DNA of 64,000 nucleotides from an uncultured Prevotellaceae bacterium (GTDB lineage: Bacteria; Bacteroidota; Bacteroidia; Bacteroidales; Bacteroidaceae), in contig CAMVIM010000011.1 in assembly GCA_947167515.1 (NCBI GenBank), forward strand, positions 1-64,000, read 5' to 3'. Positions 1 to 64,000 of this stretch are shown piece after piece. A program made the translations under genes and the position numbers. The notes under the pieces were generated by a model. The model had not been told where the DNA came from. It did no database searches and was given only the letters and a program-made list of their open reading frames with translations. Numbering within the stretch: position 1 is the first letter of the stretch; each line of letters opens with the position of its first letter.

Positions 1-55
1 GCTGCTATTGTTATAGTATATAGGTGTTAACACCTGTAGTTTATCGAATGCTTAC

Positions 56-99
56 AAAAAGCGGGGGATAAGCCGACTCTGGCTTATCCCCCGCTTTTT
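56..99. terminator. Rho-independent, probably bidirectional terminator
   Basis: A perfect 19-bp stem (A-tract, GCGGGGGATAAGCC, six-base loop, mirrored arm, T-tract) has A-runs on one side and T-runs on the other, so it can work on both strands. It lies just past the last gene of the leftward capsule operon and probably ends it. A separate 14-bp palindrome (AGGTGTTAACACCT, 22-35) lies beside it with no assigned role. Confidence 0.9.
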
Positions 100-215
100 G
101 TGTTGAAGTGTCAGAAAAGACGCTTCTGGAGGTGGGTGGTTATTCTTGCTTTTAAAACTCCGTAAATCTCGTGCTTGAGGTTGACGGAGCCATTTTTATT
201 CAATTCCTATTCTGT

Positions 216-1349
216 TCATTTGTGGCGTAACCGCCAAAAGAAATGCCACGTGCGGAACCAAGGCTCACACAAGGCTTCTGCAGGATAGGCACGGAAAAAC
301 CGCATGTTACGCCTGATTTTCAGGAAATGTTTCGTGCCGATGGAGTGGTCGGTCAGACCCGAATAATGGCCGAAGTTGCCGCCTTTGATGATTTCTTCCA
401 ATAGCAATCTTCCGCGCCACTCATCAGGTGGCACGATGTAGTGTTCCTCCTCCAGCCTGAACACCTCATGAAGCACCCACATCACCGCCTTTGCAAACTT
501 GTATAAACCCAAGTACTGCAAAGTATGCTCACCCCCCTCAACACTAAACCCTAAACCATTTTTTGTCTTTCGCAAAAGATAGTAGTAGTCCATCATCTGC
601 CGCAGTCCTATCCCTTCGTCGAAGAAATGGTGCATCAAGTGAGCCAACTGATACACCACGTTGAACTCCCAAGTCGGCACAGGAATTTTTCCAACTCTGT
701 CTGGCAACTCCACCTCATTCCGGCATTGCTCCGCCATCCTTTCCCTATACCATCGCTGCAACCTCCTGTCATAGAAAGGATTATTCATCACTCCTGGCAT
801 GTAGTGCAGTTCCACTGGCACTCCTTCCCACTCATACTCCACATGATAGCACCGCACCTCCGTCTTCGGCATCCGCTTCCTGGCATACTCCACAATGGCT
901 CTTCTCTCCTCACCCTTTCTATTAACATCTCGGATGCCTCTCTCTCCCCTTTGGGGGAGTTGGAGGGGGCTTACCCACACGTCAATGTCGCCCGATGCCC
1001 TCATGAATGGGTCGGGATACATCACCGCATTCCCCTGTCCCTTCAGCACGCAACACTCGAAACCGTCCTCCCTCAGCCGTTTCACCAACTCCACGCACCT
1101 CCTGTTCATCTCCACATTCCTCTGCCGTATCTGTTCGCTCACTGCAAACCACCTCAACACCACTTCCCTCGGCACCTCCGCCCCCTCGCTCTTCATCCGC
1201 TCCACTCCACGGAAACCCACCCCTAGCAGGGCCTGCTCTTTCATGAACGAAAACAGCGCATCCCAATCCTTTATGGTTGGAATGCACTGCTGTGGGTCGA
1301 TGCAGTAACAAAGAAAAGCAAGATGGCTTTTTATCTCTTCTATTGTCAT
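216..1349 (-). CDS. Nucleotidyltransferase-fold protein (NTP_transf_5 family)
   Basis: Contains the signature of the uncharacterised nucleotidyltransferase family often found in polysaccharide loci: a conserved LKG (about residues 90-95) followed by a YP...R.SGDIDVWV stretch, where the two Asp would bind metal. The substrate is unknown. I prefer the ATG at 1349 (MTIEEIKSH); a longer reading from 1433 adds a basic, low-complexity leader that overlaps a small ORF in another frame. A GC-rich palindrome (944-959) is read in frame just after the DIDVWVSP motif and adds residues like LQLPQRGERG, so this surface loop was probably extended by a repeat insertion. It is the last gene of the capsule operon. 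Confidence 0.75.
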   Translation of the reverse strand: MTIEEIKSHLAFLCYCIDPQQCIPTIKDWDALFSFMKEQALLGVGFRGVERMKSEGAEVPREVVLRWFAVSEQIRQRNVEMNRRCVELVKRLREDGFECCVLKGQGNAVMYPDPFMRASGDIDVWVSPLQLPQRGERGIRDVNRKGEERRAIVEYARKRMPKTEVRCYHVEYEWEGVPVELHYMPGVMNNPFYDRRLQRWYRERMAEQCRNEVELPDRVGKIPVPTWEFNVVYQLAHLMHHFFDEGIGLRQMMDYYYLLRKTKNGLGFSVEGGEHTLQYLGLYKFAKAVMWVLHEVFRLEEEHYIVPPDEWRGRLLLEEIIKGGNFGHYSGLTDHSIGTKHFLKIRRNMRFFRAYPAEALCEPWFRTWHFFWRLRHK

Positions 1350-1353
1350 CAAA

Positions 1354-1443
1354 TCATTCCAAACATTCCCGTCTGTTATCCTCAAACCAATCCTCAATCG
1401 CCTCCTCAAACGACCACTTGAACTGATGGTCACTCTCTTTCAT
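1354..1443 (-). CDS. Possible 29-residue small ORF upstream of the nucleotidyltransferase
   Basis: An ATG at 1443 opens a 29-codon frame (begins MKESDHQFKW, ends in TGA at 1354-1356) whose stop lies four bases before the preferred start of the next gene, an arrangement that fits translational coupling. It is acidic and contains Trp and Phe in a non-random looking pattern. I do not recognise it. It may be a real small peptide, a leader, or the remnant of a longer gene. Confidence 0.25.
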   Translation of the reverse strand: MKESDHQFKWSFEEAIEDWFEDNRRECLE

Positions 1444-1464
1444 CTTCTTGCCGCAGAGCAGATG

Positions 1465-2565
1465 TTAGATGAGATTTGAATAAAGATTCTGCAAGCGATT
1501 GGCCTCGCTGTGGGAATCAAAGCCTGCCTCCAACACCTCTGGAGCATAACTGCGTCTGTGTGGCATGTTGTCTGCAACCACCTTGATAATCTTTTCAGCC
1601 CAATCATCGGGAGATTCGTTTAGTCCGATGTAGTGCGCAAGACTACAGGCTGTTGTTTCCTCAGTGATATTCTTCGAAAAAAAGATGGGGAGACCAGCGC
1701 ATTGGGCCTCTATCCCCACGACTGGCATACCTTCATATAGGCTTGGTAGAAGGAAGGCATCGAAAGCATTGTAGAACTGCTTGATGTCATCAGTCCGTCC
1801 CAAGTTGAAGACCTTTTCTGATAGTTTGTATTCTTTGATGCGGTGATTTATTTCCTGCTCTAACTCGCCAAAGCCTATCATGACGAGGATTGCGTTCTCC
1901 TGTTGGTTGGCAATCCTGTTGAAAATTTCAAGTAAGAAGAGAGGGTTTTTCTGTGGAACATACCGTCCGATGAAGCCATAAACAATCTTGTCGTTCCACC
2001 CCATCTTTTTTCTCGTCACTTCGCGGAGTGTGGGGGCGAAAGCGTTGGCTGCTGTGTCTATGACTGTCTTAAAGATGCTTATCTTCCCTTTCTTATAGGC
2101 AGTTCTGCCAAACTGCCATACTCCGCAATCGATTGAGTTAGCCATGAAATGAGTGGCGAAGCAATGAGAGAACGGGCGTAAGGCATACTTGATGAAAGTC
2201 TTTTTCTCGTTTTTGTTCCCCTTAGAGATACTTTCAGAGATCCGAATCTTTACACCTGCCATTTTCCCTACAAGCATCGGGAAGATATTCAATGTATTAT
2301 CCCATGCATGCATCACCTGATAATGATTCTCTTTCAGTATCTTATACGTTTCTCTCAAATGAGCAACAATTTGTTGATAAGGGGGTACTAGATAAACCCT
2401 CCCTCCCAGGCTTTCAATTTCATCCGAAGGTATTCCGTTGGAATCTGAGTCACATATAAAATCAAACTGAATATGCGATCTGTCAATATGACGATAATAC
2501 TCCATAATGAGGTTTCGTTTTCCTCCCGAATGGAGCACTCCGGCTATTATTGCTATTCTAATCAT
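1465..2565 (-). CDS. Glycosyltransferase family 4 (GT-B fold)
   Basis: The 366-residue protein has the N-terminal pattern of GT4 enzymes (IRIAIIAGVLHSGG, glycine-rich acceptor side) and the C-terminal donor-binding signature EGMPVVGIEAQCAGLP (about 280-295), with the first Glu of the E-x7-E pair in place. It should add one sugar to the lipid-linked repeat unit at the cytoplasmic face of the membrane. Donor and acceptor cannot be read from sequence. Its ATG overlaps the stop of the upstream epimerase by four bases, so the two are translationally coupled. Confidence 0.88.
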   Translation of the reverse strand: MIRIAIIAGVLHSGGKRNLIMEYYRHIDRSHIQFDFICDSDSNGIPSDEIESLGGRVYLVPPYQQIVAHLRETYKILKENHYQVMHAWDNTLNIFPMLVGKMAGVKIRISESISKGNKNEKKTFIKYALRPFSHCFATHFMANSIDCGVWQFGRTAYKKGKISIFKTVIDTAANAFAPTLREVTRKKMGWNDKIVYGFIGRYVPQKNPLFLLEIFNRIANQQENAILVMIGFGELEQEINHRIKEYKLSEKVFNLGRTDDIKQFYNAFDAFLLPSLYEGMPVVGIEAQCAGLPIFFSKNITEETTACSLAHYIGLNESPDDWAEKIIKVVADNMPHRRSYAPEVLEAGFDSHSEANRLQNLYSNLI

Positions 2566-3488
2566 CTATTCTCCTTAACAGATTCTTCGTAAAATGTTTT
2601 AATTCCGTCCATGAATGGTGTAAACTCTGCATCCACGTACTGATTCAAGTTTGACAAGTCAAGCACCATGTTGGACACATCTACTGGTCGTGGATTCTGG
2701 TAAACTATCTTGAAATCTTTTTGAGAGGCTATCTTTAAGAACGCCAACACATCATTGACCGAATACCCTCTTCCAGAACCAATATTCAGCGTGGTGTTCT
2801 TCACATCCTTCTCTATCAGTTGTCTAAACACCTCGCCCAAATCATCTATGTAAATGTAGTCACGCACGGCCGAACCATCCCCCCATACCTCTACAGGTTC
2901 CCCTTTCAGAATTTTTCCTATCGCCACAGCCACCAATCCTTGCTTTCCATAAAGATTTTGTCCATGACCGTATGGATTTGAAGGTCGAACTATCAAATAG
3001 TCCAACCTTTTCGTCCGATGCATAAACAAAATGCTGTTTTCCATCATCTGCTTCGACCATCCATAATATGAGATTGGCGCCATAGGATCTTCCTCCACAA
3101 ATGGAAGCACATCATTTCTGTTGCCATAAATGGTACCTCCAGAAGAGAAGTAGATGAATTTGACACCTTTTTCTGCACATATTTCCATCAACTCGATGGA
3201 TGGGAATATCATGTTCTTGTATTCATTTTTATAATCCTCGTATGAACTACCTGGTATCAAAGTTGAAACAAGATGCACAACGACATCAATATGATAATCA
3301 TTGATGATCTTACCTATCGCCTGAATGTCTTTCAGAGAACACTGATGAACATTCACGTCAAGGCCATCTAATCTCTTCACGTATGCACCTGCTGGCTCAC
3401 ACACATGAATCTCATGTTTTTTACACAATTTTGTGATAAGATTAGAGCCGATAAAGCCAGCTCCACCAATAAAAAGTACTCGCCTCAT
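2562..3488 (-). CDS. NAD-dependent sugar epimerase/dehydratase (extended SDR)
   Basis: The start at 3488 gives MRRVLFIGGAGFIGSNL, the NAD-binding GGxGxxG at the normal position for the family; starts at 3545 or 3572 would add an unusual leader. The catalytic SSGGTIYG and YGWSK (Tyr-x3-Lys) motifs are present, then RPSNPYGHGQ and the RDYIYIDDL segment. About 308 residues, normal for a nucleotide-sugar epimerase such as a UDP-glucose 4-epimerase-like enzyme. It probably makes a nucleotide sugar for the capsule; the exact sugar is not determinable. Confidence 0.88.
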   Translation of the reverse strand: MRRVLFIGGAGFIGSNLITKLCKKHEIHVCEPAGAYVKRLDGLDVNVHQCSLKDIQAIGKIINDYHIDVVVHLVSTLIPGSSYEDYKNEYKNMIFPSIELMEICAEKGVKFIYFSSGGTIYGNRNDVLPFVEEDPMAPISYYGWSKQMMENSILFMHRTKRLDYLIVRPSNPYGHGQNLYGKQGLVAVAIGKILKGEPVEVWGDGSAVRDYIYIDDLGEVFRQLIEKDVKNTTLNIGSGRGYSVNDVLAFLKIASQKDFKIVYQNPRPVDVSNMVLDLSNLNQYVDAEFTPFMDGIKTFYEESVKENR

Positions 3489-3552
3489 ATTATTGGAGAT
3501 CGTCGTTTTTGGGAAAATATTTCGACCATCTTTTATCATTATCATTTCATTA

Positions 3553-4395
3553 TTATTGGATACCCAACACATTCTCTAATCTCATTCTTGGATACACTTC
3601 TAACATCCCTCCTCGCGTACAGTTAACCACCTTCACTCCATGTTTATCTGCAAACTCTTTAAATTTAGAATGAGTGTATATAAGCTTATTACCTAATATA
3701 TCTCTATTGGGGTCTATAGTTCCATTGTCTATAAAATGTTGTTTAGGTTGATTATAGTTACAATCAGTCCCCAATAAGTAAATAGCTTTGAATCCCATAT
3801 ATATCGCAAGCTGAAGTATCGAGAAAATGATAGAATAGCCATCGTATATAACATTGTAGCAATTCTCTGAAAATTTTAGTTCACCCATTTTTCTTGGATT
3901 GTATTTGTGATCCAAATAGTGCAATTTAAAGATTAAAAATTGTTTAGACGAAGGACATAATGTACTGACATTATCTGATACCCATATTTTGTCTTTTAAC
4001 TTTCCATTTGATTCTTCTATAAGTACTGTTTCAATTTTTTTATAAACATATTCATCTTGCACACCAAGGAGCGATGGAATCCATTTGGTCTTATCTAGAC
4101 ATAATGCACACGAGTTCATTCCAAAACTATATATTCCAGAATCAGCCAATAAGTCCAAATCGTTCATAGTCAAAGATGGTCCTGTAGCAACAATGAAACA
4201 ACTCTCGCCAACATGTGAATTCTTCCATTTTTTAAGATATAATGATTCATTATCGACAACGATATCTTTTCCCCTTAAGAAAGTGCTTATATCAGAGCAC
4301 TTGTTCTGTATCCAAAAATAGGGTATCGCCATTTGTCTAGCCATATTACCCCATGACGAATCCTTTATCTTTTGTTTGAGTCTTATTGTATCCAT
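3553..4395 (-). CDS. DUF115/GT42-like protein, candidate transferase using a CMP-sugar acid
   Basis: The 280-residue protein has an N-terminal basic segment, then CFIVATGPSL (about 68-77) with a following SFGMNSCAL, and later a YLLGTDCNYNQPKQHF segment. This order (GxGPSL, N, then a hydrophobic strand plus GxD/H) is shared by DUF115 proteins and family 42 sialyltransferases. Its neighbours are a CMP-sugar synthetase and a sugar-acid kinase, so I infer it moves a CMP-activated keto-acid sugar. The A+T content is visibly higher than in the left-hand genes, as is usual for the central, exchanged part of a capsule locus. Function is inferred, not certain. Confidence 0.6.
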   Translation of the reverse strand: MDTIRLKQKIKDSSWGNMARQMAIPYFWIQNKCSDISTFLRGKDIVVDNESLYLKKWKNSHVGESCFIVATGPSLTMNDLDLLADSGIYSFGMNSCALCLDKTKWIPSLLGVQDEYVYKKIETVLIEESNGKLKDKIWVSDNVSTLCPSSKQFLIFKLHYLDHKYNPRKMGELKFSENCYNVIYDGYSIIFSILQLAIYMGFKAIYLLGTDCNYNQPKQHFIDNGTIDPNRDILGNKLIYTHSKFKEFADKHGVKVVNCTRGGMLEVYPRMRLENVLGIQ

Positions 4396-4397
4396 TT

Positions 4398-5435
4398 CTA
4401 TCGTTTTACTCTTCCTGAAGTATCACCTTCTAACAGAGACTCAACATCTTTTATAGATATCATATTATAGTCTCCCTTTATAGTGTGCTTGAGACAACTA
4501 GCCGCAGTTGCGAACTCTAAAGCTTTTTTGTCATCTTTATAATGAAGCATGCCATAAATGAGTCCGCCCATAAAGGAATCACCGCCACCAACACGGTCTA
4601 CAATGTCGGTGATGTCGTAACGACGAGACTCAAAGAGTTTTTTCCCATCATAAAGAACTCCGCCCCAAGTGTTATGGTTTGCATTAATTGCACCACGCAG
4701 TGTTACTGCCATTTTTTTGCAGCGAGGAAATCTCCTCATCATTTGTTGGCATACACTGATGAAAGATTTTGGATCGATATTGCCACCTGTTTTTGATGCG
4801 TCAAAGTCTTCTGGTTTGATGCCAAAAACCATTTCACAATCTTCCTCATTTCCTAAAATAATGTCTGAACCAGCTACCATTTCTGGCATCACCTCTGATG
4901 CGGATTTCCCATATTTCCAGAGATTACCACGATAGTTAATGTCGCAACTCACAGTTACTCCCATTCCATTGGCCGTCTTAATGGCTTTCAAACACTCAAA
5001 TGCAGCATTTGCTGATAGTGCAGGAGTAATACCAGTCCAATGGAACCATGTTGCATCTTTCAATATTTCATGCCAGTCAATAGAATTCGTGGCAATTGTT
5101 GCTATGGAACTATCCTCCCTGTCATAATATACTTTAGATGGTCTTGCATTACTACCAGTCTCCAAATATAAGACGCCCATCCTCTTGCCAGTTCTCTGTA
5201 TATGATCAACGCCGACCTTATGCCCCCTCAAATCGATAATGCAACGTTCTGCAATAGGATTACTAGGCAAGCAGGTTATGTAATCTGTTTCTATCCCATA
5301 ATTGGCAAGGGACACTGCCACATTGGCCTCTGCACCTGCATAACTCACATCAAACCTGTTAGTCTGTATAAGTTTAAGATAATCCGGTGCACCTAAACGC
5401 ACCATTATCTCACCAAATGTAACAACTTTAGCCAT
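4398..5435 (-). CDS. PfkB-family sugar kinase, 2-keto-3-deoxygluconate kinase-like
   Basis: The start at 5435 gives MAKVVTFGEIMVRLG, the classic KdgK/ribokinase opening; its ATG follows the stop of the upstream gene by one base. The PfkB second signature is seen as DIVDRVGGGDSFMGGLIYG (about 278-296), with the catalytic Asp in GGGDSF. About 345 residues, usual for KdgK. KDG kinases phosphorylate 2-keto-3-deoxygluconate; within a capsule locus it more likely phosphorylates a keto-deoxy sugar acid or its precursor on the way to a CMP-activated form. That role is inferred from neighbours. Confidence 0.82.
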   Translation of the reverse strand: MAKVVTFGEIMVRLGAPDYLKLIQTNRFDVSYAGAEANVAVSLANYGIETDYITCLPSNPIAERCIIDLRGHKVGVDHIQRTGKRMGVLYLETGSNARPSKVYYDREDSSIATIATNSIDWHEILKDATWFHWTGITPALSANAAFECLKAIKTANGMGVTVSCDINYRGNLWKYGKSASEVMPEMVAGSDIILGNEEDCEMVFGIKPEDFDASKTGGNIDPKSFISVCQQMMRRFPRCKKMAVTLRGAINANHNTWGGVLYDGKKLFESRRYDITDIVDRVGGGDSFMGGLIYGMLHYKDDKKALEFATAASCLKHTIKGDYNMISIKDVESLLEGDTSGRVKR

Positions 5436-5436
5436 T

Positions 5437-6129
5437 TTATTTATTTCCATATAGATTCTTATACATGATTTCAGCAATCACAAAATCATCTGGCCAGTCA
5501 ATATCAAATGAATGAAGTTCATTCATAACATAAAGCATTGGTTTCTTACCAATTCGATTTTTCTGTCCAGTATAAACTTCACGCTTAGCTAAGAACATTG
5601 TGTGATTAATCGGATAAAGAGCTTCGAGATCTTGAGTTCTCGGCCAAGGAATATTTGTAGTGTTATTGATAAGTTTACCGTCCTTATTAAGAAGGAAATT
5701 CTTCAACTCTGTTACGCCAACAAGTGAATCATAGCCTTCATTTAGTTTATCAAAATACAATTTGATACCTGCATCATACTGATCCGCACCACATAAAGGC
5801 GTCGTAACATGCCCCCACAAAATATGCTCTGCATCTGTAACTGTAGGGACATAGCAAATCAAGTCCTGAAGATTTGTGGTACTTAAACATAATTCTGTAG
5901 GGCGTTCTATGATTCTAAGCCTACTATCTCTGTACTTACTGGCCACTTCCATACATACTTCATCGTTAGATGAGAAAACAATCTCATCAATCAACTTGGT
6001 CGCTAAAAGCTGCTTCACCTTATTTTCGACTAAACCACCCTCAATACCAGCAAAAGGCTTGATATTCTTATTTTTTACCCGTTCACTACCCTTACGCGTA
6101 GGCAGGAAGAATGAAACATTTTCTTTCAT
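5437..6129 (-). CDS. Acylneuraminate/ulosonate cytidylyltransferase (CMP-sugar synthetase)
   Basis: The 230-residue protein begins with FFLPTRKGSERVKNKNIKPF, the CTP-binding R-x-G-S-x-R-x-x-x-K-N motif of NeuA/KdsB-type enzymes, and ends with a HSFDIDWPDDFVIAE segment that matches the metal-binding DIDxxxDF pattern of NeuA. It activates a 2-keto sugar acid (sialic-, legionaminic- or Kdo-like) with CMP. No NeuB-type condensing enzyme is in the locus; the aldolase next to it may take that place. Confidence 0.87.
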   Translation of the reverse strand: MKENVSFFLPTRKGSERVKNKNIKPFAGIEGGLVENKVKQLLATKLIDEIVFSSNDEVCMEVASKYRDSRLRIIERPTELCLSTTNLQDLICYVPTVTDAEHILWGHVTTPLCGADQYDAGIKLYFDKLNEGYDSLVGVTELKNFLLNKDGKLINNTTNIPWPRTQDLEALYPINHTMFLAKREVYTGQKNRIGKKPMLYVMNELHSFDIDWPDDFVIAEIMYKNLYGNK

Positions 6130-6132
6130 AGA

Positions 6133-7671
6133 TTATATAAACTGATATATGGATTCAACTTCTAATTCTGGATATAAAGAAGGAGTCAATGACTTCATCT
6201 TTTTTCCCGTATATTTTTCATAATCTTGTAGAAGTGCCATATTCTCATTACTCAAAGCCACTTCTTTTTCTGATAGTACACTGCCTGGATAACCATCATA
6301 ACCCACGATGTAAATATTACCTCCACAGATATTCAATGCTGTCTGAATAGCCAATGTAGTACAAGAATCTTGATACTCTGCCGTGAATTCTATCTTAGGC
6401 AGTTCATATGTGGCCTTTTCTGCATATTCAGGGACATCTGTCCCTAACTTTCTTGGATAAGGAGGTAATACACATGTAGCCTTAAACTGTTCTGCACACA
6501 CATTTGTCTTCAAACGTTTAGCCTCACGACCTAAAAGGCAATAGTATTGCGGCACATCTACGCCTAAGAACATACCAGCGTGACGAGCTGTTGCAAATAC
6601 CAAAGCGATATTCTTCTTTTGTTTAATGAAGTCTATAATACCATCTAAATGTTCTATTGGAGACTGACCACCGCCTACGATTATTACATCATCAAACTTT
6701 TCTTCACTCAAAATAGGATATTTGGCATTATCCTCAATCTTATCTTTTTTATTCTGCAACCCTCTAACAATGCTGTCGAATGAATAAACACGGTTTGTCA
6801 CCAATTCCATAACTTCCTTCTGTGGAATAGAATTAGCGCCAGAGATCATATAAGGTAACTGTGTTCCCCAACGGTACTTTTCATATAATGGAGTGAACGC
6901 TGTAATCACATCACCCAGCACATTAAAATCAACATCAAGACCTTTTTGTGCATTCAATACCGTAAGCAATAACTCCGTGTTAAGGTTACCAGCCCCACGC
7001 CCCATGCCTAGTACTGTACAATCTACATATTCCACCCCAAGATCAATGGCAGTCAGCGTATTGATAAGACCAAGTTGAAGATTATTATGGCCATGGAATC
7101 CAACGGGGCAGATAGTATTATTCCTAACCTCTTTCACTATCGTGGTGAGTTCCTGCGGGGTCATGCCACCAAAACTATCAACCATACAGAAAAGGTCGGC
7201 AACACCATCAATTTTATTCAACTTCTTTAAGAAGTCGGAATAATCACTTAGCCAGCGGCTCATGTACATACAATTAAATCCCACCTCGAATCCCATTGCC
7301 TTAACCACTTTAGCAAGAATAACAGCCCTTTCATAGTTCTTAGGATCAATAGCGATGCGAATCATATCCACAATCCCCATTAAAGGCTCAACAAGAGTGT
7401 CAAGTTCTTTGACCTTGGTACTTTTCTCATTAAGCATCACATCTAATTTTTTCGTGCACGTTTCACGGATATGCTTAAGTACATTCACCGGGCAATAACC
7501 ATATTTACCCAAATACTCCTTGGAAGGATTATTACGATAGCCTAACTCCAAATAATCCACTGGAAGCGCATTCATTGCCTTAACATACGCATCTACTGTT
7601 TCGTTGTCAAAGTCCCAATCGGTATAGTAACCACCATCACGAAGTGTTGCATCAAAAATCTTCATCTTCAT
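6133..7671 (-). CDS. DRE-TIM (HMGL-like) aldolase fused to a DUF115-like domain
   Basis: Residues 1-295 form an HMGL-like/4-hydroxy-2-oxovalerate aldolase-type TIM barrel: IFDATLRDGGYYTDWDF (metal-binding D-x-TLRDGG), FHGHNNLQLG (metal His), and VLGMGRGAGN. Residues 320-512 are a separate domain starting with VIIVGGGQSPIE, with YCLLGREAK and YIVGYDGYPG, which resembles DUF115/GT42-type folds. Such aldolases join pyruvate or acetyl units to aldehydes. Next to a CMP-sugar synthetase and a KDG-type kinase, I infer it makes a keto-deoxy sugar acid. The fusion is unusual; both halves could act in one pathway. Confidence 0.75.
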   Translation of the reverse strand: MKMKIFDATLRDGGYYTDWDFDNETVDAYVKAMNALPVDYLELGYRNNPSKEYLGKYGYCPVNVLKHIRETCTKKLDVMLNEKSTKVKELDTLVEPLMGIVDMIRIAIDPKNYERAVILAKVVKAMGFEVGFNCMYMSRWLSDYSDFLKKLNKIDGVADLFCMVDSFGGMTPQELTTIVKEVRNNTICPVGFHGHNNLQLGLINTLTAIDLGVEYVDCTVLGMGRGAGNLNTELLLTVLNAQKGLDVDFNVLGDVITAFTPLYEKYRWGTQLPYMISGANSIPQKEVMELVTNRVYSFDSIVRGLQNKKDKIEDNAKYPILSEEKFDDVIIVGGGQSPIEHLDGIIDFIKQKKNIALVFATARHAGMFLGVDVPQYYCLLGREAKRLKTNVCAEQFKATCVLPPYPRKLGTDVPEYAEKATYELPKIEFTAEYQDSCTTLAIQTALNICGGNIYIVGYDGYPGSVLSEKEVALSNENMALLQDYEKYTGKKMKSLTPSLYPELEVESIYQFI

Positions 7672-7672
7672 A

Positions 7673-8557
7673 CTATTTTAGCAGTGACAAATATTGCTTT
7701 CGCGCTTTCTTAACTTCTTCAATATGCCTTTTTCGATAGTTAAAAAATTCAATCGCACCTCTAATGCCCCGTTTCTTAATCATGAAAGGTATATAAAGGA
7801 AATCATATCTGTAATAGGGCAATCGTTTCAGCCCGATGGCTTCATAAAAGCCATTCCGTTTTTGTGCCTGTAGATAGAACAAATATTCACGTTCTATTGT
7901 CCGAGGTTTTCGTGTTATGGATCCTTCTTCACTAACAAGATTATACAGTGTTTCATTGATAGCCTTGAACCTCCTCATATTTAGCCCTATACCGAATGAA
8001 AAAAGCACATCAATATTAACTCTGCAATCCTCATAGCATATATTGTATTCTTTAATAAATGAAAGTCGAACTAATTTATTCCAACTCGTTGTGTTTCGGA
8101 ATTTTAAATCGGTTTCCGTTTTCTTGCAGGCTTTTTTTATATACGCTTTTACTGCCTCATTCGGAATTGATGTTCTGTTAACGGAAATTGTCCCTTCATG
8201 ATTAACGCAATTCAAACAAAAAAAAAGGCAATCAATATCATCACTTTCATATTGGTCAAATACATCAAAAGTTCCATCTGAAAAATAATCATCTGCATCT
8301 ACAGAAATAAACCATTTTCCTTTTGCATGTTGTAAACCGATATTCCTAGCATAACCACCTCCACGGTTTTCTTCGAGTAAGACTAACTCGAGATTTTTAT
8401 GCTGGAGTTTTTTCAAGGCATTCACATTCTCCTCGCTACTTCCATCATCCACCACTATTAACTGAATATCTTCTCGTTCTGGGATGCTCTTCAGCATTCT
8501 CCTTAGCAACACTGGCGAGTTGTAATGTGGTATAGATATGCTATATATATAGTCCAT
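7673..8557 (-). CDS. Glycosyltransferase family 2 (GT-A fold)
   Basis: The 294-residue protein begins SISIPHYNSPVLLRRML, followed by LIVVDDGSSEEN (about 33-44) and the DxD-like SVDADDYF (about 84-91), all standard for family 2 enzymes that use nucleotide-diphospho sugars and a divalent metal. The rest is basic and suits membrane contact. It should elongate the capsule repeat unit. It ends one base before the aldolase start. The 91-bp gap on its upstream side is AT-rich with no clear signal. Confidence 0.88.
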   Translation of the reverse strand: MDYIYSISIPHYNSPVLLRRMLKSIPEREDIQLIVVDDGSSEENVNALKKLQHKNLELVLLEENRGGGYARNIGLQHAKGKWFISVDADDYFSDGTFDVFDQYESDDIDCLFFCLNCVNHEGTISVNRTSIPNEAVKAYIKKACKKTETDLKFRNTTSWNKLVRLSFIKEYNICYEDCRVNIDVLFSFGIGLNMRRFKAINETLYNLVSEEGSITRKPRTIEREYLFYLQAQKRNGFYEAIGLKRLPYYRYDFLYIPFMIKKRGIRGAIEFFNYRKRHIEEVKKARKQYLSLLK

Positions 8558-8648
8558 TTTCTAATCTAATTTTACTTTTAATTGACACGGTTGGCACTTC
8601 CTTCTATAAATAAATACAGAACAGAACGACCTCTTTGCTGTAACTTCT

Positions 8649-9647
8649 TCAGATTTTCTCAAGTGCCCCCACTATCTGTTTGGTGATAGCGATGATGGAA
8701 TATTTTTGGTCAATAAAGCGCATCAGTTCGGGTTGAGAATTCTTTTGGCCATTTAGGCATCTCACAACCCCCTCGCCGATGCTGTCAACAGAGTGTGGAT
8801 TGACTAATTCTGCGCGGCCTTCATAGTATTCTTTAGGAGCCCCGATGTTGGTCAAAACAATTTCGCAGCCATATCCTGCAGCCTCAAGCGCAACCATGCC
8901 AACGCCTTCTACAAGACTAGGTAAGGCAAACACTTTGGCACGTCGATACCAGTCTTTCATCTCCTCGTCGCTGACAAGACCTATATATTCAATGTTATCA
9001 TGTCCGTCTATTAAGTCATGCAGCCATATTTCCTCATCTTTCCCATTAAGGATTCCCCCCAGTTTTAACTGAAAGTTATACTTAATGGCTGCTTCTATCA
9101 GCCTCTTCACATTTTTGTTTTCAGCCCTTAATCGGCTGAAATGGAGGCAGAAATTTTCCTTTTCAGGCATTTCCTTCAGTGGCTGGAAACGGACTGAAAG
9201 CGGTATCTGAAAAATCTTCTCTCGTGGGATGTCGCAAGCGTATGAAAGGTATTCTGTTTCTTGATTAGAGCGAGTGAAGAAAATTTTGGCCTTCTTTGCG
9301 CCGAGATACAGGTCGTGAAAACGAGATGTCAAACCGAGGTACTGTTGAGATCCCCAATATTTAACAAGTAGTTTGTAGGGGATTTTAGGAATTTTAGGGT
9401 CAATGATAGGGGCACAAGCAATATTGGGATTTATCACGGAAAGGCCATTCATCCATAGACGGAACGCCCCTCCGAAGTCCATAATGATGATAGCATCGTA
9501 AGATTTCCAGTCTTGTTCCTCCCATGTATTGACAAGGACACCCTCGTGTCCCAAAGTGTTGAAACCATCACGCCACATGAGTGCTTGTATTCTTACCCCA
9601 CCTGTGGGAGAAATGCTGGGCGTAGGTTTGAGTATTCCAATTTTCAT
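8649..9647 (-). CDS. Glycosyltransferase family 4
   Basis: The 332-residue protein opens KIGILKPTPSISPTGGVRIQ and has the donor-site signature FALPSLVEGVGMVALEAAGYG (about 240-260), with E-x7-E Glu residues. A HFSRLRAENKNVKRLIEA stretch matches the start of the GT-B C-terminal half. It is one of three glycosyltransferases in the operon, which with a pyruvyl transferase suggests a repeat unit of about four sugars, counting the first sugar added by an initiating enzyme that is not in this window. Confidence 0.86.
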   Translation of the reverse strand: MKIGILKPTPSISPTGGVRIQALMWRDGFNTLGHEGVLVNTWEEQDWKSYDAIIIMDFGGAFRLWMNGLSVINPNIACAPIIDPKIPKIPYKLLVKYWGSQQYLGLTSRFHDLYLGAKKAKIFFTRSNQETEYLSYACDIPREKIFQIPLSVRFQPLKEMPEKENFCLHFSRLRAENKNVKRLIEAAIKYNFQLKLGGILNGKDEEIWLHDLIDGHDNIEYIGLVSDEEMKDWYRRAKVFALPSLVEGVGMVALEAAGYGCEIVLTNIGAPKEYYEGRAELVNPHSVDSIGEGVVRCLNGQKNSQPELMRFIDQKYSIIAITKQIVGALEKI

Positions 9648-9657
9648 GTAAATTATT

Positions 9658-11241
9658 TCATTTTACAATTTTTCTGATAATAGCAAAGATGATGCAGTAC
9701 AATATGATGTTTTGCCAGCCAGTGCGGAGTAACGTGGAGATGACGCCGAGCATACCCGTGTCATTATTGAATGTAAGGAGTGTCCTGAATATTTCGTTCA
9801 TGGCAGGCAGGGCAAAGATGATGACGCCATTTTGAAAGACCTCGGCTTTGGTGGAGAGGAAATAGAAAAACACTATATATATAAGAAATGCATAGAAAAA
9901 ATAAGCATATCCCCACAGGTAGAGTCCTATGCCAACATCACCTGCTACACGGTAGCCGTGGTATTGGTGCTTCAAACCTAATCCTTCGGTTGACATTAGG
10001 TCGCCTGGCGTGTATTGACTCTCAAACTTGTTTACATAAATACCTAACCTTCTGAGTATTGGAGTCGGAAGCAAATACAAGATGTTCTTCTGCATATAGT
10101 TCTGCATTTTCGGATTGTCGAGTCCCAGTTTATAGGCATAGTCAATGGTGGCATCGCAAACGCGGATGTTGCAAAAGCGGTCCAGTATGATGTTGTCCAC
10201 ATAGTATTCACTCCAGCCATACTCATTGTTTCCTACATTGTCGGTATTGCTGATGGAAATTTGGTATAAAGTATGTAGTGACTCCTTGTCTCGGTAAATT
10301 TTCCAAATGTTATCGAAGGTCTTGCTTGCAGAAGTTTGGCCAGTGTTGTCTCGCCCCAATGCCATAGCCATGGCAAGGTCTGCAACTGGACCTGTAATCA
10401 AGAATACACCTATCAGGGCAAGAATGGTATTACGTGTGGAGAAAAGCCTCTTCCCTTGTGTGATGATAGGCAATATGTAGCAGAAAGCCAAGGTCGCAAC
10501 CGGCAAGAATATAGGCGTTCTTTTTCCTGTTGCCACACTTAATACAGCCATAATCCCCAGATAAATGAAAACGGATCTCTTTGAAGTGCTTTGTGCATTT
10601 CCACTATACAGTTGTTTGAATAACAGCAGACATGGGAAAGATATGAACGATTTCGTTACTCCAAGCAGATGTCCCCAGAAACCGAGGTTCTCGGCATCGG
10701 CCTCATCTGTGCCCTGTATTGTCAGCAGCAAAATGAGACTTACAAGACCGACAACTCCCATGGCCCATACCTGAAGGTCGGTCGGTGCCGTAAAGTAGCC
10801 CATCTTTTTCCATAGCCGTTGAAGAGGATTGTTGGTTCTATACAGGTGCAGACAGCAACGGTAGGCCGCAATTAACATCATCAGGTTCAGCAGTTGCAAG
10901 GTGAAAGTCTTATAAGGGACTGCAAAGCGGAACGTCAGAGGCTTCCCTTCTACGAAGGTTGCGATGAGCGGCAGCCAAAAAAAAGTAAGTCCCAGTCCTA
11001 ACAATGCGAGATAAGGGAAAAAGCACTTGTTGCGCACCTCTCCTTTCAGTTTCAGTACACAGGGATATAGAAATCCCCATGCAACAAAGAAGGTGAAGCA
11101 CCCATACAAGTTTTCCATCTGTGGAAAAAATGCCGCCTCAAGCAGGGTGAAGACAGCAAGGGTGCCGAATACCCAGCGAGTCAACGCGTCTATGCTATCC
11201 GTCTGCCGATGTCTCCCAATTGTCATATATTGTGTAATCAT
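9658..11241 (-). CDS. Polysaccharide polymerase-like membrane protein (Wzy-type)
   Basis: The 527-residue protein has about eleven hydrophobic segments and one large hydrophilic loop (about 300-420) rich in charged and aromatic residues, the topology of Wzy O-antigen/capsule polymerases, which vary so much in sequence that topology is the main evidence. It would join repeat units on the periplasmic face after flipping. Its ATG shares the last base of the stop of the upstream pyruvyl transferase (TAATG). Confidence 0.72.
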   Translation of the reverse strand: MITQYMTIGRHRQTDSIDALTRWVFGTLAVFTLLEAAFFPQMENLYGCFTFFVAWGFLYPCVLKLKGEVRNKCFFPYLALLGLGLTFFWLPLIATFVEGKPLTFRFAVPYKTFTLQLLNLMMLIAAYRCCLHLYRTNNPLQRLWKKMGYFTAPTDLQVWAMGVVGLVSLILLLTIQGTDEADAENLGFWGHLLGVTKSFISFPCLLLFKQLYSGNAQSTSKRSVFIYLGIMAVLSVATGKRTPIFLPVATLAFCYILPIITQGKRLFSTRNTILALIGVFLITGPVADLAMAMALGRDNTGQTSASKTFDNIWKIYRDKESLHTLYQISISNTDNVGNNEYGWSEYYVDNIILDRFCNIRVCDATIDYAYKLGLDNPKMQNYMQKNILYLLPTPILRRLGIYVNKFESQYTPGDLMSTEGLGLKHQYHGYRVAGDVGIGLYLWGYAYFFYAFLIYIVFFYFLSTKAEVFQNGVIIFALPAMNEIFRTLLTFNNDTGMLGVISTLLRTGWQNIILYCIIFAIIRKIVK

Positions 11242-12494
11242 TATTTCCCTTTTTGAGAAGCAACAAAAGATGCTAAGATGTTCTGCATCATTTGGTTATA
11301 TATCTCAACACGTTTGGCAGATATAACACGGATCTTTTCAGTGGGAAAGGAAGCGAGTTTCTGAACTATTTCTCGAGGGGAAACACCGCTCTGTCCTTGA
11401 TTCAACTGTGTGCGGTATTCTGTAATACCATATTGTGTCAGCACATCATACACCTTGCTGCTGCCATCGTTAGTCTTGTGTCCCCAGAAGTCCACTGCTC
11501 CCCAATTATCGATGCTATAACAAGGCACTCCGTTAGTCAGGGCTGACACGATGGGGTGCATGTTGCTCCCAATGTAGGCCGAGGCATATTTGATGAGTCC
11601 GAACCAGTCCAGAGGATTGAGCGGAAGTGGTATCTGATAGTTAAAAGGGTGCTGATAGTTGTACCTTCCGTCAATACAGAACGCCACACATTCCATCCCC
11701 TGCTTCAGGAACAAAGTGTTCATCTCCCTCAGTTCATCCACGCTGAAAACTTGGGATCTCAACCCTATAAGAACGTATTTCTTTGGTAACTTAAATTTGC
11801 TTCTGACAGATTCTTCTCTTGGTATTTTCTCGCCAAGATTCTGGTTCAGTGCAAATACGGGGTCAGGTGTCACTTCAATACTCAGTGCAGAGTTCGCTTC
11901 CAGCATCATCTTACGTGTCCAAGCGTCTCTGACTGATATGTATTTCATTTTGTCAAGTTGGCTTGCCATGTGCCTAAGGGTGAAAGTGCTGAACTTCTGA
12001 TATTTGCTATTCTGTGAAGATACCGACATCATGGCCGTGGGAACCGAGTCTGCAAAACCTATCCCCCAGAAAGGATTGGGGAAACGACGCTCGCGCTGTA
12101 GGGGTTCTATCCAGAGAGGGCGTTGTTTGCCCATCTTGAGCGTGGAAAACCATGGCCAATGTTGGGCCACTGCATCCGACCCTATAATTACTCCATCGAA
12201 ACCATTGTTCTTGATGTAGTCGGCCACTTGACTACACATGTGCAGTTCAACACTTTGGTTGAAGATTTCCTCTGCTACAAATTTTTTGTGGGCGATATTC
12301 TGAATGGGCAGTGGCTGCTTGCATAGCCGCCTTTTGTATTGCGAGAGTCTCTGTTCTGCGACAGTCTTGCATGATTTATAGTTGATAGCCACCACCTCAT
12401 GTCCATGATTTGTTAAGTAATTATAGGTGGATGCCGCTTGCAGGTTAGCACCGAAATTGGCAACATCTAAAAATGTCAAGAGGGCTATTTTCAT
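11241..12494 (-). CDS. Polysaccharide pyruvyl transferase family protein
   Basis: The 417-residue protein starts MKIALLTFLDVANFGANLQA, then VIIGSDAVAQHW (about 100-111), SVRDAWTRKMML, and a C-terminal YIGSNMHPIVSALTNGVP, which is the family pattern (G-S-D, S-x-R-D, and S-x-x-H-P at the active site). These enzymes transfer pyruvate from PEP to hexoses as a ketal and so place an acidic group on the polymer. Its neighbours support a role in capsule decoration. Confidence 0.87.
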   Translation of the reverse strand: MKIALLTFLDVANFGANLQAASTYNYLTNHGHEVVAINYKSCKTVAEQRLSQYKRRLCKQPLPIQNIAHKKFVAEEIFNQSVELHMCSQVADYIKNNGFDGVIIGSDAVAQHWPWFSTLKMGKQRPLWIEPLQRERRFPNPFWGIGFADSVPTAMMSVSSQNSKYQKFSTFTLRHMASQLDKMKYISVRDAWTRKMMLEANSALSIEVTPDPVFALNQNLGEKIPREESVRSKFKLPKKYVLIGLRSQVFSVDELREMNTLFLKQGMECVAFCIDGRYNYQHPFNYQIPLPLNPLDWFGLIKYASAYIGSNMHPIVSALTNGVPCYSIDNWGAVDFWGHKTNDGSSKVYDVLTQYGITEYRTQLNQGQSGVSPREIVQKLASFPTEKIRVISAKRVEIYNQMMQNILASFVASQKGK

Positions 12495-12504
12495 GGTTCC
12501 TTAA

Positions 12505-14274
12505 TTATCGTTTGCGTACAAATCCTTTCACTGTTTCCAACCCATCCTTTCCCACAACAGAAGTAATTACTTTTTTTGCCATGTTGACAGCCAGTTTGTC
12601 AGCAGACTTCTTTAGGTTTATCATGGTAGTCAGTGCCTTGTTCTCATTGTCTTGGTCGGTGAAGACTTCAAAGATGATGGACTTGCCAGAGCCTGTACTG
12701 AGGAAGGCACCCATCTGTTCTTCAAACTCTTCTTTGGTGGAGGCTGTTAGATATTCATACCCCAGGTTTCTTGCATAGTCCTTTACAAGTGTTGGCGATT
12801 GCTGACCATAGTGTCCTCCCGCAGAAATGTAGGGGTCAACCACCTCGTTGGAATAGGCTGATGCAGGGTGGATGCAGTTGCGGAACTCCTGTCCTTTTCC
12901 ATTGTTGACAATCAGTAAACGGATATTTTTCCCTGCGTGACGATTGCCCAGTGCATTCATGTCGTAGAAAAACGCTAAGTCGCCCACTATCCCGAAATAT
13001 AGTTTTTCAGGGTGGCAGAGGCTGGCACCAATCAGCGAGGATACAGTTCCGTCAATACCAAAACCACCCACATTGCAAAAGCCTGTAACACTGTTGGGTG
13101 TCTCAAAGAAGTTCCAAGCACGGAGTGAGTTGAGGATGGCATAGTGCATCACGCTTTCGCAAGGGATTTGGGGCGCCAGCATTGATGCCATCCAGATGTT
13201 TGAAAGTGGTATGCTTTCAGGAATGCACTCTGTCAGCGTCTGTACGTCTTTCTTACATTCCTCATAAAAAGAAGTATGTGTCTTTTCCACCTTCAAATTT
13301 GAATAAAGAGAAAAGAAATCTAACTCACGCATGTGGAACATCGCCGACAAACTGCGTGAGGCATCCCGCATCACCCCATCTTCGGCCACCCGCCATACCG
13401 TTTTCGCCTTGGGCATCAGTGTTTTCATTTCATAACTGCCAGTCAAGTCACCGATGTTTATCATCAAGTCCGCATTGGCTGCTGTAGAGAGATACTGTTT
13501 TTGGGCACCGAGGATGGCGCCAAGTATGCGATACTTTCCTCTGTAGTTGCTTGTTTGGTCACAGAGTACGACCCCATTATATTTTTCGCAGAATGAGTCT
13601 ATTGCGTGGGTTTCATCAGGACTGAAAGGACTGTGTGAACCTACAAAGATGGAAACTCTTTGGGCAGTGATTGCCGGCAGTTTGTCATAAAGTTCGTAAC
13701 GCTTGATAGTATGAACACGCTTCAATTCTTTTACCGAAAAGTCAAAACTACTTTCTGTTTCCAGATTGATGTGAACAGGGCCTCCACCCTCCTTGCGAAG
13801 TGCGTCGATAGCCTGGTTCACCTTCATCTGACAATCCCATTCATCATCGTTGCATCTGACCAAGGGAGCGAAAACACTGAGTTTTACAATGTCGTTTGGC
13901 ACAGCCGTTCTGTCTATCACTTGTGCGCTCAAGTGACCGATGTGGGACAATGGGCGTGTCGATGTCACAGCCAAGATGGGTAAGCGGCGATAGAAGGCTT
14001 CGGTCAACCCTGAAAAGTAATTGCGTGATGCCGTTGCCCCTGTACAGGTCAGTACAACAGGCTCGCCAGATTCTGCCGACAAACCACATGCCATGTAGCA
14101 CGCCGAGCGTTCATCGATGCAGGAATACATTTCAAAACTGCCATCGTTTTGCAGGCTCATGACAAAAGGAATATTTGTAGTGCCTGGGCTTGCAACTATT
14201 TTCTTGATATTGTTCTCTTTTAGCAGACTAATGAGTATCTGGACGTTACGTTCTATGGAATACATTTCTTTCAT
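12505..14274 (-). CDS. Thiamine diphosphate-dependent enzyme, MenD/acetolactate synthase-like
   Basis: The 589-residue protein has the three-part structure of ThDP enzymes: an N-terminal pyrimidine domain with the activating Glu in SCIDERSACYMACGLS (about 53-68), a central domain, and a C-terminal diphosphate domain with GDLAFFYDMNALGN (about 425-440) and LLIVNNGKG, which matches GDG-x(about 25)-NN with Gly replaced by Leu. It most resembles MenD (SEPHCHC synthase). It is not in a menaquinone gene set; here it likely makes or decarboxylates an alpha-keto acid building block for an odd sugar or substituent. The product is unknown. Confidence 0.75.
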   Translation of the reverse strand: MKEMYSIERNVQILISLLKENNIKKIVASPGTTNIPFVMSLQNDGSFEMYSCIDERSACYMACGLSAESGEPVVLTCTGATASRNYFSGLTEAFYRRLPILAVTSTRPLSHIGHLSAQVIDRTAVPNDIVKLSVFAPLVRCNDDEWDCQMKVNQAIDALRKEGGGPVHINLETESSFDFSVKELKRVHTIKRYELYDKLPAITAQRVSIFVGSHSPFSPDETHAIDSFCEKYNGVVLCDQTSNYRGKYRILGAILGAQKQYLSTAANADLMINIGDLTGSYEMKTLMPKAKTVWRVAEDGVMRDASRSLSAMFHMRELDFFSLYSNLKVEKTHTSFYEECKKDVQTLTECIPESIPLSNIWMASMLAPQIPCESVMHYAILNSLRAWNFFETPNSVTGFCNVGGFGIDGTVSSLIGASLCHPEKLYFGIVGDLAFFYDMNALGNRHAGKNIRLLIVNNGKGQEFRNCIHPASAYSNEVVDPYISAGGHYGQQSPTLVKDYARNLGYEYLTASTKEEFEEQMGAFLSTGSGKSIIFEVFTDQDNENKALTTMINLKKSADKLAVNMAKKVITSVVGKDGLETVKGFVRKR

Positions 14275-14284
14275 GTTCCTTCTT

Positions 14285-15361
14285 TTAATGTTTCGGTAAG
14301 ATGGTTCTGCGGAGGAAATACTTCAAGCGTTGTTCCCATGTAGGAATTTCTTTCCATGGAGTCCATTCGCCAGTAATTCGGTCATACATGGCATGCTCTC
14401 CCCATCCATTTATGTGGAAAGACGGATTTTTCAGGAAGTCTCGAAGGCACTGTTCTATTCCTTGCAGTGTTGGAGTGAATGTTGTCGTGTTGATAAATTC
14501 TTTGATGGCAGTGTTATCAAACCGACGGTCATAGTATCGGTCATACAGCACTTGCCATTTGCTGGTCGGAATATCTATTCGGGGGTTCTTACTTATCATC
14601 TTCATTTTGGGGGCATGGCCCAGATGTTCCGTCAATACACGGATGTAAAGGTCAAAGATTTCTTGCCATGTGTGGCTCTCATCTACAGTGATGTGAAAAA
14701 CTCTACCAAGTGCCTCCTTTCTGCCTAGTAGAGCAGCAATGCCACGCGCCACATCATAGCCGTAGGTCATGGTTGTGGTTCTCCTTGCTATATCTTGCGA
14801 AAAGACTATTGTGCGTCCGTGTAGTGCTTGATAGAGCCAGTATTCCTTTTCTAACACACCCAGTTGTAGTCTCTGCTCGCTGTAAGTAATGTAGGGGCGT
14901 ACAATCGTCCAGTTCTTCTTTTCGTGTCTCCTGAGAATGTCTTCCTCCCGTGCTTTGCTCAAGGCGTATTCGTCTGTGGACAAATAAGTTGAGTCATGAC
15001 ACGCATCAAGCAGTCGTGGCGAAGACTCGGCTATTGCGGGTTGGGTGTCGGCATATACCCGCGAAGAGGAAATGAACACATATTGTCGAGTGGATGAAAG
15101 CAATTGGTCTATCCTTTCTTCAAAATCATGAGTGCCATAAATCATGAAATCGACAATAGCATCCCATGGGTGCATGGGAAGGATGGAGGCCAAAAACTGG
15201 GCATTTTTGGCATTGCCTTGCAGATAGTGGATATTTGTTTCATCCTTGTGAAAGGAACGGGATGTGACAAACACTTGATTCTCAGATTGACTCAACAACT
15301 TGACAACGTGCTTGCCCATGGCCCCAGTTCCGCCTAATACGAGTATGAGGTTCTTGTTCAT
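14285..15361 (-). CDS. NAD(P)-dependent SDR / sugar epimerase-reductase
   Basis: The 358-residue protein begins LILVLGGTGAMGKHVV (NAD(P)-binding GGTGxMG), with FISSSRVYAD as the catalytic Ser region and TDEYALSKAREE giving the Tyr-x3-Lys pair (about 131-135). The C-terminal half is longer than in simple epimerases and has many aromatic residues. It probably works on a nucleotide sugar or on the product of the adjacent ThDP enzyme, ten bases downstream. Confidence 0.8.
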   Translation of the reverse strand: MNKNLILVLGGTGAMGKHVVKLLSQSENQVFVTSRSFHKDETNIHYLQGNAKNAQFLASILPMHPWDAIVDFMIYGTHDFEERIDQLLSSTRQYVFISSSRVYADTQPAIAESSPRLLDACHDSTYLSTDEYALSKAREEDILRRHEKKNWTIVRPYITYSEQRLQLGVLEKEYWLYQALHGRTIVFSQDIARRTTTMTYGYDVARGIAALLGRKEALGRVFHITVDESHTWQEIFDLYIRVLTEHLGHAPKMKMISKNPRIDIPTSKWQVLYDRYYDRRFDNTAIKEFINTTTFTPTLQGIEQCLRDFLKNPSFHINGWGEHAMYDRITGEWTPWKEIPTWEQRLKYFLRRTILPKH

Positions 15362-15371
15362 GCCGATTCTT

Positions 15372-16910
15372 TTATTTGCGAAATTTTCCTATGACCGCTT
15401 GCACTTTGTCCTCCACCAGTCTTTTTTCACCCGCATTCAGACCTATCAAGAAAATGATGGAGCAGGAGAACAATGTACTCCACAGCGTTGTGCCAATCAT
15501 ACGGGAAATAGACTGACTAAAGAAAAAAGGAATCATGGCAACCGCCATATAAACAATCAACCCGATAGGGACGACTTTCAGGAGTACTTCGCTGGCATAG
15601 CGGTGGATGGGAAGGCCCACTTTCTCTTTTACTATCCTCAGTCGGACAGCCAAAACAAGACAATAGATGATGAAATAGATGATATATGTCCATTCGGGTG
15701 TGGCACCTATGTGGTAACTCAGCCACGTCAACGGAAACACCAATGCTCCCACAAGTGTTACACTCACCTGATATTTCTTGATGTCACCTGTTGCCATGAT
15801 AGCGGTCATGAGAGGGTTGGCCAGCACGTTGTCCATCAGGATGCCGAGTACACTCAAACGAAAGAAAATGACAGCATGGTCGGGAACAGTGTGCAACCAG
15901 AGTCCAAAAATGGCAGGAGCCTCAACGACCAGCGGAATGGCGATGAGAAGAAACAGGTAGGTGGAGAATTTGGCACTTCTACAGATAAGCGAGAAAAGAT
16001 ATTCGCTATTACCTGCTGCATAGGACTTCGTAATTTGTGGATTCACGGCAGTAGTGAAACTGTGTACGAACTGCGTGATGGCTGCACCTGCCTGTACGGC
16101 AATGCCACGTGCCGCATTGACTGAAACATTAAAGTAGATGTTCATCAAGATGTTGACACCTTGCGTGTTAAGTGTGCCGGCTCCCGCTCCCAAAAAGTTC
16201 CATCCAGCAAACTTCGTCATTTCTTTCAGCACAGTTTTGTCGTGAGTGAAACTGTAAGTACACTCTTCAAAATGGCGTTTGCTGTAGATGCCATAAACCA
16301 TGCGGATGAATGCAGCCTCGGCCAATAAAAGGAGCGCGTAAAAACTTAGGCAGTCTATAGGGGAATAGTTGATAGCATATGCAACCACTAGTTTCAACAG
16401 TATATCAAGGATGGAGATATAGGCGTATGCTCCCATTTGCTCATGGGCTATGATGGCTGCATTATAGGGAACACTGATGAGGTTGAACACGAAAATACCC
16501 AAAGAACAATGCAGCACGACATTGGCGGCTTCGATTCTTTCCGCTGGTATGTTCATCTCATGGTTCAGAAACCACAGCCCTATCACTTCTGCAATTAAAA
16601 CGATGAGAAAAGAAATGCCCAACTGTATATTCACGCTTGTGGCGAACACGCTCTTGAGACGCTCCATGTTATTCTTGCCAAGTTCGAAGGTGATGAATCG
16701 AGTGATAGCATTGGTCAACGAACCACTCAGTATGGTAAACATGGAAATAATACCACCTACTACATTGAAGATTCCAAAGTCTTCCACTCCTAATGCTTGT
16801 AGTATGACTCTGCTTGTGAATAGGCTGACAATCATCAAGAAAGCCATCCGAACATATAGTAGTAGCGTGTTCTTGGCGATACGCTTGTTGTTGGCAGAAT
16901 TACTAGGCAT
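15372..16910 (-). CDS. Wzx-type polysaccharide flippase (MATE/PST superfamily)
   Basis: The 512-residue integral membrane protein has about 12-14 hydrophobic segments. Its N-terminus (NKRIAKNTLLLYVRM, then SLFTSRVILQALGVEDFGIFN) is typical of the Wzx/RfbX group, with the conserved G-x-x-D-F-G-I-F-N segment after helix 1. It should flip the lipid-linked repeat unit from the inner to the outer leaflet. It is the first structural capsule gene after the regulator pair and a possible leader hairpin. Confidence 0.88.
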   Translation of the reverse strand: MPSNSANNKRIAKNTLLLYVRMAFLMIVSLFTSRVILQALGVEDFGIFNVVGGIISMFTILSGSLTNAITRFITFELGKNNMERLKSVFATSVNIQLGISFLIVLIAEVIGLWFLNHEMNIPAERIEAANVVLHCSLGIFVFNLISVPYNAAIIAHEQMGAYAYISILDILLKLVVAYAINYSPIDCLSFYALLLLAEAAFIRMVYGIYSKRHFEECTYSFTHDKTVLKEMTKFAGWNFLGAGAGTLNTQGVNILMNIYFNVSVNAARGIAVQAGAAITQFVHSFTTAVNPQITKSYAAGNSEYLFSLICRSAKFSTYLFLLIAIPLVVEAPAIFGLWLHTVPDHAVIFFRLSVLGILMDNVLANPLMTAIMATGDIKKYQVSVTLVGALVFPLTWLSYHIGATPEWTYIIYFIIYCLVLAVRLRIVKEKVGLPIHRYASEVLLKVVPIGLIVYMAVAMIPFFFSQSISRMIGTTLWSTLFSCSIIFLIGLNAGEKRLVEDKVQAVIGKFRK

Positions 16911-16930
16911 TATAATCTTTTGTGCTATAT

Positions 16931-16989
16931 ATCGGGATAGGTGACCACACTATTGAACCGAAAATGAGAGATGCGGTCTCCTACCCGAT
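16931..16989 (-). promoter_or_regulatory. Stem-loop in the leader just upstream of the flippase gene
   Basis: Two arms (16931-16946 and 16975-16989) are inverted complements over about 13 of 15 positions with one bulge, closing a 28-base loop and ending about 20 bases before the flippase ATG. No T-tract follows, so it is not a plain terminator. In a locus with a NusG-like antiterminator it could be an attenuation or recruitment element. This is inferred from position. Confidence 0.4.
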
Positions 16990-17554
16990 AGTTTCAAAGT
17001 ATAGCGAATGAAAGCCGCGGACTTGCACCCTGGAAAGAATAGTTATAAGAAATGAGTGTAGTATCGTTGGCGTTTTATTAGTTAGGGATGAGGAGTTCGG
17101 AATGATGAGTTTTGGGGGGTGAGGTTGGGATGAGGGACGGAGTTGCGACAGAGTCGCAACACACTCGACATGGTGAGGAGAATGTTTGTTTCGTAAGGTG
17201 TTGGTGGTTTGAGGAAGAAAGAGGATGCGATGTGGGGCTTTTTGTCTTGCTGATGAGACTTGTGATTACCATAAACCGTAGGTTATGGTTCGTCGATTAT
17301 AAGTTATGGTTCATCAATTATAGGTTATAATTGGTGAATTGTAAGTTATGTTTTATGGAGAATGTGCGTGTGATGATGTGGTGAATGTAGGTAGGGGCTG
17401 ATGATGTATGTTGAAGGGGGGTGATGGAGAAAGGGAGTGGGAGGAAAGGGGCTTGTGTGGGGGGAGGGGGAAAGGCTGCGACTGGGTCGCAGCACACTCG
17501 ACATAGGGGAGGAGGGGGCTGCTCCTGCCGCGTAGGTCGGCAGGGGCAGCGGGT
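16990..17554. repeat. Non-coding spacer with palindromes and AT-rich degenerate tandem repeats
   Basis: No convincing gene is present in this spacer. It holds two GC-rich palindromes of one family (17142-17160 and 17475-17493, core GTTGCGAC/GCTGCGAC with three-base loop, each followed by ACACTCGACAT) and a run of imperfect AT-rich repeats (about 17262-17358, motif like ATTATAGGTTATGGTT). The plus-strand ORF here is the translation of these repeats. The spacer separates the UpxZ-like gene from the flippase and may have been built by repeat insertion. Confidence 0.7.
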
Positions 17555-18118
17555 TTATTGGAATTGGGGTTGATATAGTTGGAGGAGGTAGTGGTCTTCT
17601 TCGTTGGGGGAGGTGGTGAGGGCGGGGAGGAGTTGGTCTATGATGGGGAGGAGGGTTTCGTCTTGGGTTTCGAGGTAGAGGTGGAGGAGGAGGTGGGTGA
17701 GGAGTCTTTTGGGGGAGGGGTTTGAGGAGGATGGGAGGGAGGGCTGCGACTGGGTCGCAGCATACTTGACATGGGGAAGGTGGGAGACGGGAAAACCGTC
17801 TCTCGCAAGTGGGAGGAGTTGGGGAAGGAGGGTGGGGAGGAGTTGGTAGGTGAGTTGGGTGGCTTGGAGGAAACGTGTGGAGTTGCGGAAGCCGAGTTGG
17901 AGGAGGACGAAGATGGTGAGGAGGTGGTCGGCTTGTTGGATGGGGGTGAGGTGGGGATGGGTTTGGAGGTGGGTGAAGAGGGCGGTGATTGTTTGCTGGG
18001 CTTTGTGATAGGCAGCGTTGTAGGACTGGATGGTGATGCCGTCGGGGGTGTCGAGGAGGAAGAGGCGACGGTAGGTGCGGAGACGGAGGGTGTGGAGATG
18101 GGAGGGGGTGGGGCGCAT
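17555..18118 (-). CDS. UpxZ-like capsule transcription regulator
   Basis: The 187-residue helical protein follows the NusG-like gene, as upxZ follows upxY in Bacteroides capsule loci. Its pattern fits UpxZ proteins: a G-x-x-I-x-x-Y segment early on (DGITIQSYNAAYHKA), a LLTIFVLLQLGF helix, a QATQLTYQLLPTLLP stretch, and a late LLTHLLLHLYLETQDETLL. UpxZ proteins block the UpxY proteins of other capsule loci, so only one capsule is made. Residues about 103-137 come from two palindromes read in frame (17743-17802), so the gene has taken up repeat sequence. The match is by pattern only. Confidence 0.5.
   Translation of the reverse strand: MRPTPSHLHTLRLRTYRRLFLLDTPDGITIQSYNAAYHKAQQTITALFTHLQTHPHLTPIQQADHLLTIFVLLQLGFRNSTRFLQATQLTYQLLPTLLPQLLPLARDGFPVSHLPHVKYAATQSQPSLPSSSNPSPKRLLTHLLLHLYLETQDETLLPIIDQLLPALTTSPNEEDHYLLQLYQPQFQ
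17743..17802. repeat. Two palindromic repeats inside the UpxZ-like gene
   Basis: A GCTGCGAC...GTCGCAGC palindrome (17743-17761) is followed by a GAGACGG...CCGTCTC palindrome (17784-17802). Both families recur elsewhere in the window between genes and in the NRPS gene. They are read in frame and lengthen a linker of the protein. Confidence 0.75.
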
Positions 18119-18210
18119 GGTGGGGTGGATGGGGTGGATGGGGTGAATGGGGCGTTTTTGGAGATGGGGCGAATGGGGTGGAGGGGGTGTTTTTGGGGGG
18201 AGGGGAGGTC

Positions 18211-19362
18211 TTAGATGGTTTGACGTTTGCGGATGAGGCGGATGAGGCGGCGGAGGGGTTCGGATTTGGGATTGTGTTCCTGCACGTAGGTTTTGGCCTC
18301 TTGGCGATATTGGGGGAGGGAGGTGGCGATGTAGAGGGCGGCGTGGAGGTAGGCTCGTATGTCAGTGGCGGCTTTGCTTTCGGGTTTTGAGTTGATGAGG
18401 GTGAGTTCGTGGAGGGCTTGTTGGGTCAGGTTTGTTTGGCCTTCTGTATCGTGACGTAGATGGGCACAGATAAGCATGAGGGCGAGTAGGTGGCGACGGG
18501 CGGCATCGTTGGCGATGCTGTGGTAGCGGTAGTTGTAGAGGGTGTCGAGGGTGGCTGCATCTTTGGCGGCGGTTTCTTCGGTCTGTTTTCGGTTAATGCG
18601 CCGTGAGAGGATGGCGAGGAGTTGTTTCTGCACGTTGTCGATGAGGTGGGTGTCGTTGATGCGGTGGGTGGTGTCGTGGAGGCGGATGATGTCGCGCTCG
18701 GTGACATCGTGGAGACGGAGGGTCATGGTGCCAGCGAAGAGGTCGAGGCCGACAATGAGGGTGATGTCACCCTTGGTGTGGACTACTTGCAGGATGCGTG
18801 CTTTTTCGCCTCGGAAAGCGGTGGTGTTGAGGATGACTTCTTCGTTTTGGCTGATGTTGTCGATGGCTGGCCAGAGTTCGAAGCGCAGTTTGTAGTTGGT
18901 GCAGGTTTCGATGAACTGATCCATCATCCGTTGGGGAATGGTGACACGGTGGCGTTGTTTGTCGTAATAGAAGAGCAGGCGGCCGTAGAGCCGGTTGTTC
19001 CAATCTTGGCTGAGAAAGGCAGCGAGGTCGCTTTCTTTGCCTCGGACGAAAATGTAGCGTTTGAGGGCGGTTCGGACTTCGTTGTTGGCTCTGACGCTCT
19101 GGCGGTCTTTGGGATTGTAGAGGTTGTCTTTTTCTTCAGTGCTTTTGGCGCGTTCCTCTGTGGACCTGTTGGGGTGTCCGTTGCTGATGCGGCGTTTGAG
19201 GAACTGGTAGGGGATGAAGTATTGGAGGCTGTCGGCGTTGTTGTTGATGCGTCGCTGGTTTTCTTTTTTTAGCCGCTCTTCGGTTTCTTTGGGGTCGAAG
19301 GTGGTCATGATGAACCATTGGAGGTCATCGTGGGAAAAGGAGGTGGAAGGGTTGTGGGGCAT
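18211..19362 (-). CDS. NusG-like (UpxY-type) transcription antiterminator
   Basis: Residues 14-150 read like a diverged NusG N-terminal domain: LQWFIMTTFDP as the opening strand, QYFIPYQFLKRR, and ALKRYIFVRG (99-108), the equivalent of the PLFPGYVFV signature. Residues about 172-220 (EEVILNTTAFRGEKARILQV...) match a KOW domain. Residues 230-383 are an added helical, basic tail. UpxY proteins are needed for RNA polymerase to read through the long capsule operon. It is the first gene leftward of the invertible promoter. It is larger than typical UpxY (about 180 residues), so it is a divergent form. Confidence 0.65.
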   Translation of the reverse strand: MPHNPSTSFSHDDLQWFIMTTFDPKETEERLKKENQRRINNNADSLQYFIPYQFLKRRISNGHPNRSTEERAKSTEEKDNLYNPKDRQSVRANNEVRTALKRYIFVRGKESDLAAFLSQDWNNRLYGRLLFYYDKQRHRVTIPQRMMDQFIETCTNYKLRFELWPAIDNISQNEEVILNTTAFRGEKARILQVVHTKGDITLIVGLDLFAGTMTLRLHDVTERDIIRLHDTTHRINDTHLIDNVQKQLLAILSRRINRKQTEETAAKDAATLDTLYNYRYHSIANDAARRHLLALMLICAHLRHDTEGQTNLTQQALHELTLINSKPESKAATDIRAYLHAALYIATSLPQYRQEAKTYVQEHNPKSEPLRRLIRLIRKRQTI

Positions 19363-19549
19363 AATTCTCTTTCTCCAGACTCTTTGAGGAGAGTGTGGAT
19401 AATTACTTTGTTATCAGTTGGTTATGGATGTCAAAACGTTTGTAGGTTTCTGCCAGAATCCCGAAATGGCGTTGTGGTGTACCTTTCTTCTGGCGGGCAT
19501 CTTAACCTGTCTTTTGCCGCTCAAAATGAGCGATGATTGGCAATTGTGG

Positions 19550-19576
19550 CCATCTCTATGCGAGAGAGAGCCAGTT
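19550..19576 (+). repeat. Left 27-bp inverted repeat of an invertible segment
   Basis: This is a perfect inverted copy of 19776-19802 (starts CCATCTCTATGCGAGAG). The two copies enclose 199 bp that include a promoter. Such pairs next to a tyrosine recombinase gene are the standard sites of Bacteroidota promoter inversion. Confidence 0.88.
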
Positions 19577-19758
19577 CTTCGTAGTTGTATGAAATTCTGT
19601 CATATAAGAAGGATGGATGTGAGCAGAAATTTGTAAGTTAAGATGGATTTTTGTAGGATGGAGTGAGTTGTAGAGAAGATAAATTTCATTTTTTAGAAAA
19701 AATTCAGGCTCTTTATAACATTTTCGCCGCATTTCTTTCTTCTTTTGCAAATATTACG

Positions 19759-19766
19759 TACCTTTG
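19759..19766 (+). promoter_or_regulatory. Invertible promoter, now pointing right (OFF for the capsule locus)
   Basis: TACCTTTG matches the Bacteroides -7 box TAnnTTTG exactly. A TTTC at 19736-19739, 19 bases upstream, is a one-mismatch fit to the -33 TTTG box. It lies inside the inverted-repeat segment. In the orientation shown it reads toward the 3' end of the recombinase (antisense). No such box is found on the minus strand of the segment. After inversion it would point left toward the UpxY-like gene at 19362. Confidence 0.75.
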
Positions 19767-19775
19767 CAGCCGAAA

Positions 19776-19802
19776 AACTGGCTCTCTCTCGCATAGAGAT
19801 GG
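19776..19802 (-). repeat. Right 27-bp inverted repeat of an invertible segment
   Basis: Perfect reverse complement of 19550-19576, ending nine bases before the stop of the recombinase gene. Identity stops sharply at both ends of the 27 bp, as expected for recombination sites. Confidence 0.88.
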
Positions 19803-19811
19803 TCAGTTTTT

Positions 19812-20804
19812 TTATGTTCCATCATCATTGAAGATGGTGTGGAGGAGTTGGCGGTTTGCTTTGTCTATTTTGTTGCTTTCGAGGGATTTCAAGTAGGTGC
19901 GTGTGGTTTTTTCTGAGTGGTGTCCCATGGCTTCGCTGATGTAGGCGATGGGGATGTTTTGGTGGTAGGCAGCAGTTGCCCACGAGTGGCGTGAAACATA
20001 GGAGGTGAGTGGGATGCTCTGGCTCAGCATGAGGGAGAGTGTGTTGAGTTGCTTGTTGTATTTTCGGATGGCTGTACGGTATTCGTGGTAGGCTTCTTGG
20101 GTGGTTTGAGCATGCAGGATGGGAAAGAGGTAGGGGGTGCTGGTGGGGTAGCGTTCGATGATGGTCTGCATGCAGGGGAGAATTTCTACCTCAATGGTTT
20201 GACCTGTTTTGCGGCGTTCGTAGCGAAGGGTATTGTGCCAGATGTTTTCTTTCTTTAGGAAAGCGAGGTCAACGAAAGTAAGTCCACGGGCACAGAAGCA
20301 GAATATAAAGGTATCGCGCGCGAAGGAGAGTTCGCGAAGAGTGCGGTCGAAGGTTTTCCGTTTGGGGTTTTTGCCTATGTGGATGAGACCTTGGCGGATG
20401 TCGAGTTGGTGAATGTGGCGGATGAGGTCGGGGGTGACGGCGCGCTTGCGGGTTTTTGCCACGCCGGTATAGACGGTGGCGAAGGGATTGCCTGTGGTCA
20501 GTCCCTCTTTGGCTGCCTTGTTGAAGACGGAATGGAGGTTGCGCAGATAGAAGGATGAGGTGTTTTTCTTGATGCCTTGTTGCCAGAGCCATTCCTGATA
20601 CAGGGTGAGCAGTTCGCTGGTGATTTTGGAGAAGGGGAGGTCTTGCTTGCCTTGTGTCTGGAGGAATCGGGAGAAACTGTGGTGTGTGCTGGTGTAGTTT
20701 TGGGCTAACCCGATGTGTTGGCGATTGAACAGTGTTGTGGCTGTTTTGTTCATGTAGGCAAGAATTCTTGAGGTGGTTGATTTGTTGCTCGGGTGGGTTT
20801 TCAT
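19812..20804 (-). CDS. Tyrosine recombinase (DNA invertase-type integrase)
   Basis: With the start at 20804 (MKTHPSNKST), 330 residues, it has a SAM-like core-binding half (about 20-110) and a catalytic half: the first Arg in FCARGLTFVDL, then SYVSRHSWATAA with the box II Arg, GHHSEKTTRTYLKS with the Tyr nucleophile. A longer frame from 20951 is only the reading of palindromic repeats. It is the size and type of the Bacteroides Tsr/Mpi-like and conjugative-element recombinases. Lying beside a perfect inverted-repeat promoter segment, it most probably inverts that segment. Confidence 0.9.
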   Translation of the reverse strand: MKTHPSNKSTTSRILAYMNKTATTLFNRQHIGLAQNYTSTHHSFSRFLQTQGKQDLPFSKITSELLTLYQEWLWQQGIKKNTSSFYLRNLHSVFNKAAKEGLTTGNPFATVYTGVAKTRKRAVTPDLIRHIHQLDIRQGLIHIGKNPKRKTFDRTLRELSFARDTFIFCFCARGLTFVDLAFLKKENIWHNTLRYERRKTGQTIEVEILPCMQTIIERYPTSTPYLFPILHAQTTQEAYHEYRTAIRKYNKQLNTLSLMLSQSIPLTSYVSRHSWATAAYHQNIPIAYISEAMGHHSEKTTRTYLKSLESNKIDKANRQLLHTIFNDDGT

Positions 20805-20882
20805 GTTGTTTTTGTTTTTTAGGTGGAATGGGGGAAAATGAGACGCCCCCTGAAAGTTGTAGGCTTTCAGGGGGCAGGGGGA

Positions 20883-20946
20883 GGCAACGGGAAAACCGTT
20901 GCCCGCAAGTGTGGGGAGGAGGGAGGCAATGGGGAAAACCGTTGCC
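20883..20946. repeat. Pair of GC-rich palindromes between recombinase and next gene
   Basis: Two copies (20883-20903 and 20925-20946) of GGCAACGG...CCGTTGCC with a short purine loop, each followed by GCAAGTG. The same family occurs at 17784, 21952, 23803, 23845 and 23884. Confidence 0.8.
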
Positions 20947-20965
20947 TGCAAGTGGGGGAGGAGGC

Positions 20966-21844
20966 TTATTGGTCGGTGTCCTCTTCTTCCTCGTCACTCT
21001 TCAGGTCACGCTTGCGGCGGACACTCACTTTCACGTCTTTCTTCTTTTTGCTGACTTTGGCTTCTTTGGCCTTGGCAGGCTTTTCTTCTTTTGCCTTCGT
21101 TGGCTTTTCTTCTTTTACCTTGACAGGCTTTTCTTCTTTCACTTCGGCTGGCTTTTCCTCTTTCATCTTTTGTCCCTTTTGGCGAAGTGCTTGCCTGCGG
21201 TTGGTGGGGGTGTTGGTTTGTTTGGCAGCGGCAGCTTTTTCTTTCTCTGCTTGTTTGGCAGCGGCAGCTTTTTCTTTTTGAGCTTGTTTGGCTGCTGCGG
21301 CTTTTTCTTTCTCTGCTTGTTTGGCTGCTGCTTTTTGGGCTTTCAGGACGGCTGGGGTTTCTTGGGGTTGGGGTGTTGGGGTGGAATGGGCGGATTGGGG
21401 TGAATGGGTTGGGTGGGCAGTTTGGGCGGTTTTGGGGGCTTGGGTTGCCTTTTTTGCTTTTGCTTTGGCAGCGGCGGCTTTCCGTTGTTCTATGACACTT
21501 CTGGGGTTGTCCATTCGCACCCGTGTTGTTTTGGGTGTGTAGGTTTTGCCTTTGGCCTTGGCTTTGCGGGCTGCCAGTTTGTCCTTTTGGGCTTGGCGAC
21601 GGGCGCGTTCCAGTTCGCGGTTGAGGCGGAGGACTTCGCGTTCGTCATTTTTCAGTTGGGTGCGGCTGGCACGGGCTTTCTCTTTGGCGGTTTTGATGCG
21701 CTCTTTGAGTGTCTGTTGTATGGAGTCGTTGGCGGTCATTGCTCGGGTTGGCACGTTGGTCTGCACTCTGGTTTGTGCAGAGAGGTGGAGGGTGATGCAG
21801 CTGAGGATGAGCCAGCATATCATGTGGGTTGTGAGATGTTTCAT
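20966..21844 (-). CDS. Exported Lys/Ala-rich coiled-coil protein
   Basis: The 292-residue protein has a signal peptide (MKHLTTHMICWLILSCITLHLSAQ), a charged helical segment (about 45-100), and long repeats of AAAAKQAEKEK type, followed by KxEEKPxKxKEEKP repeats and a very acidic tail (DEEEEDTDQ). It resembles TolA-like or linker-type periplasmic proteins only in composition. I do not recognise a family. A TAnnTTTG promoter lies 30 bases before the ATG, so it is likely its own unit. Confidence 0.6.
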   Translation of the reverse strand: MKHLTTHMICWLILSCITLHLSAQTRVQTNVPTRAMTANDSIQQTLKERIKTAKEKARASRTQLKNDEREVLRLNRELERARRQAQKDKLAARKAKAKGKTYTPKTTRVRMDNPRSVIEQRKAAAAKAKAKKATQAPKTAQTAHPTHSPQSAHSTPTPQPQETPAVLKAQKAAAKQAEKEKAAAAKQAQKEKAAAAKQAEKEKAAAAKQTNTPTNRRQALRQKGQKMKEEKPAEVKEEKPVKVKEEKPTKAKEEKPAKAKEAKVSKKKKDVKVSVRRKRDLKSDEEEEDTDQ

Positions 21845-21870
21845 GTGGGTTTAGGTTTTGTTTCTGGCGG

Positions 21871-21878
21871 CAAAGGTA
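21871..21878 (-). promoter_or_regulatory. Bacteroides-type -7 promoter box for the Lys/Ala-rich gene
   Basis: On the minus strand this reads TACCTTTG, an exact TAnnTTTG match, about 27 bases before the ATG at 21844. The region beyond it is AT-rich with AATTGAGAATTG-type repeats. Confidence 0.65.
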
Positions 21879-21951
21879 CGGAATAATTGAGAATTGACAA
21901 TTGAGAATTGGGAATTTTTGTGAAGGGGAGAATTGTTTTTTGGGGGGAGGG

Positions 21952-21970
21952 AAGGCGGGGAAACCGCCTT
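21952..21970. repeat. Dispersed palindrome, AAGGCGG...CCGCCTT
   Basis: A 7-bp arm palindrome with the same purine loop and trailing GCAAGTGG as the copies at 20883 and 20925. It sits 56 bp past the NRPS stop codon and may form a stem in the transcript end. Confidence 0.7.
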
Positions 21971-22026
21971 TTGCAAGTGGGAGAGGGGATGGGTGAGAAT
22001 TGGGATTTTTTTGTGGTTGGGTGGGG

Positions 22027-25000
22027 TTATTGGGGGGGGATGGTCCATTCGAAGCCGAGCTGGTGGAGGAGTTGGGTGGTTTCTTGGTTGTTGGGCAGGG
22101 TGGGGAGGGTGCCGTTGGGGGTGTGCATGGCTTGGTAGTGGAGCAGGGGGACGAGGAGTGTGTGGAGGGAGGGGGTGGCGAGGGCCTTGGTGAGGGCGGC
22201 TTGAAATTCTTCGTCGCTGACGGCTTGCAGGTTGCCTTGCTGTTGAAGGAGGGTGGCGAGGGTGAGGGTGTGGGGATTGTAGGGTTGGTGGATGAGGGTA
22301 TCGGTGGGGTGAGTGGTTAGCAGTCGGATGGCATGGGCTGTCTGGTCAACGGGGGAGCGGTCGATGGGGAGTTGGGCGAGTGACTGCGGATATTGGCTGA
22401 GCAGGAGGAAGGCTTGGAGGGTGGCGGCGAGGGTGCCTCGCAATTGGCCCGAAGGTGTGGCGAGGTTGCCGATGCGGAGGATGGTGGCGTCGAGACCCTG
22501 TTGGGTGATGGCATCGAGAACGTGCTGTTCGGCGATGGCTTTGGAGTGCAGGTAGGGGTTGGTGGCGTGTGGGTCGATGCTGAGGGTGGAGATGTGGATG
22601 AGCCTTGCCTGACGTGCCAGACAGAAGTCGGTGATGTGGTCGGTGCCGCCGATGTTGGTTTGCTCGATGCTCTGGTCGGCGGCAAAGTGTCGTGTGTCGG
22701 CGGCACAATGGATGACGGTGTCGATGTGGGCGGGCAACTGATGGGGTGTGAAGGACAGGAGGTCGGATGCGACGGGGATGATGCGTGTGCCGATATGGGC
22801 ATCGAGGGTCGTGCCGAAGTCTTGGTGCAGGGCTTGGCGCAGACGTTCGGTGGCGTGTTGCTCGTCATTGGCACGGATGAGGCAGTAGGCTGTACCTGTC
22901 TCGTGGGTGAGAAACTCGCGGAGCATATAGCGGCCTAAGAAGCCCGTCGAGCCTGTCAACAGCAAAGTGCCGATGGGGGTGCTTTCGTTGCCTCTCAACC
23001 GATGTCCCCGATGTCGGTTGACCGATGTCCCCGACGTCGGCTGACCGATGTCCCCGACGTCGGTTTTGGGGGTGTTTCTTTGACTATTGGCCAAGAGACG
23101 CGGTGTGGGATGGGTGAATACGTCGCTGTAGGAGAGGGGGATGCCTCGTTGGAGGGCTTCGGCTTGGAGGGTGGCTACGAGGAGGGAGGTGCCGCCAATG
23201 TGGAAGAAGTTGTCGGTGGCTCCCACATGGGGTGTGCCTGTCACTTGGGCGAAGAGGTCGCACCAGAGGCGTTCGGAGTCGTTGGCAGGTGCGGCGTGCT
23301 CGGTCGGTGCCGTTTCGGGTGTGGGCAATGCGGCATAGTTGGGCTTGCCTGCCGTGGTGAGGGGCATCGATGGGAGCTGGATGAAGTGGTCGGGCACCAT
23401 GTAGGGGGGGAGCGTCAGGCTCAGTTGCTCGGAGAGCCAAGCGGCGGCGATGGGGCGGTCGGCGGTGAAGTAGGCACAGAGATGTTGCCCTTTGTCGGCA
23501 ATGAGGACTGCTGCCTGCCGGATGCCTTCTGTTTGAGTGAGGTGCTGCTCTATTTCTTCGGGTTCTATGCGGTAGCCATGCAGTTTCAGTTGCCGGTCTT
23601 TGCGGCCGATGTATTCCAGCTGACCGTCATCGTTCCATCGGGCAAGGTCGCCTGTGTGGTATGGGTCGTCTTGGCAGTTGGCGGCTTTCTGAGGGCCGGA
23701 AAGGCATAGTTCGCCCACTTCGCCTTGGGGAAGGAGGTGGCCGTGATGGTCGAGGATGAGGGCTGAAAGGTTGGGCAGAGGGCGGCCGATGGGGGGAGGT
23801 GGGGCAACGGGGAAACCGTTGCCAGCAGGGGAGGGGAAAGGAGGGGCAATGGGGAAACCGTTGCCAGCAGGGGATGGGGAAGGAGGGGCAATGGGGAAAC
23901 CATTGCCGGCAGGGGAGGGGGGGAGGCGGTAGTAGGTGGCATCGACGGTGAATTCGGTGGGACCGTAGGTGTTGAAGACACGGGGATGGGTGGTGGGCCA
24001 TTGGGTGAGGCGTTCGCCGCCGAGGCAGAGGTAGTCTTGGGGAAGGGGGTAGCGTTGTGCCAGGAGGAGTCCGAGGTGGGTGGTGTAGCAGCCGCCGGTG
24101 ATGTGGTGGTCGAGGATGAACTGGTATATCTTGGCAGGGTCGTGTCGGATGGCTTCGGGCATGATGTGGACGCTGCCGCCTACGGTGAGCACGGGGAAGA
24201 GGTCTTCGACCGAGGCGTCGAAAGCGACGGATGAGTGGCAGCTGATGCGGCTGTGGGAGGTGAGTCCGAAGAGGTGGACGATGGAATGGACGAGGTTGAG
24301 CAGGGCACGGTGGAAAATGGGTATGCCTTTGGGACGGCCTGTGGTGCCAGAGGTGTAGATGATGTAGGCGAGGGAAGAGGGGGAGGGGGAGCTGGGGAGG
24401 CTGCGACTGAATCGCAGCGCGCTCTGTGGGGGAATGGGGGGAAGGCTGCGACGGAATCGCAGCGCGCTCTTTGGGGGGATGGAGGGGAGTGGTGGGGCTT
24501 GGGTGGCTTCTCTGATTTGTTGCTTGCGGGCTTCGGGCCATTCGGCATCGAGGGGCACATAGGCTGCCCCGATGCGCATGATGGCGAGGGCTTCGACGAG
24601 GAAGGCGGTGCATTGCCCTGTGTCGATGACCACACGGTCGCCTGCTTGCACTCCCTGCTGGAGGAGGTGAAGGGCGTGGGTGGCGGAGCGTTGGTTCAGT
24701 TCCTCGTAGGTGAGGGAGGTGGTGCCGTCGGTCACGGCGAGGGCTTGGGGGGTGCGTTGTGCCTGTTGGAGGAAGAGGCTGACGATGGTTTGGGAGGTGT
24801 CGTAGTGGAGTTGTTCTCCTTGACCTAAGAGGCGGAGGGCTTCTTCTTCATCTGAGGTGAGGATGGAGAGGTCGGCGAGGGTGCTGTCGGGATGTGCCAT
24901 GAGGTTTTCAGCGCAGGTGATGACGGCCTTGGCGAGGGTGCAGAGCCGTTGCTGTGTCCAGAGGGCTGAACTGGCTTCGGTGCGCACTTCGTAGTGGGTG

Positions 25001-26103
25001 CTGGATTGATAGATGATGCAGCTGAGGTCGTTCTTGGTGGTGCCTTGCGTGAGCTGATAGCCGTGGGTAGTCATGCCGCCGGTGGTGGTCTGTTCGAGGA
25101 TGTGTGTGCCTTGGAAGGCGAAGGTGATGGCGGGTGTCTTGTGGAGGTCGCGGCAGAGGTGGGTGAGGGGGTAGGTGCGGTGGCGCATGGTGCTAATGAG
25201 CCATCGGCGCAGTTGGGCGATGAAGTCGAGGGGAGACTGTTGCTCGTCGGTGTGTACCAGCATGGGGGTGGAACTGACGAACATGCCGTATGCCTGTGCT
25301 AATCGTCGGTCGGTGCGTCCATGGTTGAGGGCAACGAATGCGACGGAGTCGGTGTGGCTCAGTCGTGACAGCACGATGCTGAAAGCTGCCATGAAGAGAT
25401 GGGCGGGCGAAACTTGGTGCAGTTGGCACCATAGGTCGAGACTCGCGGCATCGGTGGTGGCGGTGGCATTAAGGCGCTGCCCCCAAGGGGTGGATGTTCT
25501 TGCGGAGAGGCTGGTGAAATCGAGGTCGCAGAAATGCTCTTGGTAGAACTGCCTGTCGCGCTGGTATTGTTCGCCCTGCATCTCTGTTTGCTCAGCCTCG
25601 GCATGTTGGTAGAGGCTGTAGGGGTGAACTTGCAGGGGCTTTCCCTGATAGGCGGCTGGCAGGTCTGTATTGAGGAAGGATTGGGAGAGGGTGAGTCCGT
25701 CGGCAATGAGGTGGTGCATGTCGTAGAGCAGGTAGTGGTGCTCTTCGGTCTCGATGACTTCGAAGCGGACGAGGGGCTGACCTGCCAAAACGACAAAAGG
25801 ACGCACGAAGCCACGGTTGATGTAGCTTTGTGCGTCCTTTTCAGATAGTTGACGATGTGTGTAGGGGAGGGGAAGGGAGAGGTTGGCCCATTGGCGCGGT
25901 TCTCCGTTGGGGAGGGTGGTGAACTGTGTGTGCAGTTCGGGACGGTTTGCCCAAATGCTATGCAAGGCTTGCTCCAACCTGTCGAGGTCAATGCTTCGGG
26001 GGAAGGGAACGACCGCTGGAAGGTTGTAGGCAACGGATGTGGGGTCTGCCATCCATGCGTGATAGACCCCCATCTGGGCTTGCAGGAGGGGATGGGTGAG
26101 CAA
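22027..26103 (-). CDS. Single-module NRPS: condensation-adenylation-PCP-reductase
   Basis: The 1358-residue enzyme has a condensation domain (about 1-430, HHLIADG at 130-136), an adenylation domain (about 440-930: IIYTSGTTGRPKG at 581-593, NTYGPTE, YHTGDLARW, catalytic Lys of TTAGKPNY), a carrier domain (GGTSL, Ser about 973), and an NAD(P)-dependent thioester reductase (GSTGFLG at 1051, YLHSK about 1190). It should join an acyl or aminoacyl unit to one amino acid and release it as an aldehyde or alcohol. The A domain keeps the FDAS motif with the Asp that binds alpha-amines. Three loops (about 537-577, 729-771, 1011-1042) are translated palindromic repeats. It follows murF by 19 bases. No PPTase gene is near. 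Confidence 0.9.
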   Translation of the reverse strand: MLTHPLLQAQMGVYHAWMADPTSVAYNLPAVVPFPRSIDLDRLEQALHSIWANRPELHTQFTTLPNGEPRQWANLSLPLPYTHRQLSEKDAQSYINRGFVRPFVVLAGQPLVRFEVIETEEHHYLLYDMHHLIADGLTLSQSFLNTDLPAAYQGKPLQVHPYSLYQHAEAEQTEMQGEQYQRDRQFYQEHFCDLDFTSLSARTSTPWGQRLNATATTDAASLDLWCQLHQVSPAHLFMAAFSIVLSRLSHTDSVAFVALNHGRTDRRLAQAYGMFVSSTPMLVHTDEQQSPLDFIAQLRRWLISTMRHRTYPLTHLCRDLHKTPAITFAFQGTHILEQTTTGGMTTHGYQLTQGTTKNDLSCIIYQSSTHYEVRTEASSALWTQQRLCTLAKAVITCAENLMAHPDSTLADLSILTSDEEEALRLLGQGEQLHYDTSQTIVSLFLQQAQRTPQALAVTDGTTSLTYEELNQRSATHALHLLQQGVQAGDRVVIDTGQCTAFLVEALAIMRIGAAYVPLDAEWPEARKQQIREATQAPPLPSIPPKSALRFRRSLPPIPPQSALRFSRSLPSSPSPSSLAYIIYTSGTTGRPKGIPIFHRALLNLVHSIVHLFGLTSHSRISCHSSVAFDASVEDLFPVLTVGGSVHIMPEAIRHDPAKIYQFILDHHITGGCYTTHLGLLLAQRYPLPQDYLCLGGERLTQWPTTHPRVFNTYGPTEFTVDATYYRLPPSPAGNGFPIAPPSPSPAGNGFPIAPPFPSPAGNGFPVAPPPPIGRPLPNLSALILDHHGHLLPQGEVGELCLSGPQKAANCQDDPYHTGDLARWNDDGQLEYIGRKDRQLKLHGYRIEPEEIEQHLTQTEGIRQAAVLIADKGQHLCAYFTADRPIAAAWLSEQLSLTLPPYMVPDHFIQLPSMPLTTAGKPNYAALPTPETAPTEHAAPANDSERLWCDLFAQVTGTPHVGATDNFFHIGGTSLLVATLQAEALQRGIPLSYSDVFTHPTPRLLANSQRNTPKTDVGDIGQPTSGTSVNRHRGHRLRGNESTPIGTLLLTGSTGFLGRYMLREFLTHETGTAYCLIRANDEQHATERLRQALHQDFGTTLDAHIGTRIIPVASDLLSFTPHQLPAHIDTVIHCAADTRHFAADQSIEQTNIGGTDHITDFCLARQARLIHISTLSIDPHATNPYLHSKAIAEQHVLDAITQQGLDATILRIGNLATPSGQLRGTLAATLQAFLLLSQYPQSLAQLPIDRSPVDQTAHAIRLLTTHPTDTLIHQPYNPHTLTLATLLQQQGNLQAVSDEEFQAALTKALATPSLHTLLVPLLHYQAMHTPNGTLPTLPNNQETTQLLHQLGFEWTIPPQ
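22999..23063. repeat. Three tandem 19-bp palindromes, 23-bp period, inside the NRPS gene
   Basis: Copies at 22999-23017, 23022-23040 and 23045-23063 (CCGATGTCCCCGAYGTCGG). They encode the linker between the carrier and reductase domains. The 23-bp period is not a multiple of three, so successive copies are read in different frames without a stop. Confidence 0.8.
23803..23904. repeat. Three palindromes of the GGCAACGG...CCGTTGCC family inside the NRPS gene
   Basis: Copies at 23803-23823, 23845-23865 and 23884-23904. They encode three near-identical PSPAGNGFPIAP blocks between adenylation motifs A5 and A6. The same family lies between genes to the left. Confidence 0.8.
24400..24463. repeat. 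Two palindromes of the GCTGCGA...TCGCAGC family inside the NRPS gene
   Basis: Copies at 24400-24418 and 24445-24463, each followed by GCGCTCT. They encode SALRFxRSLP blocks just before adenylation motif A3. Related copies with the trailer ACACTCGACAT lie at 17142, 17475 and 17743. Confidence 0.8.
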
Positions 26104-26122
26104 AGGGCTTTGAGGTTAGCGT

Positions 26123-27433
26123 TTAGAGTTTCTCCACCAACTGCACAAGGTGGTTGCTGTTAGAGCCTTTGATGAGGATGAGAAAACCTTGAGGCTTTTC
26201 AGTTGCAATGGCTGCCTTCACCTCTTCAACGTTGGCGAAAAGACGATAATGCGCGGGATGGGCGGTTTGGGCAAAGTTGTCGCCCACCAACCATACTGTC
26301 TCGAATCCGCATCCGCCTAACAAATCAATCACTTTCTGGTGCTCTTCTTCTGACACATCGCCCAATTCGCCCATCTGTCCGAGAATGCACATCTTGTGGT
26401 CTGCGTTGATGAGCTGGAAATTGTCGAGTGCTGCCTTCATGCTGGTGGGGTTGGCGTTGTAGGCATCGACCACGAGGCGGTTGTGGGGCGTGAGGGTGAG
26501 TTGGCTGCGGTTGTTCGAGGGGGTGTAGGCTTCGAGTGCCGCACAGATGTCGGTGGCTGGCACCTGGAAGTAGGTGCCGATGCAGGCGGCGGCAAGGGCG
26601 TTGTCGAGGTTGTAGGAGCCGATGAGTTGGGTCTGGATGGTTCCTCCTGTCTTTGTGGGCTTTGCGGTTTCCCACTCTAACTTCAAGAAGGGGTTGCACT
26701 CCACAAGTTTACCTTTCACCAACAGGTCGTTGGCATCGGTCTGTCCGTACTTGATGAGTTTCAGTCCGTTGCTGATGCCCTTAAGATGCGGGTTGTCGTT
26801 GTTGATGAAGACGGTTCCTTCTGTTTCACGCAGGAAGTCGTAAAGTTCGCCTTTGGTGCGGATGACTCCCTCGAAGGAGCCGAAGCCCAACAGGTGTGCC
26901 TTGCCCACGTTGGTGATGATGCCGTAGTTGGGTCGGACGATGTTGACGAGTGTCTTGATTTCGCCAGGATGGTTGGCACCCATCTCGATGACAGCCATCT
27001 GGTGTTCGGGCGTCAGTTGCAGCAGGGTCTTGGGCACTCCGATGTGGTTGTTGAAGTTGCCTTGGGTGTAGAGCACGTTGTACTTCTGCTTCAGCACCGT
27101 GGCAATGAGTTCTTTTGTGGTGGTCTTGCCGTTGGTGCCGGTGATGCCGATGATGGGGGTGCCCAGTTGTTCGCGGTGATACCGTGCCAGTTGCTGCAGG
27201 GTTTCCAGCACGTTGTCGACCAGCAGCAGTCGGTCGTTGCTTTCTTCGGCATACTCTTTCTCGTCGATGACGGCATAGGCAGCTCCTTTCTCCAGAGCGG
27301 CTTTGGCATAGGCATTGCCGTTGAAGGTCTCGCCTTTGAGGGAAAAGAAGATGGCACCTTCTGGCACATCGCGGCTGTCGGTAGTGATGGTGGGGTGTTG
27401 GAGGAATAGTTTGTATAAGTCTTTGATTTCCAT
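26123..27433 (-). CDS. murF: UDP-MurNAc-tripeptide:D-Ala-D-Ala ligase
   Basis: The start at 27433 gives MEIKDLYKLF and 436 residues, normal for MurF. It has the TDSRDVPEGAIFFSLKGE N-terminal domain typical of MurF/MurE, the P-loop GITGTNGKTTTKE (about 95-107), GNFNNHIGVP, and the C-terminal VVDAYNANPTSM. It adds D-Ala-D-Ala to UDP-MurNAc-tripeptide in the cytoplasm. It sits alone of the mur genes, in an operon with folP, a diadenylate cyclase and an NRPS. Confidence 0.96.
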   Translation of the reverse strand: MEIKDLYKLFLQHPTITTDSRDVPEGAIFFSLKGETFNGNAYAKAALEKGAAYAVIDEKEYAEESNDRLLLVDNVLETLQQLARYHREQLGTPIIGITGTNGKTTTKELIATVLKQKYNVLYTQGNFNNHIGVPKTLLQLTPEHQMAVIEMGANHPGEIKTLVNIVRPNYGIITNVGKAHLLGFGSFEGVIRTKGELYDFLRETEGTVFINNDNPHLKGISNGLKLIKYGQTDANDLLVKGKLVECNPFLKLEWETAKPTKTGGTIQTQLIGSYNLDNALAAACIGTYFQVPATDICAALEAYTPSNNRSQLTLTPHNRLVVDAYNANPTSMKAALDNFQLINADHKMCILGQMGELGDVSEEEHQKVIDLLGGCGFETVWLVGDNFAQTAHPAHYRLFANVEEVKAAIATEKPQGFLILIKGSNSNHLVQLVEKL

Positions 27434-27462
27434 GTGAGTGTTTCGCCCAATGTGTGGGCGGG

Positions 27463-28236
27463 TTATTTCAGTGCATTTATCAGATAGCTTTCCAGTTCGT
27501 TGCTGGCGAGTCGAAGGTGAAACTCGCCTCCTTGTGCCACGCTGATGGCTCCCGTCTCTTCGCTTACGATGATGGCAATGGCGTCGCTCTGCGAGGTGAT
27601 GCCGAGTGCGGCACGGTGTCGTAGTCCCAGTTCTTTGGGAATGTTGAGGTTGTGGCTGACGGGGAGGATGCATCCAGCAGCCATGATGCGGTTGTGGCTG
27701 ATGATCATGGCTCCGTCGTGGAGTGGGGAGTTCTTGAAGAAGATGTTCTTGATGAGTTCGGTGCTGATGTTAGCATCGATGGTTTCTCCCGACTTGATGA
27801 TGTCGTTGAGCGACATATCCCGTTCGATGATGATGAGGGCACCCACCATGTTCTTGCTCATGTTGTCGCATGCCAGCACGATGCGCATGAGTTGCTGGTC
27901 CACGTGCTCCTCTTCTATGCCCTGCTTGCGTTTCATGAGGTAGCGGGTGATGAACTTCATCTGTCGGTGTGAACCGAGTGTGAGGAAGAACCGCCTGATT
28001 TCTTCTTGAAAGAGGATGATGAGGGCGATGACACCCACGCTGACCAACTTGTCGAAGATGCTGCCCAGGAGTTTCATCTCCAACATTTGTGACACGACAA
28101 TCCATGTGACCACGAACACCAGAATGCCGTAGAAGATGTTAAGTGAACCTGATGTTTTCATCATGCGCCATGTGTAGTAGAGCATGGCTGCCACCAGCAG
28201 GATGTCGATTGCGTCTTTTAAGCAAAATTCAAACAC
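27463..28236 (-). CDS. cdaA: Membrane diadenylate cyclase (CdaA/DacA type)
   Basis: The 257-residue protein has about three N-terminal membrane helices (10-85) and a DAC domain with the catalytic LHDGAM (about 170-175) and RHRAALG (about 203-209) motifs. It makes the second messenger c-di-AMP from two ATP. In other bacteria this nucleotide controls potassium balance and cell wall homeostasis, and cdaA is often near peptidoglycan precursor genes (glmM); here the partner is murF, 29 bases downstream. Confidence 0.95.
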   Translation of the reverse strand: MFEFCLKDAIDILLVAAMLYYTWRMMKTSGSLNIFYGILVFVVTWIVVSQMLEMKLLGSIFDKLVSVGVIALIILFQEEIRRFFLTLGSHRQMKFITRYLMKRKQGIEEEHVDQQLMRIVLACDNMSKNMVGALIIIERDMSLNDIIKSGETIDANISTELIKNIFFKNSPLHDGAMIISHNRIMAAGCILPVSHNLNIPKELGLRHRAALGITSQSDAIAIIVSEETGAISVAQGGEFHLRLASNELESYLINALK

Positions 28237-28269
28237 GGGAGTTGACAGTTTAGAGTTGGGGTTGACAGT

Positions 28270-29115
28270 TTATAGTTGAGGGTCTTGAGGAAGGAGTTGG
28301 GAGATGAGTTGGGTGACTTCCAATGCCGCTTTCACATCGTGTACTCTAAGGATGTTGGCTCCTTTTGTCAGTGCAATGGTGTTCAGCACGGTTGTTCCGT
28401 TCAGGGCCTCTTGGGGAGTGGTGCCGAGCAGGTGGTAAATCATGCTTTTGCGCGACACGCCTACCAGCAGCGGCAATTCAAACACCTGGAGCATCTCTTG
28501 GTGGCGCAGCAGTTCGTAGTTTTGGTCAAGCGTTTTGCCGAAGCCATAGCCAGGGTCGAGGATGATGTCCTTTTGTCCGAGGTCTCGAAGTTGCTGCACT
28601 TTCTTGGCGAAATAGAGCATCACTTCCTTCAGCAGGTCGTCGTAGCGAGGGGCTTGCTGCATGGTCTTCGGGGTTCCCTTCATGTGCATGAGGATGTAGG
28701 GAACGCCCAGTCTTGCCACTGTGGTAAACATCGCAGGGTCGAGTTCTCCTCCCGAAATGTCGTTGATGATGTCTGCCCCCAGTTCCTCTACAGCCATCTT
28801 CGCCACATCGGCACGGAAGGTGTCCACGCTGAGAGGCATGTTGGGGGCTTCTTCCCTTACGACCTTCAGTCCTCGTCTCAGACGTTCCATCTCTTCTTTG
28901 GGCGAAACGTCGTCGGCACCGGGGCGGCTGGAGTAGGCACCCACGTCCATCATCGTGCCTCCCTCGTCTGCAATCTGGCGCACACGCTTTCTGATGGCCT
29001 CCTCGGTCTGCACCCGGCTCGCTGCATAGAACGAGTCTGGGGTGAGGTTGAGGATGCCCATCACTTGCGGCTTAGACAGGTCGAGCAGATGACCATGAAC
29101 GTTTAGAACGACCAT
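28270..29115 (-). CDS. folP: Dihydropteroate synthase
   Basis: The 281-residue TIM-barrel protein carries VMGILNLTPDSFYAASR (about 18-34), MMDVGAYSSRPGAD, the ADIINDISGG segment, and LLVGVSRKSM, all DHPS signatures. It condenses p-aminobenzoate with pterin pyrophosphate in folate synthesis and is the sulfonamide target. Its start overlaps the preceding outer membrane protein stop by 13 bases, and it leads into cdaA-murF-NRPS. Confidence 0.96.
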   Translation of the reverse strand: MVVLNVHGHLLDLSKPQVMGILNLTPDSFYAASRVQTEEAIRKRVRQIADEGGTMMDVGAYSSRPGADDVSPKEEMERLRRGLKVVREEAPNMPLSVDTFRADVAKMAVEELGADIINDISGGELDPAMFTTVARLGVPYILMHMKGTPKTMQQAPRYDDLLKEVMLYFAKKVQQLRDLGQKDIILDPGYGFGKTLDQNYELLRHQEMLQVFELPLLVGVSRKSMIYHLLGTTPQEALNGTTVLNTIALTKGANILRVHDVKAALEVTQLISQLLPQDPQL

Positions 29116-29828
29116 TTTAAGGCTAAGGTTGGGTTGATGAACGTGTCGCGGTTGTTGTAGGTGTTATAGATGAAGTTGTGGCTGATTTCCACCTCGGTGC
29201 CGATGCTCAGGTTCACGTCTTTCATGCTGGGCAGGCTGTTGAAGTTGAACCAGAACTGCGGCTCGGTCAGGATGACGAGTTGACCGTGTCTGTTGGCTTT
29301 CTCACCTCTCCAGAAATCGATGAAGCCCGAGAAGGTGCAGGCCTTGTGGGCAAAGGTGGTGCTCCACACGCCTGTCAGCTGAAGGCTGGCATAGGAGCGG
29401 GTGTCGCTATAGCTCTTGAAGTACTGCTTGTACATGAGTTGCACAGAATAGGTTTTCGAGAAGTCTTCAGAATGTCCGTTCCATGCGGCACCGATGAGTC
29501 CAGCCTGCTGGAAGCTGTTCGTGCGTCTGAGTCCGCCGTTATACTCGATGTGGGCAGCGAAGGGTGAGCTCTTGCCCAGGTTGAACTCGCGTGAAATCTC
29601 GGTGTAGGCTCCTTCGGTGAATCGGCGGTTCAGGTCTATATCTACAAAGTAGTACCATGAACCCCACTTGTCGGCCTTGAACTGTTCCAAGGTAATGGTC
29701 ACCTTTTGGCGGTTGGACTCCTCGTTGGGATAGAAGTGTCGGCCGAAGTCGTAATGAACTTGGATGTTTTGTGCCTGGATGCCAAGAGCGGCGATGAGCA
29801 GGATGGTGAAAAGAGTAAATTTTTTCAT
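29103..29828 (-). CDS. Outer membrane beta-barrel, DUF5020/Tsx-like
   Basis: The 241-residue protein has a signal peptide (MKKFTLFTILLIAALGIQAQ) and an alternating pattern of aromatic beta strands ending in LALKWSF, with C-terminal Phe as in outer membrane barrels. Segments like WGSWYYFVDIDL and EFNLGKSSPFAAHIEYNGG match the DUF5020 group, distantly like the nucleoside channel Tsx. Next to uracil and purine permeases on the same strand, a role as an outer membrane nucleoside or base channel is likely but inferred. Confidence 0.75.
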   Translation of the reverse strand: MKKFTLFTILLIAALGIQAQNIQVHYDFGRHFYPNEESNRQKVTITLEQFKADKWGSWYYFVDIDLNRRFTEGAYTEISREFNLGKSSPFAAHIEYNGGLRRTNSFQQAGLIGAAWNGHSEDFSKTYSVQLMYKQYFKSYSDTRSYASLQLTGVWSTTFAHKACTFSGFIDFWRGEKANRHGQLVILTEPQFWFNFNSLPSMKDVNLSIGTEVEISHNFIYNTYNNRDTFINPTLALKWSF

Positions 29829-29921
29829 ATTTTATTGGTTGGTTTGTTTTGTGTCTTGTTATGGATTTTCTGGATATTCTTGTTTATCTGGATTTTCTGG
29901 CCTTTCTAGCTTTACTAGTTT

Positions 29922-31235
29922 TTAGGCGTTGAATTGTTCGATGTCGATGTCCATGCGGTGGGGGAGGATGGCGTTGAGCAGGATGCCCACGATGGCGGAG
30001 AGTGCCAAGCCTGAGAAAGTGATGGGGCCGATGGCGATGGCATCGTTGGCTCCATATTTCACGCCGATGGCGATGACGAGGATGAGGGCGGCGATGATGA
30101 TGTTCCGCATGGAGGAAAAGTTGATGTGTGCCTCGACCATGTTGCGGATGCCGACAGCCGAAATCATGCCGTAGAGAATGAGTGACACACCGCCGATGGT
30201 GGCGGCTGGCATCAGTCCCACGAGGCAGGCGAACTTGGGGCAGAAGCTCAGCATGATGGCCAGCACGGCTGCCAGACGGATGACGCGGGGGTCATACACC
30301 TTCGTGATGTTCAGCACCCCCGTGTTTTCGCCGTAGGTGGTGTTGGCTGGTGCACCGAAGAGGGAGGCCAGTGCCGTAGCAATGCCGTCGCCCGTCAGGG
30401 TGCGGTGCAGTCCCGGGTCAACCAGAAAGTTCTTTCCCACTGTGCCTGAGATGGCGCACATATCGCCGATGTGCTCCATGATGGTGGCAAAGGCGATGGG
30501 CATGATGGCGATGATGCTCGACAGGACGAGCGATGAGTCGGGATGGTCCAGCACAGCCAGAATCGTGTTCTCGCGAGCCACAGGAAGTCCTATCCATGCT
30601 GCCTCATTGAGGGCGCTGAAGTCCACCTTGCCCATACAGGCGGCCAGACCGTATGATGCGATGACTCCCAGCAGGATAGGCACAATCCTCACGATGCCCC
30701 GTCCCCACATGTTGCTTGCAATGACTACCACGATGGCCACCATCGAGACCAGCCAGTCGCTGGTCACATTTGTGATGGCCGACCCCGACAGGCTCAGGCC
30801 GATGGCCACCACCATGGGTCCCGTCACCACTGGCGGGAAATACTTCAGGATGCGTTCGGAACCAAACCACTTGATGAGTCCTGCCATGACGAAATAGCAC
30901 AGACCGGCACACGCCACACCGATGCAGGCGTAGTCGAGCGAGAGCGACTCCGGCAGTCCTCTCTCCATGCCCATCTGCTTCAGCGACAGGTAGCCGCCGA
31001 TGAATGCAAACGAACTGCCCAAAAAGGCGGGCACCTTCATTTTCGAGATGAAGTGGAACAACAGTGTGCCGATGCCTGCAAATAGCAGCGTTGACGACAC
31101 GGCCAGCCCCGTGATGGCTGGCACCAGAATCGTGGCGCCAAACATGGCGAAGAGGTGCTGCACTCCCAGCACACCAAACTTCACTGGCCCTAATTGTCGG
31201 GCATCATGAATGCCCAATAGCGAATCCATTTCCAT
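29922..31235 (-). CDS. uraA: Uracil permease (NCS2 family)
   Basis: The 437-residue protein has about 14 helices and NCS2 signatures: LGVQHLFAMFGATILVP near the start, ATIMEHIGDM (with the substrate-binding Glu of helix 8), and TTYGENTGVLNITKVYDP (helix 10), which are diagnostic of UraA/PyrP uracil:proton symporters. It imports uracil across the inner membrane. It ends the pair begun by the purine permease three bases upstream. Confidence 0.92.
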   Translation of the reverse strand: MEMDSLLGIHDARQLGPVKFGVLGVQHLFAMFGATILVPAITGLAVSSTLLFAGIGTLLFHFISKMKVPAFLGSSFAFIGGYLSLKQMGMERGLPESLSLDYACIGVACAGLCYFVMAGLIKWFGSERILKYFPPVVTGPMVVAIGLSLSGSAITNVTSDWLVSMVAIVVVIASNMWGRGIVRIVPILLGVIASYGLAACMGKVDFSALNEAAWIGLPVARENTILAVLDHPDSSLVLSSIIAIMPIAFATIMEHIGDMCAISGTVGKNFLVDPGLHRTLTGDGIATALASLFGAPANTTYGENTGVLNITKVYDPRVIRLAAVLAIMLSFCPKFACLVGLMPAATIGGVSLILYGMISAVGIRNMVEAHINFSSMRNIIIAALILVIAIGVKYGANDAIAIGPITFSGLALSAIVGILLNAILPHRMDIDIEQFNA

Positions 31236-31238
31236 AAA

Positions 31239-32543
31239 CTACATCAAAATATATCTCAGCGTGAAGATGATGGCCAGCACCACGAGTGTAGGGTTCAGGT
31301 TCGACCACTTCCGGGCAATGGCGTTCAGAGCCACATAGGAGATGATGCCCAGCAGGATGCCGTCGCTGATGCTGCTTGCCATAGCCATGGCAAACAGCGT
31401 GATGAAACTCGGCAGACCCTCCTCATAGGAGTTGAAGTCGATGTGTACCACGCGCATGAACATCATCAGTCCCACGATGATGAGCGTGGGACTCGTCGCC
31501 GCCGACGGAATGGCGAGGAACAGTGGTGAGAAGAACAGTGCAATGGCGAAGCATACGGCAATGGAAAACGAGGTCAGACCTGTGCGGCCGCCTTCGCCAA
31601 CGCCAGCCGCCGACTCCACATAGGTGGTTGTGGTCGAGGCACCCACACATGCCCCCACCGTGGTTGCCACGGCATCGGCCATGAGCGCTCTGTTCACTCC
31701 GGGAATCTTGCCGTCACCCTGCACCATGCCAGCCGAACCCATCACTCCGATGAGGGTGCCCAGCGTGTCGAACATGTCGATGAACAGAAACGTGATCACC
31801 ACGAGCAGCATGTCGAGTGTGAAGATTTTGTCCCACTCAAACTGCAGGCACAGCGGCGACACGTCGGGCGGCAAGCCCACAATGCCTTCCATGTGTGTCT
31901 CTCCCATCGGGATGCCGATGAGCGTTGTGGCGAGAATGCCAATGAGCAGCGCGCCCTTCACACGGTAGATGAGCAGCGCCGCCGTCAGCAGGATGCCCAC
32001 AATGCAGAGCAGGGCAGACCCGCTGCCCAGATTGCCCAGTGTGATGAGTGTAGCCTGATTGTCCACGATGATGCCCGAATTTTTCAGTCCCAGCGAGGCG
32101 ATGAACAGTCCGATGCCCACCGAGATGGCGGCCTTCAGCTGCATGGGGATGGCGTTCACCATCATCTCGCGAATCCTTGTCGCGCTCATTACGATGAACA
32201 GCAGCCCCTCCAGCAGGATGGCAGTCAGCGCAAACTGCCACGTGTAGCCCATCGTCAAGCACACCGTATAGACAAAGAAAGCGTTCAGACCCATGCCAGG
32301 GGCGAGTCCGAACGGCATTTTCGCATAGATTGACATGACCAGTGTACCCACCACCGCCGCTATCACTGTGGCGGTGAACACGGCAGGGGTGTCCATGCCC
32401 TGTGCAGCCAGAGCCGAGAAGATGTTGGGGTTTACGGCCAGAATGTAGGCCATCGTCAGAAACGAAGTCACCCCCGCCAGCAACTCCGTCTTCACCCGGT
32501 GCTTTGTTTTGTCGAAGCCGAAAAGTTTCTCAAGTACCATCAT
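31239..32543 (-). CDS. Guanine/hypoxanthine permease (AzgA/PbuG-type NCS2)
   Basis: With the start at 32540-32543 (MMVLEKLFGFDKTK), 434 residues, it follows a good promoter; the longer frame crosses that promoter and is not real. Family features: ELLAGVTSFLTMAYILAVNP, GLAPGMGLNAFF, FLFIDMFDTLGTLIGV, and SAAGVGEGGRTGL. This group (GhxP, PbuG, PbuO, AzgA) imports guanine and hypoxanthine with protons. It forms a short operon with uraA. Confidence 0.92.
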   Translation of the reverse strand: MMVLEKLFGFDKTKHRVKTELLAGVTSFLTMAYILAVNPNIFSALAAQGMDTPAVFTATVIAAVVGTLVMSIYAKMPFGLAPGMGLNAFFVYTVCLTMGYTWQFALTAILLEGLLFIVMSATRIREMMVNAIPMQLKAAISVGIGLFIASLGLKNSGIIVDNQATLITLGNLGSGSALLCIVGILLTAALLIYRVKGALLIGILATTLIGIPMGETHMEGIVGLPPDVSPLCLQFEWDKIFTLDMLLVVITFLFIDMFDTLGTLIGVMGSAGMVQGDGKIPGVNRALMADAVATTVGACVGASTTTTYVESAAGVGEGGRTGLTSFSIAVCFAIALFFSPLFLAIPSAATSPTLIIVGLMMFMRVVHIDFNSYEEGLPSFITLFAMAMASSISDGILLGIISYVALNAIARKWSNLNPTLVVLAIIFTLRYILM

Positions 32544-32583
32544 GGAAAAAATCTTCAAAAAAAGCGTGAAACAATTTCGACGG

Positions 32584-32591
32584 CAAAGGTA
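32584..32591 (-). promoter_or_regulatory. Bacteroides-type -7 promoter box for the permease operon
   Basis: On the minus strand this reads TACCTTTG (TAnnTTTG), about 41 bases before the permease start. It shows that the long N-terminal frame upstream is untranslated. Confidence 0.72.
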
Positions 32592-32726
32592 CAACATTTT
32601 TTTTGCATAAGAAAAGAATGGGGGAGAAATGTAAAAAAAAGTAAAGGGGGAGAGGAAGGGGCGGAGACGAGGGATAGGCGTTGTCTTGTCAGCCCTATAC
32701 TCCTTGCCACATTTGTACATGCCCCA

Positions 32727-32835
32727 TGTAGCAGTTGCTGCACACCCCTATGTAGCAGTTGCTACACCGCCAGTGTAGCATTTGCTACATCGCCAGTGTA
32801 GTAGTTGCTACACCGCCAGTGTAGCGTTTGCTACA
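32727..32835. repeat. Array of five 16-bp palindromes with 23-24 bp period
   Basis: Five near-identical palindromes (consensus TGTAGCAGTTGCTACA) start at 32727, 32751, 32774, 32797 and 32820, with 7-8 base spacers (mostly CCGCCAG). They sit in the 523-bp divergent spacer between the purine permease and the MG2-like gene, upstream of both promoters. They may be stacked operators on about the same face of the helix, or a tandem palindromic repeat of the kind found at 22999-23063. The rest of the spacer shows only the two promoters. Confidence 0.8.
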
Positions 32836-33023
32836 CTCGGCTCCTCATTTTTGTGTGGCATCCACTTTCCCCTCTGCCGAGAGCGGTGTGGGGCGTTCAG
32901 GGCTTGCCTTCTCCCTTCCACCTTGTTACAATTCACTCTTTTTCGCACTTTTTCCTGTCTGAAAAACAGCCTGTTGCGCCTCCGCTGCTGTAACATCCTC
33001 TTGTTTCGTTGCAGAATCTTTTG

Positions 33024-33031
33024 TACCTTTG
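33024..33031 (+). promoter_or_regulatory. Bacteroides-type -7 promoter box for the MG2-like gene pair
   Basis: TACCTTTG fits TAnnTTTG, 35 bases upstream of the ATG at 33067. A TTG at 33001 gives a partial -33 box. Confidence 0.68.
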
Positions 33032-33066
33032 CATTCGTATTTAATCCATCACACTTTTTACCCAAC

Positions 33067-35928
33067 ATGAAAACCTGTTGCACATTATTTGTTTTTATTG
33101 CGCTTTGGCTGCTTCCATCGGGGATGAACGCTCAGCACCTAAACCTGTCCGATTCGGTTGTGATAGGGTCGGATGAGTATGTGAACCTTGTGCGCCTGAT
33201 GCAGAAGGTGTGGCACTTCAACCACGAGGTGCCACAGGAGAAAGTGTATCTGCACTTCGACAACACCGGCTACTTCAAGGGAGAGAAGATGTGGTTCAAG
33301 GGCTATGTGGTGCGCACGGACACGGGACAGCCCACCGACATGAGCAGTGTGCTCTATGCTGAACTAGTGGATCCCAGCGGAGAGGTGATTCAGAAGCGGA
33401 AACTCTACATCGACAAGGGGGAGGCTGTGGGCGACTTCTCGCTCGACACGCTCTATGTGACGGGCTTCTATGAGGTGAGGGCCTATACACGCTACATGAT
33501 GAACTGGGGAGGAACGGGGATTTACTCGCGTGTGTTTCCCATCTTCAAGCAGCCACGTCAGGAGGGGGACTATTCGCGCATGGAGATAGACCGTTTTTCC
33601 TACCGCAAACGTCAGCCAAACTATCGTGAGGTGCCCTATGAGGTGATGGCGGAAACGGATTCCGTGAAAAAGCAGAATCAGTTGAAGATGAAACGTCTGC
33701 CTCACGGGAAAGTGCATGTGAACTTCTATCCGGAAGGAGGAAATCTGGTGGAGGACTTGCCGGCGAGGGTGGCTTTTGCCGTGAACGACGATATGGGAAG
33801 GACTTTCGATGCAGAGGGGGTGATACTGGATGAAGAGAAGCAGTTGATGGGTGGGGCGGTCACCTTCAGGGATGGGTGCGGCTATTTTGACCTCACGCCC
33901 GACGATGAGCCGAAATACTTGCGGCTGACCACCGCCGACGGTAAGCAGCAGGAGTTTCAGTTGCCAGAGGCGATGCCGGAGGGAATCAGCCTGATGCTCA
34001 ACACGCTGGGCGACCCCGATGTGGTGGCGAACCTGTCGGCTTCGCTGACGATGCAGGACCGCTTGATTGGCTATACGCTGATGCACGATGGGCGCATCGT
34101 GATGTGCGACACGCTGCTGTGCCGACCTCAGATGGCGCTGAAGTTTGCCCGCGAGGATTTGCCGGAAGGGGTGAACCAGTTGACTTTCTTCGATGCAGAG
34201 GGTCATGTGCTGGCTGAACGACTCTTTTTCATCTGCCCGAAGAGAAGCACGGAACATCGGGTGGCTATAAGCACTCCTACCGACCACCTCGTGCCGTGTG
34301 GCAAGGTGCGTCTGGACATTCAGGCTCAGCCTCATGCAAGCCTTTCCCTCTCGGCTATGGACTTTGCAACAATGACGAATGGCAAGGAGGGGAACATGCT
34401 GACGTGGATGCTGCTGTCGAGCGAACTGAAGGGTTACATCGCCAAGCCAGAATATTACTTTGAGAGCGATGACCGCGAACACCGCATCATGGCCGACCTG
34501 CTCATGATGGTGCAGGGATGGCGACGCTATCGGTGGGACTTGATGGCGGGCAACGAGCGGTTCAGGCGGATTTATCCCATAGAAGACCAACTCTACATCA
34601 GCGGTACCGTCATGCAGCGGCGGAGGGATGTGCCAGTGGTGAATGAACGGTTGCGCGCCTATCTGTTCATCAAGAACGAACATTCGCCTATGGGCGAGTG
34701 GATGTATGGCGACTGCGTGACCGACAGCGTGGGTGGCTTCGCCTTTGCCATGCCGAATGCGTGGCATGAGTGGAACTTGCAGTTGATTCTACGCGATGCC
34801 TATGACTTCGGCGTTGGAAAATCAGGGAAAGTGGGTGTGAATGATTCTCGGCAGGACTATCGGGTGATGCTCGACCGCCACTTTGAGCCTCAGCCTCGTT
34901 GGCTCTCGCCGTATGAGACTGACACGTTGGCGAGGGTGCGCCCCAATCTCTATGCAGAGGTGCCCGACTCGGTGTTTGAGGACTTGCAGGACGTGCAGCT
35001 GCAGCGGCGCACTCATGTGCTGAAGGAAGTGAAAGTGCGTGCCCGTCGTCGCATCTTCGATGATGCCAGGGCTGCATGGGAGGACGAAAGTCAAGGTCGC
35101 CATTTGGCCAGCATCCACTATAATGTGGATAGGGAAGTGGACCGCATCTACGATAATGGGGGCATGATACCAGGTATCTATGAGTGGCTCTATGAGCGCA
35201 ATCCGCTTTTCCACGCCTCAGGCACCGACCGCTATCTGCCCACTCAAGCCAAGGATAACATCGAGAAGGTGAAACTCGACAAGCGTGATGCCGAAGAAAT
35301 CATCGATTATGGCAATCCGTTCAGCAACCTCAACGCCTACAAGGAGGGTGTCATCTATCAGACTCACCTGACGGGCACAACGGTGAAACGCTCGAAGCAG
35401 GGGGCACAGGTGTACGAAGATGGTTTGAGCTACAAAGGCCGTCCCATCATCTGGATTCTCAACAATAGTTATGCTGGCATCACCTCCACCACCGACATCC
35501 GCATCGGCTATCTGTTGGTGCATGATGGCTCCGTCGAGGAGTTCCCCACTTTCATCGATGAGGTGAAGTCCATCTATCTGTCTGAAGATGTGAATGCCGC
35601 CGACCGCTATGTGTATTGTCCCGACCTGAAAGGGAAAAGCCCCGTGACAGTTTTTGTCTATACGCACCATCAGTTTCCGTGGAAGAAGAACGGCTTGCGC
35701 AAGACTTACTTTCAGGCCTATGATAAGCCCGACACCTTCGAAATGGACGACTACAGCAAAGTGCCGCCCATGGAGGACTTCCGTCGCACCATTTTCTGGA
35801 AACCTGATGTGAAGACGGATGCCAACGGGCATGCAACACTTGAGTTTTGGAATAATTCTTCCGCTCGTCGTCTCTTCATCTCGGCTGAAGGCATGACGGC
35901 TGAAGGTGTTCTTTTGACTAATGAATGA
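33067..35928 (+). CDS. Large exported MG2-like surface protein with plug-like tail
   Basis: The ATG at 33067 gives a signal peptide (MKTCCTLFVFIALWLLPSGMNAQ) and 953 residues; the longer frame runs through the promoter and palindrome array. It contains a macroglobulin MG2-like segment (QEKVYLHFDNTGYFKGEKMW, then LYAELVDPSGEVIQKRKL and GFYEVRAYTRYMMNW), then a second beta-rich region, and a segment near 735-900 (HVLKEVKVRARRR..., then RGRPIIWILNN) like the TonB plug-type tail of Bacteroidota envelope proteins. Likely outer membrane or surface attached. Its role is unknown. A shorter relative follows nine bases later. Confidence 0.75.
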   Translation: MKTCCTLFVFIALWLLPSGMNAQHLNLSDSVVIGSDEYVNLVRLMQKVWHFNHEVPQEKVYLHFDNTGYFKGEKMWFKGYVVRTDTGQPTDMSSVLYAELVDPSGEVIQKRKLYIDKGEAVGDFSLDTLYVTGFYEVRAYTRYMMNWGGTGIYSRVFPIFKQPRQEGDYSRMEIDRFSYRKRQPNYREVPYEVMAETDSVKKQNQLKMKRLPHGKVHVNFYPEGGNLVEDLPARVAFAVNDDMGRTFDAEGVILDEEKQLMGGAVTFRDGCGYFDLTPDDEPKYLRLTTADGKQQEFQLPEAMPEGISLMLNTLGDPDVVANLSASLTMQDRLIGYTLMHDGRIVMCDTLLCRPQMALKFAREDLPEGVNQLTFFDAEGHVLAERLFFICPKRSTEHRVAISTPTDHLVPCGKVRLDIQAQPHASLSLSAMDFATMTNGKEGNMLTWMLLSSELKGYIAKPEYYFESDDREHRIMADLLMMVQGWRRYRWDLMAGNERFRRIYPIEDQLYISGTVMQRRRDVPVVNERLRAYLFIKNEHSPMGEWMYGDCVTDSVGGFAFAMPNAWHEWNLQLILRDAYDFGVGKSGKVGVNDSRQDYRVMLDRHFEPQPRWLSPYETDTLARVRPNLYAEVPDSVFEDLQDVQLQRRTHVLKEVKVRARRRIFDDARAAWEDESQGRHLASIHYNVDREVDRIYDNGGMIPGIYEWLYERNPLFHASGTDRYLPTQAKDNIEKVKLDKRDAEEIIDYGNPFSNLNAYKEGVIYQTHLTGTTVKRSKQGAQVYEDGLSYKGRPIIWILNNSYAGITSTTDIRIGYLLVHDGSVEEFPTFIDEVKSIYLSEDVNAADRYVYCPDLKGKSPVTVFVYTHHQFPWKKNGLRKTYFQAYDKPDTFEMDDYSKVPPMEDFRRTIFWKPDVKTDANGHATLEFWNNSSARRLFISAEGMTAEGVLLTNE

Positions 35929-35937
35929 GAATGACTG

Positions 35938-37377
35938 ATGAATGAGAATATGGAATGGTGGATTCTGGTTTGGGTGGCCTTATGGGGCATCTGCTCACCG
36001 GCTGAAGCGCAAACTCCGATGCTGCGCGAGCGGGTGACATTGAAGCACGATAAACCTCAGGGATGTGAATGGGGAGATACGCTCCACTTTGAGGCTTTTG
36101 TGGAACGTGAAGGGAAAGAGGGTGCCACCGACTATAGCCGTGTGCTCTATGTGGAACTTCTGAGCCGCCAAGGCTATGTGGTAGTGCGAAAAAAATTGCC
36201 CATCGTGGACGGATGGGCAAAGGGAACGCTATGGGTGGATAGCCTTTACGGGTCAGGCTTTTACGAGCTGAGAGCCTACACGAGATACATGACAAACTGG
36301 AATGATTGCCAGTATTTCAGTCAGGTGGTGCCTGTGTGGGTGCCAGAGCGGCTGTTGAAGAAACCTCTGAAGGAAGGGGAACGCTGCCTCCGAACCTACT
36401 CCTCCCGAATGGTGAGCGAGAAATCACCTATAGCCGAACGGGTTCGCCACTATCGCGACACCATTTTTGCGCTCACACAACCAGTGGAGAAGAACCTGAT
36501 GGTGTTTGGACATATCGAACCGAAATACAAGAACCCGACTGAGACTGACAAACGGTTGGGCAACCGTCGGCTGCTGATGATGGTCAATCAGGGGGAAAAG
36601 CGTTTCGGGGGATCTGCTGAAACAGATTCAATGGGACGATATGCCTTGTTTTTCCCCGATATGCAGGGCGAATGGAATTTGCGCATTCGTGGACCGAAAG
36701 GAGTGGATTGGAGCCGATGGCGGGTGATGCTCGATGAATTATTTGCCCCCCATCCACGCTACTTGCTGGCTGATGAGTTGGAACCGAAGAACTTCGGACT
36801 GAAAAAATGGAAAAACGAGAAAGGGGATGAGAAATGGACAAGTTGTTTCATCGACTGCAACGAAGCCACCCTCGCCATGAAGAACAGCAGTTACATCCCC
36901 ACAGGCTTCTATGCCTTTTTGGGCAGGGCCGATAACCGCTTTGAGCGTACGACGGGTGTGGCTTCGCCTATCATTCTCAATGTGGCGCGTGACAGTGCCT
37001 ACCACAAGTATATAGACCTCGAACTGATAGGTCACGACTCTACCGACCCGCGAACGGTGTGTGTGGATGGACCGAGTTTCAATGGGCGCCCCATCGTTTG
37101 GATTGTCAATGGGGCTTATCGCTTGGTCACAGGGCTGAAAAAGGAAATCACGGATTTTGAGGTGTTGCGCCCCACCCGAAAGTCGATGCCGCTTTATGCG
37201 GATGAGGTCAAACGGGTGTTCATCACGGAGAATCCAACGGCTTTCCTTCCCTATGTGCGCTGTTCGGTCTTGGAGAAGAAACGCCCTGTGACGGTGTTTG
37301 TCGAACTGAACGCTCACTTCGTCTATGACGATTCAGGCCTGATGAATACGTCTTGGGAAGGTTTTTCGGAGGAGTAG
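35938..37377 (+). CDS. Shorter paralogue of the MG2-like surface protein
   Basis: The 479-residue protein has a signal peptide (ending SPAEAQ) and an MG2-like domain whose DYSRVLYVELLSRQG and GSGFYELRAYTRYMTNW segments parallel those of its neighbour, as does the late GPSFNGRPIVWIVNGAYR. It lacks the middle half of the upstream protein. Start at 35938 or at the in-frame ATG 35950 both give a signal peptide. The two are probably one operon, ending at the hairpin terminator 37400-37449. Function unknown. Confidence 0.72.
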   Translation: MNENMEWWILVWVALWGICSPAEAQTPMLRERVTLKHDKPQGCEWGDTLHFEAFVEREGKEGATDYSRVLYVELLSRQGYVVVRKKLPIVDGWAKGTLWVDSLYGSGFYELRAYTRYMTNWNDCQYFSQVVPVWVPERLLKKPLKEGERCLRTYSSRMVSEKSPIAERVRHYRDTIFALTQPVEKNLMVFGHIEPKYKNPTETDKRLGNRRLLMMVNQGEKRFGGSAETDSMGRYALFFPDMQGEWNLRIRGPKGVDWSRWRVMLDELFAPHPRYLLADELEPKNFGLKKWKNEKGDEKWTSCFIDCNEATLAMKNSSYIPTGFYAFLGRADNRFERTTGVASPIILNVARDSAYHKYIDLELIGHDSTDPRTVCVDGPSFNGRPIVWIVNGAYRLVTGLKKEITDFEVLRPTRKSMPLYADEVKRVFITENPTAFLPYVRCSVLEKKRPVTVFVELNAHFVYDDSGLMNTSWEGFSEE

Positions 37378-37399
37378 TTCAAGGTTTGGAAAAGTACAA

Positions 37400-37449
37400 A
37401 AAAAGGCTGGCAGTCAAGCGTGTGTCGTTGCTTGACTGCCAGCCTTTTT
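37400..37449. terminator. Bidirectional rho-independent terminator between convergent operons
   Basis: A perfect 20-bp inverted repeat (AAAAAGGCTGGCAGTCAAGC and its complement) with a ten-base loop and A/T flanks on each side. It lies between the plus-strand MG2 pair and the minus-strand T6SS operon and can end both. Confidence 0.92.
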
Positions 37450-37598
37450 AGGATTGGAAGTTGATGATTATGAATTAGAATTTGAGATTTGAGAACCTCG
37501 GCGTAGTCAATAAAGAACCTTTAGCATTCGGCGTAGCCAATTAAGATTTGAAAGTTGAAATCGCCCAGTGCGTGGACTGGCAGCGCATGAGCTGGTGG

Positions 37599-38465
37599 CT
37601 ATAGGTTTTCCAGCCGTTTTTTGGCGGGTTCGTATCCTTGCTGGGCTGCACGGAGGAACCACTGCTTGGCTTTGGCGCGGTTCTTTTCGGTGCCAATGCC
37701 TTGTTCGTACATGATGCCGATGTTGTATTGTGCAGCTACATGACCTTGTTCTGCGGCGAGGTCGTACCAATGGAAGGCCTGGCTGTAGTTCTTGCCCACG
37801 CCTTGCCCTTGGTAGTACATGATGCCGATGTTGTTCTGTGCATCAGCATCGCCCTGCTCGGCTGCCATGCGATACCACTTCATGGCTTCCTTGTGGTTGA
37901 CGGGTGTGCCGAGTCCGGCTGAGTAGAGCACTCCGAGGTTGTACTGCGCTACGGCATCGCCTGCTTCGGCGCGTGGGCGGTACTTCTTGATGGCTTCAGC
38001 ATACTTTACCTTGTCCTTCGAACTGAGTTTCTCCTTGTCCTTCCCATTCTTTTTCTTTCCACTGGGCAGGGACTGGAGTATATCGTTGGTGGCAGGACGT
38101 TCGACGATGAGGGGTGGCAGGTTGTCAAGTTGCTTGGCGGCGAGGTCGTACAGCTGTTGAGCCTTCACCGTGTCGGGGTCCACACCGAAGCCTTCGATGT
38201 AAAAGAGCGAGAGGTTATACTGAGCTGTGGGTTCGCCCTTCTCTGCAGCCATGGTGAACCACTTGATGGCCTCGGCGTAGTTTTGTTCCACGTCGTACTG
38301 TCCCGTTGAGTAAACGATGCCGAGGAAACACTGGGCGTCCACGTTGCCCTGCTCGGCAGCAGCGATGGCACTTGGAATGTCTGGTTCGTCATCGGTCTGC
38401 ACGTTGTCCTGAGCGCGGAGACAGATCGGGAAGATGAGAAGCAGTGATAGGATGAGTGATTTCAT
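37599..38465 (-). CDS. Exported Sel1-repeat protein, end of the T6SS operon
   Basis: The start at 38465 gives a signal peptide (MKSLILSLLLIFPICLRAQ) and 288 residues; the longer frame overlaps the phosphatase gene. It has about five Sel1-type repeats (A-x-x-x-N-L-G-x-x-Y-x-x-G-x-x-V...A-x-x-W-x-x-x-A-A-E-Q-G), for example around DAQNNIGIMYYQGQGVG and AAQYNIGIMYEQGIGT. Such repeats form protein-binding solenoids. Periplasmic location is expected. A role with the envelope T6SS or the adjacent kinase is inferred from operon position (14 bases after the phosphatase stop). Confidence 0.82.
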   Translation of the reverse strand: MKSLILSLLLIFPICLRAQDNVQTDDEPDIPSAIAAAEQGNVDAQCFLGIVYSTGQYDVEQNYAEAIKWFTMAAEKGEPTAQYNLSLFYIEGFGVDPDTVKAQQLYDLAAKQLDNLPPLIVERPATNDILQSLPSGKKKNGKDKEKLSSKDKVKYAEAIKKYRPRAEAGDAVAQYNLGVLYSAGLGTPVNHKEAMKWYRMAAEQGDADAQNNIGIMYYQGQGVGKNYSQAFHWYDLAAEQGHVAAQYNIGIMYEQGIGTEKNRAKAKQWFLRAAQQGYEPAKKRLENL

Positions 38466-38479
38466 ACGTGTGATGTTAT

Positions 38480-39328
38480 TTAGGTTCTGTGGAAAAGTCT
38501 TTGGAAAAAGTTGGGCCGTTTTTCTGTGAGATGTGCCACCGCCACGGCGATGTTGTCGTGACCGCCTGTGTTGAGTGCCTGTTGGAGGAGTGCCTGACAG
38601 CACTTGTCTGCTTGATGGGCACAGGAACTGGCTGTGTGCAGGATGGCCTCGTCGTCGGCATAGCCACAAAGACCGTCAGTGCATAAGACGAGCGTGCTCT
38701 CTGCTTTGGTGGGCAGGGTGGTCACCTCTGGCTCAGAAGAGCAATCCACGTCGCCGAGGGCACGGGTGATGATGTTGGCATCGGGATGGGTCAGGGCTTC
38801 CTTGGCTGTGATTTGCCCTTTGTCAACAAGCTCCTGTACGTGGGAGTGGTCGTGGGTGACAGCACGCAGACCGTCTTGCGTCGTGTAGATGTAGCATCGG
38901 CTATCGCCACACCAGGCGATGTGGGTATGTTGGGGCTGCACCCATGCGATGACGATGGTGGTGCCCATGCCGACGGTGTGGAAGTCGCTCTGGATGTGTT
39001 GTTCGATGGCTTCGTCGGCTCGCTTGATGGCTTCGCGAAGGAGGTCGGCGCTTGCCTCTTGCGAATGGATGGCCTTTTCAGCGGCTTCGGGTGTGAGGGT
39101 GTTGCCCACGGTTGTGGTGGCTATGGCCGATGCCACCTCGCCTGCATTGAAGCCGCCGATGCCGTCGGCCACCATCAGGACTGCACCGAGCGGGCCAAGA
39201 GAACCATTGGTCTGGATGTTTTCATTCGTCCATCTGGGATGGGCAAGGTCGATGCAGATGGCAAAGGCATCCTCGTTGTTGTCGCGTTCAAGCCCTGGAT
39301 GGGTGGTAGCGGAGATGGCGATGTTCAT
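38480..39328 (-). CDS. PP2C-family protein Ser/Thr phosphatase
   Basis: The 282-residue cytoplasmic protein has all PP2C metal motifs: RDNNEDAF (about 15-22), MVADGIGG (about 52-59), CTDGL (about 217-221) and GGHDNIAVAV (about 256-265). It removes phosphate from Ser/Thr and should oppose the membrane kinase encoded two genes upstream. A PppA-like phosphatase with a PpkA-like kinase and an FHA protein is the known threonine-phosphorylation switch of some proteobacterial T6SSs. Confidence 0.93.
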   Translation of the reverse strand: MNIAISATTHPGLERDNNEDAFAICIDLAHPRWTNENIQTNGSLGPLGAVLMVADGIGGFNAGEVASAIATTTVGNTLTPEAAEKAIHSQEASADLLREAIKRADEAIEQHIQSDFHTVGMGTTIVIAWVQPQHTHIAWCGDSRCYIYTTQDGLRAVTHDHSHVQELVDKGQITAKEALTHPDANIITRALGDVDCSSEPEVTTLPTKAESTLVLCTDGLCGYADDEAILHTASSCAHQADKCCQALLQQALNTGGHDNIAVAVAHLTEKRPNFFQRLFHRT

Positions 39329-39339
39329 AGTTCAATATT

Positions 39340-41112
39340 CTATATGTCGAGGACGGGGCGGTTAATCTTCTTCTCGGGTGTTGGAGCAGGTTGCTGTGGA
39401 TTGGCTCTGACTCTGCTTTCTATCCTCACGGCTGGCCTACGTGCTGCGGCCGCCTGTTGAGCCTTTGCCTTGTTGTAGTCAACCTCGAAGGGGTAGGTCA
39501 CGGGTGGACATCCTGCCTCGGTCACTTTCACGTTGATGGTGTTCTTGCCTTCTTTCAGGTCGGACACCAGACAGCGGTAGTGTGTCTCTGACACCTTGGT
39601 CAGTGTGGCCTTGTGGCCAACGGAGTGTACGTCCACGTCGTATGGCACGGGGGATTCGCCTTTCAGTCGTGCAGCTGTGATGTTGAAGGTGAAGGTCAGG
39701 TCGCCGTTGGCAGAGAAGATGGTCTTGCTCTCATCCACCTTAATGGTGAGGTACTTGTAGTGCCATGCTTGTGCGTGACATTGGATGACGGCGCTGGTGA
39801 GCCCTTCGTAGGCCACTTGCACGGGGAAGGTCACGTCGGTGATTTCGTCGGGGAGTCCTTCGGGAATGGTGAGTGTGCAGTTGTACTGTATGGCGTTGCC
39901 ATATTTGGTGTCTTTGGCACGTTTTGAGGTGGCATCGAACTGGCAGGTTCCGTCGGGAGCGGAGATGAACTGAGCCGACTCCATCGACACGCTGGGTGGG
40001 GTGTCAAGGCGCAGGGTGGTCTTGAGCTTCTGATGTCGGAACGGGAGGCCGTTTCCGCTGTTGAACTCAAAATCAAACTTTTCCTTGGGGTCAACCTGGA
40101 TGATGCCGCTCTTGCCGTTCAGACTGACGGCAGCGTGGTTGTTGGCGCAGAGATCGACCGCATCGAACTGAGCCGCCAGCACTTCGGTGCCGTCGTAGGA
40201 GATGCCCTTCTTTCCACCACGTTCATAAACGGAGAGTTTCGACGTGGGGTCGCCGAAGGCCGAGTGGAGGGGAAAGGTCTGCTTTTCGCCACCTCTCTGG
40301 ATGGACTGCAGTATCATCTGCTCATTCAACTCCACGGTCACGTCGCCACCCTTGCCCTTGGCCTTCAGTGTCAGGGGACCTGTGGTGGACGGAGTGATGC
40401 GGTCTTTGATAGCGGTGGTGAGTTTAGCTGGTGATTTGCCGCCATCGGCAGAGATGGGTGTGAGCGAAAGGTCAGAATCGCTGAAGAGGTATAGTTGTCC
40501 CTTCAGCACCACTACGCACTTGCCCTTGCCGTTGACGGACGAGATGAACTCAATGCCGCCTGTTGAAACATCCTTGCCGTTCAGCAGGATTTGTGATGGC
40601 TGCATGTCTCCTGTGATGAGGCACCATGTAGCTCCCTTGCGCTTGTCGGGGCTGGGATACTTTTGGCAAGCTGAGAACCCGTTGGAGAACGGATAGGCTT
40701 GTGCTGCTGCTCCCGCCACGTGGCCATCGACATCGAGATAGACGAAGTCGTTGCCTTCCTTGACGAGCAAATTGCCTTCGGAGTATCGTGCGAAGCTATG
40801 GGCCACGGTGTAGCCCTTCAGTTCCTTGAACTGTCCGCTGATGGTGTAGTAACCCGTGATGTTGGACGTGCTGGGTTTGGTGGTCACGGCGATGTCGTCG
40901 CCCACGGCATGCAGCACGTCTTCCGACTTGACCAGGCACTTGCCTTCAAGGTTCATGAGCATGCTGCTGTTGCCCTCACCGGCAATCACCAGACTCTGTC
41001 CTTCAGAAGCTTGGATGATGTCGTAGGTCGGGGAAACTACCCAATGGGCTATCTGTGCCCGGAGGGGCATCAGGCTTGGAAATGTGAGGAGCGCAATTGC
41101 GAGTCTTTTCAT
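39340..41112 (-). CDS. Exported WG-repeat-like/Ig-like protein of unknown function
   Basis: The 590-residue protein has a signal peptide (MKRLAIALLTFPSLMPLRAQ). The first 350 residues read as repeated beta units with YL.DG, LNGK and KKGISYDGTEV patterns like WG or WD-type repeats; after that come Ig-like beta domains (LTIPEGLPDEITDVTFPVQV, and a KEGKNTINVKVTEAG segment). The tail is rich in Gln, Ala and Pro. Located between the kinase and phosphatase genes, it may sense an envelope signal for them. No family is certain. Confidence 0.6.
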   Translation of the reverse strand: MKRLAIALLTFPSLMPLRAQIAHWVVSPTYDIIQASEGQSLVIAGEGNSSMLMNLEGKCLVKSEDVLHAVGDDIAVTTKPSTSNITGYYTISGQFKELKGYTVAHSFARYSEGNLLVKEGNDFVYLDVDGHVAGAAAQAYPFSNGFSACQKYPSPDKRKGATWCLITGDMQPSQILLNGKDVSTGGIEFISSVNGKGKCVVVLKGQLYLFSDSDLSLTPISADGGKSPAKLTTAIKDRITPSTTGPLTLKAKGKGGDVTVELNEQMILQSIQRGGEKQTFPLHSAFGDPTSKLSVYERGGKKGISYDGTEVLAAQFDAVDLCANNHAAVSLNGKSGIIQVDPKEKFDFEFNSGNGLPFRHQKLKTTLRLDTPPSVSMESAQFISAPDGTCQFDATSKRAKDTKYGNAIQYNCTLTIPEGLPDEITDVTFPVQVAYEGLTSAVIQCHAQAWHYKYLTIKVDESKTIFSANGDLTFTFNITAARLKGESPVPYDVDVHSVGHKATLTKVSETHYRCLVSDLKEGKNTINVKVTEAGCPPVTYPFEVDYNKAKAQQAAAARRPAVRIESRVRANPQQPAPTPEKKINRPVLDI

Positions 41113-41144
41113 GGGGATGAATTGGTTTGATGGGAAGTATAATG

Positions 41145-42635
41145 CTACTCAAATGTGGCGAGTCCTCGGTCGATGCGTTCGAGCAACGCCTTGTCTTCAG
41201 CCAGTGTGGCCCATTCCCTGGAGCGGTAGAGGAAGCGTTTCCCCTTCTCGTAGTTGGGCTGGTAGATGTTGTTGGGCATCACGTAGTAGCAGGCCAGACG
41301 GTAGGTGGCTTGGGCGTTGATGTCGGCATAGGTCGAGTCGTTGAGTTCCATGATGCGTGTGAAGAAGGCGACGGCCTTGTTGCTGTAGCGGTCGGCTGTG
41401 GGCAGATAGCTGTTGTCCATTTCGATGCCTAGCAGTTGCTTGCGCCTGACGGAGGCTGAATCAGAGTACCAGCCGTAGGTAAAGGCCATCTGGTAGAGTG
41501 CTGGCACATAGTCGCGACCAGCCAGTTTGCTCATTTCGACGATGCCTTTGTTGAGGGAGTCGATATTCTCGCTTTCCATGTTACGCAAGGCATTCGCATA
41601 GAGTTCCTTGATGGGTGTTTCTTGTTTCGTCTCTACAATCACTTCTGGAGTGGCAAAATAGCGTGAGAGCCCGAAGGTGAGACCGCCACATAGGAGAATG
41701 GCCACAACGATGAGGGTGATGTAGAGAGGCTTCTTCGACTTGATGGGGTATTGACGCGTCTTCGCCGACTCGATGAGTTGCTGCGCCGTTGGACGCAGGT
41801 CTTTGTTTTTGTTGAGACAGGCGTAGATGAGCCGCTGCACATCGGGCGACACCTTGGGTAAGGTGGGCATGGGAGCGGCATCGTCCTGCATCTGCACCCA
41901 TCCTCCTTCTTCGCCAAAGGGCACCTCACCCGTGAGAATCTCGCAAAGGGTGGCACCCACAGCCCAGATGTCGCTTTCAGGCATAGGCTCCACCTCTTCC
42001 TCGAAGCGTTCGGGAGCCATGTATGCCATCGTGCCGCTGTTTTCCTCCTCGTAGTAGCCATGTTGTCCACCTCGTTTGGCACTGATCCCGAAGTCGGTGA
42101 TGGCGAAGTTGTTGTTGTCATCGATGAGGATGTTGCCAGGCTTGATGTCTTGGTGTATGATGGGGGGCTGGAGGGCATGGAGGTAGGCGAGGCCAGAGGA
42201 TACATCAAGGATGTATTTCCAGATTTCGTCTTCGGTGATTTCACGACCTATAAGGTGTTCGGACGAACCGAGCTGGCAGTAGGGGAGCACCAGATAGGGC
42301 ACTTCCCTGAAGATGGAGAAGTGGGTGGGGTGGATGAGGTTGGTGTGGTGGCAGTTGAACACGATAGTGTATTCGTCACGGAACCGTTGCTCGCCCTCAA
42401 TGTCCAGTGCATTGTGAGGACGGTAGATTTTAATGGCCACCACAAGGCCGTATTCTCCCGCTTCCTCTTCACTGAGTCCGTCAAGTTCGTTGACCTTCGA
42501 TGGGTCGTTCATGGTGTTGACATCCAGTGCTGTCCACACATCGGCGGTAGCACCTGCAGTGCTGAGCGAACGGAGCAGCTTGTAATGCCCGTCGAATAAT
42601 TCGCCACTGTCGATAAGTTTCTCTATATCAAGCAT
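41145..42635 (-). CDS. Membrane Ser/Thr protein kinase (PknB/PpkA-like)
   Basis: The 496-residue protein has an N-terminal Hanks kinase domain (about 15-290): VVAIKIYRP (ATP Lys), HQDIKPGN (catalytic loop, with Gln where Arg is usual), TDFGISAK, TMAYMAPERF and SDIWAVGATLCEILTG. One membrane helix follows (about 305-325), then an about 170-residue periplasmic helical part with TPR/Sel1-like features. It likely phosphorylates a T6SS component. The partner phosphatase and an FHA-like domain are in the same operon. Confidence 0.92.
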   Translation of the reverse strand: MLDIEKLIDSGELFDGHYKLLRSLSTAGATADVWTALDVNTMNDPSKVNELDGLSEEEAGEYGLVVAIKIYRPHNALDIEGEQRFRDEYTIVFNCHHTNLIHPTHFSIFREVPYLVLPYCQLGSSEHLIGREITEDEIWKYILDVSSGLAYLHALQPPIIHQDIKPGNILIDDNNNFAITDFGISAKRGGQHGYYEEENSGTMAYMAPERFEEEVEPMPESDIWAVGATLCEILTGEVPFGEEGGWVQMQDDAAPMPTLPKVSPDVQRLIYACLNKNKDLRPTAQQLIESAKTRQYPIKSKKPLYITLIVVAILLCGGLTFGLSRYFATPEVIVETKQETPIKELYANALRNMESENIDSLNKGIVEMSKLAGRDYVPALYQMAFTYGWYSDSASVRRKQLLGIEMDNSYLPTADRYSNKAVAFFTRIMELNDSTYADINAQATYRLACYYVMPNNIYQPNYEKGKRFLYRSREWATLAEDKALLERIDRGLATFE

Positions 42636-42705
42636 ATTTCAATTGTCAATTATCATTTGTCGATTATCGATTCTCAATGATCAATTATCAAGAATGGGCT
42701 GGCGA

Positions 42706-43716
42706 TTATTTCAGCCGCAGTTTGTCACCTTCCTTCAGGTGAGAAAAGAGGGTGAGGTCGTTCATCTTCATGAGGTTGGCCATCTTGATGCCATACTCTT
42801 GTGAGATTTCATAGATGTTTTCATTGGGCTTTACATAGTGGAAGTCCTTGGCTCCTAAATACTTGGGCTTCTTCTTGTTGAGGAAGACAATGTCACCTTC
42901 CTTGATGTCCTCTTCCCGTGTCGTCTCATTGAACTCCAGCAGCTTCTGCTTAGGAATGTCGTACTTCATGGCGATGGAAGAAAGGGTCATGCCAGGATAG
43001 AGGATGGTACAGCGCACATCGTTGATTTCCACCACATAGCGTCGGATGGCTTTGTCCACATTCTCTTCTTCTTCGGAAGCTTCCGACTCTTCTTGTACAC
43101 AAGAACTGTCGAAGACGGGTCGTGCTGCCGCACTATTGCCAGCTTTTGTGCCAGCCGTATTAACGGGGTGAGTGACGATGACAGTCTTGCCAGCCTTAAG
43201 TTTCACGCCACCATTGACAGCATAGAGCTTGTAGGCATCGATGAAGCCAATGAGTGCCGCTGCATAGTTGGTGGCTGTAGCATAGCCCGCTTTCTGCAAT
43301 CCGATGGCCCAACCTCGGTAGTCATAGACACTCTTGCTGAAAAGACTGTGGTAGCGGCTGTTGCGCTTCAGAAACTCGGAGTGGTCGCGGAAAGACTCGG
43401 CGGCAGAGGCATAGACGCGGAACTTGCTCTTGTTGGGTTCATCGTCCCATGCGTAATAGACAGGGCCGTTCCATCCACCCAAAGCCTTGATGCCGAAGTG
43501 GTTGTTGGTATTGCGGGTCAGTCCGCTTTTGCCAGCTCCCGACTCGAGGATGCCTTGTGCCAGCGTGATGGACGCAGGAACGCCGTAGGCTCGTTCTTGG
43601 TCGAGGGCTGCTTGGCTATAGAGGCGGATGTATTCCTGAATGTCTGCAGATGATTGTGCCGATAGGTGGGTGCAGAATCCGAAGAATAGGCAGAGGGTGA
43701 GGATTTGTCTTGTCAT
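42706..43716 (-). CDS. Exported GH73 glucosaminidase with two LysM domains
   Basis: The 336-residue protein has a signal peptide (ending THLSAQ), a glucosaminidase/FlgJ-type domain (about 25-165, with QAALDQERAYGVPASITLAQGILES carrying the catalytic Glu and NNHFGIKAL), a linker, and two LysM modules near 228-275 and 288-336 (YPGMTLSSIAMKYDIP and KPNENIYEISQEYGI). It cuts peptidoglycan in the periplasm. In this operon it may open the wall for the T6SS, as FlgJ does for flagella. Confidence 0.9.
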   Translation of the reverse strand: MTRQILTLCLFFGFCTHLSAQSSADIQEYIRLYSQAALDQERAYGVPASITLAQGILESGAGKSGLTRNTNNHFGIKALGGWNGPVYYAWDDEPNKSKFRVYASAAESFRDHSEFLKRNSRYHSLFSKSVYDYRGWAIGLQKAGYATATNYAAALIGFIDAYKLYAVNGGVKLKAGKTVIVTHPVNTAGTKAGNSAAARPVFDSSCVQEESEASEEEENVDKAIRRYVVEINDVRCTILYPGMTLSSIAMKYDIPKQKLLEFNETTREEDIKEGDIVFLNKKKPKYLGAKDFHYVKPNENIYEISQEYGIKMANLMKMNDLTLFSHLKEGDKLRLK

Positions 43717-43749
43717 CTTTCTGTTTTTTCAGAGTGACACAGGAACACG

Positions 43750-45540
43750 TTACACATCCAGATTCGTCAGTTTCACAATGATGGGCATGGCGATACAGGA
43801 CTTGTTGATGATGCGCTGCTGCATGAGACTGTCGAAGGAGATGGCACAGGCTTGCTCGTAGTTCTTTCGGTCTTTGAACTCGATATCGATGTAGAGTCCC
43901 CGTTGCAGACGGGTTTCTCCGCCTGTCCCTTCGATGCTGGTCTTGATGAAGATGCGCTTGAACTCTTCCTTGCCAAATTCGGCCAGCACTTCCCGACGCA
44001 GAAAGGCATCCACATCCATGCGGGTGTAGAGACGGTCGCCAGTCAGGGCATAGTAGCGCAGTTGCTCGTACCGTTCGTCGGCCGTGGCCTTGTTGGTGCC
44101 CCCCGTGGCACTTATCAGCACACTCACTTTCTGTTCCAGAGTGGGCAACTTGCGGTTCTCCATCGCCTCACCTCGTTGGGGTGCATTGCCCAGCTTGCCG
44201 TTGGTGGTGATGTAGGAGACCTTGGTGGTGATGGAAGGGGATGACTGGTTCATGTTTTTCATCACAAACGTGCCGCTGTCGAACTTGTATAGGCTGTTCT
44301 GAATGCCGACACTCTTGCCCAGTTTATTGATGGTCTCGCGCAGAACTTTCAGTACTTCACCATCCTTGATTCCATTGTATTCGATGAAGGCATAGTAGTC
44401 GTCGACGAAGTGGTTGTAGAGGTTCCTCACGTCACGGTAGAGGTCGCCGTTGTTGTAGCATGCCGCATCGAAGTCACGCACCACCACCTCGTTGTCTGTG
44501 GTGTTGAATCCCTGTTGCAGGGCATCGTTGCTGGTCTCCAAGATACGAAGGAAATAGGAGCCCTCCTGGTTTTGCAGTTTGGCGATGGGCTGAGCCTGTG
44601 TGAGGGTGAGCGAACACACGTCAATGTTGGTGACAGGCACGGTGTTGAGCAGAATCTGACAGCTGTCGGGCACTTCGTAGTCCTCGGGGAAGTCCAGTCG
44701 GAGCCACACGGTGGCAGGGTCTAATTGCCCAATCGTTCGCTCATCCAGCCATTGCCTGAAGCTGGCGGGGCATTGCCGTGGCTTGAACAGGTCGCGCTCT
44801 ACAGTCTCGTCAGTGATGTAGAGCAGTCCTGCATCCCGTATATTCAGGAGGCACTCTTTCCAGCTTTCCACAAAGGAAAAGAACTGTCCCGAAGTCTGCT
44901 GCGCGTCGAAGGGTTCAGCCATTTCGATATTCTCCATTTCGAGCATAGTGGCAAAGTCCAGTTCCTTGTCATCGATGCCGCTATAGATTTGGGTGGGCAT
45001 GATTCCGTTGGTGCCCTTCACATAGAGTGACAAGCCCTTCAGACAGTCAATTTCCGTAGAGGTTCTGATGCCCAGCCACATCTGGTTCGTGCGAGGTAGC
45101 TTGATGCGTATGTTCCCTTCTTCCATCCACAGTTTGTTGGGAGTGACCAACACCAGACTTTTGTGGGGTAGGAGGGCTGTATTGAAAATAGGGATATAGT
45201 TGAGGGCATCCTTTCTCAGCGGTGTCTTGTAGGCAAAGGCAGCATCGGCTCCCACATGGCAGATGGCATCGTCGTAGCCCTTCTTCAGAGTCGGGTTGAG
45301 CATAGTCACCGCAGGCATTGCCTCCACTTTCTCTCGAGGGATGAAGTCGGTGCAGAACCGCTCCACCAGTCGCCCACCGATGCTATCCACGTAGTCTTGT
45401 ATCTTCTTTGTTTCCGAAACCAGTGTGATGAGCATCATCTTGGCCACTGGGTCCATCTTGGCGAAGTCGATGTTGCCCACCGAGAGTTCGCGCAACGATG
45501 TCATGGCCTCATTTATTCCTTTTTCTAATTCAATGTCCAC
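43750..45540 (-). CDS. tssF: T6SS baseplate protein TssF
   Basis: The 596-residue soluble protein has the length, N-terminal helical region and later beta-rich part of TssF (VasA), with FCTDFIPREKVEAMPAVTML near residues 62-82, close to the family pattern (x-R-F-x-x-x-x-P-x-x-P-x-M). Placement beside tssE, tssK and tssG supports the call. With TssG it builds the wedge that links spike, sheath and membrane complex. Confidence 0.8.
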   Translation of the reverse strand: MDIELEKGINEAMTSLRELSVGNIDFAKMDPVAKMMLITLVSETKKIQDYVDSIGGRLVERFCTDFIPREKVEAMPAVTMLNPTLKKGYDDAICHVGADAAFAYKTPLRKDALNYIPIFNTALLPHKSLVLVTPNKLWMEEGNIRIKLPRTNQMWLGIRTSTEIDCLKGLSLYVKGTNGIMPTQIYSGIDDKELDFATMLEMENIEMAEPFDAQQTSGQFFSFVESWKECLLNIRDAGLLYITDETVERDLFKPRQCPASFRQWLDERTIGQLDPATVWLRLDFPEDYEVPDSCQILLNTVPVTNIDVCSLTLTQAQPIAKLQNQEGSYFLRILETSNDALQQGFNTTDNEVVVRDFDAACYNNGDLYRDVRNLYNHFVDDYYAFIEYNGIKDGEVLKVLRETINKLGKSVGIQNSLYKFDSGTFVMKNMNQSSPSITTKVSYITTNGKLGNAPQRGEAMENRKLPTLEQKVSVLISATGGTNKATADERYEQLRYYALTGDRLYTRMDVDAFLRREVLAEFGKEEFKRIFIKTSIEGTGGETRLQRGLYIDIEFKDRKNYEQACAISFDSLMQQRIINKSCIAMPIIVKLTNLDV

Positions 45541-45572
45541 AAACGATGGTAAGGTTAAAAGTTTAAAGTTGG

Positions 45573-46070
45573 TTATCTGTTCCGTCGTACGGTAGGCTCT
45601 ACCAGAAACACTACATTTTTGCGATAGGGTCGCATGGTGCCCAGTCCGTCATCGAGGTTTCCTTCCACGATGACGTTCACCTCATACTTTGAGGCGATGC
45701 GGCGTTTTCTCCTTTGTTTCGCCAAGGCCGTGTCCAGTGCGATAGTCACCGTCACGTCCTTCAGCATGGGTTCGTAGGTGGCGAGGCTTAGGCGGATGCT
45801 TTCCTCACATTCCCTTTTCGTCACTTCGTTGTGCAGTCCACCAGCGGCCATCACACCCGTCTGGTTGGCGTTGAACTCGCGGTAGTGCAGGTTGGAGAAT
45901 TCGTGATTCCAGTATTCAAAGCCAAAGTCGGGGTCAGCCTCGAAACTGCCTCGAGGTGTGAACACGATGAGTTCCACCAGATTGTCGAGCATGGCGAAAC
46001 GGTCTTCAATGTTTCGCTGCATCAGTAAGCCCGAGTTGGTGAAGACCAGAGGAGTGTTGATGAATCTCAT
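45573..46070 (-). CDS. tssE: T6SS baseplate wedge protein TssE (gp25-like)
   Basis: The 165-residue protein has the gp25 pattern: RFAMLDNLVELIVFTPRGSFEADPDFGFEYWNHE holds the conserved L-x-T-x-x-G-x-x-x-x-x-P-x-F-G, then an EESIRLSLATYEPMLKDVTV segment (E-x-x-I-x-x-x-I-x-x-x-E-P). It starts sheath assembly. It overlaps tssK by four bases (ATGA). Confidence 0.9.
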   Translation of the reverse strand: MRFINTPLVFTNSGLLMQRNIEDRFAMLDNLVELIVFTPRGSFEADPDFGFEYWNHEFSNLHYREFNANQTGVMAAGGLHNEVTKRECEESIRLSLATYEPMLKDVTVTIALDTALAKQRRKRRIASKYEVNVIVEGNLDDGLGTMRPYRKNVVFLVEPTVRRNR

Positions 46071-47038
46071 ATTTTCTTTCCGAGCCAGCTACGGCGTGGA
46101 TCGGGTTTAGGTTCTGGGGCCGGCTGTGGTGGTGGAGGAACAGGAGCAGCATTGAGCAGGCTGAATTTGTCTATCTTTTCGTCGATGGCACGGCACATGC
46201 CGATACCCTGCTTGATGCGGAGGTAGTTGTTTTGGTAGTTGTAGGGAACCTGCGAGAAATTGAAGAACATGTTAGAATCCTCCAGCGTCAGCACCTCATC
46301 CATCTCGCAGGCCAGTGCGAAGCCGCCCACCACCTTCTGAACACACGCCTGCAGCATGGCAGGAGTCATTGTCTCATGTTCCGTGTTGAGCCGAATGAAC
46401 ACCTGTTGCACGATGGGCCAATAGATGCTGATGGCAGTCTTCACAGGCGATTGTGCCTGCAGTTTTGTTTTCTCTTGGATGCTCTTCAGAATGTCAAGCA
46501 TTTGTATGCGCTGTTGGTCGAAACAGTGGTGAGCTGACAGATAGAGGCAGGGAGGGACAAAACGGTGCGTGTCCTCTTGCCAACCATTCTCTTTTAACAG
46601 ATGTCCTATGGGGACAGCATGAGCTGACAGGGCAGTCTGTGGGGTGATGAGGGCGAAGAAATATTCTGGTTTCAGGAAACCCTCATGGTCTTCTGTCCAT
46701 GCTTCGGGCTGCACGTTGACGGTGAGGAACAGTTCGTTGCCATCCTTTGGGATGGGAAATCTTGTCTCAGGGCTGTCGGAGAATCCATTGCCGATGGTAA
46801 GGTCAACCACCTCGCCTGCCTGTGTGAGGGCAAGCATATCCAGGGTAGTCACCTCCACCTGTTCTGCCGAGATGTTAAGCGACAGTTGGAACGGTCGCAT
46901 CGATGGCAGGAGTCCGAAACGTCCTGCCGATGCCAGCATCAGCGACTGTTTCACGGCTTGGGCAGTGCAGTTGTCGGAGGCAATCAGCACCTCGTCGGTG
47001 AGGCGCATGCCCTTTTTCCAGTTGATTCTTTGGGTCAT
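46067..47038 (-). CDS. tssK: T6SS baseplate-membrane linker TssK
   Basis: The 323-residue protein opens INWKKGMRLTDEVLIASDN, like the W-x-x-G-M-x-L-x-x-x-H/D start of TssK, and has a helical middle and a Pro-rich tail (PVPPPPQPAPEPKPDP). It is shorter than proteobacterial TssK (about 440), as in Bacteroidota forms. It should tie the baseplate to the membrane complex. Confidence 0.8.
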   Translation of the reverse strand: MTQRINWKKGMRLTDEVLIASDNCTAQAVKQSLMLASAGRFGLLPSMRPFQLSLNISAEQVEVTTLDMLALTQAGEVVDLTIGNGFSDSPETRFPIPKDGNELFLTVNVQPEAWTEDHEGFLKPEYFFALITPQTALSAHAVPIGHLLKENGWQEDTHRFVPPCLYLSAHHCFDQQRIQMLDILKSIQEKTKLQAQSPVKTAISIYWPIVQQVFIRLNTEHETMTPAMLQACVQKVVGGFALACEMDEVLTLEDSNMFFNFSQVPYNYQNNYLRIKQGIGMCRAIDEKIDKFSLLNAAPVPPPPQPAPEPKPDPRRSWLGKKI

Positions 47039-47094
47039 GATATGTTGTGAATTGATAATTGAAAATGAGAGTCGCCCAGCGCATGGGCTGGTGG

Positions 47095-48003
47095 TCAGAT
47101 ATTTATGTTGTAGTTGAGGTAATGAGGCGTGTTTTCTTCGCCCAGTTGTATAGGGTCTTCTTTGTGTACGATGTCGAAGTGCAGGTTCTCCTTGATGGCC
47201 AAGAAGAAGTCCTTGACAAAGAGTCTGAATTCCTCCATATCGTCAAGGAATTGGTCGAACGTCTTGCTGCATGCGTCATCGTCCCAGTATTGGATGTGAT
47301 AGGTGGTTATGTCCTCGCAGTAGGTGTTGCCTACAAAGCCCTCGTCCAGCGCAAGACCGAGACTGTCATCGTAACGAGGATGCTCGTCTTGCATTGTGCG
47401 AGATTCCGTATGTAGGTGGATGTGCAGCCCCTCTCCGAGGAAAATCTTTCGCAGGATGAAGGTGAGCAAGGTCTTGTTGCCTCGAATCCGTCTGCACTCA
47501 GGCAGGTAGGTCATCATCTGTCGAATGAACCTGTTGCCGCGCTGCTGCGGTGTCAGCGTGTCACCCAGAATCTGCTGCATGATGATGTTCTCCTTGGCAT
47601 AAGCCTCTATTCTCTCTCTCACTTGAGTCTTCAGTTTCAGCAGCAGCAGGTCAAAAGGAGCAAAGAACCTGTAGGCGTTAGCAATCTCCTCAGTCTGTCG
47701 TTCCAGTTCCTCCTCAAACCGTTCCTTCTCCTCCGATTTCGGAATGTTGTCGAAGCGGTCGATGGGGTGGAACATGTACTCTGGCAGCGCATTGTAGAGG
47801 CTGTTGCGGCTGAGGGTGAGGAGTATCTCATGGTTAGGCAGCCCTTCCATCTCCACCACATCGTTGTAGGTGTTGCGTTTGTGTAGACCGCTGAATGCCA
47901 CCTTGCAAGCCCCCTGGGGGTAGTAGGACAGCAGCAGTTCGGCATTGATGTCGGCAGGCAACATCTGTGGCAGCGTTACAGGTTCTTGCATGGCACTACT
48001 CAT
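47095..48003 (-). CDS. tssG: T6SS baseplate protein TssG
   Basis: The 302-residue protein follows a long helical plan (EEKERFEEELERQTEEIANAY and a later QRGNRFIRQMMTYLPECR) and ends with a beta-rich tail, fitting TssG of the T6SSiii class. It is flanked by tssK downstream and the E1 gene upstream, which it overlaps by eight bases, so baseplate and conjugation genes are translated from one message. The call is mostly from position and size. Confidence 0.65.
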   Translation of the reverse strand: MSSAMQEPVTLPQMLPADINAELLLSYYPQGACKVAFSGLHKRNTYNDVVEMEGLPNHEILLTLSRNSLYNALPEYMFHPIDRFDNIPKSEEKERFEEELERQTEEIANAYRFFAPFDLLLLKLKTQVRERIEAYAKENIIMQQILGDTLTPQQRGNRFIRQMMTYLPECRRIRGNKTLLTFILRKIFLGEGLHIHLHTESRTMQDEHPRYDDSLGLALDEGFVGNTYCEDITTYHIQYWDDDACSKTFDQFLDDMEEFRLFVKDFFLAIKENLHFDIVHKEDPIQLGEENTPHYLNYNINI

Positions 48004-49195
48004 ACAGGTTAGCGTCCCCCGTCAGTTCCACATGCCTCATTCCCTTTTCCGTTGTGATTTCCACTACGTCGAAGGTGGGAATGCCAATCTGTTGCAAGGT
48101 GAGGTCTTGGTAGGGGAAGTCTTCGTTGATGTTTTCGTAGAAGTGCTTGTGGAACAATGTACGGTAACTGAGTTTGCGCAGTTCCTCGCTCTTCTTGATG
48201 TATGAGTCGAGTTTCGATTCAGGTAGCATCACCCTGAACTCCTTTTCGGGTCGGTCAGAGATGATGACATCGACAAACTTATTGTTGCGCAGGTTGATTT
48301 CCACTTCTTTCGTTCCAGCTATTTTCTTCAGTTTTTTCAATGCCTCGGCCACCGTCATGGAGGCAGAAAGACCTTCTCCCTTTATTGTGTCATCCCATCT
48401 TTCGTGAGCAGGACAGTTCTTCTTCCATGAGGCAAATCTGTAGATGCTCGTGGTGTTGGTCATGCCTTCATAGCGCCACATCTTTCCCTCCAGCGTCTTG
48501 AACGGGGAGGGTTCGTCCTCGTTCTGATGAATCACCTTCATGGCCTCCTGCACCTGCATAGCTCCGATGATGGAGGCACTGATGGGTGTTGTGGCCACAC
48601 GTCCCTCCTTGCTTTGAGTGCGCACCACGTCGGCGCATCCCGTGCGGAGCATGATATTATTGAATTCTTCACGTGATAGTCCACACTCATAGCAACTGAT
48701 GCCTGGGGCATAGACTCGCACGGCTCCCGTCAGATTTTCAATGCTGCCGTCAATCCATGTCTTGCCAGCCCTCATGCAGAGGCGGTTCAGTTGATAACGG
48801 GCAATGCGGCTGTCGAGGCATCCAATCACTACATCGACCGAGCGGTACAACCCAAAGCCCACCTCGGAAAAGAGATTGCCGACGATGGGGGTGACTTTGA
48901 TTTGCGGATTGATCTCCATGGCGCGTTTCGCCACCACCTCAGCTTTGTAGGAATGGCTATAAGCATCGGCCTCGCGGAACAGCACCGAGCGGGTCAGGTT
49001 TGAAATCTCAATCTGGTCGAAATCCACCACGAAGATGTGCCCGACTCCAAACAGCGCCAAGTTCTTTACAACTTCGTTGCCCAATGCCCCGGCACCAGCC
49101 ACCAGTACACGGGCATTTTTTACCTTTTCTTTCTTGAACCACGAGAGTAGGGTATAGACCCCCTCTCCCCATTCATACGTCAGTTTTGTCTGCAT
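47996..49195 (-). CDS. E1-like ubiquitin-activating (ThiF-fold) enzyme
   Basis: The start at 49195 (MQTKLTYEWGEG) gives 399 residues; a TTG five codons earlier overlaps the previous stop. Residues about 25-265 are an E1/ThiF domain: VLVAGAGALGNEV (ATP P-loop like), VVDFDQIEISNLTR with the catalytic Asp/Arg, DVVIGCLDSRIARYQLN, and CYECG-x(12)-GC, where the last Cys is the candidate thioester residue and CxxC a zinc remnant. Residues 280-399 are an added C-terminal domain ending with LQQIGIPTFDVVEI, similar to the tail of E1 enzymes. It should adenylate the Ubl and pass it to the E2. Not ThiF/MoeB: no thiamine or molybdopterin genes are near. Confidence 0.9.
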   Translation of the reverse strand: MQTKLTYEWGEGVYTLLSWFKKEKVKNARVLVAGAGALGNEVVKNLALFGVGHIFVVDFDQIEISNLTRSVLFREADAYSHSYKAEVVAKRAMEINPQIKVTPIVGNLFSEVGFGLYRSVDVVIGCLDSRIARYQLNRLCMRAGKTWIDGSIENLTGAVRVYAPGISCYECGLSREEFNNIMLRTGCADVVRTQSKEGRVATTPISASIIGAMQVQEAMKVIHQNEDEPSPFKTLEGKMWRYEGMTNTTSIYRFASWKKNCPAHERWDDTIKGEGLSASMTVAEALKKLKKIAGTKEVEINLRNNKFVDVIISDRPEKEFRVMLPESKLDSYIKKSEELRKLSYRTLFHKHFYENINEDFPYQDLTLQQIGIPTFDVVEITTEKGMRHVELTGDANLYE

Positions 49196-49206
49196 AGTTC
49201 CGCTTC

Positions 49207-51591
49207 TCAACTCTCCACATATTCAAAAATCGTGTCGCCCACCTTGAAGGTGTCGCCATTTGTCAGAATCATTGCCTTGCCCACAGGCAGCTCGTTGCGC
49301 ACGTTATAGACTACACCTGGCGCCAGTGGCTTCATCATGGGCAGTGTCTTCATCTTGTCGATGTAGAGCTGCACGTGCTCCTTAGCCACCTTGCTGCTCT
49401 TCTCCCAGTTCATTTGCACCTCACACTCACCTGTCATGCCGATGCTCACCTTATTGCCACCACCTGTGGCGTTCATCCATTTGTGGATGGGGATGCGCTG
49501 TCCAGCCTTGATGCCATTCTTGATGACGAGGAAGTATTTTTCGGCCAGCATGCGCACTGTCACGAGCGATGCACCCAGACCACCTCCATAGATGATGAAA
49601 TCTAGCAGCATATTCATCCAACCATATTTGCCGCCAATGCTGCCGCTGAAATAGAGCACGATGAAACCGATGACAGCCGAACACAGACCACCGATGAAAG
49701 CACTCTTCAGTGGAATGGATGACTTGATGGTCAGACTCAATGCTGTGCAGATGGAGAAGAGAATGTATGCAGGCAGAGAGCAATACCACGGAATGTAGGT
49801 GGTACCTACCGCTGACAGCAGCAGGCAGAAGATGATGCCGCCCACCGCAAAGGCTGCCATGCCAATGATGCCCGTGAGCAACGATAATCCGACTATTTTC
49901 AGATAAATCAGGGCATTCTTGTTGCGGTATTCATCGTTGAAGCGGAACACCAGCGACAGGAAAAATCCGAGTAGTAGACCCACCGTCAGGAAGGCTGAAA
50001 CCTTGCCCGAGCAGTCATCGAAGAAGTTGCCCATCTGCTCCTTGTTCAGGAAGAAAGTCTTGGCAACAGCGTCACCCACAAAGGGAAACAGCCCACGCCC
50101 GGTCAGTTCGAAGATAATCCAGCTGACAAGACCCGCCATGATGCCCGACACCACCTGCATGCTCTCACGCATCGACGCAGGGCTGAACATATCCTTCAGG
50201 TCCACATGCTCCTGAATGCCCTCCTTGCAGTTCTGCCCATATTCCACACATTTGTAACCGTTCTGCTGCCAGCAACCCACATGGATGATGTGCTTGCACT
50301 TCATCACAACCATCTGCCCTGGCTCAATGTTCTGACGGCAGTAGGTGCAGATGCGTCGCTGTACATTCTCTTCAGGTACATACTTTCTATAATACTTAGC
50401 TGCGAAACTCTTAGACTTCACCAGTGGAATCAGCACCTTCATTACGAGGAAGAAGAACATCACCGTGAGCAGGGCGACGAGCACCGCCACCAGGAACTTT
50501 GTCATGGTGTCGCCGGCTGACTCCTCGTGCAGTGGCCAAGGCGTTTCAGCCGTACCGATGGAGTAGTCAGCCGTACCAGTTTCCATACCTTTCCATTCAG
50601 CCGTGTATGCCACACGTCCCGTGTAGGCCTTCCCCTCCGTAGCCTGATAGGTGAAGGCAAAGTCATACATGGCATCCTTCACCACCTGCTCGAAGTTGCT
50701 CAGCACGTTGACGAGGTCAGCCGATGGAATGTAGGAACCCTTGCGCTCCTTCAGCACATGGCCGTTGGCATCGCGTGGGGTGGATACACCTTGCAGCGTC
50801 AGTTCCACATTCTCGTCCATGCCTTCCCCCGTGTAGTAGAAAGCAAACACCTTCGGCACCAAATGGGTAGCGTCAGACTGATAGTCTGTCACCTCCACAA
50901 ATGAGATTGTCTCGTCCGTCGGGCGCATGTTTCCCTCCGTGAAGACGAACAGGATATTCTTCTCCTTCGCCTTTTGGGCACGTGTCACAATGGCGGTGTT
51001 GCGAGCGTAGCCATCCGCCGTGTTCACCTCGCCTTCCAATTCCGCCCCCTTGCTGTTGAACTCTGCTAATTTGGCATAGAGAGCACCATAGAAATACTTG
51101 TTTTCAGCGTGAGCTCTAAACTTAGGCTCAAAACTCTTTAGATTAGCCTTCGTCACTAATTGGCTGGCAGTCACTTCGTCGCCAAAGAAAGAGAGATAGA
51201 CACAACTGTCGGGGGCACTCTCCACCAGCTGGCCAAACGCCTCAAATATTTGTCCCTTGCCCTCTTCGGGAATGCTCAGGTCAACGAGTACCGAGAAGGT
51301 GAAATCCGATGGGATTCTCTGTCCCGAACTGACGAAAGAAATCTTGCGGCGGTCGGGGGCGATGATGCCCTTGTCCTCATAAACTACAAGGTATTTCTCC
51401 AAGTCGTTGGGCGAAAGGTCTTTGCAGGAGTTTCCGTTGCTGTCCAGCACCTTCATAAACAGTGTGATGCTGTCCTTCCCGATGCCATATTCATACTTCT
51501 TGTCGCAGAACTCAATCTTCGACACATCCTGTGCTGCGGCTTGCAGCACCATGACGCACAATGCGCCCATCAGCCATAGTTTCTTTATCAT
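49207..51591 (-). CDS. Polytopic membrane protein with vWA-like, RING-type and FHA-like domains (candidate E3)
   Basis: The 794-residue protein has a signal peptide (1-20), a periplasmic vWA-like domain (about 95-320, FSVLVDLSIPEE with degenerate MIDAS), a membrane helix (365-390), and a cytoplasmic RING-like cluster: C415-x2-C418, C432-x-H434-x2-H437-x2-C440, C448 and C455, eight metal ligands in RING-H2 order but a longer final spacing. Five or six helices follow (about 476-685), then a C-terminal FHA-like domain (about 710-794) lacking the usual Arg at IGR. It is the natural E3 of the set and could fix the pathway at the membrane, near the T6SS. It could instead replace T6SSiii membrane components (TssN-R). 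Confidence 0.8.
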   Translation of the reverse strand: MIKKLWLMGALCVMVLQAAAQDVSKIEFCDKKYEYGIGKDSITLFMKVLDSNGNSCKDLSPNDLEKYLVVYEDKGIIAPDRRKISFVSSGQRIPSDFTFSVLVDLSIPEEGKGQIFEAFGQLVESAPDSCVYLSFFGDEVTASQLVTKANLKSFEPKFRAHAENKYFYGALYAKLAEFNSKGAELEGEVNTADGYARNTAIVTRAQKAKEKNILFVFTEGNMRPTDETISFVEVTDYQSDATHLVPKVFAFYYTGEGMDENVELTLQGVSTPRDANGHVLKERKGSYIPSADLVNVLSNFEQVVKDAMYDFAFTYQATEGKAYTGRVAYTAEWKGMETGTADYSIGTAETPWPLHEESAGDTMTKFLVAVLVALLTVMFFFLVMKVLIPLVKSKSFAAKYYRKYVPEENVQRRICTYCRQNIEPGQMVVMKCKHIIHVGCWQQNGYKCVEYGQNCKEGIQEHVDLKDMFSPASMRESMQVVSGIMAGLVSWIIFELTGRGLFPFVGDAVAKTFFLNKEQMGNFFDDCSGKVSAFLTVGLLLGFFLSLVFRFNDEYRNKNALIYLKIVGLSLLTGIIGMAAFAVGGIIFCLLLSAVGTTYIPWYCSLPAYILFSICTALSLTIKSSIPLKSAFIGGLCSAVIGFIVLYFSGSIGGKYGWMNMLLDFIIYGGGLGASLVTVRMLAEKYFLVIKNGIKAGQRIPIHKWMNATGGGNKVSIGMTGECEVQMNWEKSSKVAKEHVQLYIDKMKTLPMMKPLAPGVVYNVRNELPVGKAMILTNGDTFKVGDTIFEYVES

Positions 51592-51649
51592 TGTTTTTTT
51601 ATGTTATGCGTTTTTTTGTCTCTTCACAATCCCCCCACATGAGGACAGG

Positions 51650-53005
51650 TTAGTTGCTGGAATATTGATAGCTGGCTCCGTCGGAGGATGTTGATACCGT
51701 GGTGGACGAAGAACTATCAGAAGGGGCTTCGGTGTTTTCGTTTAGACTCTTTTGTGCCCATGTGTACCAAGTCTTGAGTGAGTACATTTTTGTCAGTTCA
51801 GCCTTTGAGTTGATGTTTCCATCGCGGCGGAAAGTGAAGATGCCCACATCCTCTTTCGGTGTCAGGGTATCGACCACAATGGCAGTGAGGAAGTTGGGGT
51901 GGGTGGGGTGTTTCAACTGCATCTGTACGTTGAGATCGGAGTTGCTGAAGAAGACAGAAAGACCTGGGTGTGAGTGTACCCAGCACGTGAGATCGTACTG
52001 CATGTTCGTCTCTCTTCTCAACTTTCTCAGTTGTTCCAATACACTGAGCTTGATTTTACCGCCGAAGTTCAGTTCATACTCATTGAAGACTGCATCGTCG
52101 CCAGGCATCACGATATGTTCAAGCGATACATAATACTCGTTACTTTCCGTGTCATGAACCCAGCGTCCCAGTATCATGCAGCCATTTTCCTTAGCATTGT
52201 TAGGATCGGCAAGGTCGCTTGCATACATGTTGTAGAGGTCAATGATACAGGTGTCTTTGATGTAGAGCCTTCTCACGGCCGACTCTTGGCAGAAGTCGAT
52301 AGCATCCACCTTCAGGTAATGAGGACTTTCCATCACGTCCTCCAAACTCTGTTTCTTCAGGATGGTGGCAGTCTTTCGACGTATGATGATGCCAGGGTCT
52401 TTGTTTGTGCTGTCTTGGCGAACGGGTGTTTGATTAGGCTGAGTGGTCCCCCCCTTCTGCTTCTTGCTCAATAGCGAAATCAACACAATGACACAAATCA
52501 GCACCACAACCACGATGATAACTAACGTCCAGTCAATCTTGTCGAAAAAAGACTGTTCCTGTTCCCGGTTCAGTTCGCGTTCCAGCAGATTCAGGTTTGT
52601 TTCACACATGCCCGTTCTGTCGTTAATGATAGCCGTCAGACTATCACGGCAGGCTTTCTCGTTCTCGATTCCCTGTTCTGCATATTGCAGCAGGAAGTCG
52701 TCTATCATGGCATAGGAACTATTCTTATAATATTGCAGAGAGCCTTTCTGACGGTCCAGATAGCCTTGCAGGTCGTGCTCCTTGATATAGGCTTCCCTGT
52801 CTGACCAGTTCTGCAAGCACTTCACATGCTCACTGATTTCTGTATTCAAGGCTTCCATGTTTGCTTCGTTCAGATAAGGCACCGATTCCACATGCTCGCG
52901 GAAGGCATGGATGATGGTGGCATTCTCCACTTCTTTGGCTGACGTTTGAAAACTGATGGCAGACAGGATGCCAGTCAAAAGGATGAGATAAAGTCTTTTT
53001 TTCAT
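51650..53005 (-). CDS. Membrane-anchored JAB/MPN+ (JAMM) isopeptidase
   Basis: The 451-residue protein has a signal sequence (MKKRLYLILLTGILSAISFQ), a periplasmic helical part (to about 155), a membrane helix (158-182), and a cytoplasmic JAB domain (about 245-410). The JAMM motif is complete: E273 in KENGCMILGRW, H344-S-H346-P, S354 and D357 (HxHx7SxxD). It should cut the Ubl from targets or process it. The tail is Ser/Thr-rich. It is next to the RING gene and points its catalytic face to the cytoplasm, like the E1 and E2. Confidence 0.93.
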   Translation of the reverse strand: MKKRLYLILLTGILSAISFQTSAKEVENATIIHAFREHVESVPYLNEANMEALNTEISEHVKCLQNWSDREAYIKEHDLQGYLDRQKGSLQYYKNSSYAMIDDFLLQYAEQGIENEKACRDSLTAIINDRTGMCETNLNLLERELNREQEQSFFDKIDWTLVIIVVVVLICVIVLISLLSKKQKGGTTQPNQTPVRQDSTNKDPGIIIRRKTATILKKQSLEDVMESPHYLKVDAIDFCQESAVRRLYIKDTCIIDLYNMYASDLADPNNAKENGCMILGRWVHDTESNEYYVSLEHIVMPGDDAVFNEYELNFGGKIKLSVLEQLRKLRRETNMQYDLTCWVHSHPGLSVFFSNSDLNVQMQLKHPTHPNFLTAIVVDTLTPKEDVGIFTFRRDGNINSKAELTKMYSLKTWYTWAQKSLNENTEAPSDSSSSTTVSTSSDGASYQYSSN

Positions 53006-53028
53006 TGTATGCTTGAAAAGATGCGTTA

Positions 53029-54579
53029 TTATTTCTTGGATGAATCGCCACGTTTGGCCAATCTCTTGTATTTGGCAGGGATGGCATCGTTGAGAGAGGT
53101 GTGGACCGTGGGTTGCTGAACTGTCGGTTGGGGGACAGGTGCTGGTTGAAGCTGAGGAGTCTGTGGGGTGCCTTGTGTTCTTGGCTTTGGTTTCAATGTG
53201 CGGTAGGCAGGACGTTGAGGTGTGGCGGCTATTTCTGGTTCATCTTTGGATTCGGTTTCACTTTCTATTTTCTGTTCATCTCTTTTGTTCAAGGCACTCA
53301 TTTGTTGTTGCAATTTGGCCTGGGCGTTCTTGGCTTCGTTCATTACTTTCTTCGCCGCGTTCAGCTCGTTCATGCCATTCGCCCCTGCCATTCCAGTCAG
53401 TCCTGATGTACCTCCCATGCTCGCCATGTTGGGCATGCCGTTCACACCTGACATAGAAGCACCTGTTTGCTGTTGAGTCATCTTCAGCATATTCTCCATC
53501 ATGGCTTTTTGCTGTTTTTGAAGCTTGTACTGATTGACCATCTGTATGATTTGCTTGCCTCCCATGAAGGATAAAAGGAGGGCAATCACACCGCCTCCTA
53601 TCCACATCATGTTCTTTTTTTCCTCTTCCGACTGCTGTACTTGGGCGGCAGCAATGGAGTCATTGCGGGCTTGTGCAGCCTGTTCCGCCTGTGCCTGTTG
53701 CGCAGCCTGTGCCTGCTGATTGGCTTTGGCTTCACCTGCCAGTTCTTTTTTCTTGGAGTCGTAGAGGGCCAGGACTTCGCCAATCTGTTTGCCCACCTCA
53801 TCGTCAGTCACCTTGAAGCGCAGTTCGCGCAACATGGAGACTTCGTGGGTGAGGTCTTCGTCGAAAGGATATTCTGTTGCCTCTTCCAACATTGACTTGA
53901 CGCTGTTGATGCGGATGAGCGCTTCGTCGGCAGGCGAAAGACCCTCGTCAACGAGTTCCTCAGAGGTGATGACTTGGTCGCCAATCTGCTGGATGTTCAT
54001 GGCATTGGCTGCATAGACATCACTACCGCCACCTCCGCCATTTCTGCCCCCACCATTCTTGTTGCCGCCACTGCTCTTCTTGGCTTGCTTGCTGTTCAGG
54101 TTGAGGGTGCCGCATGGTGTAAACACTTTGTAGTGCCGCTTGCCTTCGTAACTGGCCAGATAGATGGGGAGTTTAAGCTGTGCCTCCTCGTTCTGTGCCA
54201 CCTTGAACTGTAAGGTGGGGTTGTCGTTGATGAGGAAGTAACCGTCGCGTGAACGGGTGTAGGTGGCATTGGCAGGCACCATGAAGGCACTGGTCTCTAT
54301 ACCCTCAAACTTGATGTCGTTGTAGTTGCCGTTGCGGTCGAAGAACACCACTGCCACCTCATCTAGTTTCTTGTATTTTTTTTGGTGACTCTGTCCCAGT
54401 TTCTTTTGGGCATTCGTGAAACGAACCGTTAGCTGATTGCCTGTATGGGTGATGTTGTAGGAAAGGATGATGCGGTCGCCTGAATCAGAATAGAGCGTGT
54501 CCTTCACCTCTCTGGCTGATGCTGTTACGCATCCCATGAGAATCCAAAGGGCGGCCACAATAGAGTTTCGCTTAGTCAT
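53029..54579 (-). CDS. Envelope protein with signal peptide, one membrane helix and coiled coils
   Basis: With start at 54579 (MTKRNSIVAALW), 516 residues: signal sequence, a beta-rich N-terminal domain (about 25-165), a Gly/Asn linker, helical segment, one membrane helix (about 324-341, MMWIGGGVIALLLSFMGG), then a Met/Gln/Ala-rich and Pro-rich cytoplasmic tail. The N-domain shares the LPIYLASYEGKRHYKVFTP...LNLN pattern with IPIYIAKFKGKKKLLLLEK...LNLE of the next gene, so the two domains are related. I know no family. It likely spans the membrane beside the JAB and RING proteins and may serve as a scaffold. Confidence 0.65.
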   Translation of the reverse strand: MTKRNSIVAALWILMGCVTASAREVKDTLYSDSGDRIILSYNITHTGNQLTVRFTNAQKKLGQSHQKKYKKLDEVAVVFFDRNGNYNDIKFEGIETSAFMVPANATYTRSRDGYFLINDNPTLQFKVAQNEEAQLKLPIYLASYEGKRHYKVFTPCGTLNLNSKQAKKSSGGNKNGGGRNGGGGGSDVYAANAMNIQQIGDQVITSEELVDEGLSPADEALIRINSVKSMLEEATEYPFDEDLTHEVSMLRELRFKVTDDEVGKQIGEVLALYDSKKKELAGEAKANQQAQAAQQAQAEQAAQARNDSIAAAQVQQSEEEKKNMMWIGGGVIALLLSFMGGKQIIQMVNQYKLQKQQKAMMENMLKMTQQQTGASMSGVNGMPNMASMGGTSGLTGMAGANGMNELNAAKKVMNEAKNAQAKLQQQMSALNKRDEQKIESETESKDEPEIAATPQRPAYRTLKPKPRTQGTPQTPQLQPAPVPQPTVQQPTVHTSLNDAIPAKYKRLAKRGDSSKK

Positions 54580-54620
54580 AAAAATCAGTTGATGAGAAAA
54601 GTTTCCAAGCATTTGACCTA

Positions 54621-55688
54621 TTACAGGTTAGATATACGGTTGTATCGTTCCATAATCTTGCTCTTGTACTCGCCACCGCTCTTCCATGCCGAGGCATGCT
54701 TGCTGCACGAAGTGTCGGTACAGCATTTGTAGAGTGCATTCACTTCATTGATAACCTTCGCTTTGGCAGCTTTGCGGTCACTGCTACTGTAGATTTTCTT
54801 GTAGTAGTCATCCATCTTGTGATAGATTTGTTGCAAAGTGAGCGAGCAGTAGCTGCAACTGTGTCCCCCACCGCCACCAGCCGGGCGTCCATGTCGTCCA
54901 CAGTCACGTTCACGGCTGCTCAGGTCAATGGCATCCAACTTGGCTTTCAAGGCAGCGTAGCGGATGTAGCCGCCATCCTCTTCTTTCCAGTTGTGCGAGG
55001 CAATGATTCGGTCAATCTCAGCCTTCGCGTCTTCTATTCTTTTCTCATACGGTGCCTTCTGCTTGGCCAGTGAAGTGCGGTGCTTCGGGTTAGGGCAGAA
55101 AGTCTGGCGTCCAACCTCCTTTTCCAAAGCTTCGTATTTTTCCTCCACCGCCACAAATTCAGCACTGGGCTTCAGTTCGGCCTCAAGGTTGAGTTCTATG
55201 ATTTGCTTCTCCAGCAAGAGCAGTTTCTTCTTGCCTTTGAATTTGGCAATGTAGATGGGAATGCGGCACACGGTCGGTTCTTCATTCGTCACACTCACCT
55301 CTGTGAGCCGCACCTTGTCGGAAGGTCTTGCCAACTGCACCTGCTCCATTGGCTGGTCGCAGGGGTCTATCAATCGATTCTTTCCCTTGCCGCCAAAGGT
55401 TTTGTCATAGACGATGGAGAGGGATTTGGACTGCTTCTTGATGTCCTTCTCCGTATAGGCGCGGTCGAAGACGATGAGTACCTTCGATTCGTCGAGGTTT
55501 TCCAGTTCCACCGTCACTGTACCCGATTCGCCCTCGTCATAGTTGAGGTGGGCGAACAGGTTGCAATAGCCCAGTTCCACCGTTTTCTCGTTGTCATCGC
55601 TGTTCAGGATGACTTTCTTCTGCTCATCGGCCAGGGTCAAAAGGCAGCCCAGACAGAAGGTAAATGTCAATAGGAGAATTTTCTTCAT
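54621..55688 (-). CDS. Exported protein with Cys/His-rich zinc-like clusters
   Basis: The 355-residue protein has a signal peptide (MKKILLLTFTFCLGCLLTLA), a beta-rich N-terminal domain related to that of the 516-residue neighbour, then a helical part with Cys/His sets: C198...H203 (CPNPKH), C263-x2-H266 (CGRH), C278-x2-C281 (CSYC), C322-C323, and C328-x2-H331 (CSKH). They look like metal-binding knuckles. Its placement between E2 and the envelope protein ties it to the Ubl system, but an exported location would put it across the membrane from E1 and E2. Function unknown. Confidence 0.65.
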   Translation of the reverse strand: MKKILLLTFTFCLGCLLTLADEQKKVILNSDDNEKTVELGYCNLFAHLNYDEGESGTVTVELENLDESKVLIVFDRAYTEKDIKKQSKSLSIVYDKTFGGKGKNRLIDPCDQPMEQVQLARPSDKVRLTEVSVTNEEPTVCRIPIYIAKFKGKKKLLLLEKQIIELNLEAELKPSAEFVAVEEKYEALEKEVGRQTFCPNPKHRTSLAKQKAPYEKRIEDAKAEIDRIIASHNWKEEDGGYIRYAALKAKLDAIDLSSRERDCGRHGRPAGGGGGHSCSYCSLTLQQIYHKMDDYYKKIYSSSDRKAAKAKVINEVNALYKCCTDTSCSKHASAWKSGGEYKSKIMERYNRISNL

Positions 55689-55715
55689 GATACTTACGTT
55701 CAGCTTTTTTCGTTC

Positions 55716-56378
55716 TTATATGCTTAGGGAAATCTTGGGTTTGGCGGGCTGGCTGTCGGTAGCGGCTGGAGCAGGAGCTGCTTGGGGTGTCGGTGACTCA
55801 GGCATATCTTGTGTGAATTTCACCCAGCCGTTAGGCTCACCTTCCTCGCGCACCCATTCGGCCACACTCTGGTCTTCGGGATAGGGGTAGGTGTTTTGGG
55901 CATGATACATCTGGTACTTCAGATACCGCTCCACTCTCAGCACGAGGTCTTTGATGGATGCCAGTACGCCCATCTCCTTGATGGTCAGACACACATGTCC
56001 CTTGAAACTGCCTGAATAGCGAATGTTGGGATGCCAGATGTCGGTAATGAATGTGAAGACGGGATTGCCGTCAGCTGAGGGATAGTTGTTAGGGAGCACT
56101 ACGCTCATCTTGTGCAGATAGCCAAAGATGGGCTTGCGTGGCGGTTCTGTCTCTTCCACACCCACAATGGATTTCACGCGATACCAAATCTCGTATTCGG
56201 TGGGAAGTCCCGTGGCATTCTTGCGACGGATAATATAAGAGAGCGAAGGCTTGCGAATGTCGGGGCTGCTGGCTCTGCGCTTGCAGCACACGTTGTCCAA
56301 CTCTTTCCACTCCTGCAACAGGCGCGCATCGCGGCCTGACAGTTCTTGTTGGTCAAATTTATTGATTGCTGGATTCAT
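55716..56378 (-). CDS. E2 ubiquitin-conjugating-like enzyme
   Basis: The 220-residue protein has a UBC fold pattern: a YLHKMSVVLPNNYPSADGNPVF region (YP and PxxxF), HPN at 116-118, and GHVCL with the catalytic Cys130, in the spacing of eukaryotic E2 enzymes (YP...HPN...C). Later helical segments (SIKDLVLRVERYLKY) fit the C-terminal helices; the tail is Pro/Ala-rich. It should take the Ubl from E1 as a thioester. This is closer to the eukaryotic motif than most bacterial E2-like proteins. It is flanked by the Ubl gene. Confidence 0.92.
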   Translation of the reverse strand: MNPAINKFDQQELSGRDARLLQEWKELDNVCCKRRASSPDIRKPSLSYIIRRKNATGLPTEYEIWYRVKSIVGVEETEPPRKPIFGYLHKMSVVLPNNYPSADGNPVFTFITDIWHPNIRYSGSFKGHVCLTIKEMGVLASIKDLVLRVERYLKYQMYHAQNTYPYPEDQSVAEWVREEGEPNGWVKFTQDMPESPTPQAAPAPAATDSQPAKPKISLSI

Positions 56379-56458
56379 CTTGTCTGTTTTTAGGTTTTAG
56401 TTTTGATGTGTGTAAAATGGCTTCTGTTCAAATGGAGCAAACAGAAAGTGGAAGAAAT

Positions 56459-56522
56459 CGTACCCCTCGACTACGCCTTGCCGTACCCCTCGACTACGCC
56501 ACATCGCACTCGAGGGGTACGA
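56459..56522. repeat. GTACCCCTCGACTACGCC direct repeat pair with inverted copy
   Basis: Two direct copies of GTACCCCTCGACTACGCC followed by an inverted ACTCGAGGGGTAC unit can fold into a strong hairpin in the 151-bp spacer between the Ubl and E2 genes. It may lower expression downstream or stabilise the message. Confidence 0.7.
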
Positions 56523-56529
56523 TGTTCGT

Positions 56530-56856
56530 TTAGCCAGCAATGGGGACAGAAATGAGGTGCAAATGATCCATGGGCTGAATGTCGTAGTCGATGAGCGCCA
56601 TCTCGCGTCCCTCCTCGTCCTCGAATTCAAGGATGGCGGGTTCTTCGTCATCCTCCATCAGCTTGCCCAGCAGATACTGGATGGGGTTGCCTCCATTGTC
56701 CATCTTGGGCAGTTCGAACACCTGTACGATGCTGTTGATTTGGTCACGAATCGTCTTGTTCGGGTCGGTCACCTTCACTTCAATCTCGTCGTAAGACGTG
56801 CCGTCTATCGTCAGCAGGACGATAAACTCTTCCTGATAAAATTCTTGGTCTGTCAT
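56530..56856 (-). CDS. Ubiquitin-like modifier (YukD-like beta-grasp), C-terminal Gly
   Basis: The start at 56856 gives about 108 residues (MTDQEFYQEE...); two upstream ATGs overlap the PAAR-like gene. It shows beta-grasp features: strands VLLTIDGTSYDEIEVKV, a helix TIRDQINSIVQVF, an acidic middle, and LIDYDIQPMDHLHLISV as the last strands. It ends SVPIAG with a single Gly at the stop, suitable for adenylation by the E1 without prior cutting. It lies directly after the T6SS PAAR-like gene with a short gap. Confidence 0.85.
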   Translation of the reverse strand: MTDQEFYQEEFIVLLTIDGTSYDEIEVKVTDPNKTIRDQINSIVQVFELPKMDNGGNPIQYLLGKLMEDDEEPAILEFEDEEGREMALIDYDIQPMDHLHLISVPIAG

Positions 56857-56869
56857 AGTTGGTGATATT

Positions 56870-57850
56870 TTATGTGTCATTGCTTGCCTGGTAGGCTTCG
56901 CTTCCATAAACGGTGTATTTGTCGAAGGCGTCGGCTGGAAGTCCCGTGGCTGCCTTGGCTATGTCGGCATTGTCCTCTAGTCCTTCGGGCTGGTCGGAAC
57001 TGAAGAGGGTGCTGATGCCTTTTTTCACTAAGTTCTCACCGGTATCGCTGACGTCGTCGGCCAGCTTTTTGCCTACGGAGCCTGAGGGGTCGCCAAAGAC
57101 GGTGCGGGTGAGTTTCTGCCCTGTGGGGGAATCGACGGCTCGCTGCAGTTTCTGACCGACGCCGCTGCGGTTGAATGCAACGATGCCGTCGTCCATCTTG
57201 TTGAGTACGAAGTTGGCTGGCTTTTTGAAGAGTTTCCCTACCTTGGCGAGTTTCTTGAGGGGAAGCACTCCCAGAGCGGCGTCGGCGTATTTGCCGTTGT
57301 AAACATTGCCAGCTGCCTCGACAAAGCTGAGACCGACTCCCCAGGGGGTGAGTCCTGCCACGGTGGTCAGTCCGTCAAGCCATGCGGGCAGCTCGTAGTT
57401 GACTTCCAAGGGTTTGCATGGGACTGTGACAGGGTTGACGACTCCTTGACCGGAATGGACTATTTGCACGCATCCGAGGTACTGGCAATAGAGGACGCAG
57501 TCTTGCTGGAGGAAGTGCCTGAAGCTGGTGTCGTGTATCACGTTGTTGAACTGTGTCGCCATCCAGTAGCCTGCGGCTAACATTCCTGGACAAGGGGCGG
57601 GGGTGAGGGTGCCCATGGCGGCCATGGTGGCTGCCTGCACTTCGGGATTGTTGATGCTGGTGCACATGCCGAAGGAGGGCACGTGTGTCATGCTGTTGTC
57701 GGCAAGGGTGGCCATCTTGTTGGTGCCAATGGATGGACGTGTGAGGTCGGACACGTTCAGTATGGAGGTCATCAGACCGAATGAGCAGCGCAGGATGGCG
57801 TTCTGCGTGACGTAGGGTATGCCTGTTTGGGTTGTGACGGTTTTCATCAT
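56870..57850 (-). CDS. PAAR-like (DUF4280) spike tip protein with C-terminal extension
   Basis: About 326 residues from the ATG at 57850 (a TTG at 57859 overlaps the vgrG stop). The first 135 residues follow the DUF4280 PAAR-like pattern, with GIPYVTQNAILRCSFG, TLTPAPCPGM and a late VHSGQGVVNPVTV. The rest (about 140-326) is a helical, Lys-rich extension that may be an effector, adaptor or cargo-binding region. It would cap the VgrG spike. Directly next to the Ubl gene it is a possible conjugation target. Confidence 0.82.
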   Translation of the reverse strand: MMKTVTTQTGIPYVTQNAILRCSFGLMTSILNVSDLTRPSIGTNKMATLADNSMTHVPSFGMCTSINNPEVQAATMAAMGTLTPAPCPGMLAAGYWMATQFNNVIHDTSFRHFLQQDCVLYCQYLGCVQIVHSGQGVVNPVTVPCKPLEVNYELPAWLDGLTTVAGLTPWGVGLSFVEAAGNVYNGKYADAALGVLPLKKLAKVGKLFKKPANFVLNKMDDGIVAFNRSGVGQKLQRAVDSPTGQKLTRTVFGDPSGSVGKKLADDVSDTGENLVKKGISTLFSSDQPEGLEDNADIAKAATGLPADAFDKYTVYGSEAYQASNDT

Positions 57851-57855
57851 GGTGT

Positions 57856-60018
57856 TCAATTGAGCTGAACCTGAGAACCTCGTACTTTGACTTCTTTGGT
57901 GCCAGAGATGCTGACACTCTCGGACGTGAACTTGGCCTCGAAGCTGGCTGTTACGTTGACATTGTTGCCTCCAGAGAGGTTGACATTGTTGCGTGAACGG
58001 ACTTTCACGTCGCCGTCGCTCCGGATGGTAAGTTCGGAGTCTGTGGCTGTGATGAAACTTCCTGGTGTTTCAGACATTTCGGAATGTACCTCCACGTTGT
58101 ACTCTTCGGCATTGAGGATGTAGGTGGGGGCTTTCACGCGTCGCCGATCGGTGGTGAGCATGCTCAGACGTTCAGCCTTCACCCGTTGTTCGAAACCAAC
58201 ATAATTGTAGTAGAAGTTCTCCACGTTGAGGAGGAAGGAACCAGTGTCGCCATCGTCGAGGCTATAGCCATCCTTGGGCTTGCCTACGTTGATTTTCATG
58301 TTTCTGCCAGCGTTCATCACGATGTCCCGATCGGCTCTCAACTCGATGTTCCCCTTTGAGTGGAGGCTGATGAGTTTCTTGTCGGTGTCGAAGAGGATGT
58401 CGTAGTTGTGTGTGTTGTTGTCGTAGATTCTGATGCTTCCGCCCGATTCGTTGCCTGACACATCATGTATCTCGATGGTGTGTCCGCTGGCAGTACGGAT
58501 AGCTTTGATGAGGTTTTCGTCGCCGTCGTACCATTTTTCATCGACATTGGAGCGTGGGGTGAAGCGTGTGCCGATGACTTGGGGACGCTCGAAATTGCCT
58601 TCCTCGAAGTTGACAAGGACTTCGCTCCATTTTTCAGGGATAAGGTGTACTCCGCCATTAGGAAATTCGTAAGGCTGGACAACATGTACCCAGGGGGTGG
58701 TGCCGTTCTTGTCACCGTCTGAGAATTTCTTGCGTTGCCAGGGGAAGCGCACTTTCACGCGCCCCCAATGCTTGGGGTCTTCGGTGTCAACCACATCGGC
58801 GATGATGGGATGGTCGCAGACGGGGTAGATGGGGCTGTCATCTTCGTAGGGGGGAAAGGGGTGGGCGGCAGTGATGCCCTTGAAGGAGTTCTTGTATCGT
58901 TCGTCTGCCGTAAAGGTGTGTATGACTTCGGTGATGAGGATTTCGTCTTGCTGCACTTCGCTCTTGGTGCTCGAATCGCTGTTGTTGATGTAGTTGTCCT
59001 TGATGCTGAGTTTTGCACCAATCTTAAGGCGTGAGCAGTAGGTGTGTCCTTCGTAGATGAGCATGTCGGAACGTTGGGAGAGCATTTCTGCCCGTTGGTC
59101 TTCGCAAAAGAGGGGCGGCTCTATCTTTTCCTTTTCGATATCGGAGTCTGACTCCATAGATCCAGCGGTGATTTGCTGGCTTTTGTGTGCATAGTTGTCG
59201 TTGGAGGCTTTGAGGGCGGCATCGCTCAGTGGGTTGCCGCAGTCTTCCTTGTAGTCATCTGTATAGGCATGTGACTTGGTAGAGGTGTTGTATCCCAAAC
59301 CGACTTTGTAGAATGATGGGTGGAAGATGTGGAGGTGCACTCCGTAGTCGGGGATGTCTTTGCTGGGATAGGTGAGCTGAATGCTTTCGGAGTTGTCGAG
59401 CTTGCCGAAATGGAGGGCTGTTCCTGTGCTGAAGAACCATTCACAATGGCGACGAGCCATGCGGCGCAGGAAGTCGTAATGACTCTCGTTGTATTCGGCG
59501 GTGTAGAAGATGGTTTCTTCCTTTTCGGGCTTCACTTCCTGGGTGTCAAGCTCTCCTGCCTCGTAGATGGTTTTCACAATGTTAGCCAGAGGCTCTTCGT
59601 TGAACACTTGGCATGTGGGGTGTCCGGCAAGTGTGGCGTCTTTGGATACTACCTTTACGGCTATGGCTTGCCGACTGTCTGTTCTGTCGGAATTGGTGTG
59701 GGTGATGAATCCTTCAAACTCGATGTCTGCGGTTTTGCCGTCGGTGTTGGCATTGCTGATTTCTTTTTCCATCGGCTCGGTCTGTAGGGTCAGTTTCACT
59801 TCCTGTCCGATGAGGTTTTTGCAGATGGAGAACTGTGGCTCTTTGATGTCCTCGACGGGGTCTTTGAAGAGGGTGAAAGAAAGGCTGACAGGGTGGAGCA
59901 GCCGTTGTTCCATCTGGAAGTTGTCGAGGTGGTAGAGTGCTCCGTCCAGCTTTATCTTGAACTTGTCGGAGTTGGTGCCGCCGATACTGACGGCGATGTT
60001 TTTGACAGAGATGGACAT
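57856..60018 (-). CDS. tssI: T6SS spike protein VgrG/TssI
   Basis: The 720-residue protein has the gp27-like part (about 20-380), an OB fold with VVDTEDPKHWGRVKVRFPW (about 412-430), then a segment of beta repeats ending with VRGSQVQLN, as in VgrG needle proteins. No enzymatic extension is seen. It forms the puncturing spike that carries the PAAR-like tip encoded immediately downstream. Confidence 0.95.
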   Translation of the reverse strand: MSISVKNIAVSIGGTNSDKFKIKLDGALYHLDNFQMEQRLLHPVSLSFTLFKDPVEDIKEPQFSICKNLIGQEVKLTLQTEPMEKEISNANTDGKTADIEFEGFITHTNSDRTDSRQAIAVKVVSKDATLAGHPTCQVFNEEPLANIVKTIYEAGELDTQEVKPEKEETIFYTAEYNESHYDFLRRMARRHCEWFFSTGTALHFGKLDNSESIQLTYPSKDIPDYGVHLHIFHPSFYKVGLGYNTSTKSHAYTDDYKEDCGNPLSDAALKASNDNYAHKSQQITAGSMESDSDIEKEKIEPPLFCEDQRAEMLSQRSDMLIYEGHTYCSRLKIGAKLSIKDNYINNSDSSTKSEVQQDEILITEVIHTFTADERYKNSFKGITAAHPFPPYEDDSPIYPVCDHPIIADVVDTEDPKHWGRVKVRFPWQRKKFSDGDKNGTTPWVHVVQPYEFPNGGVHLIPEKWSEVLVNFEEGNFERPQVIGTRFTPRSNVDEKWYDGDENLIKAIRTASGHTIEIHDVSGNESGGSIRIYDNNTHNYDILFDTDKKLISLHSKGNIELRADRDIVMNAGRNMKINVGKPKDGYSLDDGDTGSFLLNVENFYYNYVGFEQRVKAERLSMLTTDRRRVKAPTYILNAEEYNVEVHSEMSETPGSFITATDSELTIRSDGDVKVRSRNNVNLSGGNNVNVTASFEAKFTSESVSISGTKEVKVRGSQVQLN

Positions 60019-60077
60019 AGGGGTGTTCAGTTATGGGTTGTTCGGTTATGCGGTTGTTCGGTCAATGGTGAATGCCA

Positions 60078-61976
60078 TTATGTCCATTCGTTATCGTATT
60101 CGGCGGTGTCGTTGCTGCCCATCTTGATGCGTTCTGCTACAATGGTGATGGTGGTACGCATGAGCATGGAGTCGAACTCGTTGTAGTGGTCTTCCAGTGC
60201 CGTGCAGTAGGCGTTTTCGAACTGTAGGGTCTTGTATTTCTTCTGGTTGTTGTTGGTAAAGACCATGAACTTGATGTAGCCTGACTGTACTTCGGTCTTG
60301 CTGAACATCCAGCGGTAGAAGAACATGCTTTCGTCGCTGAGCGAGGGCATGATGAAGGTGATGGCTCCGCCGCGTGGACGTGAGGAGGGTTTGCCAGTGT
60401 TATCGACTTCTTGTGAGAACTTGTAAACACAATCCACGAGGTGGAAGGTGCGACTGCCTATCTTCAATGTGCCGTGGAAAGGCATTTCTTCGGTGGCAGC
60501 CATTCCACCAGGGGCTGCTCCACCCATGATGTTGGCCGCCATTCCGCCCAGAGTCGCTTCAGTGCGGTCGGTAAGCGTGTTCAGGTCGCCCAACATGTCT
60601 TCCATCGCACCTGCCACAGCTTGCTTTGCCTCGTTGTAGGCATTGCTGATAGCTTGTTTGGCTTGGTCGTAGGCATCTGCCACGGCTTGTTTTGCCTCAT
60701 TGTAGGCATCTGCCACGGCTTGTTTTGCCTCGTTGTAGGCATCTGCCACGGCTTGCTTTGCTTCATCGTAAGCTTTGCTGACGGCTTCTTTTGCCTCGTT
60801 GTAGGCATCTGCCACAGCTTGCTTTGCCTCGTCGTAAGCTTCGCTGACAGCCTGTTTTGCCTCGTCGTAGGCTTCGCTGACAGCCTGCTTGGCCTCTTCG
60901 TAGGCCTCGCTGATGGCTTGCTTCGTTTCTTCGTAGGCCTCGCTGACGGCTTGCTTGGCTTCGTCGTATGCCTCGCCAACCTTGTCTTTGATGTCTTCGT
61001 AGGCTTCGCTGACGGCTTGCTTGGCATTTTCGTAGGCCTCGCTGGCGGCATCTTGCAGTTCATTTAGCTTTTGTTCTGCAGCCTGTTGTAGTTCTTCGAC
61101 TTTTTGACTGGCAGCATCTTGCAGTTCGCCTAATTTCTCGGAGGCTGCCTGTTGAAGTTCTCCTGCTTTTGCTTGCAGGTCGTTCAGTTTTTCTTGAGCG
61201 GCATCTTGAATGCCGTTGACGGTGTTGCTAATGGACTCTTGGGCACTGGCGAGGGCTTCTGTTGCTTGGTTTTTCAGTCCTTCAGCGGCCTCTTGAGCTG
61301 AATTGACCGCATTTTGTGCCATTTCCTTGGCTTGGCTGGCAGCTTCTTGCGCCATCTCTTGGGCTTGGCTGGCAGCGTTTTGTGCCGCTTCCTTGGCTGA
61401 GTTGACAGCATCTTGTGCCGCTTCCTTAGCTGAGTTGACAGCATCTTGTGCTGCCTCTTTTGCTTGGTTGGCTGCGTCTTGTGCTGTTTCCTTGGCAGAG
61501 TTGATGGCATTTTGTGCCGTCTCTTTAGCTTGATTAGCAGCGTCTTGTGCTGCCTCTTTGGCTTGGTTGGCTGCGTCTTGTGCTGCTTCTTTTGCTGAAT
61601 TGACAGCACTTGCAGCTTGCTCTTTGAATGCTGTTGCCTGTTCTTTCACAGAATCGGCTGCACTGCTCACTGCCCCTTTCGCATCATTGAGTGCGCTGCT
61701 GGCTGCATTCTGCGCATTTTGGAAAGCCTCACCTGCTGCATTTTGGGCATTGTTCAATGCCTGTCCTGCCGCATTCTGTGCATTGTTAAGGGCATTCCCA
61801 GCTGCATTTTGTGCGTTTTGGAAAGCCTGTCCTGCTGCATTTTGTGCGTTATGAACGGCGTTTTGTGCTGCGTGCTGTGCACCTTTTGCTGCTTGTTGTG
61901 CGCCTTGTGCTGTTTTGTCAGCTCCGTCAAACAGATCGGAAAGAGCGTCTTTGCCAAAGATATCCGATAAGTCCAT
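60078..61976 (-). CDS. Hcp/TssD fused to a very long 11-residue-repeat helix
   Basis: The 632-residue protein has about 490 N-terminal residues of Ala/Gln/Glu/Lys repeats (AKEAAQDAANQ and AKQAVSEAYDE units of 11), like LEA-type helices, with a short acidic head (MDLSDIFGKDALSDLF). The last about 135 residues (from PFHGTLKIGSRTFHLVDCVYKF) are a TssD/Hcp domain, with PRGGAITFIMPS and a W-containing segment. No effector domain is seen. It could be a tube-loaded cargo protein or a specialised tube piece. It lies between vgrG and the plain hcp. Confidence 0.8.
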   Translation of the reverse strand: MDLSDIFGKDALSDLFDGADKTAQGAQQAAKGAQHAAQNAVHNAQNAAGQAFQNAQNAAGNALNNAQNAAGQALNNAQNAAGEAFQNAQNAASSALNDAKGAVSSAADSVKEQATAFKEQAASAVNSAKEAAQDAANQAKEAAQDAANQAKETAQNAINSAKETAQDAANQAKEAAQDAVNSAKEAAQDAVNSAKEAAQNAASQAQEMAQEAASQAKEMAQNAVNSAQEAAEGLKNQATEALASAQESISNTVNGIQDAAQEKLNDLQAKAGELQQAASEKLGELQDAASQKVEELQQAAEQKLNELQDAASEAYENAKQAVSEAYEDIKDKVGEAYDEAKQAVSEAYEETKQAISEAYEEAKQAVSEAYDEAKQAVSEAYDEAKQAVADAYNEAKEAVSKAYDEAKQAVADAYNEAKQAVADAYNEAKQAVADAYDQAKQAISNAYNEAKQAVAGAMEDMLGDLNTLTDRTEATLGGMAANIMGGAAPGGMAATEEMPFHGTLKIGSRTFHLVDCVYKFSQEVDNTGKPSSRPRGGAITFIMPSLSDESMFFYRWMFSKTEVQSGYIKFMVFTNNNQKKYKTLQFENAYCTALEDHYNEFDSMLMRTTITIVAERIKMGSNDTAEYDNEWT

Positions 61977-62018
61977 AAGCTAATTGTGTTTTTATGGATT
62001 GGATGGTTGAGAAGGAAG

Positions 62019-62054
62019 GCAGAAACAGGCTTGGAGCCTGTCCCTGTCTTCTGC
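62019..62054 (-). promoter_or_regulatory. Stem-loop between the two hcp-type genes
   Basis: A GCAGAA...TTCTGC outer stem and ACAGGCT...AGCCTGT inner stem (loop TGG) in the 91-bp gap after the plain hcp. No T-tract follows, so it may be a processing or stabilising hairpin that lets hcp exceed the genes downstream. Confidence 0.45.
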
Positions 62055-62067
62055 TTAGGTTGTTATA

Positions 62068-62469
62068 TTAATAGATAGTCCACCTGTTGTCGTGGTCGGC
62101 GTTGCCCAGAATGATTTGCTTGGGCGAGAGAGTGAACTCCTCATACTGCAGTGTAGGGTCTGTTGAGTCATAGACCTCCTTGTAGTCCACCATGTAGCCT
62201 TCCTTGAAGTCGAGGTGCTTCATCTCGCCTCCCTGATGGTTGGGATAGGTGATGGTGCCGTCTTTTCTGTCTGATTCGGAGCACATCCATTCGAGCAGGT
62301 CGGTGTTGCCATCGTCGTGTGACTTCACCTTCACGTAGATTTTTCCACCACGAACAGGGCCTGCGGTCTGACCTTCTGGGTCTGTGTCCTGATGCAGTTC
62401 ATATCTTACATAAAGAACTTCTCTTTCTTTCACGCCGTCAGCGTTGAAAGTGGTTACTCTTGCTGCCAT
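62068..62469 (-). CDS. tssD: T6SS tube protein Hcp/TssD
   Basis: The 133-residue protein fits the TssD/Hcp family of Bacteroidota: EVLYVRYELHQDTDPEGQT, GPVRGGKIYVKV, TDLLEWM and a tail with KQIILGNADHDNRW. It forms the ring-stacked inner tube. It follows tssC by 44 bases and precedes the repeat-fused Hcp gene. Confidence 0.92.
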   Translation of the reverse strand: MAARVTTFNADGVKEREVLYVRYELHQDTDPEGQTAGPVRGGKIYVKVKSHDDGNTDLLEWMCSESDRKDGTITYPNHQGGEMKHLDFKEGYMVDYKEVYDSTDPTLQYEEFTLSPKQIILGNADHDNRWTIY

Positions 62470-62513
62470 AATGTTTTTGTTTTTTAGTTATTAATAAAAA
62501 TTGGATTGATTGG

Positions 62514-63896
62514 TTACTTAACGTTTTGATCCCATTCCACACCAGCGTCACCGTTGTGGCCTGTCAGTTCGATGAAGAAGTTCTTGGCCGCAAAGAAGGG
62601 CTTCAGTTCCACTTCAATCTTGATGTCCTTGGTGCGTGGGTCTTGGTCAATACTCTTGAGATTGTAGTTCTCAATGAGTTTGCCAGGACCTTTATAGTCA
62701 CTGAGGAAGTCGTGAACTGCTTGTGTGAGTTCTGACTTCACTTTCGAGTTCCAGTTGATGAAAGCCTCGTCGTTGAAGAAGTTTTGGAACACTTTGCCAA
62801 TCCAGTCGAACACACGCACGATTGGATATTCCTGCAAGCCGATAGTGGCACCGTTGTAGAGTGAGCGGTTGGAGAAAGCCATTGTGCGGCCGTCTTCTTC
62901 CACCATGGGGATTACGCCCTGGTCGATGATGGCTGCAATCTCGCTCTTGCGCAGGTCAAGGCGCGCACCCTTCACGTTGCCTAGGGTGCCATATTTCTTA
63001 CCAGCAGAACCTTGAGCGATAACTGTCTCTTCGGTATTGCTCATACGGCCTGCCAAAGCTGCTGATGCAGGGATGTACAGGTCATCATCCTCCCCAGCGA
63101 TTTCAGACTTCTTACGACCTAACAGGTAGTTGCATGTCATGACCACGTTAGCCATCTTGGCTTCCTGGCCTTGCAGGTTGGCATCATCCAGTTCGTCTTT
63201 CAACATGCTGAAATTCAAGCTGTCTTTAAAGTCGGTTAAGAGGATGACCTTGTTGCGGTAGGCTGTATCAGCCCACATGCGTACGGTCGTGGCATCGCCC
63301 AGATAGCCAGGCATTACCACAAGACTGTAGTTGTTCTTCAGACTCAGGCGGTCGTAATAACGCTCCAGCTCGTCGCGGATGGCCAGTGTGTCCTCGGAGT
63401 CATTATACTCCAACTCTGCCTTGTTTACGTTCATCAGGGTGAGGCAATCAATTTTGCCCTGTCCAGCGTTGTTGAAGAAGGAGTCGAGTGAACGGTAAGT
63501 CACTTCCAAATTGTGGATTTCGTCATGAATGGCAAAGAGGTTGTTCTTCAGGTTCTCCTGTGCCTTGTCGCACTTAGCCTTGCAAGACTCGATGATAGCC
63601 ATTGGATCAGTGCCGCCCGATTCGAGGATGGACACCCAAAGTTCCAATTCGTTCTTCAGTTTCTTGCGGTTGTCGGCGTATGCGGCATCTGAAAGGAAGA
63701 TGTTCTTGATGGCCTTGCGGCGTGGATCCATGTTCTCAACACCCTTGATAAGGCCTTTGAGCAATTGGAAACCGCCAAATTTGTCGAGTCCGCCAAGGCT
63801 GCTCTGTAACAGCTCCGCAGGGTTTTCTATTTTTTCTGGTTCACGAAGTTCCAAAGCCTCGCCTTGGGCTTCTTTTTTCAATTCATCTGCTGCCAT
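62514..63896 (-). CDS. tssC: T6SS contractile sheath large subunit TssC
   Basis: The 460-residue protein is TssC by size and pattern: an N-terminal helical part, WVSILESGGTD, LVVMPGYLGDATTVRMWADTAY, IPASAALAGRMSNTEE, and LVEEDGRTMAFSNRSLYNGATIG-type later segments. With TssB it builds the sheath. No frameshift or missing part is seen. Confidence 0.92.
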   Translation of the reverse strand: MAADELKKEAQGEALELREPEKIENPAELLQSSLGGLDKFGGFQLLKGLIKGVENMDPRRKAIKNIFLSDAAYADNRKKLKNELELWVSILESGGTDPMAIIESCKAKCDKAQENLKNNLFAIHDEIHNLEVTYRSLDSFFNNAGQGKIDCLTLMNVNKAELEYNDSEDTLAIRDELERYYDRLSLKNNYSLVVMPGYLGDATTVRMWADTAYRNKVILLTDFKDSLNFSMLKDELDDANLQGQEAKMANVVMTCNYLLGRKKSEIAGEDDDLYIPASAALAGRMSNTEETVIAQGSAGKKYGTLGNVKGARLDLRKSEIAAIIDQGVIPMVEEDGRTMAFSNRSLYNGATIGLQEYPIVRVFDWIGKVFQNFFNDEAFINWNSKVKSELTQAVHDFLSDYKGPGKLIENYNLKSIDQDPRTKDIKIEVELKPFFAAKNFFIELTGHNGDAGVEWDQNVK

Positions 63897-63945
63897 ATTC
63901 TTTTGTTGTTTAGTGATTTAGTGAATAGGTTGTCTTAATGTGTGT

Positions 63946-64000
63946 TTACTCAGCTTCTTCCAGTTCAGCGAGCAGTGCCTTCAGGGCGTTCTTCAGGTTG
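63946..64000 (-). CDS. tssB: T6SS sheath small subunit TssB, C-terminal fragment
   Basis: Only the last 17 codons and TAA are in the window (NLKNALKALLAELEEAE). An Ala/Leu/Glu-rich helical end directly upstream of tssC is typical of TssB. The rest of the gene lies beyond the edge, so the call rests on position. Confidence 0.65.
   Translation of the reverse strand, partial: NLKNALKALLAELEEAE

Follow-up and report, generated by a model that had tools for sequence, protein, structure and literature searches.

We found a ubiquitin-like (Ubl) protein conjugation module embedded in a T6SS gene cluster of an uncultured Prevotellaceae bacterium; such clusters occur in some gut Bacteroidota. The arrangement suggests a role for protein tagging in building or controlling the T6SS. 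Across related genomes, the module keeps its catalytic residues, is linked to T6SS genes and is inherited jointly with baseplate genes. We lean towards the reading that it is a dedicated, membrane-anchored conjugation pathway controlling the assembly, docking or turnover of a contractile injection machine. In the window, by which we mean the whole 64,000-nucleotide stretch that was analysed (contig CAMVIM010000011.1), genes for a Ubl, an E2, an E1, a membrane JAMM protease and a membrane RING protein share the minus strand within one T6SS cluster, laid out as follows.

38480..39328, minus strand, PP2C phosphatase (PP2C 1.3e-19)
41145..42635, minus strand, Ser/Thr protein kinase (Pkinase 1.6e-42)
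43750..45540, minus strand, TssF baseplate protein (no convincing library match; family HMM matches the TssF position of a TssN-type cluster)
45573..46070, minus strand, TssE baseplate protein (gp25; GPW_gp25 7.9e-5 and TIGR03357 0.0025, both below cut-off)
46067..47038, minus strand, TssK baseplate protein (TIGR03353 1.4e-6, below cut-off)
47095..48003, minus strand, TssG baseplate protein (no library match; family HMM matches TssG of the TssN-type cluster; 8-bp overlap with E1)
47996..49210, minus strand, single-domain E1 of ThiF type, 404 aa (ThiF 2.8e-53)
49207..51591, minus strand, membrane RING protein, E3 candidate (vWA-like 88-309, TM 366-384, RING-H2 415-455)
51650..53005, minus strand, membrane JAMM/JAB metalloprotease (TM 161-179; signal-like N terminus read by eye)
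53029..54612, minus strand, Peri2, a probable exported protein (read by eye: a signal-like N terminus and possibly one TM around residue 340; a hydropathy scan gave none)
54621..55688, minus strand, Peri1, probably exported (signal-like N terminus, hydrophobic 4-22; conserved Cys)
55716..56378, minus strand, E2 conjugating enzyme (H116-P117-N118, C130)
56530..56856, minus strand, Ubl, 108 aa, predicted beta-grasp, C-terminal Gly without a tail
56870..57859, minus strand, DUF4280 protein (PF14107 1.2e-14), which we take to be a PAAR-like spike tip
57856..60018, minus strand, VgrG spike (PF05954 8e-13, PF04717 5e-11)
60078..61976, minus strand, Hcp/TssD with an N-terminal Ala/Glu/Lys-rich repeat of ~490 aa (TssD 3.5e-32 at 499-631)
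62068..62469, minus strand, Hcp/TssD tube (PF17642 2.7e-31)
62514..63896, minus strand, TssC sheath (PF17541 5.5e-131)

These ORF positions bear out an earlier, sequence-only reading of this DNA in its five genes on one strand, their flanks (VgrG and PAAR-like genes upstream, TssG-K-E-F downstream) and the 8 bp shared by E1 and tssG. Sheath, tube, spike and baseplate parts of a T6SSiii are present, with TssG and TssF assigned by HMM links and gene order; the TssG of the TssN-type cluster itself matches TIGR03347 below cut-off (7e-8). The TssB and ClpV genes come after TssC, past the window end (locus L001), and the repeat of the long Hcp/TssD protein gave an apolipoprotein-like match, below cut-off.

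As that reading had proposed, the Ubl pathway appears complete when judged by sequence. Domain libraries gave no convincing match for the Ubl. Its AlphaFold2 model is a beta-grasp (pLDDT 88.9), for which Foldseek places Caldiarchaeum ubiquitin first (E 5e-4), level with a USP15 UBL domain. The proposed Ubl ending in Gly thereby gains a predicted fold and a C-terminal Gly kept in 70 of 71 alignment rows; its proposed start (56530-56856) fits the ATG used by relatives, and a longer mechanical ORF is disfavoured. The proposed E2 is matched by UQ_con at E 2.6e-6, barely above cut-off (27.5 versus 27 bits), and by UBE2K in the PDB (E 2.7e-5), with both HPN and C130 found in all 73 alignment rows. 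A search of the module's own genome with Pfam Prok-E2_B gave no match, and the controls were silent too. The E1, whose PDB match is UBA7 (5e-21), carries the adenylation motif GxGALGNE, likely zinc ligands C173/C176/C266/H269 and a candidate, C192, that we infer to be the catalytic Cys; the motif and the conserved Cys are found in 64/65 rows, the remaining row being an 87-aa fragment.

The putative ligase and deconjugase are both predicted membrane proteins. In addition to its listed domains, the RING protein has a signal-like N terminus, six further hydrophobic stretches and an FHA-like C terminus, where the FHA fold was matched. Pfam matches to the RING are sub-threshold (0.007 to 0.009); its eight C3H2C3 zinc ligands stand in RING order and are invariant in 68/68 rows, the final ligand spacing of the RING-H2 being six residues, not two. 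Canonical FHA phosphothreonine readers carry GR and S/H residues. In the T6SS clade, the FHA-like domain does not retain this set, and we consider phospho-reading doubtful because the canonical Arg is mostly lost (R in 3/68 rows; H in 55/68). Likewise, the vWA-like domain does not retain the MIDAS motif, DxSxS (D in 68/68 rows, first S in 50/68, second S in 13/68), which by eye is retained in relatives L120, L121 and L128. Peri1 and Peri2 share a short similarity (hhalign 96% over 23 columns). The vWA-like and FHA-like domains, Peri1, Peri2 and the undetectable TssN, TssO and TssR are observations beyond the earlier reading.

The JAMM protein matches Pfam Prok-JAB below cut-off (E 0.003), and a 7-row JAMM profile matches RPN11 at 7e-10. 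Residues E273, H344xH346 and S354xxD357 are invariant in 55/55 rows. Provided that the signal-like N terminus is used, the predicted topology would place the JAMM domain in the cytosol. No JAMM was found in any of seven genomes with the second protein group (six of gene order B plus L073, which has group-B proteins in gene order A). A repeat search on four of these genomes, now with positive controls, was again empty, and all eight controls matched; the eight represent seven genomes because the matches in G033 are identical to those in the L046 genome, and five of the seven contributed rows to the profile, leaving only G033/L046 and L062 held out.

Alignments of 55 to 73 rows show essentially no variation in the catalytic and zinc residues of the module proteins, and the module travels with T6SS genes. 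The Ubl, E2, E1 and RING genes occur in all 48 related loci of at least 20 kb, and T6SS genes occur in 47 of the 48. In an order sample (n=393), five of six E2-positive genomes carry TssC (Fisher p 6.6e-7), two of the six (G000 and G033) having also supplied rows to the search profile. These 47 long loci and five genomes are the opposite of the rare pairing that the sequence-only reading had named as the case against itself. The T6SS link it proposed is systematic, but it concerns a minority of Bacteroidota T6SSs. E2 is absent from 13 of the 18 TssC genomes of the order sample (module in 5/18), the phylum sample has the module in one of 18 TssC genomes and lacks it in 17, and G013 holds a sister T6SS without the module.

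The module also occurs elsewhere. In G608 and G702 it lies 16 and 39 kb, respectively, from extracellular contractile injection system (eCIS) genes, perhaps reflecting one event because both belong to one genus. PAAR adjoins the module in G608, with a similar gene in G702, and the G608 Ubl matches YukD just below cut-off (1.3e-5). No T6SS was detected alongside the module in G166/L120, nor in L058. A strict one-to-one link with T6SS is therefore ruled out (G166, L058, G608/G702, G013). These eCIS regions and the single case with no T6SS detected show that the module's ties extend beyond T6SS; its presence in the eCIS region of one genus suggests that, in general, the module may serve to control contractile injection machines. 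A plasmid origin was rejected, as the E2 of the window and that of G608 matched none of 72,556 plasmid records at E 1e-3.

We found that E1 adjoins TssG in both gene orders, with a gap of -47 to +64 bp in 52/62 loci. The earlier reading had argued for shared function from the E1-tssG overlap; the adjacency holds, and a shared function is inferred. Within sub-type A, Mantel correlations with TssG distances are 0.76 to 0.88 for E1, E2, RING and JAMM and 0.66 for the Ubl, and those with TssK are 0.86 for E2 and 0.90 for RING, although neighbouring genes are expected to co-vary regardless of function. In the same sub-type, correlation with TssC is weak for E2 (0.30) and better for RING (0.72).

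We propose that a T6SS sub-type without detected TssN, TssO and TssR has its own membrane-anchored Ubl pathway. The C-terminal Gly of the Ubl would be adenylated by E1 and then transferred to the Cys of the E2. The RING protein in the membrane, its vWA-like domain predicted outside and its RING and FHA-like domain inside, would act as the E3 and recruit E2~Ubl to the inner membrane. The target would be one of the machine's cytosolic proteins, those of the baseplate (TssG/K/E/F) being the most likely, and its tag may govern whether the machine docks, assembles or is turned over. The membrane JAMM protease would take the tag off again in sub-type A.

A different reading, which we regard as unlikely yet worth weighing, is that the module's own membrane proteins (vWA-RING-TM-FHA, TM-JAMM, Peri1 and Peri2) form a trans-envelope complex replacing TssNQOPR, Ubl conjugation being part of building that complex. 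A survey calls the TssNQOPR-type membrane complex obligate and the sole type in Bacteroidota, describes a membrane complex as thought necessary, and reports a vWA-like domain in TssR and a Ubl-like domain in TssN (PMC10781749). Fitting a replacement, the module is flanked by spike genes on one side and baseplate genes on the other, and none of the order sample's six E2 genomes has TssN over cut-off: it occurs in 0/5 E2+TssC genomes versus 7/13 other TssC genomes (exclusion p 0.054). TssO was detected in none of six module genomes and in 5/5 TssN genomes, and TssR in 0/6 versus 2/5; these six include G122 (T6SS presence unchecked) and G390 (68% complete), and the search covered TssN, TssO and TssR, with TssP and TssQ outside it and diverged proteins able to escape detection. 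However, six of the 18 TssC genomes (G013, G387, G395, G417, G420 and G477; G387 is 65% complete and the G420 match fragmentary) have neither E2 nor TssN over cut-off, and the three of these that were inspected have T6SS clusters without the module. The module is also present in an eCIS region and, in one case, where no machine was detected. We rejected the idea that the RING protein or the Ubl is a disguised TssN, neither having profile similarity to it (hhalign probability 3.8% and 0.1%). Non-detection of TssN, TssO and TssR in the Ubl-type genomes searched speaks against TssNQOPR as the obligate, only type, as the survey describes it (PMC10781749). Just as tentatively, one may envisage a separate class of Bacteroidota injection machine in which TssNQOPR is absent and a transmembrane Ubl ligase/protease complex (vWA-RING-FHA protein, JAMM, Peri1/2) serves both as the anchor of the baseplate and, through Ubl conjugation, as the licence for assembly or firing, with an enzymatic core shared with eCIS and derived from a stand-alone membrane Ubl module.

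We give still less credence to tagging of the spike or effectors (VgrG, PAAR, Hcp or cargo) for loading or restraint of self-toxicity. Sub-type A places the Ubl after PAAR or the variable genes behind PAAR, PAAR lies beside the module in G608, and VgrG distances over all loci track those of E2 (r 0.73) and RING (r 0.64). Within sub-type A, however, VgrG correlates hardly at all with RING (-0.03) or E2 (0.16), and sub-type B places Ubl-E2 after TssF, not after spike genes. The sequence-only reading had listed spike, tube, baseplate and effectors as targets; because the distances of module proteins in sub-type A track those of TssG and TssK and hardly those of VgrG, the spike and effectors are the less favoured among them. 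Defence is the main setting in which bacterial E1-E2-Ubl-JAB sets are known, and PADLOC E1-E2 models match part of E1 and JAB models match weakly, but it is very improbable that a Bil/CBASS-like anti-phage module landed in the T6SS cluster with no shared function, given that E2, RING, Ubl, Peri1 and Peri2 have no PADLOC match at E up to 0.1 and given the linkage in 47 of 48 long loci, the E1-TssG adjacency in two gene orders and the joint inheritance with the baseplate.

If the module is indeed a dedicated pathway controlling a contractile injection machine, it would join bacterial Ubl conjugation, best known from phage defence, with these machines, two subjects treated apart in the papers surveyed. 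It would also give the bacterial E1-E2-RING-JAMM cascade a concrete machine and make its substrates testable, with named strains among our matches (Xylanibacter muris, Palleniella intestinalis and Barnesiella sp. An22) as test beds.

Our literature search, whose coverage lay mostly outside subscription papers and preprints, returned no T6SS- or eCIS-linked Ubl conjugation pathway. Burroughs, Iyer and Aravind reportedly predicted bacterial RING / YukD-like Ubl / E1 / E2 / JAB operons in 2011; their enzyme list is reportedly identical to that of the module, whose RING weakly matches Prok-RING_1, and those operons are not known to have a T6SS or eCIS link. Bub operons also encode an enzyme of E1 type, and our E1 weakly matches Citrobacter BubCD in the PDB (2.3e-7), whereas the module has a JAMM protease, a membrane RING protein and a T6SS setting. 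The name BubCD presumably denotes a fusion, which the module proteins lack; Pfam found no Bub-type fused or DUF6527 partners among them. No type II CBASS CD-NTase was found in the Pfam-scanned cluster genes, a scan that left the TssB and ClpV genes outside. Bil (BilABCD) likewise combines a Ubl, E1, E2 and JAB/JAMM, and a bacterial Ubl-deubiquitinase complex (8tyx) ranks 20th among Foldseek matches of our Ubl model. In Bil, the Ubl is double and the E1 has two domains (PMC11354881), whereas the module has a single 108-aa Ubl, an E1 with one ThiF domain, a membrane RING/vWA/FHA protein and a T6SS, which places it outside the definition of Bil. The E1/E2/RING/Rpn11 system of Caldiarchaeum subterraneum supplies the top Ubl match and an Rpn11 homologue matched by our JAMM profile (4e-9), but the module is membrane-anchored by prediction and lies inside a T6SS cluster. 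The PpkA/PppA/Fha pathway controls T6SS by threonine phosphorylation; the cluster has a kinase, a PP2C phosphatase and an FHA-like domain, yet here that domain forms one protein with a RING and in most rows lacks the canonical Arg. Finally, T6SSiii with TssNQOPR (GA1 to GA3) is related in TssC, TssD, TssK and gene layout, whereas the cluster described here, with TssN, TssO and TssR undetectable, carries the Ubl module.

A ubiquitin-like conjugation module lies between the spike and baseplate genes of the T6SS cluster in the window. Re-reading the gene order agreed with the sequence-only reading, which had placed Ubl, E2, E1, JAMM and RING genes between vgrG and the PAAR-like gene on one side and the baseplate genes on the other; the 8-bp overlap it reported between E1 and TssG also held. 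In transcription order, the cluster comprises:

Minus strand, 5' part: ClpV, TssB, TssC, two TssD, VgrG, DUF4280 PAAR-like protein (ClpV and TssB genes past the window's end)
Minus strand, module, after the PAAR-like gene: Ubl, E2, Peri1 and Peri2 (two probably exported proteins), JAMM, RING protein, E1
Minus strand, after E1: TssG, TssK, TssE, TssF
Minus strand, after TssF: LysM glucosaminidase, Ser/Thr kinase, protein with weak WG repeats, PP2C phosphatase, Sel1 protein

E1 is a clear ThiF protein (E 2.8e-53), and E2 narrowly exceeds the UQ_con cut-off (27.5 versus 27 bits) with UBE2K as its PDB match. As single sequences, JAMM and RING fall under Pfam cut-offs. We identified JAMM by its invariant residues and a profile match to RPN11 (7e-10), and RING by its invariant residues and C3H2C3 ligand order, the final ligand spacing being six residues rather than two. 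Ubl found no convincing match in the libraries; its AlphaFold2 model (pLDDT 88.9) is a predicted beta-grasp, with top Foldseek matches to Caldiarchaeum ubiquitin and a USP15 UBL domain tied at E 5e-4. TssG and TssF, also without a convincing library match, are named from gene order and from HMMs tying both to a TssN-type cluster. In the window we also observed an Hcp/TssD fused with an apolipoprotein-like repeat of ~490 aa rich in Ala, Glu and Lys (60078-61976) and a single NRPS-like protein of 1358 aa with condensation, AMP-binding, carrier and reductase-like domains (22027-26103).

The T6SS-embedded Ubl gene set is real and conserved. Scanning GTDB contigs from an E2 alignment gave 104 stretches, 73 relatives and 72 loci, a set biased to closer relatives because the scan was built on two peptide patterns. 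Counting all alignment rows, the window's own included, we found the Ubl C-terminal Gly in 70 of 71, E2 HPN and Cys in 73/73, E1 motifs and C192 in 64/65 (the exception is a fragment of 87 aa), JAMM residues in 55/55 and RING ligands in 68/68. The exceptional Ubl (locus L027) reads PIAG followed by four residues, GSKK, and would need trimming. Relatives, largely MAGs from rumen and gut, carry record names including Prevotella/Prevotellaceae, Bacteroidaceae, Muribaculaceae, Barnesiella and Parabacteroides distasonis.

A survey of these loci, addressing the co-occurrence check that the sequence-only reading had called for, found the module with at least one T6SS gene in 47 of 48 loci of at least 20 kb. 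All 48 carry Ubl, E2, E1 and RING, and 42 carry JAMM as well. Three of the 72 loci in total have no T6SS gene: the short contigs L022 and L079, and L058, the sole exception among the 48. On its 20.6 kb stretch L058 holds a T6SS-clade module but no tss genes; by eye, two FHA-like genes lie upstream. Module-bearing T6SS loci follow two gene orders:

Sub-type A: VgrG-PAAR-Ubl-E2-Peri1-Peri2-JAMM-RING-E1-TssG-TssK, variable genes often following PAAR
Sub-type B (as in locus L066): E1-TssG-TssK-gene in TssE position-TssF-Ubl-E2-two exported proteins-RING

In both, E1 immediately precedes TssG, and their spacing falls between -47 and +64 bp in 52/62 loci. Seven genomes carrying group-B proteins (L073 of order A, the rest of order B) yielded no JAMM to a profile that matched all eight controls, two of whose genomes had been held out from it.

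The module is the mark of a minority T6SS sub-type, as counts in two genome samples show. In the order sample (393 genomes), E2 occurred in 6, TssC in 18 and both in 5 (Fisher p 6.6e-7); in the phylum sample (296 genomes), E2 occurred in 3, TssC in 18 and both in the window's genome alone. Within the window's own family, E2 matched in 5/151 sampled genomes.

For protein distances within sub-type A, the Mantel r was 0.76 to 0.88 between TssG and each of E1, E2, RING and JAMM, 0.66 between Ubl and TssG, 0.86 between E2 and TssK and 0.90 between RING and TssK. These values indicate joint inheritance rather than interaction because neighbouring genes co-vary regardless. TssC tracks in part (0.30 with E2, 0.72 with RING), and VgrG hardly tracks the module (0.16 with E2, -0.03 with RING). 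This VgrG contrast suggests that the module travels with the structural core, not the exchangeable spike. With both sub-types pooled VgrG tracks too (0.73 with E2, 0.64 with RING), which is what the deep A/B split by itself would give.

Bongiovanni et al. (PMC10781749) describe membrane complex (MC) components as obligate in T6SSiii and as the sole MC type in the phylum, with one model needing an MC gene and another using universal T6SS genes only. TssN (PF17555) exceeded the cut-off in 8/393 order-sample genomes and had zero matches in the six E2 genomes. Among the 18 TssC genomes, E2 occurred in 5, TssN over its cut-off in 7 and both in 0 (p 0.054); 6/18 had neither (G013, G387, G395, G417, G420, G477). 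The G387 genome is 65% complete, and the match in G420 is fragmentary. In a chosen genome set, TssO was found in 0/6 module versus 5/5 TssN genomes and TssR in 0/6 versus 2/5; the check for a T6SS covered the six module genomes except G122, and G390 among them is 68% complete. Module loci conflict with the obligate-MC view for TssN, TssO and TssR, unless divergence has put their MC proteins beyond the reach of the models. RING protein and Ubl showed no profile similarity to TssN. The T6SS clusters of G013, G395 and G477 (L115, L116, L118) contain no module genes within the fetched stretches. They have no detectable TssN and carry kinase genes, with PP2C in two; in L115 an M23 peptidase sits between PAAR and TssG.

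The module also occurs outside T6SS loci. G608 (L128, L133) and G702 (L129, L140, L141), of one genus in a different family of the class, have no TssC match. There, genes for an nSTAND1 ATPase, E1, Ubl, E2, JAMM and a vWA/RING/FHA protein adjoin a PAAR gene (PAAR, nSTAND1 and Ubl identities tested in G608). The contig with the PAAR gene also bears extracellular contractile injection system (eCIS) genes, 16 kb from it in G608 (Pfam matches to gp25, base_V, CIS_tube, gp19, sheath and Pvc16) and ~39 kb from it, as homologues of these, in G702. In G166 (L120:1548-18543, L137), which has no TssC match and no detected T6SS, the module has SrfB (1e-213) and an SrfC-like gene (1.8e-139) as neighbours. 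Its Ubl has residues past the Gly and would need trimming; the contig holds a second JAB-like match and, judged by eye, additional Ubl-like proteins. The eCIS context and G166 without TssC suggest that the module was perhaps a membrane Ubl system which contractile machines took up on two or more occasions, the number and direction of these events being inferred.

We propose that E1 would charge E2 with Ubl and that the membrane RING protein would bring E2~Ubl to the inner membrane. There, a cytosolic component of the machine, from the baseplate or otherwise, may receive the tag. Tagging could control docking, assembly or turnover, and JAMM, where present, would undo it. The putative enzymes, their residues and their linkage are read from sequence; folds and topology are predicted.

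Our literature search, with subscription papers and preprints mostly outside its coverage, found no T6SS-linked or eCIS-linked Ubl pathway among the papers listed. The module departs from the defining features of Bil (a double Ubl and an E1 with two domains) and of CBASS (a Pfam scan of the cluster genes other than TssB and ClpV gave no CD-NTase). In a partial comparison with Bub, E1 resembled BubCD weakly, and the module proteins included no Bub-type fusion or DUF6527 partner. Closest is perhaps a 2011 prediction, which reportedly described bacterial RING proteins with YukD-like Ubl systems. The module is a known kind of enzyme cascade, varied, in a new setting, the T6SS cluster.
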